The position numbers and the translations under genes are program-made. The notes under the pieces are model-generated. The model was not told where the DNA came from, ran no database searches, and saw only the letters and a list, made by a program, of their open reading frames with translations. From IMG/VR virus record IMGVR_UViG_3300026512_000002, positions 124,001 to 188,000 of that record: 64,000 nt of DNA, one strand, 5' to 3'. Origin of the DNA: a virus. Each line of letters begins with the position of its first letter. Positions within the stretch are counted from its first letter, which is position 1. Below, piece by piece: positions 1 to 64,000 of the stretch.

Positions 1-435
1 CATCATCCATTCACATTATTTGATATTGTTCAATTGGTGTTAGAGCGTGAGATTGAGAACAATCCTGGTTCTACGGCTTTCAACGAATATTATTTAGCCA
101 ATGATGTTATGGAGTTACATGCTAGTAATATGGTTGGTATGGTACCGTTGACAAAAACAATACACCAAGCATTTCATGCTGGAATGATAACTATTCCAAA
201 ATCCGAAGTTTATGGAGATGTTGACGCGTTTTATAACAAGTACCATAGATTCATGGATGATGTTTTATCAAATAAATATGCGTTTTATAACAGTACTGAT
301 AATATGAGCATATTTGATTTTGAAAACAACAGAACAGTATTAACAGTTAATAAACAAATTATTGAAACTGTTGGAACATTACCAATAAATAAAATATCTA
401 GTATTGATAATAACAATATTGAATTTTTAGAATAG
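1..435 (+). CDS. HNH-like endonuclease family protein, C-terminal part (5' end outside window)
   Basis: The reading frame is open from the first base, so the gene starts upstream; the TTG at 34 is not the true start. The visible part begins HHPFTLFDIVQ and continues with a segment containing NMVGMVPLTKTIHQAFHAG. The paired histidines, an Asn about 40 residues later and a terminal H-x3-H spacing resemble the HNH-like proteins of large Firmicutes phages, where similar text (HHxPFTLxDIV ... VPLxxTVHxLxH) recurs. The family role would be nicking or cutting DNA, but catalytic residues cannot be confirmed from a fragment. It ends 10 nt before the next gene on the same strand, with which it is probably co-transcribed. 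The function is inferred from motif resemblance only. Confidence 0.45.
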   Translation, partial: HHPFTLFDIVQLVLEREIENNPGSTAFNEYYLANDVMELHASNMVGMVPLTKTIHQAFHAGMITIPKSEVYGDVDAFYNKYHRFMDDVLSNKYAFYNSTDNMSIFDFENNRTVLTVNKQIIETVGTLPINKISSIDNNNIEFLE

Positions 436-445
436 GAGAGCAATT

Positions 446-949
446 ATGTTAAATGAATTTATTTTTACCACTGTTATGGTTGGTATAATAGCAGTTGTGT
501 CTATTATATTCAATGTGCTGTATGAGATTAATAAGCGTAAAATATTAAAAAATTTTGGAGATGTTTTAAAACATTTGGATAATCTTAATAAAACTATTTT
601 TTTTTCTGATACTAAGCATAATCTTTTAAATACTTTAGATAAACTTATCATGGATAGTGTATCATATGAACTTAAACAGCTTAAATATATTAACACTGGT
701 AAGTATTATAGTAGTGAAGATTTGGTAGAATTATCACACGTAATATTCAATAGAGTGGATATGTATATGACTGATGATTTTTTAAAAATATGCTATGTTA
801 TTATTAATGAAAATAGTTTTAACGATTATTTGGTTCGAAGAATATATCTTATATTACTAGATGTTATAAGGGAACTTAATAAAAAAAGTAGAGGTGGTGC
901 TTTAGACAACACTGTTGGTGTTCCAAATGTCTCACAAGTTGACGGTTAA
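446..949 (+). CDS. small single-pass membrane protein, unknown function
   Basis: 167 residues, preceded by AGGAGAG with good spacing. Residues about 3-27 form one hydrophobic segment (FIFTTVMVGIIAVVSIIFNVLYEI) followed by a positively charged NKRK, which predicts an N-terminal anchor with the body in the cytoplasm. The rest is helical, rich in Leu, Asn and Asp, with no motif I recognise. It follows the HNH-like gene by 10 nt and its stop lies 1 nt from the stop of the convergent gene at 951. It could be an early host-takeover or lysis-accessory membrane protein, but nothing in the sequence decides this. Confidence 0.6.
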   Translation: MLNEFIFTTVMVGIIAVVSIIFNVLYEINKRKILKNFGDVLKHLDNLNKTIFFSDTKHNLLNTLDKLIMDSVSYELKQLKYINTGKYYSSEDLVELSHVIFNRVDMYMTDDFLKICYVIINENSFNDYLVRRIYLILLDVIRELNKKSRGGALDNTVGVPNVSQVDG

Positions 950-950
950 A

Positions 951-1517
951 TTATTTAAGTTTTCCTAATACTATTTTATGAAACCTTATTTCTTCTTTTT
1001 CAGATAGTTCATGTATATCAACTATGTTTTCATGTAACATTTGATTTCTAACTATACTTCTAAATGTATAATTTTCCATATTATCACTTGTTCTTTCTCT
1101 AAGAGCTTGTAGTTTTTCATTAACTTCTGGTTCGTTTATAAATGTTTCATCTAAACTTTCTTTATAGATACCTTTTTTTTCAGATGGTGATTGATATTCG
1201 TATTCAACCCCTTTAAGCAATTCAGACATTTGTTTTCCTGTCAACTTTGATTTAAGTTCACCAAAACTGTTCACCTCAACATCGAATTTTTTTTTAGCTA
1301 ATGCATACAATACTTTGTGATATTTATCGATGTTAGTAGGTTCTTTAGCTTTTTTAAAAGTTTCCAAAACGGATACATTTTCCGATATTTGTACATGTTC
1401 ATTTTCAATGGTTTCATATATACGATACAATGTGTTTTCATATATAGTATTTTGTAAAAATTCTAATTCTTCTTTTACTTCATCTAATTCTTTATAAAGT
1501 TTGTCTATCATATTCAT
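951..1517 (-). CDS. coiled-coil protein of the head-gene cluster, unknown function
   Basis: 188 residues, start preceded by AGGAG on the minus strand. The first about 40 residues are strongly charged and heptad-like (KELDEVKEELEFLQ), predicting a coiled coil; the rest is a Lys/Glu-rich helical protein. It is the last gene of a three-gene leftward unit behind the prohead protease and a probable neck protein, with spacings of 10-11 nt, so it is likely made late and takes part in head assembly. No homologous family is recognised. A scaffold, core or neck-accessory role would fit the position equally well. Confidence 0.6.
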   Translation of the reverse strand: MNMIDKLYKELDEVKEELEFLQNTIYENTLYRIYETIENEHVQISENVSVLETFKKAKEPTNIDKYHKVLYALAKKKFDVEVNSFGELKSKLTGKQMSELLKGVEYEYQSPSEKKGIYKESLDETFINEPEVNEKLQALRERTSDNMENYTFRSIVRNQMLHENIVDIHELSEKEEIRFHKIVLGKLK

Positions 1518-1528
1518 GATTACTCCTA

Positions 1529-2242
1529 TTAATTATTTGTATGAAAAATTCTTTTTCTATGTGCTGATTTCCAGTAATTCTTTTTCCAATACTCTACTAT
1601 ATCTCTTCGTTTTTCAGCCATACCTTCAAATTGACTTAGATTAAGTTCTAATGAACCAAAAGCTGTTGTTATATTTTCATACTGTTTTCGTATATTATAA
1701 ATAGCATCTTTAACATCAACTAATGCTAATTCCTTAAACTCATCTTCCATATTTGTAGGTATAGTGTAAAATGTGTCTGGGTGTATAGTATGGAATGTCA
1801 CTTGCATTATATTACCAACATATGTTTTACGTGGATATATACGTAATATGTTTGGTCGTATAAATTCACTTGTAATTGGAGTTGTCATACCAGATGTTAT
1901 ATTATTTCTCAATTGTCGATTAACAACAGCACCGTCAAAAGCTAGACCTGGATAAAATTCCGAATTATCATGTGACATTACAAGTCTTCTAAGTGATAAT
2001 ATTTTAGCTGGGTTAACTGCGGTTGTGGGTATTATAAAATCACCTGCAGAGCCAGGAACTGTTAACGCATTAGTCCCAATTTTTAATTCTAATTCTAACT
2101 GATATGGGTAGTATTTAGAAAAAGTGACTAATGTATGATCCTTTATTATTTCCAATAAATATGCCATTTCCATTTCTAGATGTGCATGAGAAATACCCAA
2201 CTTACTTCCAATATACTTTGCCAATTTAGTTGTGTTAAGCAT
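1529..2242 (-). CDS. probable neck / head-tail connector virion protein
   Basis: 237 residues, preceded by an AGGTGG site. The middle is beta-rich (SEFIRPNILRIYP, GNIMQVTFHTIHPDTFYTIP), followed by a helical stretch (EDEFKELALVDVKDAIYNIRK) and a basic C-terminus. This order of 'IYP, fhtxHpxxfxTIP, ExFxxLAlxDV' resembles structural proteins of myovirus necks that bridge portal and tail, but I cannot name an exact family. It lies directly downstream of the prohead protease in the same leftward unit, which supports a head-completion or connector role. A tail-terminator function is an alternative. Expression is probably late, from the AACA-N6-TA element at 3097-3108. Confidence 0.4.
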   Translation of the reverse strand: MLNTTKLAKYIGSKLGISHAHLEMEMAYLLEIIKDHTLVTFSKYYPYQLELELKIGTNALTVPGSAGDFIIPTTAVNPAKILSLRRLVMSHDNSEFYPGLAFDGAVVNRQLRNNITSGMTTPITSEFIRPNILRIYPRKTYVGNIMQVTFHTIHPDTFYTIPTNMEDEFKELALVDVKDAIYNIRKQYENITTAFGSLELNLSQFEGMAEKRRDIVEYWKKNYWKSAHRKRIFHTNN

Positions 2243-2252
2243 ATTTATCCAC

Positions 2253-3077
2253 CTATTGATCTTTTAAAGCCATTAACATATCTTTATACCTGTTGTGTTT
2301 AACAACATGTTCTTCTAATGGTGATATTATTGTATCTTCTTCATTTTTAACAATTATATCGTTATCAACAATAAATATTTTACTATCTTTAGTTAAAAGA
2401 TTTTCAGATACATCATACATATTTTCTGATAATATTGATAATTCTTTTATATCTGATTCTGTTATAGGATACACATTACCATATTTATGGTTATAATCAT
2501 CTATGTGTCCAGAATCATCATATTTTTCATTAATAATACCACCATCTAACATGTAGGCTATTTTATGACTAGGTGATAAAACATTATCATATGTTATTAA
2601 TCTAAAAGGTCTATTAACATATATAACACCACCTTTTCTTTTAATATTGCCTAAACCTCTCATACTAAAAGCTGCTTTATGTCCACGTAATATTTCACCT
2701 TTTAATTGTGGCCCAAAACCCATATTTGTTGTTTCCAATATCCCTTCAACGCGGTTATTAACAAAAAATAATTCTAGTATTGCATGGGTTGCTCTTTCAC
2801 GTAACACCATACTTTGTCTAGCAACCTGTTTGGTTAATGGGTGGTCTAGTTCACCATACCAACCATTAGTTGAAACAAGTTCTTGTATTCTTGGGTTATT
2901 ATAACCTTCTTTCAACATATCTTCATCATATATTCTATTATTTCTATTTTGTATAAAATCTTGTAATATTGCTCTGAACTTAATAGTGTTAGCTGTTTTA
3001 CTACCCACTACCTCAATTTCGTTATTGGTAGTCGAAGATTCGTGTATTATATGACCGATAATATTATTTTTACTCAT
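2253..3077 (-). CDS. prohead maturation protease (T4 gp21-like serine protease)
   Basis: 274 residues, about the size of phage capsid-maturation proteases. The N-terminal half carries GWYGELDHP (candidate catalytic His79) after a 'RIYDEDMLKEGYNN' strand, and the second half carries KAAFSMRGLG (candidate nucleophile Ser138), then ITYDNVLSPSH (candidate Asp164). The order His, Ser, Asp and the S-x-R-G-L-G context match the herpesvirus-type fold proteases of T4 gp21 and phiKZ gp175. The enzyme acts inside the procapsid, trimming scaffold, capsid and internal proteins before DNA packaging. It sits next to a candidate scaffold gene and the major capsid gene, as expected. It is first in a leftward unit behind the AACA-N6-TA element at 3097-3108. 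The Shine-Dalgarno (AGG) is weak. Confidence 0.85.
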   Translation of the reverse strand: MSKNNIIGHIIHESSTTNNEIEVVGSKTANTIKFRAILQDFIQNRNNRIYDEDMLKEGYNNPRIQELVSTNGWYGELDHPLTKQVARQSMVLRERATHAILELFFVNNRVEGILETTNMGFGPQLKGEILRGHKAAFSMRGLGNIKRKGGVIYVNRPFRLITYDNVLSPSHKIAYMLDGGIINEKYDDSGHIDDYNHKYGNVYPITESDIKELSILSENMYDVSENLLTKDSKIFIVDNDIIVKNEEDTIISPLEEHVVKHNRYKDMLMALKDQ

Positions 3078-3096
3078 AACAGTACCTATAGTTGTT

Positions 3097-3108
3097 TATA
3101 TAAGTGTT
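3097..3108 (-). promoter_or_regulatory. candidate late promoter, AACA-N6-TA
   Basis: Minus-strand AACACTTATATA; predicted start at 3097, 20 nt before the protease start codon. It matches the consensus shared by 17 sites in this window. Confidence 0.55.
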
Positions 3109-3188
3109 ATTGTTAAAATGTTTCTAATGTAAAATAATCAACATTATTTTTAAACAATATTCAGTATATTTTCTATTTTTTTTTATAA

Positions 3189-3200
3189 AACATATATATA
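3189..3200 (+). promoter_or_regulatory. candidate late promoter, AACA-N6-TA
   Basis: AACATATATATA; predicted start at 3200, 17 nt before the start codon of the candidate scaffold gene. It is back to back with the leftward element at 3097-3108. Confidence 0.55.
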
Positions 3201-3216
3201 AGAATATGGAGGGTAT

Positions 3217-4056
3217 ATGATATTTAATACAGTTAAACCTATAAAAAATGAAAACAGTGCTATCACGATTAAAACTAATACTAGTTTTGGGTACTATGGT
3301 TCAAGTAAAAATGTGACTGTTGTTAATGAGAAAGGTTTAAGCGATGAGCTTAATGACAAATTAAATGGTAGTGACAATGTTGATGATACTACTAAACCTG
3401 ATAACAAACAGAAAAAACAACCTCAAACACAAGAATCTGATAAGCCTGATGATAAACAGGTGGAACAACCTCAAACACAAGAATCTGATAATAATGATAA
3501 TGATGATACTGGTTTAAGTGATGAGTTAGATAACAAGTTGGAAAATACTAAAGTTGCCGATAAACAGAACAATCAATCTCAAGCACAAGAACCTAATGTT
3601 ACTCCTGCTATATCGAATGATAATGATACTAAGAACCAAGTTAGTGGTAATTCTAGTACTAATAACGAACCTGTTAAAACAGAAGTTGATATTAAAAAAG
3701 ATAAAATTAGGAAAAAATTACTATTTGATAAATTTGTAAACATGCGAGATGCTATTAACAAATTGTCTTTAAAAATGAGTATTTTTAGAAATAGAAACGA
3801 TATTAACATAGAACGTAACGCCCAGGCTTTTAAATATATTGTCACTAAAGTAGATAATATGAAAACTAATATAGATATGGTTATATTGCATAGATATGGT
3901 ATGATGGATAATGGTAAATTAATGTTATTATACAATTCCATGACAACACAGTTTTTAATATTATCTGAAATGTTCTTAAGTTTATTCGTATCAGATGATG
4001 TCAAAAAAGAAATATCAACGATACGAAAAATACGTAAAAATCTAAAAAGTAGTTAA
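3217..4056 (+). CDS. repeat-rich acidic protein, candidate head scaffold/core protein
   Basis: 279 residues, start preceded by GGAGGG. Residues about 40-160 are low-complexity and hydrophilic: a GLSDELNDKL / GLSDELDNKL pair brackets two copies of a unit ending QPQTQESD, followed by a third diverged copy (QSQAQEPN). The last about 110 residues are a basic, helical, folded-looking domain. Its position between the prohead protease and the major capsid gene is where T4-like phages keep scaffold/core genes, and an acidic, flexible, repeat-bearing protein fits that role. It has its own candidate late promoter at 3189-3200. There is no sequence family I can name, so the scaffold role is inferred from position and composition. 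Confidence 0.4.
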   Translation: MIFNTVKPIKNENSAITIKTNTSFGYYGSSKNVTVVNEKGLSDELNDKLNGSDNVDDTTKPDNKQKKQPQTQESDKPDDKQVEQPQTQESDNNDNDDTGLSDELDNKLENTKVADKQNNQSQAQEPNVTPAISNDNDTKNQVSGNSSTNNEPVKTEVDIKKDKIRKKLLFDKFVNMRDAINKLSLKMSIFRNRNDINIERNAQAFKYIVTKVDNMKTNIDMVILHRYGMMDNGKLMLLYNSMTTQFLILSEMFLSLFVSDDVKKEISTIRKIRKNLKSS

Positions 4057-4064
4057 TATTACAT

Positions 4065-4076
4065 AACAATAGAATA
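4065..4076 (+). promoter_or_regulatory. candidate late promoter, AACA-N6-TA
   Basis: AACAATAGAATA; predicted start at 4076, giving the major capsid mRNA a leader of about 57 nt, longer than the 16-28 nt seen at most other sites. Confidence 0.5.
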
Positions 4077-4132
4077 AATTTATGTATAACTTAAATACAT
4101 GTATATTATGTTTATTTTTTTAGGAGAATAAT

Positions 4133-5938
4133 ATGGCTAGAGTAACGGTTGATAAAACTATACCAGCAGCACCAAGAGTTGAAGGAGCTAATGAGTATAT
4201 TAGGGAAGCTATCCATGGAATGAAAAGAGATTATAATGTTGATATGTTAACTGACTATGTTAATGTTAGCAGAAATAATCCAGAATTAATCAATGAGTAT
4301 ATCGATAGAATGGCGGGTAATTTGGACGTTGAAGATGTTGATATGATGAAAGTTAGTGCTAATAACCAAATGATAGATATGGTTACAGAATCAATGTTTG
4401 GTACTATCCAACCTATTGTATCTATGGTATTACCTATTTATCGTAAGTTTTTACCAAAACTTGTTGTTAAGCAGTCAATGCCTACACAACCAGCACCTGC
4501 ACCTACTTTTAAAATTCAGACAATGGAAGAAAAGTATGTTGATATTAGAGGAAAAGAGACAATTCTTAAAGAATATTTTAATGAAGAGTTTAAAAAAGAT
4601 CCATATACATTCGATACTGGGTTGCTTCCTATTTATAAGGATTTTTTACCTATTATAGCATTAGATGATTATAACCTTATTACAGCTAAAAGAAGTGATG
4701 GAACATATCATGCATCAACACCACTTGCTGCTCAATCTTGGTATGCTACTGAGTTAGCACCTAATGGTGTAACACCTCAAGATAGTTTGGGACCAAAATT
4801 ATATATCACTGAAGTTCAGATGGAATTAGGTATTGGAGCAGATGGTGCTGGCGCATATGACGCTACTAACAACGAAATTGTAACAGTTAGAGTTAATGCT
4901 ATTAAAAACCATGAAGGTACTATTTATGCTGATGTTGAATATGTTGCTGATAGTAGTTGGACAACTATGGTACCTAACCAACATTTAGCTGTTCCACAAG
5001 GTACTAAATTTAATGATATTATTATTGGTAAAGTTAACAATGTGACTGATCAAGTTACTATTACAACTGTTAACGATCAAGCTAACCTTGCACCAGTTGC
5101 TGGTGTTTTTAAAGCTGCTATTGTTTCAGCTAAATTCCAAGGACAAGTGTCTAATGAATTAAATAATGTTGTATCTCAAGCTAAACTTGAAATCAATCAT
5201 AAGGAATACACAGTTGGACATGGTGAACATGTTTCAACACCTACACCAATTGAATATATTAAAGATCTTAATGTTATGTATAGTATTGATGGTGCTTTAA
5301 AGTTAACTGATATTATGTCACATGCAATGGCTAATAGAACTGAACTTGAAGCATGGCATTTTCTTGGTAAATCATATGCTGAAAACAATATGGATCTTAG
5401 AGGTTTCCGTGGATGGTTTGATGTTTCACCTGATTCTAATTTTACAGGACTTCCAGTTCAATGGAAAGAAGAAATTAAAGAAATTATTGATAGAGTTGTT
5501 GTTACAATGACTAATGCTTCAGATCATAATATTGGTAAATTTGTTATTTATGGTAATATGATTGATATGAGTGTTATTAAAAATGTTAGTTGGGATGTTA
5601 GAGCTAATAGTGCTACTGAAATCGGTGGTGTTAAAACAGGATATTCTGTTGGTCAATATTTTGGTGCTGCTGGTAATTATGTTTTAGTTGCAAGTTCACA
5701 AATTCCTGATGGTGAAATCAGAATAGTTTACTACCCTGATGATTCAGAAATGTTAACTTATCAATATATGCCATACTCATTCAATATTGTTAATGATGCA
5801 GCATATAGAAATCCTCATGCACCAAACATTCCATCATTGGTTATGTTAAAAAGACATATCTTTGTTGAAGGTACACCTTATCAAGCAGTTATGGAAATTA
5901 AAAATAATACTGTTGATGGTACATTAACATATAGATAG
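4133..5938 (+). CDS. major capsid protein (HK97 fold, T4 gp23-like)
   Basis: 601 residues, strong AGGAG 6 nt before the ATG. An N-terminal region of about 120 residues is helical and acidic, followed by a long mixed beta region and a C-terminal segment (TYQYMPYSFNIVNDAAYRNP, then P..PSLVMLKRHIFVEG) of the kind that closes the gp23-type P-domain. Size, a dedicated promoter (4065-4076) and a terminator (5970-6008) make this a single highly expressed unit. It lies between protease/scaffold and large terminase, the usual place. Candidate maturation sites of [LI]-x-E type lie near residues 22-25 (IRE) and 52-56 (INE), consistent with propeptide removal by the protease at 2253-3077. The exact cleavage site is a guess. 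Confidence 0.8.
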   Translation: MARVTVDKTIPAAPRVEGANEYIREAIHGMKRDYNVDMLTDYVNVSRNNPELINEYIDRMAGNLDVEDVDMMKVSANNQMIDMVTESMFGTIQPIVSMVLPIYRKFLPKLVVKQSMPTQPAPAPTFKIQTMEEKYVDIRGKETILKEYFNEEFKKDPYTFDTGLLPIYKDFLPIIALDDYNLITAKRSDGTYHASTPLAAQSWYATELAPNGVTPQDSLGPKLYITEVQMELGIGADGAGAYDATNNEIVTVRVNAIKNHEGTIYADVEYVADSSWTTMVPNQHLAVPQGTKFNDIIIGKVNNVTDQVTITTVNDQANLAPVAGVFKAAIVSAKFQGQVSNELNNVVSQAKLEINHKEYTVGHGEHVSTPTPIEYIKDLNVMYSIDGALKLTDIMSHAMANRTELEAWHFLGKSYAENNMDLRGFRGWFDVSPDSNFTGLPVQWKEEIKEIIDRVVVTMTNASDHNIGKFVIYGNMIDMSVIKNVSWDVRANSATEIGGVKTGYSVGQYFGAAGNYVLVASSQIPDGEIRIVYYPDDSEMLTYQYMPYSFNIVNDAAYRNPHAPNIPSLVMLKRHIFVEGTPYQAVMEIKNNTVDGTLTYR

Positions 5939-5969
5939 AGGTATTATAATATAATTTAAAACCACATAT

Positions 5970-6008
5970 GGCTAATCATACTTTTTGTGTGATTAGCCTT
6001 TCTTTTTC
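5970..6008 (+). terminator. intrinsic terminator after the major capsid gene
   Basis: Stem 5970-5981 pairs with 5987-5998 (12 bp, one G-U), loop of five T, followed by a T-rich tract. It lies 32 nt after the capsid stop and ends just before the next ribosome-binding site. Confidence 0.85.
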
Positions 6009-6034
6009 AATCACATTGTTAGGTGGGTGTTGAT

Positions 6035-6565
6035 ATGACAGATTTTAAAGCAATTAAATATGATATATATGGAATTATTTCAAATATAAATAATGTGCAT
6101 AACAGAGAAGAGTATATTCATATGTTAGAAAATGATATATGTGAAATATTTCAATTTAATAAAACTCATATATTTATATTAAATAGTAATGTTCCTATAG
6201 TTAATCTAATAATACCTGAAAAATTAACGCATACTATACTTGATATGATTAAAACAAATGTATTTGCAAGCATACCTAACATGTACTTATTAATAAGTGA
6301 CTATGTTTTTAAGAAGTATGATCATGATGAAATATTAGCTATTATATTACATGAGATTGGTCATTTAAAAAATTCTGAAAGAATAGAAAAAGATATATTG
6401 AATAATGTTAATGGTATTGTTAGTAAAGTAGATATTGATCATGAATACTTTGCTGATAGTTTTGCAGCTAAATTAGGTTATAAAAAAGCTCTTATAAGAT
6501 TTCTTAATAGATATGATGGTATTGATATTGGTTTACGTATTAATAAGTTAGTTAATTTAAAATAA
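6035..6565 (+). CDS. HExxH zinc metallopeptidase-like protein
   Basis: 176 residues from the ATG at 6035, which has AGGTGGG at 6021-6027; the GTG at 6023 lies inside that site and is rejected. The motif ILHEIGH (H106, E107, H110) is followed 27 residues later by DHEYFAD (E137), the pattern of gluzincin peptidases such as the M48 family: two His and a distal Glu bind zinc and E107 is the catalytic base. There is no signal peptide or clear membrane segment. It sits between capsid and terminase genes behind a terminator, with the next start 12 nt away, suggesting co-expression with the terminase. The substrate is unknown; head maturation or host takeover are both possible. Confidence 0.65.
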   Translation: MTDFKAIKYDIYGIISNINNVHNREEYIHMLENDICEIFQFNKTHIFILNSNVPIVNLIIPEKLTHTILDMIKTNVFASIPNMYLLISDYVFKKYDHDEILAIILHEIGHLKNSERIEKDILNNVNGIVSKVDIDHEYFADSFAAKLGYKKALIRFLNRYDGIDIGLRINKLVNLK

Positions 6566-6577
6566 GAGGTGCACTAT

Positions 6578-8491
6578 ATGTTAATAGATCTTAATACATC
6601 TAACACTAGTTTTTTAGAGATGGCGATATTGTTGAAAGAAAAATATGGTGTTAAAAATAATGTTTTTTTTCTTAAGTTATATGATGATAGTTTAGTAGGT
6701 GTCGATCCTAGAGACCCTAGTTTATCTATAGATACGAAAGCTAAAATAGTATATGAATGTTTAATAAACCCATGGTATTATTTCAGGGAGGTTGTACTTA
6801 TACCTGAAGATGGTGGTTCTGCTAGATTTAGGTTGGATATAGGTACATTGTCTCAAGTTTTTTTAACATTACATAATGTATCTATATTTAAATTACAGCC
6901 AAGACAAACTGGTAAAACAATAACAGCTGCTACAGTATATAGTTATTTTTATCAATTTATATTAAAAAATTCAGAAATACTATATATGAACAAGTCGCAT
7001 GGTGATAGTAAGAAAAATATAAAAAGGACTAGGGATATAATAGAAGCTTTGCCAAAATATTTGCAATTTAAACATAAGAAAAATAATACCGCTAAGGAAA
7101 CATTGTTTCTGCATTTACGAAATAATACTATTACTGCTAAACCTACTGCTACTAATCCAACTACAGCTGATCTACTAGGTAGAGGGTTAACAAGCCCAAT
7201 GTTATGGTTTGACGAATATGCTTTTCTCAAATATAATGATATTATTTATGATGCAGCTATTATGGCATTTTCAAAATCATCAGAAAATGCTGAGAAATAT
7301 GGTTCAGCATATGGTGTTGTTATTACAACCACACCTAATTCGGTAGATGTTAGTTCTGGCCATGAGGCATATACTACCATGCAGACATCAGCAAGATGGG
7401 ATATTAATATGTTAGATTGGAGTATTGAAGATATTAGAGAACATGTTAAAACAGGTCAAACTATATTTTTAACAATAGAATATGGTTATCGTGAGTTAAA
7501 TTTAGATGAAGAGTGGTTAGAAACACAAAAAAGATTTTTAAAATATAATATGCTTAAAATTAAACGTGAGATTTTATTAGAATGGCCACAATCTTTTGAT
7601 AATTCACCATTTAGTGAAGAAGAATTAGCTAACATATCGCAACATACTAAAGAAAGAATGAATACTCATCGTATAGATAAATATCTTTTTGAAATATATG
7701 AGACTATAGATCCTAATAAAGTATATGTATTAGGATCCGATGTTGGTGGTGGGTTAGGAGCTGATAGTTCAACCATAGTCGTATATGATCCTGATGATAA
7801 AAAAGTTGCAGCTACATTTGCATCAAATACTGAATCAGTAACAATACCTAAGTTTACAAAATTAATAATAAATGTTATGGATAATTGGTTACCATATTCG
7901 ATCATAGCTATAGAACGAAACAATTATGGGTTAGGGATTATACAAGAGATAATCGAAACTCGTCCTGATTTAAAAAGACGACTACTATATCATTATAAGA
8001 ATGAAATTAATGTTAGTAAAAATGGTGAAAAAATTAAAGATGTTCGTAAAAATAATAGTAATAAAAACGGATCAAGAATATATGGTGTCAATACAAACGG
8101 TACTAGTCGTGATGATATGATGGATGATTTATATGATATTATATTAAGCGAACCTACACGTTTAAGTGTTAGATCAATATATTCACAAATTAAAACATTA
8201 GAAATTAAGAAAACAAGTAGTGGTAAAGAGCGCATAGAACATATGACTGGAAAACACGATGATATACTATTTGGATTTTTAATATTAACATGGGCATTGA
8301 AACAACGTCCGACCAAAAAAATGATAGGCGAAATGAAACGGTTATCATATAAAAATAATATCAATAATCTTACAAAGAAAACAGTTAAAACTAATTCCAT
8401 ATTAGAACTTAATAAACGATATAATGATAATGTGATATATAATACTAAAAAAACAGGCTCTATATTTGATTTAAATAGACGTGACAGGTAA
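6578..8491 (+). CDS. terL: terminase large subunit (packaging ATPase-nuclease)
   Basis: 637 residues from the ATG at 6578 (AAGAGG upstream; the GTG at 6569 lies within the ribosome site). The ATPase half has Walker A LQPRQTGKT near residue 110, Walker B MLWFDEYAF near 210, and a VVITTTPN motif C. The nuclease half has GSDVGGGLGADSSTIVVYD near 390, IAIERNNYG, and a late Asp in TGKHDDILFG, which together form the RNase H-like metal site. This is the motor that translocates genomic DNA into the prohead and cuts concatemers. The order matches T4 gp17, and the length is normal. It follows the metallopeptidase-like gene by 12 nt. A small terminase subunit is not recognised in the window. Confidence 0.93.
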   Translation: MLIDLNTSNTSFLEMAILLKEKYGVKNNVFFLKLYDDSLVGVDPRDPSLSIDTKAKIVYECLINPWYYFREVVLIPEDGGSARFRLDIGTLSQVFLTLHNVSIFKLQPRQTGKTITAATVYSYFYQFILKNSEILYMNKSHGDSKKNIKRTRDIIEALPKYLQFKHKKNNTAKETLFLHLRNNTITAKPTATNPTTADLLGRGLTSPMLWFDEYAFLKYNDIIYDAAIMAFSKSSENAEKYGSAYGVVITTTPNSVDVSSGHEAYTTMQTSARWDINMLDWSIEDIREHVKTGQTIFLTIEYGYRELNLDEEWLETQKRFLKYNMLKIKREILLEWPQSFDNSPFSEEELANISQHTKERMNTHRIDKYLFEIYETIDPNKVYVLGSDVGGGLGADSSTIVVYDPDDKKVAATFASNTESVTIPKFTKLIINVMDNWLPYSIIAIERNNYGLGIIQEIIETRPDLKRRLLYHYKNEINVSKNGEKIKDVRKNNSNKNGSRIYGVNTNGTSRDDMMDDLYDIILSEPTRLSVRSIYSQIKTLEIKKTSSGKERIEHMTGKHDDILFGFLILTWALKQRPTKKMIGEMKRLSYKNNINNLTKKTVKTNSILELNKRYNDNVIYNTKKTGSIFDLNRRDR

Positions 8492-8519
8492 TGTGAAATA
8501 ACACATAAAAAACACCAAC

Positions 8520-8531
8520 AACATTTAATTA
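8520..8531 (+). promoter_or_regulatory. candidate late promoter, AACA-N6-TA
   Basis: AACATTTAATTA; predicted start at 8531, 26 nt before the ATG at 8557. Confidence 0.5.
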
Positions 8532-8556
8532 ATAGAATGTAAATGGAGGTTGTTGT

Positions 8557-9396
8557 ATGAATGATATTTATGATGAAATGATAGAGAAATATATCGATGG
8601 TGATATACATGATGAAAACATATATGAGTATGATGGTAACTTTGATCATGACACATTTATTCAAAATTTGGAAATCGTTATAGGAAACAGAATGTCTGTT
8701 GACAGTAATGATATAAAAGATTTGTTTAGAATAATTAGAAATAGGTATGAGTTTTTAACAAAGCAAATGAATTTTGATGATACAGTAGAGTTGGCTGATG
8801 CTAAAAACGAATATGATGCTTTTGTCGATATCATTATTGAAAAAATTATTGAATTTTATAAATTGGAATATAATGATGATAGTATTGTAACTAATATGTT
8901 TGAACGTGATGAATTGGCTAATGTGTTATATCATTTTTTTATTAAAGATTTTTCAGATAATATGATTATGTTATTTCATGGATATTTAATAGATAATGAG
9001 AATATGATATTAGATAAATTTGAAGTTTCATCTAAAGTGAAAGATGTGACCACTATATCTGTAAGAGAAAAAATTGGCAAGGATCCTGTTGCATTAGCAA
9101 CTGTTTTAAATATGAGTGAGCTTATAGATATTGCTATTGGTGAATTTATGTCAAATCCTTCACGTATAATTAAAGATATTGTCAATTATGATCCTGACGC
9201 ATATTATAATTATAAAATGAAAGAATATTTTAAAATTGATAATGATACCGATAACAATGATTTAGAAGCACCATTACTTAGTGTTGGATCTGAATTTGCT
9301 GAAGTATTTTTTAGCGTGTTAGATGATCAAGATATGAAATTAAAAATAACATCGGATTTAATAAACTTAATTATGGAAGAATTCCTTGAAATGTAA
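8557..9396 (+). CDS. acidic helical protein, unknown function
   Basis: 279 residues, preceded by TGGAGG. Very acidic at the N-terminus (many Asp, Tyr, Glu), predicted mostly helical, no transmembrane segment and no motif I recognise. It lies 8 nt before the ribosome-bound P-loop gene at 9408 and behind its own AACA-N6-TA element, inside the head and tail-gene block. A virion or assembly role is therefore likely, but this rests on context only. Portal proteins are usually longer and less acidic, so I do not assign that. Confidence 0.55.
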   Translation: MNDIYDEMIEKYIDGDIHDENIYEYDGNFDHDTFIQNLEIVIGNRMSVDSNDIKDLFRIIRNRYEFLTKQMNFDDTVELADAKNEYDAFVDIIIEKIIEFYKLEYNDDSIVTNMFERDELANVLYHFFIKDFSDNMIMLFHGYLIDNENMILDKFEVSSKVKDVTTISVREKIGKDPVALATVLNMSELIDIAIGEFMSNPSRIIKDIVNYDPDAYYNYKMKEYFKIDNDTDNNDLEAPLLSVGSEFAEVFFSVLDDQDMKLKITSDLINLIMEEFLEM

Positions 9397-9407
9397 TTGG
9401 AGGTATG

Positions 9408-10547
9408 ATGAGGAAAAATAATGTTATAGCATTTTCAAATAGTGCTAAAAAAGTTAGAGCTAGAACAAAAGTTCATAAACGTACAAAAAAAATGTCTAAT
9501 GAATTGTTTACAGGTAATGATTTAGAAACAGTAGAATTTTTAAAAGAAATTTATAAAATGGGTGCTGTTGTTGAAAATAGTAGTACTGGAGACCTAGTAG
9601 GTGTTCTTAATAGTATTATATCTAAAATTGAAAGTGCTCCTGATAATATTAGAAATAATTTAACAGCACTATATAATCATTTCACAAATATGAGAGAATG
9701 GATATTGTTAGGTAGTAATATGGATATGTTGGCTCAGATACCAATATCTAAACAATATTTTGATGAAGAAACTGGTGAATTTAACATATCAGAAAGTATA
9801 AAACTTATTCTTAAAGTAAGAGAAAATGTTATCAAGTTTAAAAAACAAACCAATAATACAAAAATTATAGATCCTAAATTAATATTTAGTAAAGATATTG
9901 CTCATGTTGATTATATGACATATCTTAAAACTATGTTAAAAATATTTATTGCTTTTGATAATGTTACAATAACAAGTAATTCCATTAACTTTATAAACAT
10001 CATTGTTGCTAAATTAATTAGTATCCATCCGGATATTATTACACTTATTAATACAGTTGAAGAACTAGAACTCACTGGTGATAATATTTTTGAACACAGT
10101 ATATCTCATACACATACTAAGAAAACATTGGTTGTTGCTGGTTTTCCTGGTGTTGGTAAAACATATTTGACTAAACAGTATGATGAAAAAGAAGAAATTG
10201 TATTAGATAGCGATTCTAGTTTATTTGATAAAAAAGATTTTCCAAATAATTATATTGAACATATTAAAAGTGTTATAGGTAAAGCTGATGTTGTATTTGT
10301 ATCTACTCATGCTGATGTTTTAGCTAAATTAAAAGAAGAGAATGTTGATTTTAAGATAATCTGTCCTAAAAAAGAATTGAAAGAAGAATATTTGTCTAAG
10401 TATAAAGAACGTGGTAATGATGATGCTTTTATTAAGCTATTATCTGAGAATTGGGACATGTGGATTAGTGATATTGGTGACAAGTATGGTGACATCACAT
10501 TGTTTCTAAACAGTGGTGAAACTTTAATGGAACATGTACATATTTAA
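9408..10547 (+). CDS. two-part protein with C-terminal P-loop kinase-like domain
   Basis: 379 residues from the second of two adjacent ATGs, which gives better spacing to GGAGG at 9399-9403. The first about 30 residues are very basic (KKVRARTKVHKRTKK). Residues 40-230 are helical and unfamiliar. Residues 240-379 form a small nucleotide-kinase-like domain: Walker A VVAGFPGVGKTYL (245-252), then VLDSDSSLF, VVFVSTHADVL and a CPKKELKEEYLSKYKERGN helix, a pattern shared by nucleoside-monophosphate-kinase-like proteins of large phages. It probably phosphorylates or binds a nucleotide. Location among virion genes is odd for a metabolic enzyme, and the unknown N-terminal half suggests a fusion of a structural or DNA-binding part with an ATPase. 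Confidence 0.55.
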   Translation: MRKNNVIAFSNSAKKVRARTKVHKRTKKMSNELFTGNDLETVEFLKEIYKMGAVVENSSTGDLVGVLNSIISKIESAPDNIRNNLTALYNHFTNMREWILLGSNMDMLAQIPISKQYFDEETGEFNISESIKLILKVRENVIKFKKQTNNTKIIDPKLIFSKDIAHVDYMTYLKTMLKIFIAFDNVTITSNSINFINIIVAKLISIHPDIITLINTVEELELTGDNIFEHSISHTHTKKTLVVAGFPGVGKTYLTKQYDEKEEIVLDSDSSLFDKKDFPNNYIEHIKSVIGKADVVFVSTHADVLAKLKEENVDFKIICPKKELKEEYLSKYKERGNDDAFIKLLSENWDMWISDIGDKYGDITLFLNSGETLMEHVHI

Positions 10548-10558
10548 ATATAAAAACA

Positions 10559-10570
10559 AACATTAGTATT
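10559..10570 (+). promoter_or_regulatory. candidate late promoter, AACA-N6-TT
   Basis: AACATTAGTATT; predicted start at 10570, 28 nt before the ATG at 10598. The W position is T rather than A. Confidence 0.4.
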
Positions 10571-10597
10571 AATATTATTCTTTTTATAGGAGTTATG

Positions 10598-11221
10598 ATG
10601 TTAACTAAAGACGCTAATGTTGTTTTATCAGAGTTCAACAAATATTTTACAAAACCGATAAAGGTTGTTGTGAAAAAAAATAAATTGTTTAAAAAAATCA
10701 CAAAAGGGTTCATAGTATCTATAATGTCAACAATAAAAATTGATAGTGATAGAACTTTAGTGAACACCGCCACTGTTGTCCATGAAATACAACACTATAT
10801 GGATAGATGTATTTATAAGGATGGTATTTTCAAACATAGTTATTTAAAAAGTATATGGTGGTATTTTAAATATATGATGCCACAATCTTTAGTATTGTTA
10901 GTGTTTCTATCATTTATATCATGGTGGTTCATGTTAGCATTAATATTTTTAATACCAAATCCATATATATTTAAATTTAGAAAAAATGCTGAATTAAGAG
11001 GATATTATTGGACATGGTTGTTAGGTGACTTTAAATTAGACTACCGTGACATATTTTGTAGTATGAAATACTTAAAAATGGATGTTGATAATAGTAATAA
11101 ATATTATGAGGTAATATTTTCTGAAACAAAACGGTATATGAGTATAAATAAACATGATAATATGTATAATATATACATCATATTAAAAAATATTATTGAT
11201 CGTATCAACAACACATATTAA
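10598..11221 (+). CDS. membrane-associated HExxH metalloprotease-like protein
   Basis: 207 residues from the second ATG, 5 nt after AGGAG. TVVHEIQHYMD (H62, E63, H66) is a zinc-protease motif, and a possible third ligand is E132 in FRKNAELRGYYW. Between them lies a hydrophobic region at about residues 95-122 that would make one or two membrane passes. Phage proteins with this 'HEIQHYxD ... AExRGY' arrangement are known as putative peptidases, but their substrates are not established. It is the second HExxH protein within about 5 kb (the other is at 6035). It has its own candidate late promoter and is followed by the pre-sheath gene. A role in envelope modification or virion maturation is speculative. 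Confidence 0.55.
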   Translation: MLTKDANVVLSEFNKYFTKPIKVVVKKNKLFKKITKGFIVSIMSTIKIDSDRTLVNTATVVHEIQHYMDRCIYKDGIFKHSYLKSIWWYFKYMMPQSLVLLVFLSFISWWFMLALIFLIPNPYIFKFRKNAELRGYYWTWLLGDFKLDYRDIFCSMKYLKMDVDNSNKYYEVIFSETKRYMSINKHDNMYNIYIILKNIIDRINNTY

Positions 11222-11254
11222 TATACTACTATACCCTTAAATTCATATTTTATA

Positions 11255-11266
11255 AACAATTAATTA
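11255..11266 (+). promoter_or_regulatory. candidate late promoter, AACA-N6-TA
   Basis: AACAATTAATTA; predicted start at 11266, 16 nt before the ATG at 11282. It would drive the pre-sheath and sheath genes. Confidence 0.55.
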
Positions 11267-11281
11267 ATTAGAGGGCAATAT

Positions 11282-12013
11282 ATGGATAAAAAATATTTTA
11301 TTAAGAAAAATGGTAAATTCTTAGTCAATGTACCTGTTATGAAATTATATGTGCCGGAAACATATTTTAAAAATAATATGGCCATGGAACAGGGTAGTGA
11401 TTTTAAGATATATGGTATTTTTAAATTTTCTATTCATGATAAGATAAGTGATAATAAAGCAACCAAGTACCACTTATTAAAATACCCTACATTTATAACT
11501 GTTAATTATGACAGTATCGTTAAAGCTGATCTAGATTTGGGAAACGGTATTGTTGATAAATATAGAGTTATTATATTGACAGAAGGTATGGTTTTTCTAA
11601 AATCCGATAAACATATACAGTCTGTTAAAGATGTTAAGATGTTTTTAGATTTACTTAATTATGGTAGATTAAACATTTTGAAATATAGCGAGTTGATAAA
11701 ATTATTTCATTTATCAACTCAGTTAAATAAAATTGATTTAGGTGTGCCGTCAGTGGTGTTGGAAATGATGGTTGCTGAGTTATGTAGAGTATATAATAAA
11801 TACGATACAGTGTTCCGAACCATAGCTGGTAAACCTAATGTTAGTGACGATCTCTTTTCGATGATTACATTGAAAGATTTAGCACATTTTAGTAGCACAT
11901 TTACATCACTAGCATTTGAAGATATGAATAAAGGTATACTAATGTCTGTAAAAAGACAAAAATTTGGCGATTCTGATAAAGTATCACCAGTTGAAAAACT
12001 AATACATTTTTAA
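11282..12013 (+). CDS. conserved-looking pre-sheath virion protein, possibly neck or tail terminator
   Basis: 243 residues, preceded by AGAGGG. An N-terminal beta-rich domain (LVNVPVMKLYVPETYF, YHLLKYPTFITVNYDSI) is followed by a helical domain ending with a basic tail. It lies 19 nt upstream of the tail-sheath gene and shares its promoter, so a role in tail or neck assembly is likely. I cannot name a family. A tail-completion protein or a virion structural protein of unknown place are both possible. Confidence 0.45.
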   Translation: MDKKYFIKKNGKFLVNVPVMKLYVPETYFKNNMAMEQGSDFKIYGIFKFSIHDKISDNKATKYHLLKYPTFITVNYDSIVKADLDLGNGIVDKYRVIILTEGMVFLKSDKHIQSVKDVKMFLDLLNYGRLNILKYSELIKLFHLSTQLNKIDLGVPSVVLEMMVAELCRVYNKYDTVFRTIAGKPNVSDDLFSMITLKDLAHFSSTFTSLAFEDMNKGILMSVKRQKFGDSDKVSPVEKLIHF

Positions 12014-12032
12014 TTTTTTAAGAGGTTGCGTA

Positions 12033-15000
12033 ATGGCTAATTATCTACATCCAACAATAACATCGTTTATTATTGATAAGTCCGAAACATTCTTTGAGAA
12101 CAATAGCGATGATACCACTAAAATATTTGGGGTTATAACATCTGATAAAGGTGAAGCTAATGTTATTAAAACATTTTACAACAGTGCTGACATGCTTGCT
12201 GAGTATGGTGAACCAGATTATACTAAACATGGTTACGTTTATTATAATTTATTAGATGCTGTTAAGAACGGTGCAGCTGTCAGTGTTATGAGAGTTGTTC
12301 CAATTGATAATCCTGATAGACCAGAAGTGTTATCAGGTTCATATGCTAATACATTTTTAGATATCCAAACTAAGTTAACTGCTGCTGTTCCTATGAATTT
12401 AGCAACACCACTTACAAATGGTGTTGATCATATTTCTGTATTCACAGATGATGTTGATTATACAGATGAAACTAAAGTTAGTGCTATAGATGGCGCATCA
12501 GCACCTACGCAGTTTTTAACAGTAGATCATATTAGGCCTGGTTCAACAGTTTATTTTAATGAAAATGTTTTTTCTGCAGGCAGTATGGATGTCAAAACAA
12601 TGTTTTGGGCAACATCTACTGATTTTTCAGTTGTTGGTCTATCTGTTGGATCACCAATTGATGTGAAAGCATCTGATGGTACTTTAATTGGCACAGCTAC
12701 TATTTCTGCTCAAAGTGGTACTGGTGGTATAAATAAGTATTCATTATTGTTAGAATCAACTTCAAATATTACTACAACTGATCAGGTGTTATTAGAATCA
12801 GCTGGTAATGTTGTTGGCTACGCATCATCAATCAAACTTATTGCTAGAGTATACGGTGCTAGTGAAGCTACTGCTACATACGATCAGGATTTAAGTAGTG
12901 TTACTGCTGGTAATGCTGGTGAAGCTGTTATCTTAAGAGTTAATGGTACTGATATAAATGTAGATTTGTCTACAGTTACAGCTAATGATGCCAATAGTGT
13001 TAAAACTTTATTTGATAATGCTATTAATAGTACAACATTCGATGGTACATGTACCACTTCTTTAAATGGTTCTAATCAATTAGTTATTGACACTACATCT
13101 GTTACACAAGTTAGTACTATTGATTTAGTTGACAATTCAGTAGCACCAGCTGGTGCCGATGATGGTTTACATAAAATTAATAGTGTTGTATCAAATATTA
13201 TAGGATCTGCTATTGATAGTATGACATCCATAGATAATATTAAAAATGATAGTTTAGTTACATTAACTGGTGGTAACTCTGGTGTATTTAGAATATTTTC
13301 TGGTAAAGCTGTTAAGCTTGCTGAATTCTATATTGAAGAAGTTCAAAGCGGACCAGCATTAGCAGATGATACTATTACGGGAATAGATGTTAGAGTTGAT
13401 ACTATTGTTACTGCTAGTAGAGACATTGATACCGATGGTTTTAATATTGTTTCTTTTAAGAATACACCAATTAATGGCACATTATTATTCTTTGAATTTG
13501 AAGGAACACCTGAAAGAGTCGAAGTTAGACCAACAACCATTTCTAAAAGAACTGATAGTGTTGAAGAACTTAAATCATTTTTATTGAATCCTACATCAGA
13601 TCCACTTATTAATGAAACCGATGATGGTTTTAAGAGACATATCTTTTTTGGTATAAGCAAGGGTATGTCTAAAAATGATAATGTATATGGTTTTAGATTG
13701 ACTAACAATAGTCAATATGATGAAGATAGTGAAGGTTTTAGATTCTATAATATTGAAATTCTTGAAAAAATTGGTAGCAATGAATCTGTTATAGACGGAC
13801 CATTTATAACATCATTTGATCCAAACGCTACTGATATATATGGTGGCTCTGTTTGGATCGAAAGTACATTGAGTAGAGATACTGATAAATTATCACACTA
13901 TTTTAATAAATCTGCTTATGATAAATTGTTAGAAGATTTAGGTGAAGCATCTGTTAATGCTGGTGAAACATTTGATCCGGGTAATTTTGATTTCATATTC
14001 GGTGCTGAAAGAGTGTTAAGAAGTAGAAGTGTTGATGAAGCTAGATATATTCATATTACAGATGAAAAATTTGTTGGTGGTGAAACTAGTAAAGTTATAG
14101 GTGGTACAGCAATAGCTCCTAAATATACTGAAACATTATTCATCACAAGATCATTTAGTGTTTCTGATGGTATTTTATATGAATCAGTTAACGGTAGTGG
14201 TTACACTACATCAGGAAGTTCAGGAAGTTTAGATGGTTATGATGCATTCGGTAATGTTTTATCATCATCAGATTATTTAACATTGCGTTCTGGTTTATTA
14301 GTTGATGCTTTCAACGGTGTTATTAATCCAGATATTTTTGATAAAAAATCATACCCATTCGATATTATTATTGATGGTAAAGAATCAACAGCGGTTAAAT
14401 TAGCAATTAATGATTTTGTAAACAATTCTTTAAGAAGTGACTGTATTGCTATGTTAGATACTGGTGAAAATAATAGAAACTATAGCAGTGAAATAGCATA
14501 TCGTAAAAATGAACTTGCTACAATCAATAGTTTCTATACTGCTATATTTGGACAAGGTTATCGTGTTTATGATACTTATACTGATTCAGTAATGAACCAG
14601 AGTATTATTAACGGTATTTGTAATAAAATAGCTCAACATGATAAAAACAATGGTACACATATACCTATGGCAGGACCAAGAGGTGTTATTGATGGTTATA
14701 TGGAAGATACATTAACATATTCTCCAAATGAAAATCAAATGGAAGAACTATATAATTCTAGAGTAAACTATATAAGTAAATCATCTAGTACTAGTGGTAG
14801 GTTGATGTCACAAAATACCTCACAATACAAAAACAGTGCGTTAACAAACATTAGTGTTGTTAGAACATTGTTACAAATGAAAAGAATGGTTGATAAGTTA
14901 GCTGAAAATTATCAGTGGTCAACATATAATGTTATTGCTAGTAACTTTCAAACTGAACTTAGTACCAAATTGGGTATGTTTGTAACTAATGGTGCATGTG

Positions 15001-15128
15001 AATATGTGAAACCTACAATATATGCTAGTGAATATGATAGAAGAACTAAGAAAGCTAGAATCAGAATTAAATTAAAATTCTCTGATTTAATAGAAAGTTT
15101 TATCATTAACTGGGAAGTAACATTCTAG
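12033..15128 (+). CDS. tail sheath protein
   Basis: 1031 residues, preceded by AAGAGGTTG. The start (YLHPTITSFIIDKSET, then FGVITSDKGEANVIKTFYNSADMLAEYG and NAVSVMRVVP-like text) is the N-terminal domain of myovirus sheath proteins, where a strand from the neighbour completes a sheet. The C-terminal about 250 residues (NSFYTAIFGQGYRVYD ... RTLLQMKRMVDKLAENYQW ... IRIKLKFSDLIESFIINWEVTF) are the conserved sheath core. The central 550 residues are Ser/Thr/Asp-rich and beta-rich, probably surface insertions; T4 gp18 is only 659 residues, so this is a long sheath. The protein forms the contractile tube around the tail. It is followed by a terminator and the tube gene. Confidence 0.88.
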   Translation: MANYLHPTITSFIIDKSETFFENNSDDTTKIFGVITSDKGEANVIKTFYNSADMLAEYGEPDYTKHGYVYYNLLDAVKNGAAVSVMRVVPIDNPDRPEVLSGSYANTFLDIQTKLTAAVPMNLATPLTNGVDHISVFTDDVDYTDETKVSAIDGASAPTQFLTVDHIRPGSTVYFNENVFSAGSMDVKTMFWATSTDFSVVGLSVGSPIDVKASDGTLIGTATISAQSGTGGINKYSLLLESTSNITTTDQVLLESAGNVVGYASSIKLIARVYGASEATATYDQDLSSVTAGNAGEAVILRVNGTDINVDLSTVTANDANSVKTLFDNAINSTTFDGTCTTSLNGSNQLVIDTTSVTQVSTIDLVDNSVAPAGADDGLHKINSVVSNIIGSAIDSMTSIDNIKNDSLVTLTGGNSGVFRIFSGKAVKLAEFYIEEVQSGPALADDTITGIDVRVDTIVTASRDIDTDGFNIVSFKNTPINGTLLFFEFEGTPERVEVRPTTISKRTDSVEELKSFLLNPTSDPLINETDDGFKRHIFFGISKGMSKNDNVYGFRLTNNSQYDEDSEGFRFYNIEILEKIGSNESVIDGPFITSFDPNATDIYGGSVWIESTLSRDTDKLSHYFNKSAYDKLLEDLGEASVNAGETFDPGNFDFIFGAERVLRSRSVDEARYIHITDEKFVGGETSKVIGGTAIAPKYTETLFITRSFSVSDGILYESVNGSGYTTSGSSGSLDGYDAFGNVLSSSDYLTLRSGLLVDAFNGVINPDIFDKKSYPFDIIIDGKESTAVKLAINDFVNNSLRSDCIAMLDTGENNRNYSSEIAYRKNELATINSFYTAIFGQGYRVYDTYTDSVMNQSIINGICNKIAQHDKNNGTHIPMAGPRGVIDGYMEDTLTYSPNENQMEELYNSRVNYISKSSSTSGRLMSQNTSQYKNSALTNISVVRTLLQMKRMVDKLAENYQWSTYNVIASNFQTELSTKLGMFVTNGACEYVKPTIYASEYDRRTKKARIRIKLKFSDLIESFIINWEVTF

Positions 15129-15144
15129 AGTATTTTTTCAATAT

Positions 15145-15170
15145 GGGGTCTTAAATAGACCCCTTTTTTT
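15145..15170 (+). terminator. intrinsic terminator between sheath and tube genes
   Basis: GGGGTCT (15145-15151) pairs with AGACCCC (15157-15163), loop of 5 nt, followed by seven T. The ribosome-binding site of the tube gene (AGGAG) begins directly after the T run. Confidence 0.9.
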
Positions 15171-15182
15171 AGGAGTAGTATT

Positions 15183-16094
15183 ATGATTAAAGCAGGGAAT
15201 TATAAGCAAAGATATAATAAAGAAAAACTGCAGTTCATGTCACCGTTAACTATAGGTGCTATTAAAGGTATTTCAAATCCATTTGTGGGTGGTTATGCAT
15301 TTTTCTTATTCATTTATGTACCAGATCAAATTAGAGCATTAACATCAAACCTTATAGGTCCTGATGAAGACAGATTATCAGCAACTGTTGTTAGTCATGC
15401 TGATAGAGATTTTTTCGATTTATGTGAAAAGACAGTTAAAGAAGTTCAAGGTATTCAAGATTGGACACTTGAAGTAACACAATTTAATGGTGGTTTTACT
15501 GGTAAAAACCATGCTATACCTACTGTTATGACTGACAGTACCGAATCCATTTCATTAAAATTTCAAGAATTATCAGGTGGTGTATATGGTACACCTGTTC
15601 AACAATGGGCTACAGCTATCAGTGATCCTAAAACTGGTGTTTCAACATTACTTAAAAGAGACAGTGTTGCTGACTATAGTGTTGAAGCAATTTATATTGT
15701 GACATCACCAAACGTTGCATCACCATCTAGAAAAGGTAGAGCTGAATCTTTAGAAAAAGCATTTTTCTTTGACAGTATGTTTCCTAAAAATGTTCCGCTA
15801 TCACATTATAACTATACTGCTGGTAGTCATGACTTAACAGAATTGACATATGAGTTTAATGCTGAAATGCATGTTGGTGCAGCAATTGATAAAAGAGCCA
15901 TGGAAATTCTATCTAGTGATTTCTTTTATGAAAACTATATTGTTTCTGGTGAAAAATATATTGCTAACAGAGTTAATAATAATAAATCACAATTATTTGA
16001 TGCTGATAATGAAGCTTTCGATGTATGGGGCGATAATGCTCAAGATGGTAGTTTTATTATTCGTGACGATAGTGTTGGTGAATCTATAGAATAG
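15183..16094 (+). CDS. tail tube protein (gp19-like)
   Basis: 303 residues, start 7 nt after AGGAG. It follows the sheath gene, as tube genes do in most myoviruses, and reads as a compact beta-rich protein with the elements expected of a tube subunit: a beta sandwich core (DWTLEVTQFNGGFTGKNHAIPT, SISLKFQELSGGVYGTPVQQW) and an aspartate-rich C-terminus. At 303 residues it is larger than T4 gp19 (163 residues), similar to tubes of other jumbo phages. It would form the inner tail channel for DNA. No separate promoter was found between the terminator at 15145-15170 and this gene, so expression may depend on read-through. Its last 11 nt overlap the convergent gene at 16084. Confidence 0.7.
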   Translation: MIKAGNYKQRYNKEKLQFMSPLTIGAIKGISNPFVGGYAFFLFIYVPDQIRALTSNLIGPDEDRLSATVVSHADRDFFDLCEKTVKEVQGIQDWTLEVTQFNGGFTGKNHAIPTVMTDSTESISLKFQELSGGVYGTPVQQWATAISDPKTGVSTLLKRDSVADYSVEAIYIVTSPNVASPSRKGRAESLEKAFFFDSMFPKNVPLSHYNYTAGSHDLTELTYEFNAEMHVGAAIDKRAMEILSSDFFYENYIVSGEKYIANRVNNNKSQLFDADNEAFDVWGDNAQDGSFIIRDDSVGESIE

Positions 16095-17529
16095 TTCTCA
16101 TAAATAAAAGTAATTCAAACATACCTTCATCTATATTCTTATTAAGTTCAAGATATTCTTTATTATCCATAACACTAGGTGTTATTTTAAACTCATTATA
16201 ATTAGGCAGTACCCAAAATTTATTATTCAAATAATTGGCTAAGTTCAATATAGGGTTTTTACGCTCCATTAATTTAGATTTAATAAAACTGTACTTTGTA
16301 TTAACCAAATCTTGATATATTTTAGTATTATTTAATCGTTCTATAAAAGTTTTTTTCACAATAGAACGTCTAGCTTCTATATCAACATCACTTATTAGAA
16401 CTTTATGTAAATACTTAAATCTTTTATGTTGGGATAATGATTTATATAACATACCTAACATAAGGATATAATCACCTTTATTAATATCATAATTGTATGT
16501 TTTTAAATAATTGCTATAAAATAATGTTACCAGAGTAATTTGGAACTGGGTTATAGTAACATATTTGTCAAGATATCTTAATTCCTCCTTAGTTATAAGC
16601 AAACCACTGTTTTTAAAATTTTTAAAAACTGCTTTTAATTTAGCAACTTTATGAATATCGTTTAATATTAATAAACCTTCATCTTTATGTTTTAGAGCAT
16701 TTTCAACTTTTTCATATGCAGTAACACCATCAGCATCCCTATTATATGATTTGCTAACAGAAAATTGGACATTAAAGTTTTCTCTAAACTTATATTCAAG
16801 TTGTTTTTTAATTGCAGCATGTAATAGTGGTATGGGTGATATTCTAACATCAATCTTGTATAGTATTAGTGTTAAAATTTTTTCATACACTTCTATTAAT
16901 ACAACATTTTGAGTACTATTAGTGTGCTTTAGATACTCCCACATATTAGTGTTGTTACCTTGACTCATCATGATTCTAGAATTGATAAATGCATATAGTT
17001 TAGGTATAATTAAATTATTATTAAACAACTCCATGATATGAACAAACATATTGTAGAAAACAGTGTTGTTTCCAGCAACATCATTGTTAGCAACATAGTC
17101 ACCTATAATAGGTATCGTTAACTTTATAACAAAACTGATTTTATGTAAATCTTGTATTTGTTGATTATTTATATATAGATCTTCATTTATAACATCTGAG
17201 CTTTCGTTATTAAAAGCAACTTCTGGTGATGGGTGATAATGCTCCCTAACATATAAATCGGCTATATCAACTATACCTTCGTTTAATATACGTTCTTTAA
17301 ACAATATTGAAAATTCTTCTTCTGGTAATTCCTTTAAAGTATAAAATTTTTTAAGAGCTATATACTTTTTAATTAAAAATGGATCTTTTTGAAAAGCATA
17401 TCTCATCGATTGCTTTATAAATGGCAACACTTTTATGAATCTTTTTTTCAAAATATCATAATCGTATTTTTCCCGTTCATTAACCTCTAATTGTACAATT
17501 CTATTTTCTGAATTAATTTTAACACCCAT
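16084..17529 (-). CDS. unknown 481-residue protein; candidate RNA polymerase promoter-specificity subunit
   Basis: 481 residues, AGGAGG 6 nt before the ATG. Predicted almost wholly helical, basic, with no membrane segment and no motif I recognise. It is the last gene of a leftward series with 17543-18274 (13 nt gap), downstream of the chaperonin region. In phage AR9 the promoter-specificity subunit of the non-virion RNA polymerase (gp226, similar length) lies two gene numbers from the chaperonin gp228; the comparable size, strand and neighbourhood here make this gene a candidate. That is inference from synteny only, as no shared motif was seen. A virion structural protein is the main alternative. 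Confidence 0.3.
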   Translation of the reverse strand: MGVKINSENRIVQLEVNEREKYDYDILKKRFIKVLPFIKQSMRYAFQKDPFLIKKYIALKKFYTLKELPEEEFSILFKERILNEGIVDIADLYVREHYHPSPEVAFNNESSDVINEDLYINNQQIQDLHKISFVIKLTIPIIGDYVANNDVAGNNTVFYNMFVHIMELFNNNLIIPKLYAFINSRIMMSQGNNTNMWEYLKHTNSTQNVVLIEVYEKILTLILYKIDVRISPIPLLHAAIKKQLEYKFRENFNVQFSVSKSYNRDADGVTAYEKVENALKHKDEGLLILNDIHKVAKLKAVFKNFKNSGLLITKEELRYLDKYVTITQFQITLVTLFYSNYLKTYNYDINKGDYILMLGMLYKSLSQHKRFKYLHKVLISDVDIEARRSIVKKTFIERLNNTKIYQDLVNTKYSFIKSKLMERKNPILNLANYLNNKFWVLPNYNEFKITPSVMDNKEYLELNKNIDEGMFELLLFMRTIL

Positions 17530-17542
17530 AATAACCTCCTAA

Positions 17543-18274
17543 TTATTTTCTACGTTTTTTTATTTTTGTAATTTTGACAGTTCGTTTCACCTTTTTTTTA
17601 CTTTTCTTAGTTTTTTTAGACTTATGTTTTTTGACACTTGTAAGTATTTCATCAAAAGTAGCTATTTTGCTTAAAAGTGCACTTTTACTATATTTGATTC
17701 TATATTTTTTAACATCAACACTTTGTTTAACATTTAAAAGATCCATATATCGTAAATATCGTATCGCATAATATATACTTTTTATAAAACCTAGTGAACT
17801 TAGTGGGTTTTTTATTTTTGGCGAATTTTCTTTAGTCTTTTTATTCAATTTACCATATAATTCAGTTGGGATCTTATCATTAACATATAATACATTAGCA
17901 TAAGTGTATATGAAATGAGGATCGTTGCTGAAAAATTTAGCAGGTTCTTTTATAGTACTACCATTATCACTAGGGTTAACATCTATTACTACATCATAGT
18001 GCATTTTATTAAAAGTTTCACTGGGTACTTTAACATGATATAAGTATCTGTTCGATGACTCGTCCCAGAATATTCTAGTGGTAAAATTACGTTCTTTTAG
18101 TAATTTAACAAATTTCATATCCAACATTTCAATCATCATACCCCTATTAGCAACCATTGCACTATATTTACCAGTGGGGTTTGTGATCATCCTATACATA
18201 GATAATTTTTCAGATTGTAATCTGTTGTCTATTTCTAGTTTTTCGTGAAGTATGGGTTTTTTAAAAGATACCAT
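17543..18274 (-). CDS. basic-tailed protein, unknown function
   Basis: 243 residues, preceded by AGGA at suitable distance. The N-terminal 130 residues look like a folded mixed domain (RIFWDESSNRYLYHVKVPSE, YDVVIDVNPSD). The last about 30 residues are almost all Lys and Arg, a nucleic-acid-binding tail. A related composition is common in phage virion or DNA-packaging accessory proteins. A weak promoter-like element (CACACTAATATT, 18289-18300, minus strand) lies 15 nt upstream. It is 13 nt from the gene at 16084. No family recognised. Confidence 0.5.
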   Translation of the reverse strand: MVSFKKPILHEKLEIDNRLQSEKLSMYRMITNPTGKYSAMVANRGMMIEMLDMKFVKLLKERNFTTRIFWDESSNRYLYHVKVPSETFNKMHYDVVIDVNPSDNGSTIKEPAKFFSNDPHFIYTYANVLYVNDKIPTELYGKLNKKTKENSPKIKNPLSSLGFIKSIYYAIRYLRYMDLLNVKQSVDVKKYRIKYSKSALLSKIATFDEILTSVKKHKSKKTKKSKKKVKRTVKITKIKKRRK

Positions 18275-18342
18275 ATGAAATCCTATACAATATTAGTGTG
18301 TATTATAACGACTATGTGTATAAAATGTCAATCTTTTTTTTT

Positions 18343-18354
18343 AACACATATATT
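18343..18354 (+). promoter_or_regulatory. candidate late promoter, AACA-N6-TT, facing a short intergenic unit
   Basis: AACACATATATT; it reads into the 330-nt gap between two leftward genes and is matched by a terminator at 18570-18606, which would make a transcript of about 250 nt. Confidence 0.35.
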
Positions 18355-18464
18355 AGGGTAGTTGCAATGTTGTATATGTGTGTGAATTAAGCATATATTT
18401 AATCAACACGATTGTGATTCTAATATCGAAGTTACGATATTTATTAGGAAGGAATACAAGTATT

Positions 18465-18509
18465 ATGTCAATAGTAACAAAAAAAAAGAAAAAGTGGATC
18501 GATTATTAA
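18465..18509 (+). CDS. 14-residue basic micropeptide, uncertain
   Basis: ATG 12 nt after AGGAAGG opens a 14-codon frame, MSIVTKKKKKWIDY, ending at TAA. It lies inside the small transcription unit 18354-18606. Five consecutive lysines followed by Trp suggest nucleic-acid or membrane binding if it is made. Frames this short are frequent by chance in AT-rich DNA, so the strong ribosome site and the isolated unit are the only support. Confidence 0.25.
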   Translation: MSIVTKKKKKWIDY

Positions 18510-18569
18510 AGCAACCAACACCACTCATGTTTTCAAAATCATTATAAGATAGTGATTTTAAAGATATGA

Positions 18570-18606
18570 TGTGGTGAAAATTATTCTAGATTTCATCACA
18601 TTTTTT
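18570..18606 (+). terminator. intrinsic terminator of the short rightward unit
   Basis: Stem 18570-18579 pairs with 18591-18600 (10 bp, one G-U), loop of 11 nt, followed by six T. On the opposite strand no T run follows, so it serves rightward transcription. Confidence 0.7.
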
Positions 18607-18607
18607 A

Positions 18608-19225
18608 TCAATATGCGGTATCGAAAAATTCGGATATTAACATATCTGAACTTTTCAATGTTGCATAATTGGCATCATCAATACCTTTTCTCATTATATT
18701 GTGATTAATCCCAATTGAATTTACGCTAACGCCTTCTATTAGCATATCTATATATGTTTCTAGTGTCTCAATTTTTTCTTTTATAAATCTATCAATGCCT
18801 TGGTCAACATACATTTTATTAAAATATAATTTATATTTCAAAAAAGTTTCTCTAAAATGATGTGTTAAATTATCTTTAACTGAATCAATACTAACAACTC
18901 TGATTATACTAACACATTTATCTATAACACTCATGATATTCGCATCAATCCTGTGATTTGTTTTCACATGTGCTTTGACGAGATCTAGACCAATAACTAA
19001 TAATCCTAGAAAATTATAAACTATTCGACCATCAGGTGAACCATCATTTGTTAAAATATTGGAATCTTGTCTTTTTTTCATATAATCGTCAACTAATTTA
19101 AAAAATTTATCTCTTTCAGAAGCTAGGTTATATATAGTAGTTTTACCAATCCCTATGGTGGATGCTTCTAGCATATCTTCCACAATTAAAGATAATTTCA
19201 TATTCATAACTGTTGTTTTATCCAT
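18608..19225 (-). CDS. helical protein, unknown function
   Basis: 205 residues, AGGA 7 nt before the ATG. Predicted all-helical, mixed charge, with GIGKTT near residue 26 that resembles the end of a Walker A loop but lacks the preceding hydrophobic strand and the rest of a P-loop fold, so I do not call it an ATPase. It has its own AACA-N6-TA element (19246-19257) despite lying just downstream of the chaperonin gene, which suggests late expression. No family recognised. Confidence 0.5.
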   Translation of the reverse strand: MDKTTVMNMKLSLIVEDMLEASTIGIGKTTIYNLASERDKFFKLVDDYMKKRQDSNILTNDGSPDGRIVYNFLGLLVIGLDLVKAHVKTNHRIDANIMSVIDKCVSIIRVVSIDSVKDNLTHHFRETFLKYKLYFNKMYVDQGIDRFIKEKIETLETYIDMLIEGVSVNSIGINHNIMRKGIDDANYATLKSSDMLISEFFDTAY

Positions 19226-19245
19226 AATTCATCCTATATATTGTT

Positions 19246-19257
19246 TATATTTTTGTT
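19246..19257 (-). promoter_or_regulatory. candidate late promoter, AACA-N6-TA
   Basis: Minus-strand AACAAAAATATA; predicted start at 19246, 21 nt before the start codon at 19225. Confidence 0.5.
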
Positions 19258-19319
19258 AACATATGTGTTATGATAGATGTGTTTAAATAATTTGTTTGAT
19301 TTGAATTTTTAATTAATAG

Positions 19320-21101
19320 TTATCTAACAATGCTAGGAGTGTCGATAAGAATTTGTCCTGTTGTTAATAGTAGTCCAATAATACTAAAAGCACTTTCTAA
19401 TATAACCAATTCAGTTAATGTTGGGTTAATAACTGACCAATCTTTATCTTCATATTGCTCCGTCACCATATTATAAACTATATTTTTTTCAATATACATT
19501 TTTTTAATCTCATCGATTCTTGCTAATAACTTATTCTTCACTGGTGCAACACCAATGATATTATCATTCTCAACATGATCGATTGTTATATCATATGCAC
19601 CACTGTTTTCCAACATCATTTTATACGGTGTTGTAAAAGCTACTAACAACCTATTTAGAATATCATTTAATAACTCGTTTCCATCGTTCTTACATTTATC
19701 TATTAAAATAGTCAACGCTTTAATCATACTCAAGTTACCACCAGGAACAATACCTGATTTAACAGCAGCTCTAGTAGCCAATGCTGCATCTTCTACAAGA
19801 TATTCTCTAGCTGTTTTATCTTCAGTTGTGTCACCACCAATATAAATAATAGCAACTTTACCATGTAACTTTTTATAACGTTCTTTTAAATTACCTAAAA
19901 CTTCAGTATAATCAACTTCTTTATCAGTTCTATTAACAATTCTATCTATCTCATCTTGTATTAAATAAAGTCGCTCATCCATTACTTTTTGTTCATAATC
20001 ACCATCGATAAATCTTGCCTGTTTATTAGTTATAACAATTTTTCTACATGTTCCAAATCTATTACTACTCCATGATAGGTTTTTATTATTAGTTATAGAT
20101 CTTAATGGTACTGCATTTAAATAAATTGCTAAATCTTCAAAAATTTCTTTATAGTTAGGTGTCGCTGTTGACATTCTAATTGCAGCTATAGGTAGATTAG
20201 GATTAATGTTTTTATTATGCATCAGAAAATCATTAGTAAAATCATGAGCAAAACCATTAGCTATAAAAATAATAGGTTTTCTTAACCCACCATCTGGTTC
20301 TGTTTGATCATTAATAATATTATATATAAACTTAGTATCCGCACCACTAAAAGTTCCATCATACATAATTATCAATGGTTCATCAAACTCTACGGTTTTT
20401 TTCTTAATATTTGTTATAAAAACAGGGTGTAAATAGCCCATATCTGCAACATAGCCTTCTTTAGACTCATAGTGTGTATCCTTACCTATTGATTTAGTTC
20501 CCATCAATGTAACGCCATTTCCCAATTCTTCATATATTTTACCAATAACATCACCTATTTCAACATCATTGTTTGCTGATATCGTAGCAACATTTTTAAT
20601 ATCGTCAACAGTTACAGTTGGTTTAGATATTTCATTCATAATAGTTTCAGAAATTTCATCTTTTATCTCATTAAGTATTGATAATAACTTGTGGGTCGGT
20701 GTAGTATGTTTTGTTCTCAAATCTTTTAAACTATTATACAATGTGTTGGCAATTATAATTGCAGATGTTGTGCCATCGCCAACTTTAGACATTTGTAAAA
20801 ATGATATTTGTTTAATAGTTTGTAAAACTTTAGCTTCGCCAGGGTTAGCATATTTAATATTGGTTAAGATAGTGTAACCATCTTTAGTAAAATATGTTCC
20901 TTTTAATGGGTCTCCAACCATAGTGTTTAACCCGAATGGTCCTAGTGAACTACCTACACTTGTTGTTATCTCATTAAGAGATTTTTCAATAATGTCTGTT
21001 GATTGTTTATAATCTAAAATATTTGTTGTTAAACCTTCTTCTTTTAGCATATTTTTGTTTCTATCTAAAAAATCTTGACTATATGGTACTGCGTATGTCA
21101 T
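19320..21101 (-). CDS. groEL: phage-encoded GroEL-type chaperonin
   Basis: 593 residues from the ATG at 21101, which has AAAGGAGG; the in-frame ATG at 21131 lies upstream of that site and overlaps the preceding gene. Signature positions of the equatorial ATP site are present: SSLGPFGLNTMV (53-61, cellular LGPKGRNVVL), FTKDGYTI (71-78), VGDGTTSAIIIA (107-118), IVPGGNLSMIKA, and a C-terminal ESAFSIIGLLLTT. It lacks the Gly-Gly-Met tail of bacterial GroEL. It folds or protects phage proteins in an ATP-driven ring; phage chaperonins of AR9, EL and OBP are known, without a matching co-chaperonin. No groES-like gene is seen here. It is the last gene of the baseplate operon, so its clients may be tail or baseplate proteins. 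Confidence 0.93.
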   Translation of the reverse strand: MTYAVPYSQDFLDRNKNMLKEEGLTTNILDYKQSTDIIEKSLNEITTSVGSSLGPFGLNTMVGDPLKGTYFTKDGYTILTNIKYANPGEAKVLQTIKQISFLQMSKVGDGTTSAIIIANTLYNSLKDLRTKHTTPTHKLLSILNEIKDEISETIMNEISKPTVTVDDIKNVATISANNDVEIGDVIGKIYEELGNGVTLMGTKSIGKDTHYESKEGYVADMGYLHPVFITNIKKKTVEFDEPLIIMYDGTFSGADTKFIYNIINDQTEPDGGLRKPIIFIANGFAHDFTNDFLMHNKNINPNLPIAAIRMSTATPNYKEIFEDLAIYLNAVPLRSITNNKNLSWSSNRFGTCRKIVITNKQARFIDGDYEQKVMDERLYLIQDEIDRIVNRTDKEVDYTEVLGNLKERYKKLHGKVAIIYIGGDTTEDKTAREYLVEDAALATRAAVKSGIVPGGNLSMIKALTILIDKCKNDGNELLNDILNRLLVAFTTPYKMMLENSGAYDITIDHVENDNIIGVAPVKNKLLARIDEIKKMYIEKNIVYNMVTEQYEDKDWSVINPTLTELVILESAFSIIGLLLTTGQILIDTPSIVR

Positions 21102-21111
21102 AACACCTCCT

Positions 21112-21363
21112 TTAATTTTGTTCGACACCATTTAATAATAATTTTTCATCATCTTCTGTTTTTTCAGGATGCTGTATTCTCATAAACGATTTATACATGT
21201 TATCTAACATGAACATATCGTATTTGTACATAATATCATTCAGCGGTACAGTTTTATCCATACCTAAATAGAAACCCATAATCTCATCCATAGTTGAGGC
21301 ATACTCTTCATTAACAGCTTCGCTTTTCTCAACATATGTTGTATCTAGATTAAAAGGTTTCAT
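21112..21363 (-). CDS. small protein overlapping the gp26/gp51-like gene, possible frameshift extension
   Basis: 83 residues from ATG 21363 (MKPFNLDTT) or 87 from ATG 21375. The gene starts inside the end of 21350-22771 in the +1 frame. There is no good ribosome site; GGGG precedes the second ATG. The overlap implies translational coupling, or +1 frameshifting at the upstream gene's ACC-TTT-TAA end, where the Phe tRNA could re-pair with TTT. The protein is acidic and helical with several Met (MYKYDMFMLDNMYKSFMR). The stop lies 10 nt before the chaperonin start. A tail or baseplate assembly role is inferred from the operon. Confidence 0.55.
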   Translation of the reverse strand: MKPFNLDTTYVEKSEAVNEEYASTMDEIMGFYLGMDKTVPLNDIMYKYDMFMLDNMYKSFMRIQHPEKTEDDEKLLLNGVEQN

Positions 21364-22771
21364 CGATGACCCCATCGAGGAGGCCTAAGACATTAATCCA
21401 CCTATTGCCTATGACCTCCCCGCAACTCCCACATTTAATTTCAGGTGTACCTATATGTACATCATATTTATTAGAAAACTCTTCAATAGCTACATCAATT
21501 TTATCAATATCGGTGGTGGATGTGATATTATGATAATAATTGTAAATTTCTTCAATATTTGTATCAGCTATAAATTCTAAGTCGCCAGTATTTTTTAATA
21601 ATTCTATATTTGGGTATAGAATGTTTTTAGTCATCATTGCTATTTGTAATATATGTGCATAATCAGCATATTGTTCATCAGTTGCAACACTAAGTATTTC
21701 TAACCTATCTTGTAATGAAGGTATTCTGATTTCTGAAACAACACCATCAGTTAATAGTATTTTCTCAGTCTGTGCCATTGGAGAATCCTTTAATAATTTA
21801 ACGGTATCTTTCTCACTATATAATAATTCTCTAAATTTATCATATGTCTCATCATTTTTTATTTGTAATAATTCATCTACTTTAAGTGACATTTCAGTTT
21901 CATTACCACAAACTTGTTTAATTTTCTGACCTTTATTATCAGGATCATCTTTTTCAACAATACTGTTACATGTTACTGTTATAGGTAGTTTATCAACAAT
22001 ACTGTTAACAATAAGACCATGTACCAACATAGGTTCATCTAGAAAACTAGTGATCTTTAACCAATCTTCAAAAGAAGGTTTACCGTTTTTATAACCAACA
22101 ATATTACTATTTACAATAGCATCCCAAATGATTTTGTATAGTATTTCTTTTTGATGATGTTCTGATTCGCTTCTAGCTGATTTAATTGTTAATTTTTCAG
22201 CAAATGTTATAGGTCTCACATCAACAACATACCCAGAATTAAATAACACTATTTTTTTTGTTTTAGTCATATATTTAATTTTAGTTTCTTTTACTCTTGA
22301 TAATATTTGTTTAGCTTTATCATCAATAGGGTTTTTAATAACCATATTATCAAGATTTAGTTTTTGTGCTATTAATTTAGATAAATCATCATTGGTAAAA
22401 GATCTTTCCTTTTTTATAATTGGTTTTGGTTGCTGTACATTACTTACTTCTTTTAAAGGGTTCTTTTTTTCAACAGCATGTGCCACATTTCGTTGTACTG
22501 TGGTGTTTTGAATATTGGCAGTATCTGGTTCGGTTACATGTTCTATTTTGGTATCATTGTCAGTACTAACTCCTAATGGTGACTCAATCTCTTGTCCAGG
22601 TTGTTGTTCTATTGTTGTTTTAATTGAGTCCAATCTTTCCCTACTACTAATTTCACCGGTGTTTTGGGTCTGTTCTTGTCGTGTTAACACAGGTGTGTTG
22701 GTCTCAATCACCTTATCCCAACCACTTACGCTTGTTGTTTCTTTCGCATTGTTTTTTTTAATTTCGTCCAT
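21350..22771 (-). CDS. baseplate hub assembly protein, T4 gp26/gp51-like
   Basis: 473 residues, GGAG 8 nt before the ATG. Residues 1-150 are Gln/Asn/Thr-rich and disordered-looking. From about 165 (KTKKIVLFNSGYVVDVRPITFAEKLTIKSA) to 330 the text follows the T4_baseplate pattern: membrane-free strand-rich start, 'xxRPxTxxExxxL', then a helical part and a paired cysteine element (VTCNSIV ... KQVCGNETEMSLKVDEL). A second Cys pair (KCGSCGEV) is near the C-terminus, probably zinc-binding. In T4 such proteins help build the baseplate hub but are not all in the finished virion. The neighbours upstream are a gp25-like and a hub-like gene, supporting the call. The N-terminal 150 residues are extra compared with T4. 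Confidence 0.45.
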   Translation of the reverse strand: MDEIKKNNAKETTSVSGWDKVIETNTPVLTRQEQTQNTGEISSRERLDSIKTTIEQQPGQEIESPLGVSTDNDTKIEHVTEPDTANIQNTTVQRNVAHAVEKKNPLKEVSNVQQPKPIIKKERSFTNDDLSKLIAQKLNLDNMVIKNPIDDKAKQILSRVKETKIKYMTKTKKIVLFNSGYVVDVRPITFAEKLTIKSARSESEHHQKEILYKIIWDAIVNSNIVGYKNGKPSFEDWLKITSFLDEPMLVHGLIVNSIVDKLPITVTCNSIVEKDDPDNKGQKIKQVCGNETEMSLKVDELLQIKNDETYDKFRELLYSEKDTVKLLKDSPMAQTEKILLTDGVVSEIRIPSLQDRLEILSVATDEQYADYAHILQIAMMTKNILYPNIELLKNTGDLEFIADTNIEEIYNYYHNITSTTDIDKIDVAIEEFSNKYDVHIGTPEIKCGSCGEVIGNRWINVLGLLDGVIDETF

Positions 22772-22792
22772 ATCACATACTCCTTTAAGATG

Positions 22793-23203
22793 TTATATTG
22801 TTTTATGTATAAATGCACTAATACCATTAGATATATTATTGTTGAATCTAAAATCAACCCCATATTGTGTAATATCATCTTTTACGTTATATACGATGCT
22901 CATTATAACCAAACCATTAATATTATCATCTTTTTTTATCGATATCGTAACTGTTCTCAATATTGGGATCTCATCCAAAAAAATATTAGAGATACTTCTA
23001 CTCAGTTCATCTAACACATCGTTTGTCAAGGTATTAAATTGATAATCTTGCAACCCTATACCGATAGAGCTAAACGGATATGCTTCACCAGCTAAAACTA
23101 TTATTATATGATACATTTGCACTAATGCTGTTTTAGCATGATTCAGAATGATACTGTTACCGTAATCATCTACATCTAGTGTCAATTCATTGTAAATATT
23201 CAT
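22793..23203 (-). CDS. baseplate wedge protein, gp25-like
   Basis: 136 residues, the length of T4 gp25. The order AGEAYPFSSIGIGLQDYQFN, a helix (NDVLDELSRSISNIFLDEIPIL) and paired strands (TVTISIKKDD, LVIMSIVYNVKD) is that of the gp25/lysozyme-like fold shared by contractile tails and type VI secretion TssE. In T4 it joins the wedge to the sheath base. It sits between the hub-like gene (13 nt) and the gp26/gp51-like gene (21 nt), as baseplate genes usually do. Key family Pro/Gly positions fit, but identity is low by eye. Confidence 0.55.
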   Translation of the reverse strand: MNIYNELTLDVDDYGNSIILNHAKTALVQMYHIIIVLAGEAYPFSSIGIGLQDYQFNTLTNDVLDELSRSISNIFLDEIPILRTVTISIKKDDNINGLVIMSIVYNVKDDITQYGVDFRFNNNISNGISAFIHKTI

Positions 23204-23215
23204 ACAACTCCATTA

Positions 23216-25636
23216 CTATACTATTAGAACATCAGGAGTGTCTAAAATACTATCTTTTTTAGGCACACTGTCAATATGACCAGCTATTATAAACTGTAAA
23301 TCATTATTATATATAATGTTATTTTGATATTTTATCTTCAAAATCTCAAATTTATGATATATGTCACCTATAGCTACATATATATGATCACTGGTTCTAT
23401 GTAATAAACTACCAGCATAATATGAGGCATAATTGTCCACACCATCCGATAATTTAAATATTATGATATCGCCAATACTGATGTCTTCTATGTTATCGAT
23501 TTTATTAAAATTGGTGGGTTTGTAGTATATGGTTCTATAATTACTAACTGACATTACTTGACCATATGTCAACACCATGTATATGTAGTATGGTGATAAC
23601 ATCCATGTTAACTGATATGAATCACGGATATCATTTCGAGTTAATGCTCCTGATTTCAACCATAACCAAACAATAATGATACTATCCCAACGTTTATTCA
23701 TATCAATTATATCTAAATTTTTTAAAATTGGTGTGATATCAGTTAGTTTATTTTGAAGCATACTGATACCTACGAATAGTTCTGGAATAGAACTTGTATG
23801 ATTTAAGTCTATTGGATATTTTGGATCCTCCCCTAATATGGGTGTTATCTCATTTTTTGATGTAGTCGATATTCTAATAGTACCACTATATATACTGATA
23901 TCAATATCAGTGTTATCATATAATATATTTTTACTCTCTAATATATCTTTATAGGCTACTAATGATGTACCGGTATTAATATAGTTTAAACCATAATTAG
24001 ATATAGTAATGTTTGATAGTTCAGGAATATTTTCTTTTAATTCATTTAATTTTACAAAAAGCCTATAATCTGATATTTTATTTATCTGATTCATTCTAAG
24101 GTTACTCATTAATAACATTGTAGGCTCATTATAACTGTTTGGGTTAAGTTGTAAATCCGATACTACTATTTGTTTATCAGCATTCTTGACAATTGTTTTA
24201 TTATCAATATAGTGTTGGTTAAATAACATTTCACGATGATCATATGTCAATTCTTCAACAACTTTTGTTAGTTTTAACATGACTCTTGGAATCAATGGTT
24301 TTATTTGATTAAATATATCATATAATAGAACCTTTTCAGTTATTTTATATTTACCATTATATAGTTTACCAATATTTTTATCATCATAATGAACATATAC
24401 ATGTTTGTTAAATGAAAACATATCCATATCAACATTTTCAACATTGATCAACATATTAAATGTTTTATCATTATATTCAGATATTATTCTAGTTTCAAAA
24501 AAAATACTATCATTTTGTTTCAATATTGTTTTTTTACGAAACGCTTTTTTACTAAGATTATATTCTTGTAGGTTTTTAGGTAAACGAACATCTACGACAT
24601 ATCCTTTATATGATACTTCTAAGCTATCACCATACAATTCTTTTGTAGAAGCTATTGTATTTATAATCTGAACACTATCTTCTGCTATAGGACAATATAT
24701 AGGTTTATTTGTTGTTGTCGTAACATCCCCTATTAAAAAACCTCTAGGGATTTTATATGTTGCAGCAGTATCCTTGCTCATTATTTCGAAATGGATATCA
24801 TAATCATCACGCCCTAATTCTTTTTGACTATCACATAATGTTAAATATTTACCATCAACATAATATTTATGTCCAAATATATATGTTCCTACATTGTTTT
24901 GTAGCTCGTTTAGCATATTATTAAAGTCACTATTATATAAATTTATAGTGGGTTGTCTGTTAGTGTTATCTACTGGTTGAGTTTTAATAACTAATTCGTT
25001 TAACTTATACGAACATTTTTTCACAACATCTTTAATAACCTCACCAACAGTAACAGCATTTCTATTAACAGAAAACGTTTTACGGTTATATAATAAAGCA
25101 TCTTTAACAACTAGCGATAAACTCAACATATAGCTATATGAATTATCGTCCACAATATTAGAAACTACAACATCTTGCTCATTGATAGGGTTTATGTTTA
25201 TCAAATCAACTAATACTAACTTAACATCATTATATGGTTTCTTTCCAAATATTCTAGTTGTACTATCAGAAGTTGTATTCAGGATATCATATATTGAACC
25301 ATACCCTATGGGTAAGTTTTGTTTATTTACAATATTTCGATCTATGTTTAGTTCAAAATATAAACTATCTTTCATAGTTGTATATGAACGATATACATCA
25401 TGTGCTATTTTATTAGACGTTCTGAGTTTAATATTAATAAGACTCATAAATGATGTACTATAATTATTAGTAATCTGAATTGAATCCAGATATTTTGTTA
25501 AATCAACATACTTGTTAGTATGTGGGTTAAAATATTTGAAACGTATATCATCGTTAGCAGCATATGCTTTTAATGATGATATATTTGGTATACTATTATT
25601 TATTTTAGAATAATCAATTAATTGTATTGGTTTCAT
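23216..25636 (-). CDS. baseplate hub-like protein (gp27 type)
   Basis: 806 residues, start AGGG 6 nt upstream. The first about 330 residues look like a hub: VDLTKYLDSIQITNNYST (a first strand pair), SLVVKDALLY, VGEVIKDVVKKC, and a region YNSDFNNMLNELQNNVGTYIFGHKYYVDGKYLTLCD that matches the common hub phrase 'nLxxxlxxLqxxyGiYxxGxkyyxDgxxlyl'. The remaining 450 residues are unusual for gp27 and may carry a spike-related or enzymatic domain; the last 100 residues (ISIGDIIIFKLSDGVDNYA, HIYVAIGDIYHKFEI) recall NlpC/P60 folds but lack an obvious catalytic Cys. It is the first gene of the baseplate-chaperonin operon, behind an AACA-N6-TA element. Confidence 0.5.
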   Translation of the reverse strand: MKPIQLIDYSKINNSIPNISSLKAYAANDDIRFKYFNPHTNKYVDLTKYLDSIQITNNYSTSFMSLINIKLRTSNKIAHDVYRSYTTMKDSLYFELNIDRNIVNKQNLPIGYGSIYDILNTTSDSTTRIFGKKPYNDVKLVLVDLININPINEQDVVVSNIVDDNSYSYMLSLSLVVKDALLYNRKTFSVNRNAVTVGEVIKDVVKKCSYKLNELVIKTQPVDNTNRQPTINLYNSDFNNMLNELQNNVGTYIFGHKYYVDGKYLTLCDSQKELGRDDYDIHFEIMSKDTAATYKIPRGFLIGDVTTTTNKPIYCPIAEDSVQIINTIASTKELYGDSLEVSYKGYVVDVRLPKNLQEYNLSKKAFRKKTILKQNDSIFFETRIISEYNDKTFNMLINVENVDMDMFSFNKHVYVHYDDKNIGKLYNGKYKITEKVLLYDIFNQIKPLIPRVMLKLTKVVEELTYDHREMLFNQHYIDNKTIVKNADKQIVVSDLQLNPNSYNEPTMLLMSNLRMNQINKISDYRLFVKLNELKENIPELSNITISNYGLNYINTGTSLVAYKDILESKNILYDNTDIDISIYSGTIRISTTSKNEITPILGEDPKYPIDLNHTSSIPELFVGISMLQNKLTDITPILKNLDIIDMNKRWDSIIIVWLWLKSGALTRNDIRDSYQLTWMLSPYYIYMVLTYGQVMSVSNYRTIYYKPTNFNKIDNIEDISIGDIIIFKLSDGVDNYASYYAGSLLHRTSDHIYVAIGDIYHKFEILKIKYQNNIIYNNDLQFIIAGHIDSVPKKDSILDTPDVLIV

Positions 25637-25656
25637 TACAAATCCCTATATATACT

Positions 25657-25668
25657 TATTATATTGTT
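25657..25668 (-). promoter_or_regulatory. candidate late promoter, AACA-N6-TA, for the baseplate-chaperonin operon
   Basis: Minus-strand AACAATATAATA; predicted start at 25657, 21 nt before the hub-gene start codon. Confidence 0.6.
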
Positions 25669-25683
25669 TTAAAGGTATTTTTC

Positions 25684-27519
25684 TTATTCGTATAATGATT
25701 CTATCATTGACGGTTTTTTATTCATATAGAAACGAGGATCATCTAATTGTTTTTTCAATTTCTCAAAACTGAAGCCAACAAACTGAGATTTGGTTTTAAT
25801 AGCTTCTGATAATCTTAATATACTATAGTCGTCAACAGTTATGTCTGGACTACTTAAATCTATATCACGATATATGTCACCACTATCCCTAATCATCATA
25901 CTGACTAACAATTCAACATGTGAGCTAACAATATCAATACCGTTCAATTCTATTAATTGTAGCAAATTGTTATAGTATGTCGAAAAATCTCCATCTAATA
26001 AATCGTTTTTACGATCAAATAAATATAACAACATATCTAGTGATTCTGATATTTCTTGATTATGAACTATAAATGTGAAAACAATTTTATTTAAAGTATC
26101 ACCGGTTATCACAATATCTTCATGTTCTATTGTGTCAAATTGGATATTTGCTGTTAATTTGACTGGTAAAACTATTTCCTCTTCAACATCTCCATTATGT
26201 AATGAGATAGTCATTGATACAATTTCCATGTGTTCTCGGCCTCTAGCAACATCTTCATTTGTAATAGTTATTGTGAAATCATTGTTATTTGGTATGATGG
26301 TATTATTATCTATATTGAAGTTATTTTTAATGATATCCGGCCATTCAATTTCATTAACATTAATCTTAGACATATGTTTGGTAGACAATATTGTTTGTGT
26401 AAACGGCTCCGTAGTACTTAAAGTTGAAACTATACCAACATGATAATCTTTTGTAACTTCATACATTTTCTTATTACCAAAACATTTTGAGCATACTTTA
26501 TTTTTTGTTTTGTAAGCACATGTGATAGGTGATCTAACACCAACAGTTGTGCCTATTAAATCGGTATCATCCATAGTAATATGTTTATCGGTACCTATAA
26601 TATTCTTACCAACTATTGTTTTTAAAATGTTCTCATTTTTCACAAAAATGTTTAAAGGCGTTTCACTACCACAATCACCATAAATAATACTCTCAGTATC
26701 CAATGATAATAGCTCAAATTTCCTTGTTAAATAACCAGCCTTACTAGTACCACCGAATATTAATATTGCGGCTTTACGAGCTGTTTCTGATGCTATATAT
26801 AAATCGCTAGCTGATCTCAGTCCACGTATAAGGGAAGTATTAACAGGTGTCGGTATAACACCCCCCATCATATTGGTTTTGAAACCTTCAACTAAAAAGG
26901 TCTCTTGCAACTGTTTAGGTTTGATACCAACACCACTATGGAGAAAATTCTTTAAACAAGTATCTTCGCTGTTTAAAATACTCAACATTCTATCTAACGC
27001 TATTTTAATTTTCTTTTCAGCTGTGTCTACAGGTTCGTTTGGATCTATATGATAGTCTAGTAGTTTTTTAAATTCTTTATTTCTAAAAGATAAATGTATT
27101 ATATCATATATATTTATAGTTGAACCTATATAGGTATTGGCTTTAGCTGCTAAAGTAGTCAATTCTTGTATTGCTTCTGCTATCAGTTTCTTAACAATAT
27201 ATCTATCTATATCTAAATCTAATAATGGTTGAAGTATATTTTGATCAATATGTTTATCCAATTCTTTAACAGTTGTATCTGTCATAATATTTGTATCAGA
27301 TATACTGATATTGAAATATATAAATGGTTTTAATATTATTAAATTCACATAGTATTGTGATTCTGTTAATTCTAATGTAACATTTTCATTTATTTTTACA
27401 GATACGATGTTGTTCCTTGTTTTAAAATCAATCTGTTTTAAAAATGATTTTATAGTTAGCGTGTACTCATCGTACGTGTCAAACATTAATGATTTTTCGA
27501 TTGGTTTACTGGTAGACAT
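25684..27519 (-). CDS. RNA polymerase beta' subunit, C-terminal half (split)
   Basis: 611 residues from the ATG at 27519, 5 nt after GGAGG; the ATG at 27531 lies inside the ribosome site. Roughly: residues 1-190 unlike bacterial beta'; about 205-265 the pre-bridge and bridge helix (GVIPTPVNTSLIRGLRSASD, YIASETARKAA, AGYLTRKF); zinc ligands in GDCGS (about 283) and CAYKTKNKVCSKC (about 335-347), so all four cysteines of the bacterial beta' C-terminal zinc site are kept; then the trigger-helix region VGIVSTLSTTEPFTQTILST (about 363-382), matching bacterial [20 protein letters not shown]. The catalytic aspartates are on the partner protein at 28781. It is a subunit of a phage multisubunit RNA polymerase of AR9/phiKZ type. 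No exact late motif precedes it. Confidence 0.88.
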   Translation of the reverse strand: MSTSKPIEKSLMFDTYDEYTLTIKSFLKQIDFKTRNNIVSVKINENVTLELTESQYYVNLIILKPFIYFNISISDTNIMTDTTVKELDKHIDQNILQPLLDLDIDRYIVKKLIAEAIQELTTLAAKANTYIGSTINIYDIIHLSFRNKEFKKLLDYHIDPNEPVDTAEKKIKIALDRMLSILNSEDTCLKNFLHSGVGIKPKQLQETFLVEGFKTNMMGGVIPTPVNTSLIRGLRSASDLYIASETARKAAILIFGGTSKAGYLTRKFELLSLDTESIIYGDCGSETPLNIFVKNENILKTIVGKNIIGTDKHITMDDTDLIGTTVGVRSPITCAYKTKNKVCSKCFGNKKMYEVTKDYHVGIVSTLSTTEPFTQTILSTKHMSKINVNEIEWPDIIKNNFNIDNNTIIPNNNDFTITITNEDVARGREHMEIVSMTISLHNGDVEEEIVLPVKLTANIQFDTIEHEDIVITGDTLNKIVFTFIVHNQEISESLDMLLYLFDRKNDLLDGDFSTYYNNLLQLIELNGIDIVSSHVELLVSMMIRDSGDIYRDIDLSSPDITVDDYSILRLSEAIKTKSQFVGFSFEKLKKQLDDPRFYMNKKPSMIESLYE

Positions 27520-27586
27520 GATGACCTCCATGGTTAAATAATAACCATTAAATCATATTGTACTACTAAATGTCAAGATAGGTTTT

Positions 27587-27964
27587 TTAATTTTTATGTT
27601 GTTTTCTATTTAAAGCAGCTTTTCTAGCTAAAGCAATACCTTGTGATCTATACTTTTCTCTTAATTCATTTCTAAGGGCAATATACTTTCTTCTAAATAT
27701 AATCATTTTCTTATACTTTATATCACCAGACGCTTTTGCTGCTAATAAAGCTGATCTTAAATTAGAAATTTGTAATTGAGTATTTTTATCAAACCTAACG
27801 ATATTGACTTCATTAATAATATCTTCATATGATACTTCATTGAATATGTTAGGATTTGTTGCTAAAATATCATCAACGATATTTTCCAAGTGAACTATAG
27901 AACCAGTATCAGTAACATTACTATACATTTCTTCTATACTTTTAATAAATTTTTCTTTTTCCAT
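27587..27964 (-). CDS. small basic protein, unknown function
   Basis: 125 residues from the ATG at 27964 (GAGG upstream). An acidic first half is followed by a strongly basic second half (FRRKYIALRNELREKYRSQG, KAALNRKQHKN), so the protein is bipolar and helical, compatible with nucleic-acid or RNA polymerase binding. It has an AACA-N6-TA element (27989-28000) and stands alone between the two beta' halves. No family recognised. Confidence 0.5.
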   Translation of the reverse strand: MEKEKFIKSIEEMYSNVTDTGSIVHLENIVDDILATNPNIFNEVSYEDIINEVNIVRFDKNTQLQISNLRSALLAAKASGDIKYKKMIIFRRKYIALRNELREKYRSQGIALARKAALNRKQHKN

Positions 27965-27988
27965 TGTTAACCTCATAAATACATTTAT

Positions 27989-28000
27989 TAATGTAGTGTT
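27989..28000 (-). promoter_or_regulatory. candidate late promoter, AACA-N6-TA
   Basis: Minus-strand AACACTACATTA; predicted start at 27989, 25 nt before the start codon at 27964. A one-mismatch copy on the other strand (GACAATAATATA, 28022-28033) faces the gene at 28051. Confidence 0.45.
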
Positions 28001-28050
28001 TATCTAGCAATAACCAATGAGGACAATAATATAAATAATGTGGAGATATC

Positions 28051-28761
28051 ATGTACAATAAGACCAAACTCATAACAACACTAGATAATATTTTGTATTT
28101 AACAAATTGGAAACACTACATTTCTTTAATAGATTCTGGATTAACTGACCCAAATTTATTAAAGAAGAGTTTTAAAGATTTCTTAAACACTGATAATGGG
28201 GTGTTAGCCAATTTATATGATTTGAACGAATTAGGTTTAACTCATATGGAATTTATGTCTGTTATGGGAGATGACAACTTTTATAATGACATCGATATGT
28301 TTGCATACAACACTATTGATTTCATAAATCATATAAATGGTAAAGGTGTAAGTGAAGTGATTATTGTAGAATCAATACCGGTGAAATCTATTCGTGACAA
28401 TATTGTTGAGATATTTTCAAACATGATAACAGGTACTGTTAAATTTAGATTTTTCAATACCATTGAACGTAAATTAGATTATATCAAAGCAAATATAAGT
28501 ACTGGTGATATAGTTATGCTTTCAGAACCAATAATCATAGACAGTGTTATAGAAGATATATATGATATAAAACATAGTTTGTTTATACCTATATGGGGTT
28601 GGACTAATAAATATTTAGATACAGTTACCACTAATTCTAATGATACAGATGTTGTTATTCAGATGATTCACGGATATTCATATATAACAGCTGATGCTCC
28701 AAAAACTATAGATGAATATGTGGATGATATAATGGGTGAAAAACCATCAACTATAATATAA
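28051..28761 (+). CDS. unknown protein upstream of the beta' N-terminal half
   Basis: 236 residues, preceded by TGGAG. A helical N-terminal half is followed by an alternating alpha/beta half (VSEVIIVESIPVKSI, DIVMLSEPIIIDSVI, HSLFIPIWGW). It lies 19 nt before the RNA polymerase beta' N-terminal gene and is almost surely co-transcribed with it. No motif identifies it; a polymerase-associated or regulatory role is only a contextual guess. Confidence 0.5.
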   Translation: MYNKTKLITTLDNILYLTNWKHYISLIDSGLTDPNLLKKSFKDFLNTDNGVLANLYDLNELGLTHMEFMSVMGDDNFYNDIDMFAYNTIDFINHINGKGVSEVIIVESIPVKSIRDNIVEIFSNMITGTVKFRFFNTIERKLDYIKANISTGDIVMLSEPIIIDSVIEDIYDIKHSLFIPIWGWTNKYLDTVTTNSNDTDVVIQMIHGYSYITADAPKTIDEYVDDIMGEKPSTII

Positions 28762-28780
28762 CTATAATAATGGAGTTTAT

Positions 28781-30382
28781 ATGATAATAGATATTAATGA
28801 AATTACGAAAATTGTTGATTACAATAACATTAAAGAAGTATATGATCCCATATACTTAAATATGGATATGATGCCTACAGCAGGTGGTGTGTTTTCATAT
28901 GAAATATTTGGTAAATCACCATATGATCGTAAAAATACTTTCGCATATATAAATTTAGGTAAAAAATATATGCAACCAGTGATATATACTATGTTAAAAG
29001 TTATGAAACGTAATATTGTAAAATGTTTAGATTCTACAGGTAAGTTTAATATAATTGATGGTGAAATGGTTAAAGATCCTAATGGTATTAGTGGTGTTGA
29101 TTTTGTATATAAAAATTGGAATAAGTTAAGATTCGAATATGGTGAAAATCCGAGTCCTGTTAAAAAAACTAAAGTTGACCTAATAAATAAAATGACACGA
29201 GATGAAATATTTACAGATAAGTGGTTGGTGATACCACCCTTCTATAGAGATTTAAACATGTCTGATGTTGCTAGTGGTAAATTATTCATAGATGATTTAA
29301 ATAAATATTACATAAAATTAATAAACCTAACACGTAATAATATCAACAACGCTACTATGGATTTGGATTTTGTATCTAATAAAGTTGATGCGTTAATCAA
29401 TGCACAATTACTTATAATATACCAATATTTTCAAGGTAAATTGGCGAAAAAGAAGGGTATTATAAAAGATAAACTTCTTAAAAAGGTTATTGATTATTCT
29501 AGTAGAGGTATTTTATCAGTAGCATCTAAGACTCATAACAAGCCAACGGATGTACCTGTCACATATGATACTACAGGATTACCATTACCACATGTAATAT
29601 CATTATATTTTCCCATATTAGTTTCATTAATACATGATGTTATACACGCTTATATCAAATCACATGTACATAAAATGTATGTTCTTAATTCTAAAAATGA
29701 ACTAGTGTCAAGAGATATATCAAATGATGAAATAATAAACATCGAAAACAATTACACTCACGATAAAATAGAATTGGTTCTTAAAAAACTTATTAGGGAT
29801 CATGATTTTAGGTTGAGCTATATAGAATTTAAGTATAATAAAAAAGATGTAGCATATCTAGCATATGATTTTAAAAACGACATTCTACCGGAGGAATCCC
29901 TAGTGAATGTTCAAGGAAAACCAATTAGACTTACATGGTTAGAATTATTATCAAAAGTTGCTCACGCTAACCTACTTCCTGGTAAAATGATAGTGTTGAC
30001 CAGATATCCTATGGAACATTTTCACAACATCCTATTTAGTAGAGTTAGAATGTTAACTGTTGATAATATAACTAATTTTGCAGGTTGTTTAACATTTCCA
30101 ATATTGGTGCGTGAAAAAGATGGTACAATAAATAAACACAATGTACAACATATGGATACTATACAAGTTGCATCTGCTTACTTAAAGGATATTGGTGGGG
30201 ACTTTGATGGTGACTCAGTTAGCGTAAGATCATTATATTCTAAAGAAGCTAATATCGAAGCTGAACAATTAATGAAAAAGAAAATAGGTATGCTCAATGT
30301 TGATGGTTCTGGTGCTAGACATGTTATAAACGAAGGTGTTCTAGGACTATATCTTTTAACTAAACGACAACCTAAAAAATAA
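28781..30382 (+). CDS. RNA polymerase beta' subunit, N-terminal half with catalytic DFDGD (split)
   Basis: 533 residues, preceded by TGGAG. Near residue 395 LLPGKMIVLTRYPMEHFHN matches the bacterial 'GRPVLLNRAPTLHRL' segment, and GGDFDGDSVSV (aspartates 474, 476 and 478) is the universal NADFDGD motif that holds the catalytic magnesium. The protein ends soon after GVLGLYLLTK, the counterpart of bacterial 'DVVLGLYYMT', so the split lies just beyond the active-site loop. The N-terminal zinc ribbon and clamp of bacterial beta' are not evident. Its partner is the C-terminal half at 25684-27519, encoded on the other strand 1.3 kb away. It is followed by a 165-nt gap with a strong terminator. Confidence 0.9.
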   Translation: MIIDINEITKIVDYNNIKEVYDPIYLNMDMMPTAGGVFSYEIFGKSPYDRKNTFAYINLGKKYMQPVIYTMLKVMKRNIVKCLDSTGKFNIIDGEMVKDPNGISGVDFVYKNWNKLRFEYGENPSPVKKTKVDLINKMTRDEIFTDKWLVIPPFYRDLNMSDVASGKLFIDDLNKYYIKLINLTRNNINNATMDLDFVSNKVDALINAQLLIIYQYFQGKLAKKKGIIKDKLLKKVIDYSSRGILSVASKTHNKPTDVPVTYDTTGLPLPHVISLYFPILVSLIHDVIHAYIKSHVHKMYVLNSKNELVSRDISNDEIINIENNYTHDKIELVLKKLIRDHDFRLSYIEFKYNKKDVAYLAYDFKNDILPEESLVNVQGKPIRLTWLELLSKVAHANLLPGKMIVLTRYPMEHFHNILFSRVRMLTVDNITNFAGCLTFPILVREKDGTINKHNVQHMDTIQVASAYLKDIGGDFDGDSVSVRSLYSKEANIEAEQLMKKKIGMLNVDGSGARHVINEGVLGLYLLTKRQPKK

Positions 30383-30499
30383 ACCCACCTAAAAAACTAA
30401 TATCATTTCAAATACAAATTAATATAACGTACATGTATATAGTATAATTCATATCAAATATATGCCATGATTAATAAAAAAAACATAATAAATATTTAC

Positions 30500-30533
30500 A
30501 AACCATATTATAAATATTATAATATGGTTTTTT
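30500..30533 (+). terminator. intrinsic terminator before the SbcC-like gene
   Basis: A perfect 14-bp stem (30500-30513 with 30517-30530), 3-nt loop, T run to 30533. It ends only a few bases before AAAGGAGG of the next gene, so it ends the beta' transcript or acts on the leader of the SbcC-like gene. Confidence 0.85.
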
Positions 30534-30547
30534 AAAGGAGGGTTAAT

Positions 30548-33205
30548 ATGCGTATTAGGAAATTAGTATTAGAAAACTTTATCGGCTTATCCAAACTAGA
30601 TAACAATAGATTTGAACTCAATTTTTATGAAAAAGGTGAGACTAGTAATAGATTGATTTTATTTAAAGGCGATAATGGTTCTGGTAAAACAACAGCTATG
30701 TCCCATGCTCAACCTTTTCCACATTCTAATGATGGTAGAGGTAATCCTATAATTGAGGGTGAAGATGGGTATAAGCAAGTTATTATTGATAATGATGAAA
30801 ATGAATATGATTGTAGAATATATTATAAAAAAGGTAAAAGAGGTACAACAAAATGTTATGTGTCTAAAAATGGTATTGAATTAAACGAACCAGGGCATGT
30901 AAAATCTTACTATAGTATATTGGAACAAGAACTTGGTCTAACTAAAGATTATTTTAAATTAGGAGCAATTGGTTCAACAGTAGATAATTTCATAACATTA
31001 TCTAAAGCTGAGCGCAAAACATATATTAGTAAATTGTTACCTGATATAAGTAAATATATGAAAGCTTTTACTATAGTTAGTAGTAGATATAAAGTACTGA
31101 AATCTAAAATAGATATGTATACGAATATGTTGAACGATATACCCGATAATGATACTATACTTGAACATATTGATACTATCGAAGGTTCAATAAAAACATA
31201 TAGTGAAAATAGGGATAGTATTGTAACTAAATTAAGTAAACTTAATGATAGTTATAAATCGGTTGATTCTAAGTTAAATGATATCAAGCTTAATAAACCT
31301 GAAGTTTTAAAAGTGCCTAAAGATATAGATATGAGAATGGGAATATTAAACGAAGATTTGGATAATTTGAATGATATAATAGGAGATATTAATAGGGAAA
31401 CATGTGTCGCAAATATAGATAGTGTGACAAAAAATGGTAAAATTATTAAAAAACAATTAGAATTATTAAATATTCAACTAATAGATTATAATGATAAAAT
31501 GGACTCTACTAAAGCCAAAATATCTGAATTAAATGGAGAAGATAGCGATATAGATCAAAGGATAGTAGAAATTGAAAAAGAAATATCTAGTATAAAATCT
31601 GATATAGATTATGACTCTGAATTAACCCAGTCATTGTTACAATATACTGATAATTTGAATGAATTAATTAATGTTTTCAAATATATTAAGAAAATATTGA
31701 AATTTAAAAATAATAACTTATCACATGGTTTGGGTATATATGATGATAAAACAGTGGATAAACATATTAAGAATATTGAAGATTCTATCAATGAGGTAGT
31801 TAAAACTATTGAAAAAAGAAATAAACGATATAGTGAAATAGATAGCAACTTTGGCAATATTGAATTATTGGATAGTAGACCAACTGATTGTGTTATAGAT
31901 ACATGTCCTTTCATCAAAAATGCTATACATGTTATTGATAAATATGACCTTAAAAATGGTAAAACTGAACTTGAAGAAATTAAAGAAAAATTGATAGATG
32001 ATAAAAATAGTCTTGATGAATTAAACAAAGAGTTATTGTCTTTAAAAACAATTAAATTTAATATAAATAACTTTAATCAATTAATTGAAGACTTAAGTAA
32101 CTCTGATAGCGATATAGTATCATTTGTACTTAATATACTTAATATTGAAAAAGAAAATATTATTAAAATAAGTTCGTTAGATATTAACAACATTACTGTG
32201 TTTATTGATGATGTTTTAGCTAAGACTAATTATATTAAAACATATGTGAAATTATCCAATAAATTAGATTCACTGATAATCATTAAAAACAAAAATTCTG
32301 ATAATACTGAGCTATTGAACCATTTAAACACTACTCTAGTGGAATATAAAACACAACATAAGAACATCAAAACTAGTATAAATAGTTACAATCTTAATAT
32401 TAATGAATTAAGAAGCGAATTGATTAAATATAAAAATGTTTTAAGTAATCTGGATAAACGCGATGAGTTGATAATTAGTAAAGATAAGTATATTGATATT
32501 AAAGAAACTTTTGATTTATATAAATTACTTAAAGATGAGTATAACTCAATTAAGAACGATATATATACTTTTGAAACTGAATTGAATAATATAAATAATA
32601 AATTACATTCATTAAATTCTAAGTTAACCAAGTATAAAATAATGCTTGATAAAAAAAATAGTTATACAGATACTAAAAATGAACTTGAGAAAAATTATAC
32701 AAAAATTAAAATAGTTAAAGATTCTCTTGATATTAAGAAAGGAATACCTCTTGTATATACTCGTTCATATTTAGAATCTATTAGAGTTAATATTAATAAG
32801 TTATTGGATATAGTTTATGATGGTATGGTTATTGATTTCAATGTTACAGAAAAAGAATTTGATATAGTTTTGCGTAATGCTGAATTAAATAGATCGTTTG
32901 ACATATTATCTGATGGTGAAAAAGCGATTATTAAATTAACTGTATCTATGGGTATGTTAGCTGAAATAATAAAGAAAAATAAGTATAAAATAATGTACTT
33001 AGATGAGGTTGATGCTACACTTGATAGTGGTAAACGAAGAATATTTTTAGACATTCTAAACGCTCAATGTGATCTATTGGGAATAGATCAAGTTTTTATC
33101 ATATCTCATAATGATGCTCTTGACAATATAAACAGTGATATTGTATTATTAAGTAATAGACCAGATGAGTATGTTATTAATGGTAAAATACTTTATTCTG
33201 TTTAA
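30548..33205 (+). CDS. SbcC/Rad50-like recombination ATPase (T4 gp46 type)
   Basis: 885 residues, AAAGGAGGG 7 nt before the ATG. The N-terminus has Walker A FKGDNGSGKTTA (41-50), preceded by a core start RIRKLVLENFIGL. Residues about 190-760 are two long coiled-coil arms with a hinge at about 447-453 (DCVIDTCPF), a C-x4-C instead of the usual CPxC zinc hook. The C-terminus has signature DILSDGEKAIIKL (about 785) and Walker B IMYLDEVDATLD (about 815). With a Mre11/SbcD-type nuclease it would process DNA ends for recombination-dependent replication; no such nuclease is recognised here. It follows a terminator and is itself followed by one, so it is a stand-alone unit. Confidence 0.85.
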   Translation: MRIRKLVLENFIGLSKLDNNRFELNFYEKGETSNRLILFKGDNGSGKTTAMSHAQPFPHSNDGRGNPIIEGEDGYKQVIIDNDENEYDCRIYYKKGKRGTTKCYVSKNGIELNEPGHVKSYYSILEQELGLTKDYFKLGAIGSTVDNFITLSKAERKTYISKLLPDISKYMKAFTIVSSRYKVLKSKIDMYTNMLNDIPDNDTILEHIDTIEGSIKTYSENRDSIVTKLSKLNDSYKSVDSKLNDIKLNKPEVLKVPKDIDMRMGILNEDLDNLNDIIGDINRETCVANIDSVTKNGKIIKKQLELLNIQLIDYNDKMDSTKAKISELNGEDSDIDQRIVEIEKEISSIKSDIDYDSELTQSLLQYTDNLNELINVFKYIKKILKFKNNNLSHGLGIYDDKTVDKHIKNIEDSINEVVKTIEKRNKRYSEIDSNFGNIELLDSRPTDCVIDTCPFIKNAIHVIDKYDLKNGKTELEEIKEKLIDDKNSLDELNKELLSLKTIKFNINNFNQLIEDLSNSDSDIVSFVLNILNIEKENIIKISSLDINNITVFIDDVLAKTNYIKTYVKLSNKLDSLIIIKNKNSDNTELLNHLNTTLVEYKTQHKNIKTSINSYNLNINELRSELIKYKNVLSNLDKRDELIISKDKYIDIKETFDLYKLLKDEYNSIKNDIYTFETELNNINNKLHSLNSKLTKYKIMLDKKNSYTDTKNELEKNYTKIKIVKDSLDIKKGIPLVYTRSYLESIRVNINKLLDIVYDGMVIDFNVTEKEFDIVLRNAELNRSFDILSDGEKAIIKLTVSMGMLAEIIKKNKYKIMYLDEVDATLDSGKRRIFLDILNAQCDLLGIDQVFIISHNDALDNINSDIVLLSNRPDEYVINGKILYSV

Positions 33206-33215
33206 GTTCAATTAC

Positions 33216-33246
33216 GAGCCGTTATAATTGATAGCGGCTCTTTTTT
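33216..33246 (+). terminator. intrinsic terminator after the SbcC-like gene
   Basis: GAGCCG (33216-33221) pairs with CGGCTC (33235-33240), extended by four inner pairs to a 10-bp stem, loop of 5 nt, then six T. Confidence 0.9.
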
Positions 33247-33260
33247 ATAGGAATTAAATT

Positions 33261-33671
33261 ATGCATAGTATTAAAAAGAGTATATTACAGTCGCGTAAAC
33301 AAATTATGACTGCAAGAAAAAATATGAAAAGTATAATTGATGTTACCGGGTATAATGCTAGTGAAATATTGTTAAGTTATAAAAACACATTTAATAAAAC
33401 TGATACAACTAATTACGCATACGCATATATCATGTCTTTTACAAAAGGTGTTGTAGCATATAAAAATATTAATATGGAACATGTTACTAAAGAAATAATA
33501 TCAACAATATTTGATATCGATTTTATTATAAATTTTATTATAGATAACAAAATATTTGAACCAAAGGCACCTATACCACTCAACATATATGATATGTATT
33601 ATAGAGAGCTAGAGCTCAAACAGGGATTGGTTATTGAGAATGGTGATGTTATATTTGTTAATGTTAGTTAA
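33261..33671 (+). CDS. small protein upstream of the helicase, unknown function
   Basis: 136 residues, preceded by AGGA right after the terminator at 33216-33246. Lys-rich N-terminus (HSIKKSILQSRKQIMTARKNMKS), then a helical acidic body. Its stop lies 11 nt before the helicase start, so the two are probably expressed together. No family recognised. Confidence 0.5.
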   Translation: MHSIKKSILQSRKQIMTARKNMKSIIDVTGYNASEILLSYKNTFNKTDTTNYAYAYIMSFTKGVVAYKNINMEHVTKEIISTIFDIDFIINFIIDNKIFEPKAPIPLNIYDMYYRELELKQGLVIENGDVIFVNVS

Positions 33672-33682
33672 TAGGAGGGTTG

Positions 33683-35353
33683 ATGAAATCTAAAGTTATT
33701 ATACATCCTAATAGGATCGAAATACAAAATTATGATATGTTTGAAAATACCGATAGTTTGGTTAAACTAACATCTGTATTTGATCATATATATCACAATT
33801 TAAAGAACACACTAATGGTTTATGAAGATAATAATACTGTAATCATACCTAGGTATTTTTCAAAAAACAAATTAGCACCAGTAATTGAGAAATGTGATAT
33901 TGAGTACAATAATGATTTTATGCCACATGTTGTTGGTATAGATTATAAGTGGAAACATAATATCAAACCTCGTGATGACGAACAGTGGAGAATAACAAAC
34001 TTCTTGAGAAAGGCTAAATATAATAATAATGTTTTAAATCTACATACTGGGGCTGGTAAAACTTTTCTATCGTTATATTATGCAAAATACTTAGGTGTTA
34101 AAAGTGTCATAATTGTTGATAGTCAAAAATTAGTAGATCAATGGTTGCGTGATATAAAAACATATACTAATTTGAAATATGATCAATGTGTATACATTAA
34201 ACAAAAAAAAGGTGTGCAAAAGGTGATAGATGATGATCAAACTAATGTAGTATTGTATATATTACAACATGCGACAATACGAAATGTTATGAAAAAGGAT
34301 AGAAATATAGCTATAAAACTTTTTAATAAAATGGGTGTTGGTTTAAAAATTATTGACGAAGCTCATACTAATTATATTAATACCTTTAAAATAGATTCAT
34401 TGGTTGATATTAAATACAACTTATATTTAACAGCAACTATTAGTCGTAGCGATTATATAGAAGCATATATGTTAAAAAATGTGCTACCTCGTTCAACATT
34501 TATAGATAAGGAAAACACTATTAATAAAAATATTGTTTTCTATTTAGGTGTATATAATACATATCCTGATGAATATATTGATAAAAAAATATCTGATGGT
34601 AAAAAATATGGTTTCGATTTAAATGGTTGGAGCAATTATATATATAGTGATATTAATAATTGGGAGACATATTTAACTACTATTGAAAAAATGTTAAAAA
34701 TGATTATTAAAAAAACAAACCGAAAAATAGCAATAGCTATACCTAGAATCAATATGATTAATGATACATTGGAATATTTAAAAAGTTTAGAAGTTTTTAA
34801 ACATAAAACATTTACATGTTTACATAGCAAATGTAAACATATGGATATTACTGGTTCTGATATAATTATAGGTACTAATAAGATATTGGGTAAAGGTATG
34901 GATATTGAGAATTTGGGAGCGATGTTAAATATGGGACCATATACATCAGATCCCAATATTGCCAACCAAATAAGTGGGAGACTGAGGCCTCTGCCTAATG
35001 GTGAACTTAGCTATTATATTGAGATGGTTGATATTGGATTTTCAAAATCTTTAAAACAACGTAAAGCTAGGTTAAAAGGTTTTAAAGATAAAGCTGTTAA
35101 AATAATTGTAGCAACAGAACCATTGTCTGATACAAAACTCACTAAATGTGATATCGATAACTGTCAAGGTTATGATTCAAAAAAAGATAAATTATATCGT
35201 ATCAATAGTGAGGTTGATAATGTTCTTAAAAGTGTTATAGGTGATAACGCCCGCAATATATGTAGTGTATGTTTTGATAAACTGGTACGAGATGATGTTG
35301 TTTTAGATAGTTTGGTACAAATTGAAAAAGATGTTGTTAAATTACGAAATTAA
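33683..35353 (+). CDS. superfamily-2 DNA helicase (UvsW/RecG-class-like)
   Basis: 556 residues from ATG 33683, close behind AGGAGGG. Motif I NLHTGAGKTFLS (near 120-130), motif II IIDEAHTNY (DEAH near 225), motif III LTATISRSD (near 250) and motif VI NQISGRLRP (near 430) are all present, so this is a full ATP-dependent helicase. The N-terminal 100 residues are helicase-family-unlike and may bind DNA. A C-terminal extension carries four cysteines (KCDIDNC, then ICSVCF), probably a zinc ribbon, not found in T4 UvsW. It likely remodels recombination or replication intermediates with the SbcC-like ATPase nearby. 15 nt separate it from the next gene. Confidence 0.85.
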   Translation: MKSKVIIHPNRIEIQNYDMFENTDSLVKLTSVFDHIYHNLKNTLMVYEDNNTVIIPRYFSKNKLAPVIEKCDIEYNNDFMPHVVGIDYKWKHNIKPRDDEQWRITNFLRKAKYNNNVLNLHTGAGKTFLSLYYAKYLGVKSVIIVDSQKLVDQWLRDIKTYTNLKYDQCVYIKQKKGVQKVIDDDQTNVVLYILQHATIRNVMKKDRNIAIKLFNKMGVGLKIIDEAHTNYINTFKIDSLVDIKYNLYLTATISRSDYIEAYMLKNVLPRSTFIDKENTINKNIVFYLGVYNTYPDEYIDKKISDGKKYGFDLNGWSNYIYSDINNWETYLTTIEKMLKMIIKKTNRKIAIAIPRINMINDTLEYLKSLEVFKHKTFTCLHSKCKHMDITGSDIIIGTNKILGKGMDIENLGAMLNMGPYTSDPNIANQISGRLRPLPNGELSYYIEMVDIGFSKSLKQRKARLKGFKDKAVKIIVATEPLSDTKLTKCDIDNCQGYDSKKDKLYRINSEVDNVLKSVIGDNARNICSVCFDKLVRDDVVLDSLVQIEKDVVKLRN

Positions 35354-35368
35354 CCATAAGGAGTCGTA

Positions 35369-35926
35369 ATGATAGATAAGAAAAGTACTAATAGTATTAA
35401 ACGAAGTGTGTTTATTATAGGAACTTTTAAAGTAGCTATAAGGGTTAGTTTTAATAACAGACCTGATGATTATGATTTAGGTTTAAGCCGATACAAGTAT
35501 AACCATCATAAAACAGGAATTGTAACATCAACACTAATGCTAACACATTTTACTAATCTTGAAATCACTATAGATAAGGATGTTAGGTTTGTATTTGATA
35601 TGATTGGTATGGAAGTATTAATAGCAGTTATAAATAAAATGTATAATGATGCTGCTGAACATTTTAAAATTGTTGATAATATATTAATGGTTCGTAATAA
35701 TTTAAATAAAAGTATGTCAACATATGCTGGATTTCAAGAAAAAATGGTTATAGAATACACTGTTTATGAAAACAGTAAAGGTGTTAAAATATATAGTTCT
35801 ACTAACAACAGAGTTTACGCTTTACTTAAAATCCACCAACTTAAAATAATTTCAAATATTTTAACTAAACTAGATATTGAGAATATTGGTATAAACATGA
35901 TTAATAATATATTGATCAGGAATTAA
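35369..35926 (+). CDS. unknown protein in the helicase unit
   Basis: 185 residues, TAAGGAG upstream, 15 nt after the helicase stop and ending 12 nt before a strong terminator, so it is the last gene of the 33261-35926 unit. Mixed alpha/beta, basic, no motif (SVFIIGTFKVAIRVSFNN, MVIEYTVYENSKGVKIYSST). A replication or recombination accessory role is guessed from its neighbours. Confidence 0.5.
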   Translation: MIDKKSTNSIKRSVFIIGTFKVAIRVSFNNRPDDYDLGLSRYKYNHHKTGIVTSTLMLTHFTNLEITIDKDVRFVFDMIGMEVLIAVINKMYNDAAEHFKIVDNILMVRNNLNKSMSTYAGFQEKMVIEYTVYENSKGVKIYSSTNNRVYALLKIHQLKIISNILTKLDIENIGINMINNILIRN

Positions 35927-35938
35927 CTAGTTAACTAT

Positions 35939-35969
35939 AACAGGGTAAACTCTACCCTGTTTTTTTTTT
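35939..35969 (+). terminator. intrinsic terminator ending the helicase unit
   Basis: AACAGGGTA (35939-35947) pairs with TACCCTGTT (35953-35961), 5-nt loop, followed by a run of T to 35969. Confidence 0.92.
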
Positions 35970-35986
35970 CTTGTTTATTAATATTA

Positions 35987-35999
35987 GATATGTTAATAT
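35987..35999 (+). promoter_or_regulatory. GATATGTTAAYAT motif, candidate non-late promoter
   Basis: GATATGTTAATAT, 27 nt before the ATG at 36026. A near-identical element (GATATGTTAACAT, 36583-36595) lies 28 nt before the beta N-terminal gene. Neither gene has an AACA-N6-TW element, so a different promoter class is possible. Confidence 0.3.
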
Positions 36000-36025
36000 A
36001 GGGTATATTTTATATGAGGTATTTA

Positions 36026-36508
36026 ATGGTCGTTGATATTTTTGATAGAGAAATTGAAGTTCCTGAAGAATTTTACACAGATATTATTGATAAATTTAAA
36101 GTTAAAGAAATGTTTACAAAACCCGATCCATCGGAAATTAAACAAGTTGTTAATGATAAAATTGTAAAATATGATATATCTGATGATGATGACGATGATA
36201 TTAAGCTTATCAAATATTTAATAAATATTAATAATATCAGAGTCCAAGATTTTGCAAACCATTTTGGGAATAGTGTGGGATATAATACATATAATTCCCT
36301 TAAACATAGACATACTATACAAACCAATACATTGAGAAGATTAACATGGATGTTGGGTATTAGTAGAATTGTAGGCGCTGTAGACGTCCCAACATCTGAA
36401 GATATATATAAAGGGGCGAAACATGTTATTGTAGTAGATAACAAAACCCTCAATACACTTGATTCGGTTAATGTTAAATATGAAAAAGTTACAACGGTCA
36501 TAGAATAA
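36026..36508 (+). CDS. small protein with a possible helix-turn-helix
   Basis: 160 residues from ATG 36026 (GAGG 6 nt upstream); ATG 36014 is an alternative with a weaker site. An acidic first half (SDDDDDDIKLIKYL) leads to IRVQDFANHFGNSVGYNTYNSLKHR, TLRRLTWMLGI, which reads like a Cro/CI-type helix-turn-helix: a conserved Ala, a Gly-centred turn and a recognition helix with basic residues. It could be a phage transcription regulator. It stands alone between a terminator and the beta N-terminal gene, with a shared upstream motif. Confidence 0.4.
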   Translation: MVVDIFDREIEVPEEFYTDIIDKFKVKEMFTKPDPSEIKQVVNDKIVKYDISDDDDDDIKLIKYLININNIRVQDFANHFGNSVGYNTYNSLKHRHTIQTNTLRRLTWMLGISRIVGAVDVPTSEDIYKGAKHVIVVDNKTLNTLDSVNVKYEKVTTVIE

Positions 36509-36582
36509 GTTTTAATAAAATCCACATAATAAACTATATACAACTATTATAAAATTAAAAATACATTGACATGTTTCTATAT

Positions 36583-36595
36583 GATATGTTAACAT
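36583..36595 (+). promoter_or_regulatory. GATATGTTAAYAT motif, candidate non-late promoter
   Basis: GATATGTTAACAT, 28 nt before the ATG at 36623; see the matching element at 35987-35999. Confidence 0.3.
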
Positions 36596-36622
36596 TTCAT
36601 CATATTATTTATGAGGGTTATT

Positions 36623-38179
36623 ATGAAACATGTTAACAACATTTACAAACTTATTCAAGACGATGTGTCTAAACGAGAACCGTTTAATAACGATTTTTTA
36701 AAATTAAAAGCTAACGATAACTTATTACAATATATTGACGTTATAGCTGGTACTCTTGAAAAAATTGATGGTATAACATATTTGGGTTCAGAGATACGTC
36801 CTGAAAAAGAAGTTATTGAGAGCAGGAAGTTTAAAAATATAGAAGAATCTAGATTGATATTGATAAATCTTAAATTCAGAATCAGAGGTGTTATAGATCA
36901 GAATAAAGAATATAAAGAAGAAGAATATACTTTACCATTATTTTTCTTTAAATTGATTAATGATAATTATTTTATATACAACGGTGTTAAGTATGTTCCT
37001 ATATATCAAATAGTTGACAAATTCTATAAATTAAACAATGTCTTAGTTCTTAAAACTTTAATGATGGGTGTTTTTTTACGTGGTAATAAAACATCTATAG
37101 AATCAATGACAGGGGCAATATACAATGGTCGTGAATATAAAATACATCTGTTTAAAAAGAAAATACCAACATTGCTTTATTACTTAGCTAAATTTGGAAT
37201 GGCTAAAACATTAGAGTTTTTTGATTTAACAACCGATGATATTAAAATATTACATAGTAAAAATAATGCTGCAGAATACAATGAAGCTTTAATAAATCAA
37301 AATATAGATGTGTTTGAATTGCAAAAAAATACATATTTGTTAGTTAAAAAAGACAGTATAACAGATCAACTTAAAACCGATGTGGTTATATCTCTACACA
37401 CTCTTTTTTCTAAAATGCCTAAATTTAGATATAGTTCTCTTAAATCACCTGACTATTATTTTAAGAAATTCACTAACTCGTTTACAACTAATCCAAATAA
37501 TACTAAAAAAGGTGAAAAAGTTCTAATTTCTTTTGAAAAAATATTTGATGAACAAACAAAATTTGTGTTAAACATAGACGATAAAGACAAAGAAGATGTT
37601 TATCATATTGTAAAATGGATGATGAAAAATTTTAATAAATTGATGAAACAAGACAATATGGATTTAGGTAATAAGAGATTGCGTTTCTATGAATATATGC
37701 TTATACCACTTATAGTTAAATTTAACAGTTCTAACAATAGATTGTTTAATGATAAAGGTACTGTGACATTTAGTCAACTTCAAACTATATTTAAAAGAAT
37801 TAGTCCTAGTTTTTTATTGAAATCAATTATATCTAGTAATAGTTCAACCATATCAGAATTAATACGTTATGATAACACATCGTTCAACAACATTGATCTG
37901 TTTAGTATGCTTAAAGCGTCTATTAAAGGCCCACAATCTATAGCTAGTAAAGGTGCTAGTGGTAGAACGGAAATACCACTAAGATATAGAAACATACATC
38001 CAAGTTACCTAGGTAGAGTTTCTATAACATATGCTCCTAGTAACGATCCAGGTTTAAATTTCATATTAACACCTTTTGTAGAAGTTGATGATAGAATGTA
38101 TTTTAAAAAATTAAGACCTGAATTACAAGAAGAAGTTGATAAACTGTCATCAAATGTAGGTGAAATAATAAATGTATAA
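36623..38179 (+). CDS. RNA polymerase beta subunit, N-terminal half (split)
   Basis: 518 residues from ATG 36623 (GAGGG 5 nt upstream; ATG 36611 lies before that site). The decisive segment is near residues 435-480: LLKASIKGPQSIASKGAS, GRTEIPLRYRNIHPSYLGRVSITYAPSNDPGLNFILTP, matching bacterial beta '[45 protein letters not shown]', the fork-loop and rifampicin-pocket region. The first 400 residues keep only loose similarity to the beta lobes. The protein ends soon after this region; the C-terminal half (with the conserved GDKxxxRHGxKG lysines) is not in the window. It belongs with the beta' halves at 25684 and 28781. Confidence 0.85.
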   Translation: MKHVNNIYKLIQDDVSKREPFNNDFLKLKANDNLLQYIDVIAGTLEKIDGITYLGSEIRPEKEVIESRKFKNIEESRLILINLKFRIRGVIDQNKEYKEEEYTLPLFFFKLINDNYFIYNGVKYVPIYQIVDKFYKLNNVLVLKTLMMGVFLRGNKTSIESMTGAIYNGREYKIHLFKKKIPTLLYYLAKFGMAKTLEFFDLTTDDIKILHSKNNAAEYNEALINQNIDVFELQKNTYLLVKKDSITDQLKTDVVISLHTLFSKMPKFRYSSLKSPDYYFKKFTNSFTTNPNNTKKGEKVLISFEKIFDEQTKFVLNIDDKDKEDVYHIVKWMMKNFNKLMKQDNMDLGNKRLRFYEYMLIPLIVKFNSSNNRLFNDKGTVTFSQLQTIFKRISPSFLLKSIISSNSSTISELIRYDNTSFNNIDLFSMLKASIKGPQSIASKGASGRTEIPLRYRNIHPSYLGRVSITYAPSNDPGLNFILTPFVEVDDRMYFKKLRPELQEEVDKLSSNVGEIINV

Positions 38180-38228
38180 AAAATATATATAAACAATCAC
38201 ATCTCATACCCTACTCTGTTTTTTGTAA

Positions 38229-38240
38229 AACAACTATATA
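38229..38240 (+). promoter_or_regulatory. candidate late promoter, AACA-N6-TA
   Basis: AACAACTATATA; predicted start at 38240, 23 nt before the ATG at 38263. Confidence 0.55.
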
Positions 38241-38262
38241 ATATTTATAATCAAGGAATTGT

Positions 38263-39660
38263 ATGAATAATAATTTATTTAACACAGCATTTATGAAAGT
38301 TTTATTTGAACAACAGAATTATTGTTATCTGAAAAAAAACGCAATTAAAATTAAGCGAGATAGAAATATATCATGGGATTTATTATCGTTAACGAATACA
38401 TCAGAAGAAATAATTATCCTATTTACAAATGAATTGAATTGGAAGTTATTAGGTTACAATACTAAGTTAACAAATAGTTTTATTATAAATAACCATGACA
38501 AACTTAACCCTAAAATTATTTCTAGATATCAAGAATTGGATAGGGTAACCATAGATATATTACGAGAGTGGTTATATTGGCCGTATATCGTTAAATATCA
38601 AGACAGTATATGTAGTGCTACTGATATGAATTTTATAGCTACACACATAGCGTATATTGATATTGATATACTATGTCAATATCGAGAAATTAACTCTAAT
38701 TGGATAGATACCAATTGGTTAGCTTTAAATATAAATGGTGATATAGTTAGTAGATATCAGAAATTAACATCAGCAACAATTAATAATCATATAGGATCTC
38801 TTAATTTCACATCATTGTTAATATCAACTAGTGTAGATTCCGAGACAATGGTCAATACATATTTGTCACATATTAATATAAACATAGCATTGGAATTTAT
38901 TCAATTTTCAGAATCTTTCTTAGAGTTACATTATAACGAGTTGAATAAATCTAGAATCTCCAGATATCAACATACTTTAACAGATCAATTTTTATCTAAC
39001 CATGCTGATGATTTAAATTGGACTCTTTTAAGTAAATATGCTTATCTAACCGAATCACAAATTACAACATATTTTAACAGATTAGATAAACGTTTAATAT
39101 CTAAATATCAAGTTTTATCTGAAACAGTGATTAGGGATAATATATATAAACTAGATACCACGTATCTATCTAAATATCAGACATTTACAGATGCATTTAT
39201 GATTGAAATGGCAGGGTTTTTAGATCCAAAAGCATTATGTGTTAATCAAAATATTAGTGATACTATTTTAAATAGTAGATTAGTATATGTATTAGATTTA
39301 GCTGTGTTATCTAAATATCGTTCATTTACAGAAACTCAAATATTGAAATACAAAAGTCGTTTAAACATGACATATGTTTCACAATATTCTCTAATGAGTG
39401 AAGGTTTTATACTATCACATTATATGGAATTTAAATTTAATAGCTATAAAATTTCTAGATACCAAACATTGTCACCAACTACAATGGAGCTAATGTTTGA
39501 TTGGTTAGATATAGATACAATTACTAAATACCAAACCCTTGATGAGAACATCATTAACAATCATAAAGATATGTTTAATATAGATTTGATTAAAAGATAT
39601 CAAATAACATTAAACCCAGCGTTTATAGATAACTTATTAAGTTATTGTGCCAATAATTGA
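38263..39660 (+). CDS. solenoid protein built of SRYQ-type repeats
   Basis: 465 residues, AAGGA 7 nt before the ATG. From residue 60 on, a unit of about 26-27 residues recurs, best seen as '[IL]S[RK]YQxLtexxIxxnxxxLd': ISRYQELDRVTIDIL, VSRYQKLTSATINNH, ISRYQHTLTDQFLSN, ISKYQVLSETVIRDN, LSKYQTFTDAFMIEM, ISRYQTLSPTTMELM, ITKYQTLDENIINNH, IKRYQITLNPAFIDN. The regular helix pairs should stack as an alpha-solenoid, a protein-binding scaffold. Similar repeats occur in giant-virus and phage proteins of unknown role. It has a late-type promoter. Its stop overlaps the convergent gene at 39642 by 19 nt. Confidence 0.7.
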   Translation: MNNNLFNTAFMKVLFEQQNYCYLKKNAIKIKRDRNISWDLLSLTNTSEEIIILFTNELNWKLLGYNTKLTNSFIINNHDKLNPKIISRYQELDRVTIDILREWLYWPYIVKYQDSICSATDMNFIATHIAYIDIDILCQYREINSNWIDTNWLALNINGDIVSRYQKLTSATINNHIGSLNFTSLLISTSVDSETMVNTYLSHININIALEFIQFSESFLELHYNELNKSRISRYQHTLTDQFLSNHADDLNWTLLSKYAYLTESQITTYFNRLDKRLISKYQVLSETVIRDNIYKLDTTYLSKYQTFTDAFMIEMAGFLDPKALCVNQNISDTILNSRLVYVLDLAVLSKYRSFTETQILKYKSRLNMTYVSQYSLMSEGFILSHYMEFKFNSYKISRYQTLSPTTMELMFDWLDIDTITKYQTLDENIINNHKDMFNIDLIKRYQITLNPAFIDNLLSYCANN

Positions 39661-40667
39661 TTTTTCTTTATTTCGATTTGTTCTAGAATACCTTCTAATA
39701 GATTAATGGAATCATCTAGATCGTTATCTATTGTAGTATTATAAAACTCTAATGTCCAACCTATAGGATCGACTATTTTAGTATTATATAAATGCGTACC
39801 ATTTTCCATAGATGTTCTAATTCTTTTAATATCTTCTTCAATGGACATTATTTTACCTGGAGTATTGGCTTCGTTCAACATTTCAGTTACACCTATTTTA
39901 AAATCATCAACATATTCACCTAAGTTATAATTTTCTATCAATGTATCAATATCTACAAGTTTTATAGATGCCATTGTATTATGAATATCTGAGGTTAACT
40001 CAACTCCTTCTTTTAAAACATTTAAAGTGTTACATGTTTCATATATAGTATATATCAAACATGTTTCATTAAAAACATCTAAAACATTATCACCTGTTGT
40101 AGCAGCAGTAACAGAATACGATATATTCTCAAATAAGGATGGGTTACTTCTACGTACAAGTATTTCAGTTTTCACAGCATCTGATATATCTTCTAATGAT
40201 TCAGATATGTAATCTATAGACATATCCTTCATTTCATCTAATACAACTTTTACAACTTTTTCATATATTACATCTGGAATATCCATTGCTTCGTTTTTAA
40301 CAAATTCATCATATTTAATAGTAGTTTGATATATTCCTTCAGCATCCGTTATATCTTCATTCATCAATTTAGAATACTTGCTAGATAATGTTTTGTAAAC
40401 ATCTTCGCATTCTATAATAAAGTTAGTGGATTTATCTGTTGTTTTAATATATCCTTCTGATATGAGTTTTTTAAATCTACTCATAGCTACTGCTTTTATA
40501 TCATTGTAATAATTATCCACATACCCATCATCTAACACTAACGATTCCATGAATACATTAGTAAGTGTTCTGGTTAGAAAACTATTACTAATATTATGTA
40601 TCATCTCAAATCTATTAGACACATCATGTTGTCCATATAATCCTGTCTTATTAAAAATATTGTTCAT
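39642..40667 (-). CDS. probable internal virion protein
   Basis: 341 residues, GAGG before the ATG. Helical, acidic N-terminal half, rich in Asp, Glu, Thr and Ile; no membrane segment or motif. It is the last of a leftward unit (42510 to 39642) and has the same composition style as the other members of the bank. A virion or internal-head role is inferred from context. Its 3' end overlaps the convergent solenoid gene. Confidence 0.45.
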   Translation of the reverse strand: MNNIFNKTGLYGQHDVSNRFEMIHNISNSFLTRTLTNVFMESLVLDDGYVDNYYNDIKAVAMSRFKKLISEGYIKTTDKSTNFIIECEDVYKTLSSKYSKLMNEDITDAEGIYQTTIKYDEFVKNEAMDIPDVIYEKVVKVVLDEMKDMSIDYISESLEDISDAVKTEILVRRSNPSLFENISYSVTAATTGDNVLDVFNETCLIYTIYETCNTLNVLKEGVELTSDIHNTMASIKLVDIDTLIENYNLGEYVDDFKIGVTEMLNEANTPGKIMSIEEDIKRIRTSMENGTHLYNTKIVDPIGWTLEFYNTTIDNDLDDSINLLEGILEQIEIKKNQLLAQ

Positions 40668-40685
40668 TTATTCACCTCATCAATA

Positions 40686-41351
40686 TTATATAGTATGAGT
40701 ACTGTTATCTTTATATACAAATGTTGGTTTATCATGGGGATTATCTTCAAGCAACTCATTTAAGCCCAATGACCAATACTCAACATCGTTTCCTATAAAT
40801 GCCTTAATAGTTTCATTTATAAGATATTTATCTAAACTATTATTATATAATTCCTTAATAACAAGATTCTCATTTATATTTATTTTATATTCATTGATTA
40901 TACTTTTTTCTAATATATGTGACTTTTCTTCTAATTGTTCTAATTTTGCTTGATATTTAAGTTTATCCAACTCACTCATATTATCAGTATTTTCTAATAC
41001 GATGTTATTAGAATAATATTCGGTTAAATCGTACACATGTTTATTGATACGATCTATATCATCTGTTAAGAAAATATCTATGTTTTCATTAATATTTATA
41101 TCAATATCACGCATATTGTTACTTTCTACAACATACCCTTTAACAACATCCATACATTGATTAAAACTTTCATTAAAAACGTTTGAAATGTTCATGTTTT
41201 TATTTTTCAATTTCACATATATATGTGATGGTGTTTCAGTAATATCAGATTTTATTCTTCTAACAGCCTCATATATAACGTGTGACGCTATAGCTAATTC
41301 TAGTTTCTCAAAACTATCATTTTTAGCACTAATTATATTGATATCGTACAT
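40686..41351 (-). CDS. probable internal virion protein
   Basis: 221 residues from the ATG at 41351, with AAGGA upstream; an upstream in-frame ATG at 41387 would put translation inside the terminator hairpin and is rejected. Helical and acidic (SYELVKRIKSDI-like, EQLEEKSHILEKSII), no motif. It lies between 41434-42510 and 39642-40667 on the same strand, but behind a terminator (41362-41407) and without its own late motif, so expression needs read-through. Confidence 0.45.
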   Translation of the reverse strand: MYDINIISAKNDSFEKLELAIASHVIYEAVRRIKSDITETPSHIYVKLKNKNMNISNVFNESFNQCMDVVKGYVVESNNMRDIDININENIDIFLTDDIDRINKHVYDLTEYYSNNIVLENTDNMSELDKLKYQAKLEQLEEKSHILEKSIINEYKININENLVIKELYNNSLDKYLINETIKAFIGNDVEYWSLGLNELLEDNPHDKPTFVYKDNSTHTI

Positions 41352-41361
41352 AATAATCCTT

Positions 41362-41407
41362 ATAAAAAAAAAGAAGGTTATACCCATTATGTTAGATATA
41401 ACCTTCT
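41362..41407 (-). terminator. intrinsic terminator on the minus strand
   Basis: 11-bp stem (41372-41382 with 41397-41407), followed on the minus strand by a run of T (41362-41371). It separates two leftward genes. Confidence 0.85.
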
Positions 41408-41433
41408 AGTAGTATAAACAGGTCTATTGATTA

Positions 41434-42510
41434 CTATTTACTTTTTTTAAGAACAGATACTAAACCTTTTTTCTTTTTAGTTTCTGGTTCTTTTTTAAGT
41501 TTTGGTAATGAACTTGTTACGAGCTCACCCATTTTACTTATAGCTTTATCAGCCATTTCATTTAATTTTTTATCTTTTTTAGCTATAATTTTCTTAGCAC
41601 ATTTAGCAGCTTTACCATGTTTTGTTCTAGCTTTAATGGGTTCTACTGTATCATCATCACCGTCACCGTCATCATCACCGTCTCCAACATCTGCTGCTAG
41701 TTTGGCAACTTCTTCATCTAAAATATATTCATCATCATTAATACCAATTGATTCAGCCAAGTTCATAATTTGTTCATTAACAGGTACTTTATTACTAGTG
41801 TTTTCTTCTTCAATAACATTATCATCAGTAACAACTAATGTTTCAAATACATATTCCATTTCCATTTTCATATCTTTGTCGTTATCCATCGTTGGGTTAT
41901 AACCCATGTTTTCAACAATATATTCACCTGTACTTTCTTCACTATTGATAGCTTCTTTAAGCCCATAAATATATTCTACGAACAATTCAAGGTTTTTACT
42001 ATTACTATAGTCTTCAGTTAATGCATCTGTAAATTCTTTTAATAACTTATTATTGCTATTAAATAAACTAGCATTTTCTGTAAAAATTGTAGGTAGTTTA
42101 AAAGTATCACCTTGTGTACTCATTACAATTTCACCACCACCCATAACATTAAACATTTCATATAACACCAACTTACTTTCAGTATAAACTTTAAGTTCTT
42201 CATTGTCGTTAACATTTTCAATTAAGATACTTTCAGCAATAGTTGTATCTTTATTAATGTTTTCTTGGATTTTTTCACTTAATGCATTCAAATCTTCTTG
42301 ATTCAATTCATTATCATAATCTTGTTCAGCATAATATTTCATATGCTCAATACCTGTTTCATCAATAGCAACGTTTCTGAAATAATCTTCAAATGTTTCA
42401 AATGCTTCTGTAGTAATAGTTTTACCAATTTCACCATTAACATCCTCTGTTAATAAGTTAACGTATAATACTGTAGCATTATATGCTGCTTTAGTTATTA
42501 ATCTTTCCAT
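41434..42510 (-). CDS. probable internal virion protein with Asp-rich and basic segments
   Basis: 358 residues, AGGAG before the ATG. An acidic helical N-terminal two thirds is followed by an Asp/Gly-rich stretch (DVGDGDDDGDGDDD near 280) and a Lys-rich C-terminus (KHGKAAKCAKKIIAKKDKK). Such a polar arrangement suits a nucleic-acid-associated virion protein. An [LI]-x-E site (ILIEN) lies near residue 100. It is the first gene behind the AACA-N6-TA element at 42530. Confidence 0.45.
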   Translation of the reverse strand: MERLITKAAYNATVLYVNLLTEDVNGEIGKTITTEAFETFEDYFRNVAIDETGIEHMKYYAEQDYDNELNQEDLNALSEKIQENINKDTTIAESILIENVNDNEELKVYTESKLVLYEMFNVMGGGEIVMSTQGDTFKLPTIFTENASLFNSNNKLLKEFTDALTEDYSNSKNLELFVEYIYGLKEAINSEESTGEYIVENMGYNPTMDNDKDMKMEMEYVFETLVVTDDNVIEEENTSNKVPVNEQIMNLAESIGINDDEYILDEEVAKLAADVGDGDDDGDGDDDTVEPIKARTKHGKAAKCAKKIIAKKDKKLNEMADKAISKMGELVTSSLPKLKKEPETKKKKGLVSVLKKSK

Positions 42511-42529
42511 GTCAAATCTCCTATATAAT

Positions 42530-42541
42530 TATTTAATTGTT
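42530..42541 (-). promoter_or_regulatory. candidate late promoter, AACA-N6-TA
   Basis: Minus-strand AACAATTAAATA; predicted start at 42530, 20 nt before the start codon at 42510. Confidence 0.55.
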
Positions 42542-42552
42542 AATACTTGATA

Positions 42553-43671
42553 TTATTTCAATTCACGAAGTAAATTTTCTTTAACTGTTTTTATATCGAT
42601 ATTATCATTACTAATGTCATCATCGTCAGTATCACCACCTATCAATGAATCTTTTATCACATCATCTACATCATCATTAGGGTCCTTTTTCTTTTCATCC
42701 AATACGTTTAATAATTTTTCATACTTATTGTTCATATTATCATCAATTGATGCTGTTGCAAACGTTTCGGCAATAATACTAATATTATCATCATATTCAT
42801 ACTCATATGACTCAACAACACCTTTGTTTAGTATACCTTCAGCAACTCTTCTTATATTACCATAAAACTTAATATATAAACTCATAAGCTTTTTCACTTC
42901 ACCTATTATAATTGTACTAGCTAATTTATAAGCTTGTGTAGCAGCAACCATACCGTTTTGGTTTCTAGGTTTAGTTATACTACCTTTTCCAATATATTTG
43001 AATTCAAGATTTCTATTAGCTATTTTAGTCCCAGTTGTTTTATTTTTAGCAATTAGAAATGTTTCAGCATCATTCATAATATTATCCATTTTACTATACA
43101 TTGATCTGAGCAATATAATGTCACCGTTACCATTGGTAATAGCATCAGTAATATCTTTCATATATTTGTTAGCTTTTTTAGTGGTGTAATGTTTTTTCAA
43201 ATATTCTGGATCAGTTAATTTGATAAACACATTATGTCTTTTACGAATAAGACTTATATGTTTATCCGGATTAGTTGCAATTACTTTCATTTTACCATCA
43301 ATCAATATTTTAATATTATCGGCAACACTATTCTTAGCATCTTTTATATACTTATAATCTAATGACACTATTTTTTTATCTGAATTTTTTAAACCCGTAA
43401 TAATTGTATTAAGATTACTCTTTAACATATTAACAGTACTTTCCAACTCACTCAATGTATCACCTAAATTTTCTTTAAGACCACCTAATAATTTTTTAAA
43501 AAACTCGATAATACTATCAATGATACCTTCATTAATAACATCATAAAGTTGGTCTAATGCAACATAATCTTCTGATAAGATTAAATCGCGTTCAATAGCA
43601 TAGTGCTCTTCCAAAAAATCGGCTATTTCTATTTCAGATTCTAAATATAAAACCCTATCTTGATCTGTCAT
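42553..43671 (-). CDS. probable internal head protein with N-terminal propeptide
   Basis: 372 residues, AGGAG before the ATG. The first about 52 residues are acidic (EIEIADFLEEHYAIERDLI) and end DVINEG, an I-x-E site typical of prohead proteases, followed by an amphipathic helix (IIDSIIEFFKKLLGGLKEN). The rest is basic and helical with an acidic tail. This targeting-peptide-plus-body layout fits an internal capsid protein processed by the protease at 2253-3077. It lies third in the leftward unit from 46547. Confidence 0.5.
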   Translation of the reverse strand: MTDQDRVLYLESEIEIADFLEEHYAIERDLILSEDYVALDQLYDVINEGIIDSIIEFFKKLLGGLKENLGDTLSELESTVNMLKSNLNTIITGLKNSDKKIVSLDYKYIKDAKNSVADNIKILIDGKMKVIATNPDKHISLIRKRHNVFIKLTDPEYLKKHYTTKKANKYMKDITDAITNGNGDIILLRSMYSKMDNIMNDAETFLIAKNKTTGTKIANRNLEFKYIGKGSITKPRNQNGMVAATQAYKLASTIIIGEVKKLMSLYIKFYGNIRRVAEGILNKGVVESYEYEYDDNISIIAETFATASIDDNMNNKYEKLLNVLDEKKKDPNDDVDDVIKDSLIGGDTDDDDISNDNIDIKTVKENLLRELK

Positions 43672-43680
43672 ATTATACTC

Positions 43681-44790
43681 CTATATTAAAATCAAATTAT
43701 CATCAATTTTCTTTTTAACATGTACACCAGTCATATCTGTAACATCTCCAACAGCATCAGAATGTGTATCTATGTTAGGTATATCACTACCCGTTTTAAT
43801 TGCAGGTACTCGTTTATCTATTTTTCTTTCAACTATTTCAGCGGTCATAATTTTATTTTCTTCAGCAATATCGTCTTCGACTTGTTTGCTTATCGTTTTC
43901 TCTTTTACTTCTAAAAATTTAGCCCATTTCTTCAATCGCTCAGTCCATTTTTTTTCTTTAAATGCAACTGAACGGTTGTATCTAGCATCAATACCAGTAC
44001 TTAATGATACATAGCTAGATTTTGTAAACATTGCAACATCTTCTAAATAATCAGATACGTTTTGTTTTATATGAAAAAAAAACCATGTAACTTTTCTCAA
44101 CAAATATATTGCTGTTAAAATAGCCCCACCCATAATAAGAGCAGGTGCTGCTTCGACTATGATATTACTATCGTCTATGCTGCTACTCTGATCTATTATA
44201 ACGCTTTCATCTAATATAACTAAAGATTTAATTGTTTTTTCATTCATGGTATTTAAAATCGTTTTAGCCGCTTTTAAATAAGTTTCAATAATAATACCTC
44301 TATTGATCACACTAAAACCATTCGCTCTACGACCCACAAACTTAAACCCTGAAATATTATCATTCATTCTAATTGTTGTGCTCAATATATATCTACTAAT
44401 AAATAATATAACTATAATAATAGTTAAATATAATGTTTTAATATTTTCATTATGGAAATTACTTTTAAACATATTTTTATAAGCCAACACGCGTTTATAT
44501 AACTGTTCACCTGTATGTATCAGATCTATAGTTAATTCATCAGCAACCTTGTCATTCCCAAATGCTAAATGACGCATTATTGTAAATAAATTTCCCTCTA
44601 ATCCTTCTATTTTAGTAATATCACCTTTACTATTTTCAATTTCAGAACTAGAAACATATTCAGACGATACTCTTAAATTTTTCAATACACTAGTTAGTAA
44701 CCTAAGATTAGTATCATCATTATGGCTATTTTCTACAATATAATCATATAGTTTATTATCATTTACTATCTCTTTAATATTATTAATCAT
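43681..44790 (-). CDS. probable internal head protein with a hydrophobic segment
   Basis: 369 residues, AAGG before the ATG. An internal NIIVEAAPALIMGGAILTAIY: an I-x-E site directly before a hydrophobic stretch (ALIMGGAILTAIYLLRKVTWFFFH), which could become a new N-terminus and a membrane-active helix after cleavage. There is another hydrophobic stretch near residue 120 (LYLTIIIVILFISRYIL). The C-terminus is Lys/Glu-rich. A role in DNA ejection or as an inner-body protein fits, but is unproven. It is 2 nt downstream of the gene at 44793. Confidence 0.45.
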   Translation of the reverse strand: MINNIKEIVNDNKLYDYIVENSHNDDTNLRLLTSVLKNLRVSSEYVSSSEIENSKGDITKIEGLEGNLFTIMRHLAFGNDKVADELTIDLIHTGEQLYKRVLAYKNMFKSNFHNENIKTLYLTIIIVILFISRYILSTTIRMNDNISGFKFVGRRANGFSVINRGIIIETYLKAAKTILNTMNEKTIKSLVILDESVIIDQSSSIDDSNIIVEAAPALIMGGAILTAIYLLRKVTWFFFHIKQNVSDYLEDVAMFTKSSYVSLSTGIDARYNRSVAFKEKKWTERLKKWAKFLEVKEKTISKQVEDDIAEENKIMTAEIVERKIDKRVPAIKTGSDIPNIDTHSDAVGDVTDMTGVHVKKKIDDNLILI

Positions 44791-44792
44791 AT

Positions 44793-46547
44793 CTACCTTC
44801 TACTATTCGTATAATCTATTAAACTTTTAATTATTTTATTTTGACTTGAGTCATTTTCATTTTTGATATCACTAAACATGTACGTGTCAAATGTCTTATC
44901 ATCAACATCATACATGTCAACAGTTTCATTAGCTTGATCAACAATTAAAAAATTGGTAATCAATAATTTGGAAAACAACATATTTGTGTATCTACTATTT
45001 CTAATATCTATTCCATATTTTTCATTTAGTACAAAAACATCATCAGTTGATAGAATTAAACTAGAAACAGGTAAAGTTACAGGTCTTTTAAATGTCTTAC
45101 GTATAATATTATCTGAATGACCATCAAATATCTTTTTCCATAATTTAGGTATGCGACTATTTCTATCTCTAGCAATTGTTTTAATACCATTATTTATACC
45201 TAATAAGATGTCTTTAAATAAAGATATTTCTCCAGAACTCCATTTAATAAAATTAAGTAAAACAGATTTATTTTTAACAGCATTTGCAATTTGATCAAGC
45301 ATCTCAGATTGTTTAATAAAATGTGATTTGGTCTTAATGGCTAACATTTTTCGCATATTTAAGCTTTTACCATCACTAGTAGTAACTACGACTTCAAACT
45401 CAACAAGTGTTGGTTGTAACGAATTGTATTTTTTAACAACTTGATCTAATAATCTACCACCATTTTGTACAACACCTAACACTTTTGGGGTATCACCAAT
45501 ATTATCAGATGTGATATCAGATATTGCTTTTTCCCAATTTTTACCATCCATATCACCTATAATATCTTCTGGTCTAGCATATTTTTTTAACAAATCTTTT
45601 TTATTAGCATAATATTGGCCTCTAATAGTGGAAGCTAGTTCTTTACCAAGTTCTTCCTTAGTGGCTAATTGTATATCTAATTTACGATTAATGTCAACAA
45701 TATCTTTTCGTATAGCATTATACCTAGCACTGTCTTGTGGTATCGAATTTAATTCATTTTGCAATATCTCTCTGTTGTGTAACATACCTTTGATATCTCG
45801 CGATACATTATTATAGTTCTTTTTCACATCATCTATTAACTTAACAGATACATTGTTTTTATTAGTTGAATTTTTATTGTTTTCATCATTGTTGTTGTTT
45901 TCATTTCTATTATTAGCATTTCTATTATTGTTGTTGTTGTTTTCATTTCTATTATTAGCATTTCTATTATTGTTGTTGTTGTTTTCATTTCTATTATTGT
46001 TATTTCTATTATTAGCATTTCTATTATTATTATTTCTATTATTATTATTATTATTTCTATTATTAGCATTTCTATTATTGTTATTTCTATTATTAGCATT
46101 TCTATTATTGTTATTTCCATTTCTTCTAGTAGCTTCATTTAATATAGCTAAATTTATATCATGAGACACATTCATATATTCTAGGATATATGACCAATTT
46201 TTAATATAATGAATCGTATTAACAGATCCTTTATTTAAGTCTAATAACATTGATTCATTTTGATAAGTTAACCCAATGTGTTTTTTAATAGAGTCTTTAA
46301 CATCTATCGCTTGATGCGCTGACATTATTATCTGTATATATGATACATATTCACGTTCCAAACCCTTCATTAATAAAGATGCTACATCATAATCAATACC
46401 ATCTGTAAAAATAAGTGGAAAAACAAGAGTATCTTTATTTGCCATTTGTCTAAAAGTTGGAACTTTTGACATTGGATTACCTATAATGAGTTTCTTAACC
46501 TCATCGAATGATGCGTTAGCAAATTGTACTATATCTGAAATAGCCAT
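44793..46547 (-). CDS. probable internal virion protein with a long Asn/Arg repeat
   Basis: 584 residues, AGAGG before the ATG. Residues 1-135 are helical and end AILNEATRRNG, an L-x-E site; about 138-235 is a run of Asn with regular Arg (NNRNANNRNNNNRN pattern); the rest is a helical and alpha/beta body. An Asn/Arg tract of this kind can bind nucleic acid. Cleavage at LNE would expose the tract at the new N-terminus. It is the first gene of a three-gene leftward unit behind the AACA-N6-TA element at 46570. Confidence 0.5.
   Translation of the reverse strand: MAISDIVQFANASFDEVKKLIIGNPMSKVPTFRQMANKDTLVFPLIFTDGIDYDVASLLMKGLEREYVSYIQIIMSAHQAIDVKDSIKKHIGLTYQNESMLLDLNKGSVNTIHYIKNWSYILEYMNVSHDINLAILNEATRRNGNNNNRNANNRNNNNRNANNRNNNNNNRNNNNRNANNRNNNNRNENNNNNNRNANNRNENNNNNNRNANNRNENNNNDENNKNSTNKNNVSVKLIDDVKKNYNNVSRDIKGMLHNREILQNELNSIPQDSARYNAIRKDIVDINRKLDIQLATKEELGKELASTIRGQYYANKKDLLKKYARPEDIIGDMDGKNWEKAISDITSDNIGDTPKVLGVVQNGGRLLDQVVKKYNSLQPTLVEFEVVVTTSDGKSLNMRKMLAIKTKSHFIKQSEMLDQIANAVKNKSVLLNFIKWSSGEISLFKDILLGINNGIKTIARDRNSRIPKLWKKIFDGHSDNIIRKTFKRPVTLPVSSLILSTDDVFVLNEKYGIDIRNSRYTNMLFSKLLITNFLIVDQANETVDMYDVDDKTFDTYMFSDIKNENDSSQNKIIKSLIDYTNSRR
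45885..46133 (-). repeat. in-frame degenerate repeat encoding the Asn/Arg tract
   Basis: A run of short units (AATAATAGAAATGC-type on the coding strand) repeats in frame, with interruptions, inside 44793-46547. It is a protein repeat, not a CRISPR: there are no unique spacers. Such tracts expand and contract by slippage. Confidence 0.85.
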
Positions 46548-46569
46548 ATAACCTCTATTGTATAATATT

Positions 46570-46581
46570 TATACTATTGTT
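46570..46581 (-). promoter_or_regulatory. candidate late promoter, AACA-N6-TA
   Basis: Minus-strand AACAATAGTATA; predicted start at 46570, 23 nt before the start codon at 46547. Confidence 0.6.
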
Positions 46582-46632
46582 TATAAAAAAAAATAACAGG
46601 GATGTGTGTGTAATATTTTTAATTATCTATAG

Positions 46633-47259
46633 TTAATCCATATCTCTAACCTTATTTTTACCATAGACATATGTTAACAAATCCCACATATTTGAAGATT
46701 GTTCCCCGTTATTTTTACTACTACTTTCATTATTTTTATCGACATAACTATTAGTATAATTACTATTACTATTGTTTCTGTTGGCATTTTTTTTGTTCTT
46801 ATAATTATTATTATTATTATTATTTCTCTTACCACCATTAACATAGTTATTATTAACATAATAATGATTATTTTCAATCACATAACTATCATCTCTTATC
46901 CTATTAGAGTTATTAGTTTTCTTTTTCTTATAAGGTTTCTTACCATGATAACAATTATTTTTCTTTGATTTAAAACCCTTATTAGTTTCACTAAAACTTA
47001 TGAATAACCAAATACCCTTGGTTCTCATAAGAACAACTTTCTGCATCATATAGATCTTAGAAGTTTCAATAAGTGTTCTTAGCGATTTCTTATCGAATAT
47101 TTTACCTCTAACAGTACAGTATTTATTTTTTTTTAAGTCGATATTCTTGTATTCTTGCTTAAAAGTTTTTAGAAATACTTGACTACGATCTAATATGATA
47201 AAATTATTCTCACCACCCATATTTATGGCTGATAAAACTTTTTTATACATATTAGTCAT
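46633..47259 (-). CDS. Asn-rich protein, unknown function
   Basis: 208 residues, GGAGAG before the ATG. A small folded N-terminal domain (about residues 1-90, FIILDRSQVFLKTFKQ ... IWLFISFSETNKG) is followed by a Lys/Asn/Tyr/Ser-rich low-complexity tail (GGKRNNNNNNNYKNKK, NRNNSNSNYTNSYVDKNN). It resembles the Asn tract of the neighbour at 44793. A perfect 14-nt inverted repeat flanks the gene. No family recognised. Confidence 0.5.
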   Translation of the reverse strand: MTNMYKKVLSAINMGGENNFIILDRSQVFLKTFKQEYKNIDLKKNKYCTVRGKIFDKKSLRTLIETSKIYMMQKVVLMRTKGIWLFISFSETNKGFKSKKNNCYHGKKPYKKKKTNNSNRIRDDSYVIENNHYYVNNNYVNGGKRNNNNNNNYKNKKNANRNNSNSNYTNSYVDKNNESSSKNNGEQSSNMWDLLTYVYGKNKVRDMD

Positions 47260-47330
47260 AATCTCTCCTCATATTACACACACACAAATATAATATATTA
47301 TCGAATATATTGTTAAATAATAGTATGTAT

Positions 47331-47342
47331 AACAATGTATTA
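47331..47342 (+). promoter_or_regulatory. candidate late promoter, AACA-N6-TA
   Basis: AACAATGTATTA; predicted start at 47342, 22 nt before the ATG at 47364, which supports that start over the upstream ATG at 47310. Confidence 0.6.
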
Positions 47343-47363
47343 AAGATAAATATAGGATTCAAT

Positions 47364-49076
47364 ATGACCGAATTTAACAATACAAACACAATTTTTAAAA
47401 AACTACAAAAAGAATCTAGTACCAATTTACAAGAATTGTTAGATAAAATAAAAGCAGGTGTTCATAAAGACAATGTTAGTACAACAAATTCCAATCTTGA
47501 TTGGTTTAATAAAAGTAATAGTAATACAACTAGAGATGAGTTTGATAAAATTGTATCAGAAACATTAAATGTAACATTGAAAAGACTGATGGAACCTTCA
47601 ACTCAAACATATAAAGGTGATGTTGAACATATGATATCCAAACATAACACTGATGGAATATATTTCCAAACAGCTCCGTTCACTTTTCTATATTTTGTTC
47701 CACCAGATTTAGCAGGTATTGACTACGATTATTTTTCCATAAAAAAAGAAAGGGGTTTTAATGATGTTATATCCGAAGTCTCTAAACAACAAACAGTCAT
47801 AAATGCTGATGCAAATCAACAACATTATGAATTAGCCATTCTTCCAGATGAACTTAAAGGTGTAAATATAGGTTTAAGACAGATGTTGAAACAAGATGTT
47901 GATTACTATCCTATGGCTGATCGACCGACTGGATATAATAATAAAATTTTATTTAATCGTAATACAACTATACCTATACTTAATAATTTTGCAGTACCAT
48001 CTAGTATAAATACTATCGATGGGCAAATGAGTACATTTGATTCCTCTGAAAATGTTATTCTAGTTAAACAGGTTTTGCCTAAAACAATTATAGATAGCTA
48101 TGCTACAAACCAAGTAACAGTTACCTTTAACGAAATAGGTTCTGCAAAATATGGTACAGCTATGATAACGAATCTACATAAAGCGTGGATAAAATACATG
48201 GAGTATGTGGTAAACGGTCAATTAAATCCAACAGCTAAATATACATCAGGTATCAATTATAGAATAAACGAAGAAACTAGAGCATTAGAAGTCAATGTTG
48301 ATGATGACAATGGAACAGCCCAAATAGGTAAAAGTAAAGAATATAGAAGAGCTATAAATTATTTCGGAGCATTATATTATTTTAAATTAGAACCTGATGG
48401 TAAAACATTAGTACATTGGGGTAAATGGACAGGTTTATTTCCTACTCAAATAACATCAAGTACATTTAATAGTGAAAACGGTCATCCTAAAATACAGGTA
48501 CAATACCAAAGTCAATTTTTTGAGGAAAATAATATACAAACACTTATTGAGTTCAACATGTTAAATGTTGTATATAATATCAAATTTAATAAAAATAGTG
48601 CTAATGATGCATATAAGAAGTTGACAGAGTTTTCAGAATTAGATCGAAATATTGCCCTCATAACATATAAAGATACCCAAAAATCTAACACTATTGATCG
48701 CAGATATCAGTTATATGTTGGTAATGAAGTTGAAGAATTATTAACAAAAATTGAACAGAGTAATGATACTGAGAAGCGTGCAAATATTTCAGAATTGGAT
48801 GATAATTCCGGACACTTTTCATTAGTAACCATGGATTCTTTAGATTATCATGATGTTGATACGAAAGACATGGAGCCAGCTACTTTTGATAAAATATTGA
48901 TGAGTAAAAACAATGGTGTCGAATATGTGAAATTCACCGAAGAAGAGATGAATGCTAAAGTTTTTAGTGGTATTGATAATATTATATCTAAAATTGAAAA
49001 TATTAAAGTTAATTCAGCCGATGCGGAAAAAGGTAGAAGTTTAGACAATACCAATACCGATGGTGCAACTAATTGA
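47364..49076 (+). CDS. large virion protein, probable tail/baseplate component
   Basis: 570 residues from ATG 47364 (TAGGA 7 nt upstream); the ATG at 47310 would start before the promoter. Segment FQTAPFTFLYFVPPDLAGID and a long beta-rich body (GVEYVKFTEEEMNAKVF near the end) suggest a structural subunit. The next gene, a large baseplate candidate, follows after 15 nt and shares the promoter. I know phrases like 'FxYFxxPDL' from phage structural proteins but cannot assign a specific T4 counterpart. Baseplate wedge or tail-tip are the likely roles. Confidence 0.45.
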   Translation: MTEFNNTNTIFKKLQKESSTNLQELLDKIKAGVHKDNVSTTNSNLDWFNKSNSNTTRDEFDKIVSETLNVTLKRLMEPSTQTYKGDVEHMISKHNTDGIYFQTAPFTFLYFVPPDLAGIDYDYFSIKKERGFNDVISEVSKQQTVINADANQQHYELAILPDELKGVNIGLRQMLKQDVDYYPMADRPTGYNNKILFNRNTTIPILNNFAVPSSINTIDGQMSTFDSSENVILVKQVLPKTIIDSYATNQVTVTFNEIGSAKYGTAMITNLHKAWIKYMEYVVNGQLNPTAKYTSGINYRINEETRALEVNVDDDNGTAQIGKSKEYRRAINYFGALYYFKLEPDGKTLVHWGKWTGLFPTQITSSTFNSENGHPKIQVQYQSQFFEENNIQTLIEFNMLNVVYNIKFNKNSANDAYKKLTEFSELDRNIALITYKDTQKSNTIDRRYQLYVGNEVEELLTKIEQSNDTEKRANISELDDNSGHFSLVTMDSLDYHDVDTKDMEPATFDKILMSKNNGVEYVKFTEEEMNAKVFSGIDNIISKIENIKVNSADAEKGRSLDNTNTDGATN

Positions 49077-49091
49077 TTGTGAGGATAACTT

Positions 49092-51899
49092 ATGGATAAT
49101 ATATTTACAGGTAAATCAACTTATGATATAGAATCATATATTTATGAACTTTCGACTAAATTTTTTAAAAACCAAGATGGTACAAATATACCTGTTAATA
49201 AATTACGTAATGGTCTATATGGTTGGTTGTCAGAAACTCAGAGTAATTTAGCTTTCAACAGTATATCTACGAAATCAGGATTATATGAGGAAAATTTTAT
49301 AAACACAGCTAAATTACCTCAAACCATATACAATAATGCTATTATGTATAATTTTAATGTCAATTTAGCAGAACCGGCGATACTACCAGTTAAATTAAAT
49401 ATTAAATTCGTAGATATTATTAACATCAGTAGGCGTAGCGAACAAGTTTTTAGAATAAGTAATAGTACTGTATTTCAAACTAACGGTATGAATTTTAAGC
49501 TAAGATATGATATTATCATAGAATATAAATTGATAGGTTCCAATATAACTGATGGATCATTATCAGCGACATATGATAAATCTACTGAACAATTTGACAC
49601 ATTTGATACATATGATAAACTAATACCTATCAATTACAACCCAGATACTGGCATGGTAACATTAGTTGTGGATCTATATCAATTGGAAAAAACTGTTACT
49701 ACTTTTGAGTATATTGAACAAGATTCATTTTTAAATAAATCATTTAAAGTTAATTTTTTTGACCAATTATCTAAATTCAGAGTTTTTTATAAGGAAACAC
49801 CTTATTCCGAAAGAATTGAATTAAACACATATTTGGGTTCCGAAGAAGTTAATTTTAATCCAAATGAAAAAAAATGTAATTATGAATATAATGGCACGAA
49901 TAGTTTAAATATATTATTTGTTAGTAATACAGGATTTCGACCTAGTAATAATTCGATAATAGAAGTAGAAACATATACTACAGTAGGTTCATCAGGTAAT
50001 ATTAATTATAATGGGTCTCTCATACCTGTATTTGACAATAAATTTTACTATGATTTAAATATTACTACTACTCCAATAGGTGTGGGTTCTGGTGGATTAG
50101 ATAAACCATCACCAAATGAAATAAAAGCAAGACTATTAGCATGGATACAATCTAAAGGTGAAATGATAACAGATACTGATATTGATAATTATATTAAAAG
50201 TATACAATCACAATATTTGAAAAACAATAGTAAATTTACTATGACTAAAGACCAAAACGATTTATTAAGTCGTTCATATAAATCATATGTATTACTAAAA
50301 GATAACGATAATATAGTTATACCTACTACAACAGTTGATTTGTCATTAAGTTACACAATAATCGAAAGTAATGATATGGATTATTTTAAAAAATCTATGG
50401 ATGGTTCAAAAGTATTGATACCATCCGGTAGTTATATAGTTTTAAAAAAAACCGTGCAAACAAATATGGAAGGTTATGTTATAGCATATAACTATAGCGA
50501 TTATACTGTCTCACAATATCCTGAAGAAAACCTTTTTAATGAAAATGATATGTTACGGGGTAGTGATAACTGGTTATCATATTATAGAAAATATCCTGAC
50601 GCATATACTGTTTATAAAACACCATATGATATATTAATAGATTCCGTACCGTTTTTAAGAGCAGTGTATTATCGAACATCATTAGATGATACATATCAAG
50701 TTAATAAATATAATATGAACCATTTATTTGGAAAAAGTTTCACAATTACTGAATTTGATATATATAGAAATTCTATGAATGGTACGGATAATGATACTTA
50801 TACATTATCATTTGAACTAAACACTAATGTTAATAAAAAATATATCAATAACAATATATTGTCTGGACCCGACAGAAACCAAATAAATGCAATAATATTA
50901 TTTTTCACCAAAGATGATGATGGTAATAGAACATATTATGGTTTTAAAAACTGTGTGTTTGACGAATCTTCTAACGGTAATCCGTATAAATTCTATTCCG
51001 AATTTAAAACATTGTATAAAATGGATGAATATGATTCAACATATCTAAAGTTATTTAAAATAGATAGTGAAACTTCTACAGTTGTTAGTAATACATTACA
51101 AGAAGTTAAAGTGCCTCGTGACGTAAACATATCAATTTTAGTTAACTATGATCCAAATGATGGTAATTCTATAGAAAGCTATTTTCAACCAACTAGTGAT
51201 AATCAACTACAATACGCTTCTAATACAACAGCACCGGATTTATATGATACTGCTATAGATGGTTCTGGAACAACAATAGGGTTAGTAAATATAATAAATG
51301 TTTTAGAAGTTGAGTCTGTTGAACCTGTTAAGATTTTCGTATCATTAGGCAACGTAGTATCATCAAACATAACATATACTGGTCAATCTTATGTGATAAA
51401 GGAATTACCATTAATAACAGCTGATTATATAGAAAATGATGAACGGTTTCAATTCTTTATAAATGCAATAACTAACTATGAAAATATGTTTAAAACAATA
51501 CTATCAAGAATAGATGGTAGTAGTTCACTTAATTTAAAATATTTTAACACTTGTGGTAAATCTAGTAATTTTACAATTAATAATACTGATATAAATATTT
51601 CTTGTGTTATAGGTTTACGAGAACAATATACCCCAATATTAGAAAAAAATATAATTAAACACATAGTATCGTTTATGAATAACATTAATGATATTGATAT
51701 AAATAGATTTTCATTTTCTAATTTATCAACATCATTAGAAAATAATTTTCCACAAATATCAAGCGTTTTCTTAAATGATATAAACGGTCTTAGAGTATAT
51801 GAAATTGATGAAAAAAATGTTAGTGATATTCCGGAATATTTGAATATAGGATATGATTATATAAACAAAAAATTTAAAGTTAAATTAATTTTTAAATAA
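49092..51899 (+). CDS. baseplate wedge-like protein
   Basis: 935 residues, GAGGA before the ATG. The N-terminal text LRNGLYGWLSETQSNLAFNSIS, KSGLYEENFINTAKLPQTIYNNAIMYNFN fits the repeated start of jumbo-phage baseplate wedge proteins ('GLyGyLtExmansxxxxxxxxxxlynExFpxtAxlPetIyxxAxxx'), T4 gp6-like in role. The rest is long and beta-rich. It would bind the hub and sheath at the baseplate. It forms a pair with the gene at 47364 and ends 33 nt before an unrelated internal-protein gene. Confidence 0.5.
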   Translation: MDNIFTGKSTYDIESYIYELSTKFFKNQDGTNIPVNKLRNGLYGWLSETQSNLAFNSISTKSGLYEENFINTAKLPQTIYNNAIMYNFNVNLAEPAILPVKLNIKFVDIINISRRSEQVFRISNSTVFQTNGMNFKLRYDIIIEYKLIGSNITDGSLSATYDKSTEQFDTFDTYDKLIPINYNPDTGMVTLVVDLYQLEKTVTTFEYIEQDSFLNKSFKVNFFDQLSKFRVFYKETPYSERIELNTYLGSEEVNFNPNEKKCNYEYNGTNSLNILFVSNTGFRPSNNSIIEVETYTTVGSSGNINYNGSLIPVFDNKFYYDLNITTTPIGVGSGGLDKPSPNEIKARLLAWIQSKGEMITDTDIDNYIKSIQSQYLKNNSKFTMTKDQNDLLSRSYKSYVLLKDNDNIVIPTTTVDLSLSYTIIESNDMDYFKKSMDGSKVLIPSGSYIVLKKTVQTNMEGYVIAYNYSDYTVSQYPEENLFNENDMLRGSDNWLSYYRKYPDAYTVYKTPYDILIDSVPFLRAVYYRTSLDDTYQVNKYNMNHLFGKSFTITEFDIYRNSMNGTDNDTYTLSFELNTNVNKKYINNNILSGPDRNQINAIILFFTKDDDGNRTYYGFKNCVFDESSNGNPYKFYSEFKTLYKMDEYDSTYLKLFKIDSETSTVVSNTLQEVKVPRDVNISILVNYDPNDGNSIESYFQPTSDNQLQYASNTTAPDLYDTAIDGSGTTIGLVNIINVLEVESVEPVKIFVSLGNVVSSNITYTGQSYVIKELPLITADYIENDERFQFFINAITNYENMFKTILSRIDGSSSLNLKYFNTCGKSSNFTINNTDINISCVIGLREQYTPILEKNIIKHIVSFMNNINDIDINRFSFSNLSTSLENNFPQISSVFLNDINGLRVYEIDEKNVSDIPEYLNIGYDYINKKFKVKLIFK

Positions 51900-51901
51900 T
51901 A

Positions 51902-51913
51902 AACAATATATTA
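51902..51913 (+). promoter_or_regulatory. candidate late promoter, AACA-N6-TA
   Basis: AACAATATATTA; predicted start at 51913, 20 nt before the ATG at 51933. Confidence 0.6.
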
Positions 51914-51932
51914 AAAACTATAAGGTGATACT

Positions 51933-52697
51933 ATGAATAATGATATTGAACATGCAACAGATATTAAAAAAATTGATAAAGTCATATTAGACGAACTCAA
52001 TGAACAAGTATCGGAAAATTTAATAGAAGTTGTTAATATACTAGATGATATTGGGTATCTTTATGAAGAATATCAAAACAGTGTTAGTGAAAGTGAGTTT
52101 ATTGATAAAACTTCTAAAAAAATCAACTCATATGGTATTAATAATAAAACATATGTTGAATTAGCTAAATATATTGAAAAAAGATATAATGATATTAGAA
52201 ACCTAGATGATTTATTAATACTTGAAAAAGAACTATCGGCTTTACATAAAGCAACATTGGATGTTTTGAAACAAGTTGATGATAAAACACGTGAAATATT
52301 AAGTAAACAAAATAAGAAAATACCTAATGCTGTTAATAAAAGTAGTATTATACAGGGTGCGTTAATAAGTGCTAGTGCTGCTATATTGAATAAAGAAAGA
52401 TTAATGAAATTAGCATTGTCCACAATGAGTGGTAGTGTCGGTAGTGCATTTTTTTTATATACCTCAAGTAGAGGTATTGTGCGTAGTATGAAAGGTTTAA
52501 AAAAAATGGTCAATATAATGTCAAAAACAAATAATATACCAGATACAAGAAAATCGTTAATGCTAATTGCTAGAACATATAAACTATTAAAAAATATAGA
52601 ATCGCATACAAAAAAAAATGAAAAACCAAATATAGGTGAATATAAAAACATGGTCAATATTGATAATAATTATGAGTTTAAAAAATCAAGAGTTTAA
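51933..52697 (+). CDS. helical virion-bank protein with a hydrophobic patch
   Basis: 254 residues, AAGGTG before the ATG. The N-terminal half is acidic and coiled-coil-like (ELNEQVSENLIEVVNILDD); residues 140-175 (IIQGALISASAAILNKERLMKLALSTMSGSVGSAFFLY) are Ala/Ser/Gly-rich and hydrophobic. It is the first gene of the unit that contains the three-copy FC-module genes, so an internal-head or ejection role is likely. No motif. Confidence 0.45.
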   Translation: MNNDIEHATDIKKIDKVILDELNEQVSENLIEVVNILDDIGYLYEEYQNSVSESEFIDKTSKKINSYGINNKTYVELAKYIEKRYNDIRNLDDLLILEKELSALHKATLDVLKQVDDKTREILSKQNKKIPNAVNKSSIIQGALISASAAILNKERLMKLALSTMSGSVGSAFFLYTSSRGIVRSMKGLKKMVNIMSKTNNIPDTRKSLMLIARTYKLLKNIESHTKKNEKPNIGEYKNMVNIDNNYEFKKSRV

Positions 52698-52719
52698 TAA
52701 CAATTAATAGAGGTGTATA

Positions 52720-53556
52720 ATGAGTAAACAACTTTTAAATGAAAAAATGTCAAAAGGAAAAGCTTTAAAATTATATAATTCGGTAAAAACCGAATTTTGT
52801 AACATGTCCAATGATGTTGAAAAACGAACATTGCTAAATAACTTAGATAAGATTGAAAAAGCTATGACTAAAGGTTCTGCTGGGAAAATTGGTCTAGCAC
52901 TAGGTTTATTAGCAGCAGCTGGTGGAGCTTATGCTGCTTACAGTGCTCATGTACATGGTTCTGATGCTGAACATGAAATGTCAGGTATACGTGATATGGA
53001 TCAAATTGAAAACCCTGTAACTGATCAACTGGAACCTGAAGCAACAGCTAAAACTGTTCCAGTTTTCAAAAATAGAGAAACTGGTAAATATTTCTTAAAT
53101 CCTAAAGATTATACTATGGATAAATATAAAAAAATCAAAGCATATAGAGCTGATGGTAAGTGGGTTGGTAGAGAACAATTTGAGAAAATTTCTAAAAATC
53201 TTAAAGGTATAAATACCCAACGTGCTTTAAATAATGCTAGGATAATGAAACAAGGTATCCAATATGATCAAGCCGCAAAAAGAATTAAAGAATACAATCA
53301 AAATAATATTATTAAGCGAGATATGTTATCTAATTTAGTTAATAAATATCATAATAAACAAAATGCTGGTATCGCTACTGGTGTAATTGGTGGTATTATA
53401 GCTGCTGGTAGCAACTTGTTAAAAGGTGGCGATCGTACCGAAATAACTAAAGCTAAAGCAATCGTAGGTTCAATGAAAAAATATATCTCAAAAGTAAAAC
53501 CAGGTAAACAAAAGTGTGCTGATTTTGATAAAAAATTTAAACATTACTTCATATAG
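52720..53556 (+). CDS. internal virion protein with one FC module
   Basis: 278 residues, AGAGG before the ATG. After LLNE (residues 5-8, a possible protease site) comes a module: LYNSVKTEFCNM, a helix, KGSAGKIGLALGLLAAAGGAYAAYSAH (hydrophobic Gly/Ala helix) and, at the end, KKYISKVKPGKQKCADFDKKFK. The same module appears twice in the next gene. Two conserved Cys (one in FCNM, one in KQKC) could pair. An insert of about 120 residues lies between the halves. The fold and role are unknown; a processed internal capsid protein is likely. Confidence 0.5.
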   Translation: MSKQLLNEKMSKGKALKLYNSVKTEFCNMSNDVEKRTLLNNLDKIEKAMTKGSAGKIGLALGLLAAAGGAYAAYSAHVHGSDAEHEMSGIRDMDQIENPVTDQLEPEATAKTVPVFKNRETGKYFLNPKDYTMDKYKKIKAYRADGKWVGREQFEKISKNLKGINTQRALNNARIMKQGIQYDQAAKRIKEYNQNNIIKRDMLSNLVNKYHNKQNAGIATGVIGGIIAAGSNLLKGGDRTEITKAKAIVGSMKKYISKVKPGKQKCADFDKKFKHYFI

Positions 53557-54155
53557 GAGAATATGATGATACATACACTTAGTGAAAATTCTAGTAGTAA
53601 ATTATTAAACGAAGGTTTTTTTGAAAATAAAAGACTTAGGTTATATAATTCAATAAAAATAAGTTTTTGTAACATGGATACAGCTGTTGATAAACAAGTG
53701 TTAATAGACACATTGAAACAATCATCTACAGCATTAACAAAAGGTAAAGCTGGTAAAATTGCGTTAGGATTAGCTGGACTAGCGATAGGTGGTATTGGTG
53801 CATACGCTTCTTATAAAGCTGGTATGGATGTTGATTCCCTTAATAAGGATTTAGATGCAATACCGACTACCGCAAATGATGGTAGTAATAGTTTAGCTAA
53901 TATGGCTAATGCTACTGCACGATCATTATATGGTAGACATGTAGCTGATGCTACAAATATAGAAAATGGTGGCAAATTGGCAATAGGTGTAGGTGCATTA
54001 CTAAGTATTGTATCCACTGTAATAAGATCTGGAAATAGTTCCGATATCAGTAGATCTAAAGCAATAATAGACACTATTATTCAATATATTTCAAAAGTAA
54101 AACCAGGTAAACAAAAGTGTGTTGAGTTTGATAAAAAATTTAAACAATTTTTTAT
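53482..54155 (+). repeat. dispersed direct repeat of FC-module coding DNA
   Basis: The module's 3' end, beginning TCAAAAGTAAAACCAGGTAA, is nearly identical at about 53488-53550 and 54091-54153, with a diverged third copy near 55268-55320. The segment encoding KAGKIALGLAGL is also nearly identical at about 53740-53783 and 54782-54825. Confidence 0.85.
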
Positions 54156-55326
54156 TAATGAAAGTTATAATAGTGATATCAGCAATAGTGATGATAATGT
54201 TGTGGTAGAAATGGATGTTGTAAGTGAAGGGATATCTAATCTATTAGCCCTATATAATGATGCGTTACCAGAGTCTATCTCAGATAATATTCTTAATGAA
54301 CTATTAACAGACGCATTGTTTTTGTTCAACGAAACAGTTAATTTTGAAAATGTTAGTGAGTTTACAACACCTACATTCATAGAGGATTATGCTTTTATGA
54401 CAGAAGGTGGAGTGTTATCTGAAAACACCAAAGACACTATTACAAATACAGGTGAATTGGCAACATATAAGAAAAACATCGTATCAGCAATATTTGAAAA
54501 TACTTCAGACAACGATAGTGTCGAAATCAACTCCTTTACTGTTAGTAAAATTATATTAGTGGAGATGTTAGATGGTTTAGGTTTACTACAAAACATATCT
54601 GAGTCTAACCCACAAATTATCACAGATACTGTGTGTAAAATGAGTTTATTAGATGAAGCTAGTAAAAGCAAACCATTCAGATTGCTCGGTTCTATTAGAA
54701 AAGAATTTTGTCATATGAAAACTACAAAAGATAAAGAAAAATTATTGAAACGACTAGATGGGTCTGTTAAAGCTTTAAGTAAAGGTAAAGCTGGTAAAAT
54801 TGCTTTAGGATTAGCTGGACTAGCAGCGTTAGCAGGCGGGGCATATATGGCCTATGATGCAATGAAAAATGGTGAAAATATAAAAGATTCTGAAAATGGG
54901 CTTTTAAGCACACTTAAGAATGCGCATACTAGAGCAGGATTTACTCAACAAGAAACATCTAATGGTAAAACTATTACTAAACATTTTTTAACTAAAATGG
55001 GTGGTGTTGCTGAACCTACAACTAAACTTGGTTACGAGGCCAATAACCTTAGTAATAAAGCGATATCACACTTATCTGCTAATAAAGATAATATAAAGAA
55101 AGCTTTTTCGGGAGCTATAAAAGATGAAGAAAATAGAGCACTTACTGGAAAAACAATAGCGAAAGCAGGTGCTATTGTTGGACTAACATCACTGTTATTA
55201 AAATCCGGTAATAAGAAAGATATATCTGAATCTGAAAAAGTTATCAAAAACGTAATATCTTATGTTAAGTCAGTAAAACCTGGTAAACAAGATTGTGTTG
55301 ACTTTGATAAAAAATTTCTAATATAA
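53566..55326 (+). CDS. tandem-module internal virion protein, possible polyprotein
   Basis: 586 residues from the second of two ATGs, 6 nt after AGGAG. It contains two FC modules: residues about 20-210 (LLNEGFFENKRLRLYNSIKI..., FCNM, KAGKIALGLAGLAIGGIGAYASY, KPGKQKCVEFDKKFK) and about 365-586 (LLDEASKSKPFRLLGSIRKE, FCHM, KAGKIALGLAGLAALAGGAYMAY, KPGKQDCVDFDKKF). Between them is an acidic linker of about 150 residues. Each module follows an L-x-E site (LNE, LDE), so the protease could cut it into separate modules. DNA-level near-identity between the copies shows recent duplication. Confidence 0.55.
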   Translation: MIHTLSENSSSKLLNEGFFENKRLRLYNSIKISFCNMDTAVDKQVLIDTLKQSSTALTKGKAGKIALGLAGLAIGGIGAYASYKAGMDVDSLNKDLDAIPTTANDGSNSLANMANATARSLYGRHVADATNIENGGKLAIGVGALLSIVSTVIRSGNSSDISRSKAIIDTIIQYISKVKPGKQKCVEFDKKFKQFFINESYNSDISNSDDNVVVEMDVVSEGISNLLALYNDALPESISDNILNELLTDALFLFNETVNFENVSEFTTPTFIEDYAFMTEGGVLSENTKDTITNTGELATYKKNIVSAIFENTSDNDSVEINSFTVSKIILVEMLDGLGLLQNISESNPQIITDTVCKMSLLDEASKSKPFRLLGSIRKEFCHMKTTKDKEKLLKRLDGSVKALSKGKAGKIALGLAGLAALAGGAYMAYDAMKNGENIKDSENGLLSTLKNAHTRAGFTQQETSNGKTITKHFLTKMGGVAEPTTKLGYEANNLSNKAISHLSANKDNIKKAFSGAIKDEENRALTGKTIAKAGAIVGLTSLLLKSGNKKDISESEKVIKNVISYVKSVKPGKQDCVDFDKKFLI

Positions 55327-55347
55327 TATTTTATAATATTTAATAAA

Positions 55348-55400
55348 ATCGATAATAGTAGTGGATGATCATATATATGTCATCCGCTATTATTATCGAT
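55348..55400 (+). repeat. long imperfect inverted repeat (stable hairpin) between genes
   Basis: Arm 55348-55368 pairs with 55380-55400 over 21 positions with two G-U wobbles; the 11-nt loop can itself pair partly. No T run follows on either strand, so it is not a simple intrinsic terminator. It lies between the FC-module unit and the promoter at 55428. Confidence 0.85.
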
Positions 55401-55427
55401 CATTACACTAATAAGATCATGTTAATT

Positions 55428-55439
55428 AACAATGGATTA
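55428..55439 (+). promoter_or_regulatory. candidate late promoter, AACA-N6-TA
   Basis: AACAATGGATTA; predicted start at 55439, 24 nt before the ATG at 55463. Confidence 0.55.
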
Positions 55440-55462
55440 AATAACTATTATAAGGACACATA

Positions 55463-56278
55463 ATGTATACAGAATCAAATATAGAAACATTATCTAATAC
55501 CATATTAAAAGAATCATCAATAGCTAGATCTACTTTTAATGTGTTAACACCAACTATAGATTATAAAGCACTACATAGCTATAATTCAGCTTTAGTTGAG
55601 CCTAGTCAAGGTGTTTTGGATAGAACAGTAGAAGCTATTATGCGCTTTATTGAAAATATTGTTAAAAAAATGAATAATTTATGGTTCAATAGAGCTAAAT
55701 TTGTTAAAAACAATGAGCGTATAATAGTAAATGGGTATGATAAAATGATGGGTGATAGAGATGTTGTTGTTAGATTGGAACCTATAAATGTAGTGAATCG
55801 TAAATATATAAAAGATTTACGCAATCTACGAAATCGTATCTTGAAACAAGTTGATCGTAAATTTATAGTCGGTCATAATTTACCTAGAAACTTTAATAGT
55901 GTATCTGTAAGACGAATTGAGTTTATGGATATTATGACTAGAATCAACGAATACCCACTTTCTATAGAACCTCAAGATTGGATCGATTTCATAGATCATA
56001 TAAAAAGGTTTTATAGAAGTGATTTAGAGAATATTGAAAATGGTAAAAAAGAAATTATGTTAAGATATAAATATATTAGACATGAAGTTGAAACAGGTGA
56101 ACGAACAATACTAGCTTTGCCAAAAGCTAAACAACCAACTGTTGATAAAACAGTTACACTTATAAGATCTAAATTGAGTTTAATTATGGACATTTATAAT
56201 GCTGAACTAGAAGCATTGGAACATATGTATCTTGCCATGTATAGAGCATTGAGAATATTTTATGATTATGGTAAGTGA
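55463..56278 (+). CDS. probable internal virion protein, basic
   Basis: 271 residues, AAGGA before the ATG. An N-terminal ETLSNTILKESSIARSTF includes an L-x-E site (LKE) near residue 17; the body is helical and basic (RNLRNRILKQVDRKFI, RYKYIRHEVETGERT). It has its own late-type promoter. The stop abuts the stop of the convergent gene at 56279. No family recognised; its style matches the other bank members. Confidence 0.45.
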   Translation: MYTESNIETLSNTILKESSIARSTFNVLTPTIDYKALHSYNSALVEPSQGVLDRTVEAIMRFIENIVKKMNNLWFNRAKFVKNNERIIVNGYDKMMGDRDVVVRLEPINVVNRKYIKDLRNLRNRILKQVDRKFIVGHNLPRNFNSVSVRRIEFMDIMTRINEYPLSIEPQDWIDFIDHIKRFYRSDLENIENGKKEIMLRYKYIRHEVETGERTILALPKAKQPTVDKTVTLIRSKLSLIMDIYNAELEALEHMYLAMYRALRIFYDYGK

Positions 56279-57256
56279 TTAATTACGTCTACCGTTTCTA
56301 TTACCGTTTCTATTATTATTATTCTTATTCTTTTTTTTGGTGACACCAGCATCTGGATTTTTAGCTACAAACCCCATATTTTTTAAATTATTTTTTAAAC
56401 TTGCATCAGATCTACTATAAGCACCTTCCAACTCGCGAAGTCTTGTACCAACTAATATCGTCACCTTATCCATTATACTTGCAAGTAACGATACACTCTT
56501 TTTCAATAAAATTTTTAATTTACTAAAAAGATTTTTAGTTATTTTTGTTTTAAATATATGTGCTCTTTTAATTTTAGCTCCAGTATTTGCATTTTCTCTG
56601 CTCTGAATAACCTTGTTTCTATCAATAAATCTTTTAAGTAAATCTCTATCAGCTTGTAAACTATCTTCGATATTATCTATCCCACCATTAATATTTTTCA
56701 AATTGCCGTATATTGTAGCAACTCCTGTTATATCGTATGGTGACTTAGGAATATTGTTTATAGCAATTAATGAATTTTCTCTAAGAATTTCTTCGTACTT
56801 TTTATAAATACTATCAATAGCTGATAACCCACTATTAGTATCACCTCCTTCAGCAATATCTAATAATTTTCTAGTGAAATCAAAAACGGTTTTTTTAAGT
56901 TTAAAAAGTTTAGTTAAACTTGTGGTGAACCTAGCATCGTTCATAAGTAAATATGTTTTATTTTTTAATGTTTCTGTTGCTTTAGCACCACTTGTATCTT
57001 CACTAGCATATTGTATAGTATCTCCTAAAGCCGACATACGTTCACTCCACTTATCTGTACTATCTTTATTAGCTTCAATTTTTTTTAATATAGCACCAAT
57101 GAAACCAGTTATAGCAGAACCAATACCCAGTGCTAATGCACCTTCTTCTAACATTATTTCTTTTACAATATCCGCAGTATCGTCATCGAGATTACTTAAT
57201 ATATTTCTATCTACATATTCTTCAATTAACATATTTTTATACAATGAATCATTCAT
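56279..57256 (-). CDS. probable internal head protein with L-x-E site and Asn/Arg tail
   Basis: 325 residues from the ATG at 57256 (GGGG upstream); upstream in-frame ATGs at 57268 and 57325 lack a site or overlap the previous gene. After IMLEEG (L-x-E) comes a Gly/Ala-rich hydrophobic helix (ALALGIGSAITGFIGAIL); the C-terminus is KKNKNNNNRNGNRNGRRN. The layout propeptide, amphipathic helix, basic tail fits an internal capsid protein that touches DNA. It is the last gene of the leftward unit 59387-56279. Confidence 0.5.
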   Translation of the reverse strand: MNDSLYKNMLIEEYVDRNILSNLDDDTADIVKEIMLEEGALALGIGSAITGFIGAILKKIEANKDSTDKWSERMSALGDTIQYASEDTSGAKATETLKNKTYLLMNDARFTTSLTKLFKLKKTVFDFTRKLLDIAEGGDTNSGLSAIDSIYKKYEEILRENSLIAINNIPKSPYDITGVATIYGNLKNINGGIDNIEDSLQADRDLLKRFIDRNKVIQSRENANTGAKIKRAHIFKTKITKNLFSKLKILLKKSVSLLASIMDKVTILVGTRLRELEGAYSRSDASLKNNLKNMGFVAKNPDAGVTKKKNKNNNNRNGNRNGRRN

Positions 57257-57275
57257 ATCATACCCCATATTTTTA

Positions 57276-58520
57276 TTACAATCTAATAGCTGTATTATCG
57301 ATTTGTTTATTTTTATTTTTAACAACTTTAGCTATAGCATTTCTCAAATTAGCTATTGTTGGATCAGTACTATCGAGAACATATTCAACTATTTTATTAA
57401 ACCTATTATCAACTAAATCATACAAACTAGTTAATACACTGCCTTGATAACTAGATGCTTTTTGCACATAATTAACATAACTAGTTAATAACCTCGCACC
57501 AGTTTCACCTGATTCAGCTTTTTTAGTAGCATCTTTTTTATTATTAATTCTCACATTGGTAATAGCTTTATCACCAGTTTTTTTAAAAAACTTTTCTTTC
57601 GCAGCATATATCTGCCTACGCATTTCTATTGTTGATAATGTTTTATTATTTCTAATTTTCATTTCAATATCAGTTGGTAATTCAACATCATCAACAGTTT
57701 CCTGTTTCTTAGCATACTTCTTACCATGTGCTAATAACTTATCATAACCTATTTCTAAGTTTTCCATACTTTTTGGTAGCTCAGTAAAAATCTTACTCAT
57801 ATTAGTATAAAATTGACTGATACGTACACCATTCAACTTGTTATATCTTGCTTTACCAATACCTGTGAATTCACTGAGAATATTTTTACCAGTAGCAACA
57901 CTTTTTATAGGTGTTGTAAAATTACATAATTTTTTAGTAACAATTACCAGTTCAGCACCACTATAGTTTGTAAAGTTATTTTTATCAGTAGCTTTAGTTT
58001 TAGCTTCCGTGACTAATTTATAATTAGCTGATAATGTTTTTTTCATATCAGTTAAATTCATATCACCTATCATATATAATGGATTAGCATCATTTAATAT
58101 TTTAGAAGTTAGTTTGGACATAGTATCGTAATCATACTCTTTTAAAAACTTAATATATTCGCCACCTATTTCAGAATACACATCTTGTTTCAACAACGAA
58201 ACCTCACCTTGACTTTTTATCACTTTTAGTTGCTCAATATTATTACTTAATATTTCAGCAGTATTGGTTCTAGCAGCAGCTTTGTTAGCACCTTTACCAA
58301 ATATTGCTTTGATAGCATCAAGAATGAGTTTAAAACTATTACCCACACCGCTATCTCCAGTAATATCCCCTATAGTTTCTATCACAACATTATCTAAATA
58401 TTCCTTCAGATCCTCAAATTGTTCTAACAAATTTATAATATCAGCAGATTCTTGTGTTTTTTGCTCTATAAACAATAATTCATCATTAAGCTGATCATAT
58501 AACGTATTGTACATATTCAT
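57276..58520 (-). CDS. probable internal head protein
   Basis: 414 residues, AGGGG before the ATG. A strongly acidic N-terminal 60 residues (NDELLFIEQKTQESADIINLLEQFEDLKEYLDN) is followed by a basic helical body (GKGANKAAARTNT, KKDATKKAESGETGARLL). The charge switch resembles a targeting propeptide followed by a DNA-associated body. It is in the middle of a leftward three-gene unit. No family recognised. Confidence 0.45.
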   Translation of the reverse strand: MNMYNTLYDQLNDELLFIEQKTQESADIINLLEQFEDLKEYLDNVVIETIGDITGDSGVGNSFKLILDAIKAIFGKGANKAAARTNTAEILSNNIEQLKVIKSQGEVSLLKQDVYSEIGGEYIKFLKEYDYDTMSKLTSKILNDANPLYMIGDMNLTDMKKTLSANYKLVTEAKTKATDKNNFTNYSGAELVIVTKKLCNFTTPIKSVATGKNILSEFTGIGKARYNKLNGVRISQFYTNMSKIFTELPKSMENLEIGYDKLLAHGKKYAKKQETVDDVELPTDIEMKIRNNKTLSTIEMRRQIYAAKEKFFKKTGDKAITNVRINNKKDATKKAESGETGARLLTSYVNYVQKASSYQGSVLTSLYDLVDNRFNKIVEYVLDSTDPTIANLRNAIAKVVKNKNKQIDNTAIRL

Positions 58521-58529
58521 ACCACACCC

Positions 58530-59387
58530 CTATTTTGAATCTTCGGCAATAACATTATCCTTTTTCATTTCCTTAGTTTTAAAAGATTTAGCTGTTTCAA
58601 ACAATTTTACATATTCCATAGCTATAGCAATCGCAACAGTATCAATAGTCTTGGAAACAATAAATATTGATTTTAAAAACAATATAACCTGTTTCACCAA
58701 CTTATTTACATCTGGTAAATGCTCATTACTACTTATATCCATGTTTTTTAACATAGGTATATTTTTATGTATACTAGAAATAAAATCATTCATATCATTA
58801 ACACTGTCACCTAGACCATTAGTAATATCTACTAACGTAATAACATATTTTCTCAATTCTGAGGATTTATCGATAACTTTATTAGTTACACTACATATAT
58901 TACCAACATGCTTAGAAATCTCTTTGGTTGATAATTTCTTTTTATCATTAAGTAGTTCTTTAATAATATCAGTATATTTGTCAACATCAGTGTTTTTCAA
59001 TGCATCAAGAGTAATATTTTTTACAAACTTATCCAGTGATTCTGTTAGATCGGAAGCGACTTTTAATAAATCATCTAATCTATCGATATTAACAATTAAT
59101 GTATCCTTGTCCATCTTTTTTAATCCCAATATAATATTACTTTTATTAGTTTTGATAAACTTACATTTCTGTTCAAATTTACTATATTCTTCACCACTAT
59201 CTTTAAAAGTTTTTTTAATGTCATTAAACACTTTTTCAATACCTGATAAGAAACTTCTAAATAATGCTGGTGATACGCTTTCAAGAGTGACATTTTCAAG
59301 CAACATTACCCTATTAACATTAGTAGTGTATGTGTTGGCCAATCTTTGTAATTCTAAAATACTTTCATCAAATATAAAATTATGCAT
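58530..59387 (-). CDS. probable internal head protein, helical
   Basis: 285 residues, AAGGAG before the ATG. The N-terminus (NFIFDESILELQRLANTY) leads to MLLENVTLESVSPALFRSFLSG with possible L-x-E sites; the body is a string of long amphipathic helices ending in a Lys-rich tail. It is the first gene behind the AACA-N6-TA element at 59415. No family recognised. Confidence 0.45.
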   Translation of the reverse strand: MHNFIFDESILELQRLANTYTTNVNRVMLLENVTLESVSPALFRSFLSGIEKVFNDIKKTFKDSGEEYSKFEQKCKFIKTNKSNIILGLKKMDKDTLIVNIDRLDDLLKVASDLTESLDKFVKNITLDALKNTDVDKYTDIIKELLNDKKKLSTKEISKHVGNICSVTNKVIDKSSELRKYVITLVDITNGLGDSVNDMNDFISSIHKNIPMLKNMDISSNEHLPDVNKLVKQVILFLKSIFIVSKTIDTVAIAIAMEYVKLFETAKSFKTKEMKKDNVIAEDSK

Positions 59388-59414
59388 TTTATGTTCTCCT
59401 TAAACCTATTAATT

Positions 59415-59426
59415 TAATATATTGTT
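59415..59426 (-). promoter_or_regulatory. candidate late promoter, AACA-N6-TA
   Basis: Minus-strand AACAATATATTA; predicted start at 59415, 28 nt before the start codon at 59387. Confidence 0.6.
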
Positions 59427-59507
59427 AAACTTAAAAAAAATGAAACTATGATATATTATAAACTAAACTTGTTTTCATTAATATATTATGATAATGTGTC
59501 TCAAATT

Positions 59508-59532
59508 AATCTTATCCCATATTGATAAGATT
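59508..59532 (+). promoter_or_regulatory. leader hairpin before the gene at 59554
   Basis: A perfect 9-bp stem (59508-59516 with 59524-59532) with a 7-nt loop lies about 10 nt before AGGAGG. It has no T run, so it may stabilise or regulate the leader. Confidence 0.4.
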
Positions 59533-59553
59533 AAACAACTAATAGGAGGAATT

Positions 59554-59877
59554 ATGATTGATCGAGCATTAGTCAAACATCATGCTAGTGATGCTATTTT
59601 ATTCAACATTGAACATTTTGAATCTTATATCGGATATTTACAATATAAGGATAAATGTATGATTATACCAATTACCATTGACGAATTTAAGAAACAACTG
59701 TGCGACTATAATGATGATTGCGGTTTATTAAAATTTAACAATTTAGAAGAACTAAAAAAAAGCGATATGTTTTTACATCAAAATAAATCGGATCAGTATT
59801 ATATAGATACGATGTTTGCTCGTAGTAGTATATATGATATATTTATAGATAAAGGTACTATACTCATACATAAGTAA
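59554..59877 (+). CDS. small protein, unknown function
   Basis: 107 residues from the ATG at 59554 (AGGAGG 5 nt upstream); an upstream in-frame ATG at 59488 would read through the leader hairpin and lacks a site. Mixed alpha/beta (CMIIPITIDEFKKQLCDY), acidic, two or three Cys, no motif. It begins the rightward non-structural group at the right end and is followed by a hairpin (59878-59910). No family recognised. Confidence 0.5.
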   Translation: MIDRALVKHHASDAILFNIEHFESYIGYLQYKDKCMIIPITIDEFKKQLCDYNDDCGLLKFNNLEELKKSDMFLHQNKSDQYYIDTMFARSSIYDIFIDKGTILIHK

Positions 59878-59910
59878 ATTATCTTTCAACAAAATGTGTT
59901 ATAAGATAAT
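59878..59910 (+). other. two-part hairpin after the gene at 59554
   Basis: ATTATCTT (59878-59885) pairs with AAGATAAT (59903-59910), and AACA pairs with TGTT inside. There is no T run, so it may be an RNA-processing or 3'-end-protecting structure rather than a terminator. Confidence 0.4.
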
Positions 59911-59929
59911 AGTTGAGTATATTATAACA

Positions 59930-59941
59930 AACATTAAATTA
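59930..59941 (+). promoter_or_regulatory. candidate AACA-N6-TA promoter
   Basis: AACATTAAATTA; predicted start at 59941, 45 nt before the ATG at 59986, farther than at most sites. Confidence 0.35.
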
Positions 59942-59985
59942 CATAGTAAATATTATCTAAATTAACATATTGTGAAGGAGATTCT

Positions 59986-61098
59986 ATGTTATTAAAAAAA
60001 TTATATTTAGCGAGACAAACCCGATATGATACATTGCTGGACATATCTAATAAATATATTAACAATATAATTGGAGACGAGATAAACATTCTTATTGATA
60101 TGAATAGTGTGTTTAACACTATATGGCAACCAAGCATTGTTACTAAATTTGAAGATGATGATAGTCCGGATAATGTAGACCCATATGGTTTAAGTTTAGC
60201 GATTTTAAATTTCATTGCACATTATCGTAATTTTTTCTGGACAAGATATCGAAAACATACAAATATATATCTGTATGATAATATGGTACCAGATAAATGG
60301 ATAATGGATATGTATGGTGATGATTTTAAAAAAAATTTCTATATACACCGAATAGGTGGTGATGGAGTTGTTATATTAGCACAAAATTATTATAAAAAAA
60401 ACATAAGTATAGTAAGAGATATAATAACACATGTCCCGTCAGCATATTATGTAAATATGAATGGTATAGATGAATTACTTTTCCCATATATGTTTATGAG
60501 AGATATAAATCAATCAGAAACACCTACAATTATAATCAGTAATAGGCAACTAACTTTAATTAACAGGTACTACTTTAAAAACATATCGGTATTATCATGT
60601 AAAAAAGAAAAATCCATATTAGCACATGATTATAAAACAACAACAATGATGATGTTAAATAAGAACAAAGTACCTAACAAAATGGCTATTGAATATATAG
60701 AGTTGTATATACCATTTATATATGGTTTAGCTGGTTACGAATCTTTTAATATAAAAAATAAAGTAGGTATGCGTGAAAGTAAAGCTATCAAAATGATAGC
60801 TAACGCTATCGATAAAGAAATATTACCAGAATATAAAACATCTATTAGTGAGGTTGCTAAAACATTATATACTAACAAAATAGTTACATTAGATGATTTA
60901 AAACTACTATATAATAATTTAAACATATTGTTATACAATAATCTATATTTTAAAAGATTTAGTATACAAAAAATAAAATCTTTTAAAGACAAACTAATAG
61001 ATATCAGCGATGATCAAATATTAATAGATGCTAATTATAGATATTATAATAGTTTATTAAAAGTTGATCAACTTTTAAAAACAAAACAATACAATTAG
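59986..61098 (+). CDS. possible PIN/FEN-type nuclease
   Basis: 370 residues, AAGGAG before the ATG. INILIDMNSVFNTIW (D38, N40) looks like the first acidic strand of a PIN or 5'-3' exonuclease fold; NIYLYDNMVPDKWIM, TPTIIISNRQLTLINRY and GLAGYESFNIKNKVGMRESKAIKMI (a helix-hairpin-like region) follow in the expected order. T4 RNase H and phage flap nucleases have similar sizes. The full set of acidic residues is not evident, so this is tentative. The next gene, an HD-kinase fusion, follows after 8 nt, suggesting a shared nucleic-acid-repair role. Confidence 0.35.
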   Translation: MLLKKLYLARQTRYDTLLDISNKYINNIIGDEINILIDMNSVFNTIWQPSIVTKFEDDDSPDNVDPYGLSLAILNFIAHYRNFFWTRYRKHTNIYLYDNMVPDKWIMDMYGDDFKKNFYIHRIGGDGVVILAQNYYKKNISIVRDIITHVPSAYYVNMNGIDELLFPYMFMRDINQSETPTIIISNRQLTLINRYYFKNISVLSCKKEKSILAHDYKTTTMMMLNKNKVPNKMAIEYIELYIPFIYGLAGYESFNIKNKVGMRESKAIKMIANAIDKEILPEYKTSISEVAKTLYTNKIVTLDDLKLLYNNLNILLYNNLYFKRFSIQKIKSFKDKLIDISDDQILIDANYRYYNSLLKVDQLLKTKQYN

Positions 61099-61106
61099 AG
61101 GTTAAT

Positions 61107-62144
61107 ATGAGATATAAACAAACATTTGAAGAGTTCTATTTTTTAAAAAACAATGATGATTATCTTATTAAAAAAACGGAACATGGTTATCTTGATCAAC
61201 AAAACCCATATCATATGGAAGGTAGTGTATACAATCACATTAAAATGGTTTATGACGAAATGTCTAAATTAACAGATGATGAAACATTATTAAAAGCAGC
61301 CATACTACATGATATTGGAAAATATGTGTGTAGAAAAGAAGATCATGTAAAAAAACGAGTTTATTTTAGAGGACATCCCGGTGTTTCAGCATATATGAGT
61401 TTGAATTACGCTGATGATTTCAACAAAGAAATATTATTCAAATTAGCAGCATTACATTCAATATTGTTCAAGTATCCAAACACTGAAGTGATAACACAAT
61501 CGTTTTCAAAAGATTTTTGGAATAAATTAAGATTACTAATAAAAGCAGATGTTATAGGTCGTATATCATCACAAAATAGTTCAAAGAATGATATATTAGG
61601 GTTGTTGAAAACAAATGTAATTACCGATCCAAAGCCCAAACCAGTAGATAAGAATAAACCAACTTTAACATTGTTAATAGGTCCACCGGGTGCTGGTAAA
61701 AGCTCATATATTAAGAATACTCTTAAAGATCATAATAGTAGTATTATTTCAAGAGATGATGCTGTTATGGAAATTGCTGGTACGGATAACTATACAGATG
61801 CTTTTAACATACTGTCCAAAACAAATAAACAACGATTAGTTGATGAACATATAGATCGGAAAATGTCCAAATATGTGAAATCGGAAGCATCTATAATCAT
61901 AGATATGACAAATATGACATATGGGTCTAGAAAGAGATGGGTTAGTCAAACTAAAGGTGATTACAATATAAAGTACACTATGTTCCTAACAAAATTTAAT
62001 GACATAATGTTGCGTAATGTGACTCGTTCAGATAAAACGTTACCAATAGAAGCTCTTATCAGCTTTATGAGTAGATTCCAATATCCGTTACTATATAATG
62101 AAAATTATAATACTATAGAACATGTTGCGAATTACAATAGTTAA
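61107..62144 (+). CDS. HD-domain phosphohydrolase fused to polynucleotide kinase-like domain
   Basis: 345 residues, AGAGG before the ATG. The N-terminal half has the HD motif AAILHDIGKYV (H68, D69) with H44 and H90 (RGHPG) as likely metal ligands. The C-terminal half is a P-loop kinase: TLLIGPPGAGKSSYI (192-199), IISRDDAVM (near 212) and IIDMTNMTYGSRKRW, as in T4 Pnkp 5'-kinase. The protein may trim and rephosphorylate RNA or DNA ends, for example in tRNA repair during phage defence, or degrade nucleotides. No ligase is seen beside it. It is in an apparent operon with the PIN-like gene and two unknowns. Confidence 0.7.
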   Translation: MRYKQTFEEFYFLKNNDDYLIKKTEHGYLDQQNPYHMEGSVYNHIKMVYDEMSKLTDDETLLKAAILHDIGKYVCRKEDHVKKRVYFRGHPGVSAYMSLNYADDFNKEILFKLAALHSILFKYPNTEVITQSFSKDFWNKLRLLIKADVIGRISSQNSSKNDILGLLKTNVITDPKPKPVDKNKPTLTLLIGPPGAGKSSYIKNTLKDHNSSIISRDDAVMEIAGTDNYTDAFNILSKTNKQRLVDEHIDRKMSKYVKSEASIIIDMTNMTYGSRKRWVSQTKGDYNIKYTMFLTKFNDIMLRNVTRSDKTLPIEALISFMSRFQYPLLYNENYNTIEHVANYNS

Positions 62145-62145
62145 A

Positions 62146-62175
62146 ATATTATAAAAAGGAGAATATTATGAAAAA
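62146..62175 (+). repeat. 30-nt leader repeat, copy 1
   Basis: The sequence covering the ribosome site and start of the gene at 62168 is identical over 30 nt to 62495-62524, which covers the start of the gene at 62517. Confidence 0.9.
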
Positions 62176-62503
62176 TTATTCAGATAGTATATTAAATGTG
62201 TTAAAAAAATATGAATCTAAAATGACAAGAGATGATTATGAAAATTTCAAACATGAGATTGAAATAATTACAAATAACATGGACAAAGTAATGACAATGG
62301 TGAATATAGTTCCTTCTAAAAAATGTATCGAATTAATTGAAGATGAATTGTATCCAGTATATATTGATAGCGAAGATGGTGGAGGTTGTAATCTATATGA
62401 TTCAAATGAGGTATATGATGTGTTAGATAAACATAAATTGTTAACAAATAGACCGTCATACCAAAATTTAGCCAATACTGATTTATGTCAAATTATATTA
62501 TAA
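62168..62503 (+). CDS. small acidic protein, unknown function
   Basis: 111 residues, AAAAAGGAG 6 nt before the ATG. Helical first half, then an acidic, Gly/Asp-containing segment (YIDSEDGGGCNLYDSNE). It is followed after 13 nt by the gene at 62517, whose leader is an exact copy of its own. No family recognised. Confidence 0.5.
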   Translation: MKNYSDSILNVLKKYESKMTRDDYENFKHEIEIITNNMDKVMTMVNIVPSKKCIELIEDELYPVYIDSEDGGGCNLYDSNEVYDVLDKHKLLTNRPSYQNLANTDLCQIIL

Positions 62504-62524
62504 AAAGGAGAATATTATGAAAAA
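62495..62524 (+). repeat. 30-nt leader repeat, copy 2
   Basis: Identical to 62146-62175 and placed at the same position relative to the next start codon. Confidence 0.9.
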
Positions 62525-63641
62525 AGATTTAGAAAACATAAACGATTATATTGAAACATTATATGATTTAAAAGATTCAACATATGATGTACTTAAAAAA
62601 CAAATAAACATAATCGATAATGAAATTCATAAATTAACTAAACTACAATCAAACAGTGTGTCTAATGACAATATATTGACACTGAGACAAACAATGCTAA
62701 AAGATCCAACCTTAGATTTATACTATGATGATTTTAGGGGTATTGATGACACTCTACATATTAGATGTAAACCAGGTGTTTGGGAATGGTTATTAGCTAA
62801 TAAAATAAACTATCCCAAAATAACCCAAGAACTTGATGATTCAGAATGGAGTGGTGGTGAAAAATTCATTGAAATACCAGAAGCTTATGAAGAGGTAAAC
62901 TTTACTCAACATGAGGATATGGTTAGAAATATAATATATTTATTAAAACAATCAGGATACTGGTATGATGATATTGCGATACGTTTTGAAGATGGTGATT
63001 TCTATCCAGGTCAGAATACGAATGGTTGTTTAGGATTACCGACAATCGCTTGTAATGATGAATTATTTAATGATATAATGAACGACACTAGAATCGTAGA
63101 CGATTTAACAAATTTGTTAAACGATTATGGTTATAGATATGAAACAGAAGAGGATGAATTAAACTTAGTACTAAAACCATTATATAAACATATACCATAC
63201 AAATTATCACTAACATATATTGATAGTAACAATGTGCCAGTTGAAATACCGGATGCTTATGATGTATTAAAAGATTTTACACTTAAACGTTCATTCATAG
63301 ATAAGTTAAATAAAGAATATGATATTAAATATGATTTACCATTAGAGTATAATTCACATGTTATTGATAACAGTTATACCACCACCCATAAGCTTTCAGA
63401 TGAAATAACACGCTTAGAATATTATTTTATCCCTAGCACTATTAATGAGGAACATGAGGAGTATGAGGACACACATATTATATCAATACCTATAACATGT
63501 GGTGATAAGACATATAATGTAAATGTTGATTTTTGTTGTGTTGAATATGATGATTATCGGGAATATGTGTGGTCAAGTATATATAATTGGGGACATGAAT
63601 TTTTAAAAACTAAACAATTAAAAGTTATCAATTTAGCATAA
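62517..63641 (+). CDS. acidic protein, unknown function
   Basis: 374 residues, AAAAAGGAG before the ATG. A coiled-coil-like N-terminus (about 1-50) is followed by an acidic, Tyr/Asp-rich body (YYDDFRGIDDTLHIR, DDIAIRFEDGDFYPGQ) of beta-rich character. It is the last gene before the hairpin at 63645. No recognised family. Confidence 0.5.
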   Translation: MKKDLENINDYIETLYDLKDSTYDVLKKQINIIDNEIHKLTKLQSNSVSNDNILTLRQTMLKDPTLDLYYDDFRGIDDTLHIRCKPGVWEWLLANKINYPKITQELDDSEWSGGEKFIEIPEAYEEVNFTQHEDMVRNIIYLLKQSGYWYDDIAIRFEDGDFYPGQNTNGCLGLPTIACNDELFNDIMNDTRIVDDLTNLLNDYGYRYETEEDELNLVLKPLYKHIPYKLSLTYIDSNNVPVEIPDAYDVLKDFTLKRSFIDKLNKEYDIKYDLPLEYNSHVIDNSYTTTHKLSDEITRLEYYFIPSTINEEHEEYEDTHIISIPITCGDKTYNVNVDFCCVEYDDYREYVWSSIYNWGHEFLKTKQLKVINLA

Positions 63642-63644
63642 TAT

Positions 63645-63686
63645 GATAAAGTGTATATGTTGTGTATAAACATATACACTTTTATC
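63645..63686 (+). terminator. probable terminator hairpin
   Basis: A long stem (63649-63661 with 63669-63681, 7-nt loop) that can be extended outward past one bulge; the T run is short. It lies 4 nt after the stop of the gene at 62517. Confidence 0.6.
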
Positions 63687-63702
63687 ATACAATAGGAGCA
63701 CT

Positions 63703-63732
63703 ATGTTAAATGTTAAAGTAGGTATTATATGA
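63703..63732 (+). CDS. nine-codon leader peptide coupled to the next gene
   Basis: AGGAG precedes an ATG that opens MLNVKVGII and ends in TGA overlapping the ATG of the next frame (ATGA). Without it, the ATG at 63729 has no close ribosome site, so ribosomes probably reach it by re-initiation. Confidence 0.4.
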   Translation: MLNVKVGII

Positions 63733-64000
63733 ATATACGTATCATAGTTTTCACAAACAATAGCAATGGTTACATTATATCTAAAACATCCAATATCGTA
63801 AAAATAAGTGATGGTGAAGATATTTACCATAAATGGCACGATTATATATCACATACAATATTTGAAGATATTGAAGATATTTATAAAATGTTTATTAAAT
63901 TGGGTGTCAATGAGTTGAAATTTACAGAATTTAATAAAGAAACATTATTATATGATAATGATGAAGAGTTTCCACCTGATATAGAAATTTATGTTAATTT
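63729..64000 (+). CDS. unknown protein, 3' end outside window
   Basis: The frame is open from the ATG at 63729 through the last base: MNIRIIVFTNNSNGYIIS, then an acidic, helical stretch (HTIFEDIEDIYKMFIKLGVNE). About 90 residues are visible. Its start overlaps the stop of the nine-codon leader peptide. No motif is recognised. Confidence 0.55.
   Translation, partial: MNIRIIVFTNNSNGYIISKTSNIVKISDGEDIYHKWHDYISHTIFEDIEDIYKMFIKLGVNELKFTEFNKETLLYDNDEEFPPDIEIYVN

Follow-up and report, generated by a model that had tools for sequence, protein, structure and literature searches.

The 481-residue ORF at 16084-17529 raises the question of which protein guides a split phage RNA polymerase to its late promoters, and which base of the template strand it would read there. 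The ORF lies in a window of 64,000 nucleotides, the whole stretch analysed here, which corresponds to bases 124001-188000 of a 227,696-base IMG/VR virus record. A preliminary description had proposed the ORF as a candidate promoter-specificity subunit homologous to gp226 of phage AR9, and had characterised its product as basic, all-helical and without known motifs. The ORF was confirmed; it starts with ATG and has an AGGAGG ribosome site close 5′. The basic character was likewise borne out (67 K+R against 56 D+E, pI 9.15), and "all-helical" was close to correct, the AlphaFold2 model being dominated by predicted helix with some predicted strands. The lack of known motifs holds for Pfam, in which no family was matched at E up to 1, sigma-70 domains included, but not for PHROG 25005, annotated "RNA polymerase", which was matched at E 1.5e-22.

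The protein shares 23% identity with AR9 gp226 over 444 aligned columns and matches the AR9 gp226 chain of PDB entry 7s01_A over query residues 57-443 (E 2.2e-14). A tblastn search of 50,697 phage records matched 17, all between 251 and 274 kb, of which 10 are Staphylococcus phages and 7 Bacillus phages. A profile search added g245 of phiR1-37, as well as a homologue in two parts from Listeria phage LPJP1; the gp226 profile matched in 8 of the 15 records searched. The LPJP1 homologue (L009:5475-7094) is annotated as two CDS, which are separated by a TAA at 6621-6623. When viral contigs were scanned, the window protein gave no match, alignment A1 recovered AR9 only, and the chaperonin recovered one distant contig, which was left out of the analysis.

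The AlphaFold2 model, computed from an alignment of 17 sequences (that of the window and 16 relatives), had a mean pLDDT of 78.9 and a pTM of 0.53, and showed the large N-terminal domain, finger and C-terminal domain of the gp226 fold. The structure comparison that had been proposed as a check ranked 7s01_A first among PDB entries (Foldseek 6.2e-16; Z 27.7, 422 residues aligned), ahead of the other two AR9 entries and phiKZ gp68 (Z 11.8), so that the fold is nearer AR9 gp226 than phiKZ gp68. The whole-chain rmsd to 7s01_A was 18.5 Å, which is most simply attributed to a domain placement left unfixed in the model; the C-terminal domain alone superposed on 7um1_A with Z 16.1 and 2.9 Å over 173 residues. 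A helix is predicted at residues 194-202, and mean pLDDT for residues 191-200 was only 63. The protein may also be distantly related in structure to bacterial sigma factors, as has been proposed for gp226 (PMC9209446).

The surroundings of the ORF agree with this assignment. The chaperonin lies on the same strand with the ORF downstream of it, as previously described, and two genes, the 205-aa ORF and the 243-aa gp227-like gene of Table 1, stand between them. Also the proximity and similar length ascribed to the AR9 proteins were found correct, gp226 of AR9 having 464 aa and being located two genes after the chaperonin gp228. The order chaperonin, gene of about 254-290 aa, gp226 occurs in AR9, BpSp, five Staphylococcus phages and phiR1-37, and the window keeps it with the one extra 205-aa ORF, for which no convincing family match was obtained. 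All four split beta/beta′ core halves and the gp226-like subunit are encoded on the one 227,696-base contig. The equivalent of Arg363 of the AR9 beta N half is kept in all 8 rows compared. The position of AR9 Lys375 in the same half was considered as a U-reading residue and rejected; it is Gln here and K, N or R in relatives (N in Staphylococcus phages), and is therefore not diagnostic. The virus contigs L039 (G009) and L040 (G010), which differ in sample number, encode identical beta N proteins. Membership of the 481-residue protein in the gp226 family is secure, and sequence, predicted fold, gene order and partner genes agree with the assignment.

Table 1. Features of the window and of the surrounding contig. 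Positions are those of the window unless a contig or locus is named.
Feature	Position	Strand	Remark
Late-promoter motif	3097..3108	-	head protease gene
Late-promoter motif	3189..3200	+	
Late-promoter motif	4065..4076	+	major head protein gene
Late-promoter motif	8520..8531	+	
Late-promoter motif	11255..11266	+	virion structural protein gene
gp226-like promoter-specificity (sigma-like) subunit, 481 aa	16084..17529	-	homology and predicted fold
Residues 384-394, IEARRSIVKKT	16348..16380	-	AR9 pseudo -35 element-binding motif; four positive charges
Residues 234-235, Pro-Leu	16825..16830	-	AR9 Ser245-Tyr246 (non-template strand groove)
Residues 194-203, TNMWEYLKHT	16921..16950	-	AR9 2.1bis helix (205-214); Asn195 = Val206
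gp227-like gene, 243 aa	17543..18274	-	PHROG 20045; directly upstream of gp226-like gene
TTGACA-N18-TATAAT	18302..18331	-	12/12 sigma-70 consensus match; upstream of gp227-gp226 pair
205-aa ORF	18608..19225	-	between chaperonin and gp227-like gene; own late-promoter motif
Late-promoter motif	19246..19257	-	205-aa ORF
Chaperonin	19320..21131	-	AR9 gp228 homologue; syntenic marker
Late-promoter motif	25657..25668	-	806-aa ORF
nvRNAP beta′ C-terminal half	25684..27531	-	AR9 gp154 homologue, 31%
TTGACA-N18-TTTAAT	27547..27576	-	upstream of beta′ C half
Late-promoter motif	27989..28000	-	
RNAP beta′ N-terminal part	28781..30382	+	homologue of AR9 g145 (virion RNAP)
TTGACA element	36566..36595	+	2 mismatches to full consensus; upstream of beta N half
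nvRNAP beta N-terminal half	36611..38179	+	AR9 gp105 homologue, 38%
Late-promoter motif	38229..38240	+	
Late-promoter motif	42530..42541	-	
Late-promoter motif	46570..46581	-	virion structural protein gene
Late-promoter motif	51902..51913	+	
Late-promoter motif	55428..55439	+	
Late-promoter motif	59930..59941	+	
nvRNAP beta′ N half	contig 97170-98090		AR9 gp270 homologue
nvRNAP beta C half	contig 117711-119675		AR9 gp089 homologue
Thymidylate kinase-ThyX pair	L019:1381-2668 (contig 189381-190668)		starts 1.4 kb past window end

The late consensus of AR9 is AACA-N6-TA, and enumeration of gapped motifs 5′ of mechanically called genes placed it among the top motifs both in AR9 and in this genome. 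In the 51 upstream regions of the window and its two 20-kb neighbours it occurred 23 times, against a mean of 6.9 and a maximum of 17 in 1000 dinucleotide shuffles; the window alone had 14 occurrences in 30 regions (shuffle mean 4.1, maximum 11). AR9 as positive control gave 26 against 5.5 expected in 78 regions. The longer AACA-N6-TAA was found 19 times here (shuffle mean about 2.4-2.6, maximum 8) and is thereby more strongly favoured than in AR9, with 6 against 2.2. A spacing of 6 between AACA and TAA accounts for these 19, and the remaining spacings between 2 and 12 gave 1 to 7 each. Most of the motifs (17/23) have their first base 24-42 nt 5′ of the start codon, and the genes so marked include those of the head protease, the major head protein and other virion proteins; no AACA-N6-TA precedes the gp226-like ORF itself. 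Read on the opposite strand, these regions held 12 occurrences of the motif (11 in AR9), part of which may represent divergent promoters. None of 18 single-base variants came near it in number and an alternative promoter motif was thus rejected; AACA-N6-TC reached a similar ratio at low numbers (4 against 1.3), and a spacer of 5 or 7 after AACA gave 10 against 7.2 and 11 against 6.5, respectively. Judged from its letters, this genome carries putative late promoters of the AACA-N6-TA type, and by analogy with AR9 the AACA motif would be read by the gp226-like protein. When 60 kb were sampled from each of 12 other genomes, clear enrichment of the motif was seen in G004, G006, G011, G013, G016, G020 and SA1 and weaker enrichment in phiR1-37 and G009; LPJP1 was marginal (5 against 2.7), and no clear enrichment was seen in the samples of G026 (0 against 2.1) and G019 (1 against 0.2).

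In AR9 the -10 U of the template strand is buried against the 2.1bis helix, where the methyl group of a thymine would clash with Val206 (PMC9209446). The AR9 enzyme requires uracil in its promoters because of this residue; the V206G mutant takes T as readily as U, and among close homologues of dU phages Val206 has been called "absolutely conserved" (PMC9209446). The same paper assigns the functions of the 2.1bis, Ser245-Tyr246 and pseudo -35 residues in Table 1 and reports that alteration of Tyr246 to Ala abolishes transcription of dsDNA. In the window protein the Val206 hallmark of the U-specific subgroup is replaced by Asn195. The other 30 rows of the 31-row alignment have 27 Val, one Ser (G006) and two Thr (G004 and G011), a count to be read knowing that some rows are near-duplicates and that many Val rows were found by a search pattern itself containing Val. 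L066-L069 were reached through the beta N gene, are therefore free of this bias, and have S, T, T and V.

Further residues around the pocket are changed. The AR9 signature T200-x-Y202-x-D204-x-V206 is lost and reads S-Q-G-N-N-T-N, with Gly for Y202 and Asn for D204, and Pro-Leu stands for S245-Y246; the 2.1bis helix retains Trp208, Tyr210, Leu211 and Lys212. The 246 position, Leu235 here, is aromatic in 27 of the 30 other rows and Leu also in L066, L067 and L069, so the aromatic residue is a functional one of AR9 and not a feature of all members. Since Tyr246 to Ala kills dsDNA transcription in AR9, Leu235 would need compensation. Unlike the Gly of V206G, Asn keeps its C-beta, and acceptance of T is therefore not implied by Asn alone. 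The replacement of Val206 by Asn195, the other changes in the same helix and the change at Tyr246 are taken together likely to be an adaptation to T.

The gene content of the contig bears on the base in question. It encodes a ThyX (1.9e-42) beside a thymidylate kinase gene, the ThyX protein containing RHRMASYVQNSTRY, which we take to resemble the ThyX signature, and a dUTPase (5.1e-29). PF06941 (PBS1-type dTMP phosphatase), PF00383 (dCMP/dCTP deaminase) and ThyA had no match in the 227,696-base, possibly incomplete contig. For enzymes typical of dU phages the search covered the first two of these; families of the dTTP pyrophosphatase (HAM1) and HD-hydrolase types are known from further dU phages. 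Likewise phmmer with the dTMP phosphatase, deaminase and Ung inhibitor of AR9 gave no match in the examined stretches of this genome; weak dTMP-phosphatase matches appeared in stretches of phiR1-37 and G020, which had no Pfam family there. AR9, BpSp, phiR1-37 and S6 are reported as dU phages (PMC7598289), and the dU phages studied so far have, according to PMC12697855, dCTP deaminases and dT-nucleotide phosphohydrolases. Because the contig makes dTMP through its thymidylate kinase-ThyX pair and removes dUTP through its dUTPase, the virion DNA of this phage likely contains thymine. A class II-like ribonucleotide reductase ORF with an internal intein-splicing domain match was also observed at L028:913-3177 (contig about 4-6 kb).

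Among 33 other records, most of them fragments or of unstated completeness, ThyX was matched in three (G005, G010, G011), dUTPase in three (G005, G009, G019) and ThyA in none; the 22.8-bit dUTPase match of G019 was rejected as a dCTP deaminase-like protein (PF22769, 69.3 bits). The seven named phage records had no match to ThyX, ThyA or dUTPase. A rule by which any residue other than Val at 206 denotes thymine DNA was weakened by three genomes. G009 has Val aligned at 206, yet a dUTPase is present, and G004 (Thr) and G006 (Ser) have a dCMP-deaminase-family gene near beta N (L066 and L067, which are G006 and G004, with L033 and L035) and no match to ThyX, ThyA or dUTPase. G005 has both ThyX and dUTPase; its 30-kb contig has no gp226 match and therefore provides no residue at 206.

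Two trees were built, from which the change from Val to Asn is most simply a derived one. In the gp226 tree, built from 25 of the 31 rows (L054, L060, LY01, S6, Madawaska and the LPJP1 fragment were left out), the window pairs with L042, a row with Val at 206, at a support of 100/99; the end branch of the window is long and was flagged as unsure. In the beta N tree of 18 rows, from which L029, L031 and L038 were omitted because they were regarded as repeats of AR9, G001 and phiR1-37, the window groups with G001, AR9, LPJP1 and the Staphylococcus phages (92/94), phiR1-37 lies outside this group, and G005 and G009-G011 lie further out. As the trees are midpoint-rooted only, they do not establish an order from T to U to T, with thymine as a reversal.

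The explanation that we favour, with good confidence, is that the protein serves as sigma-like fifth subunit in the late, non-virion RNA polymerase (nvRNAP) of the phage and is an orthologue of AR9 gp226, whose reading of AACA/TTGT on the template strand has been adapted to thymine. By analogy with AR9 it would bind the core by joining the four split beta/beta′ halves and would confer promoter-specific initiation by opening late promoters. The -10 template strand (3′-TTGT-5′, opposite AACA) would be set between the 2.1bis helix and the beta N half, and initiation would occur 11 nt downstream of the first motif base. The subunit would read T in the template strand where AR9 requires U, because the phage DNA very likely contains thymine. 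The chances are about even for the more specific proposal that the promoter letters of AR9 were kept while the chemistry changed, giving a T-recognising template-strand polymerase that arose, within a group in which the members studied have uracil, by replacement of the methyl-excluding Val and its neighbours.

An orthologue of gp226 could also be present while AACA is read otherwise, on the non-template strand or by a beta lobe as in phiKZ, the altered 2.1bis helix no longer reading the template strand. The lost TxYSDxV signature and Leu in place of Tyr246 are in line with this, and in phiKZ, whose DNA contains thymine and whose subunit is homologous, TATG is recognised on the non-template strand by gp123 (PMC12809450). 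We nevertheless regard it as rather unlikely, as the motif resembles that of AR9 in its letters, in the spacing to TA and in how far it lies from start codons, and Trp208, Tyr210, Leu211 and Lys212 are kept along with Arg363 of beta N. That the phage has dU-DNA after all, its U-specific enzyme tolerating Asn195 and its ThyX and dUTPase having other roles, appears very unlikely. The dUTPase destroys the precursor of dU-DNA, ThyX, ThyA and dUTPase are matched in none of the seven named phage records, and PF06941 and PF00383 match nothing in the contig; in its favour, reported dU phages are among the neighbours of the window in the trees, and the relatives with Thr or Ser, carrying a dCMP-deaminase-family gene, may themselves be dU phages. 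A virion or unrelated helical protein without a role in transcription is suggested only by the tail genes on the opposite strand (12033-16094), which adjoin the ORF, and its probability is close to nil, since sequence, fold, gene order and partner genes point to gp226. A portal or other virion protein, or a fold unrelated to gp226, had been named beforehand as what would speak against the proposal; neither was seen, and homology and fold rule the former out.

Compared with known systems, the closest is the AR9/PBS1 nvRNAP (gp226 in 7s01_A, 7um0_A and 7um1_A), with which homology, fold, the GroEL-gp227-gp226 order, the four split halves, a positively charged pseudo -35 loop and AACA-N6-TA promoters are shared. 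It differs in the residues at 206, 245 and 246 and the signature lost here, in lacking the present combination of thymidylate kinase-ThyX and dUTPase with unmatched PF06941 and PF00383, and in its weaker preference for TAA. The homologues g245 of phiR1-37 and of Staphylococcus phages S6, SA1, Madawaska, AH12 and LY01 share family and gene order but have Val at 206, and phiR1-37 and S6 are among the reported dU phages (PMC7598289). phiKZ gp68 (8que_B, 9rjs_B) is a homologous two-domain sigma-like subunit from a thymine-DNA phage; its late consensus TATG is located at the start site, and there is no AACA element (PMC12809450). Further related papers are PMC7618050 and PMC13282480. A literature search with subscription papers and preprints outside its scope found no thymine-DNA phage combining the AR9 promoter consensus with an altered U-discriminating residue. 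Such a phage would bridge AR9, with its template U, and phiKZ, the thymine relative studied so far, with its very different recognition. If the more specific proposal of kept letters and changed chemistry is true, this enzyme is a natural counterpart of the laboratory V206G enzyme and shows a genome-wide base swap and the transcription machinery changing together. Such a phage would also allow a direct test of whether the need for uracil is set by a few naturally swappable pocket residues, and of what else must change.

The genes of the polymerase itself appear to be marked by a different element. In addition to the three sites in Table 1, TTGACA precedes the beta′ N and beta C genes (L017 and L018), the spacing to TATAAT being only 8 for beta C. 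TTGACA was found 25-57 nt before the start codon in 5/5 nvRNAP transcription units against 1/52 other regions (Fisher 1.4e-6, post hoc); the pattern was first noticed in four of the five units, and therefore only beta′ N is an independent confirmation. The site upstream of the gp227-gp226 pair is the only perfect sigma-70 consensus with an 18-base spacer within 15000-30000, a section in which sigma-70-like sites showed no excess (145 against 127.3 in shuffles, sd 12.8). Counted over all upstream regions examined, TTGACA occurred 6 times, against a shuffle mean of 1.7 and maximum of 8 and with 4 on the reverse strand, which is not extreme, and it is the placement of the element, not its number, that is striking. 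Here again AR9 differs, as 11 annotated AR9 early promoters carry ATATATTAT, whereas in this genome TTGACA precedes the nvRNAP genes.
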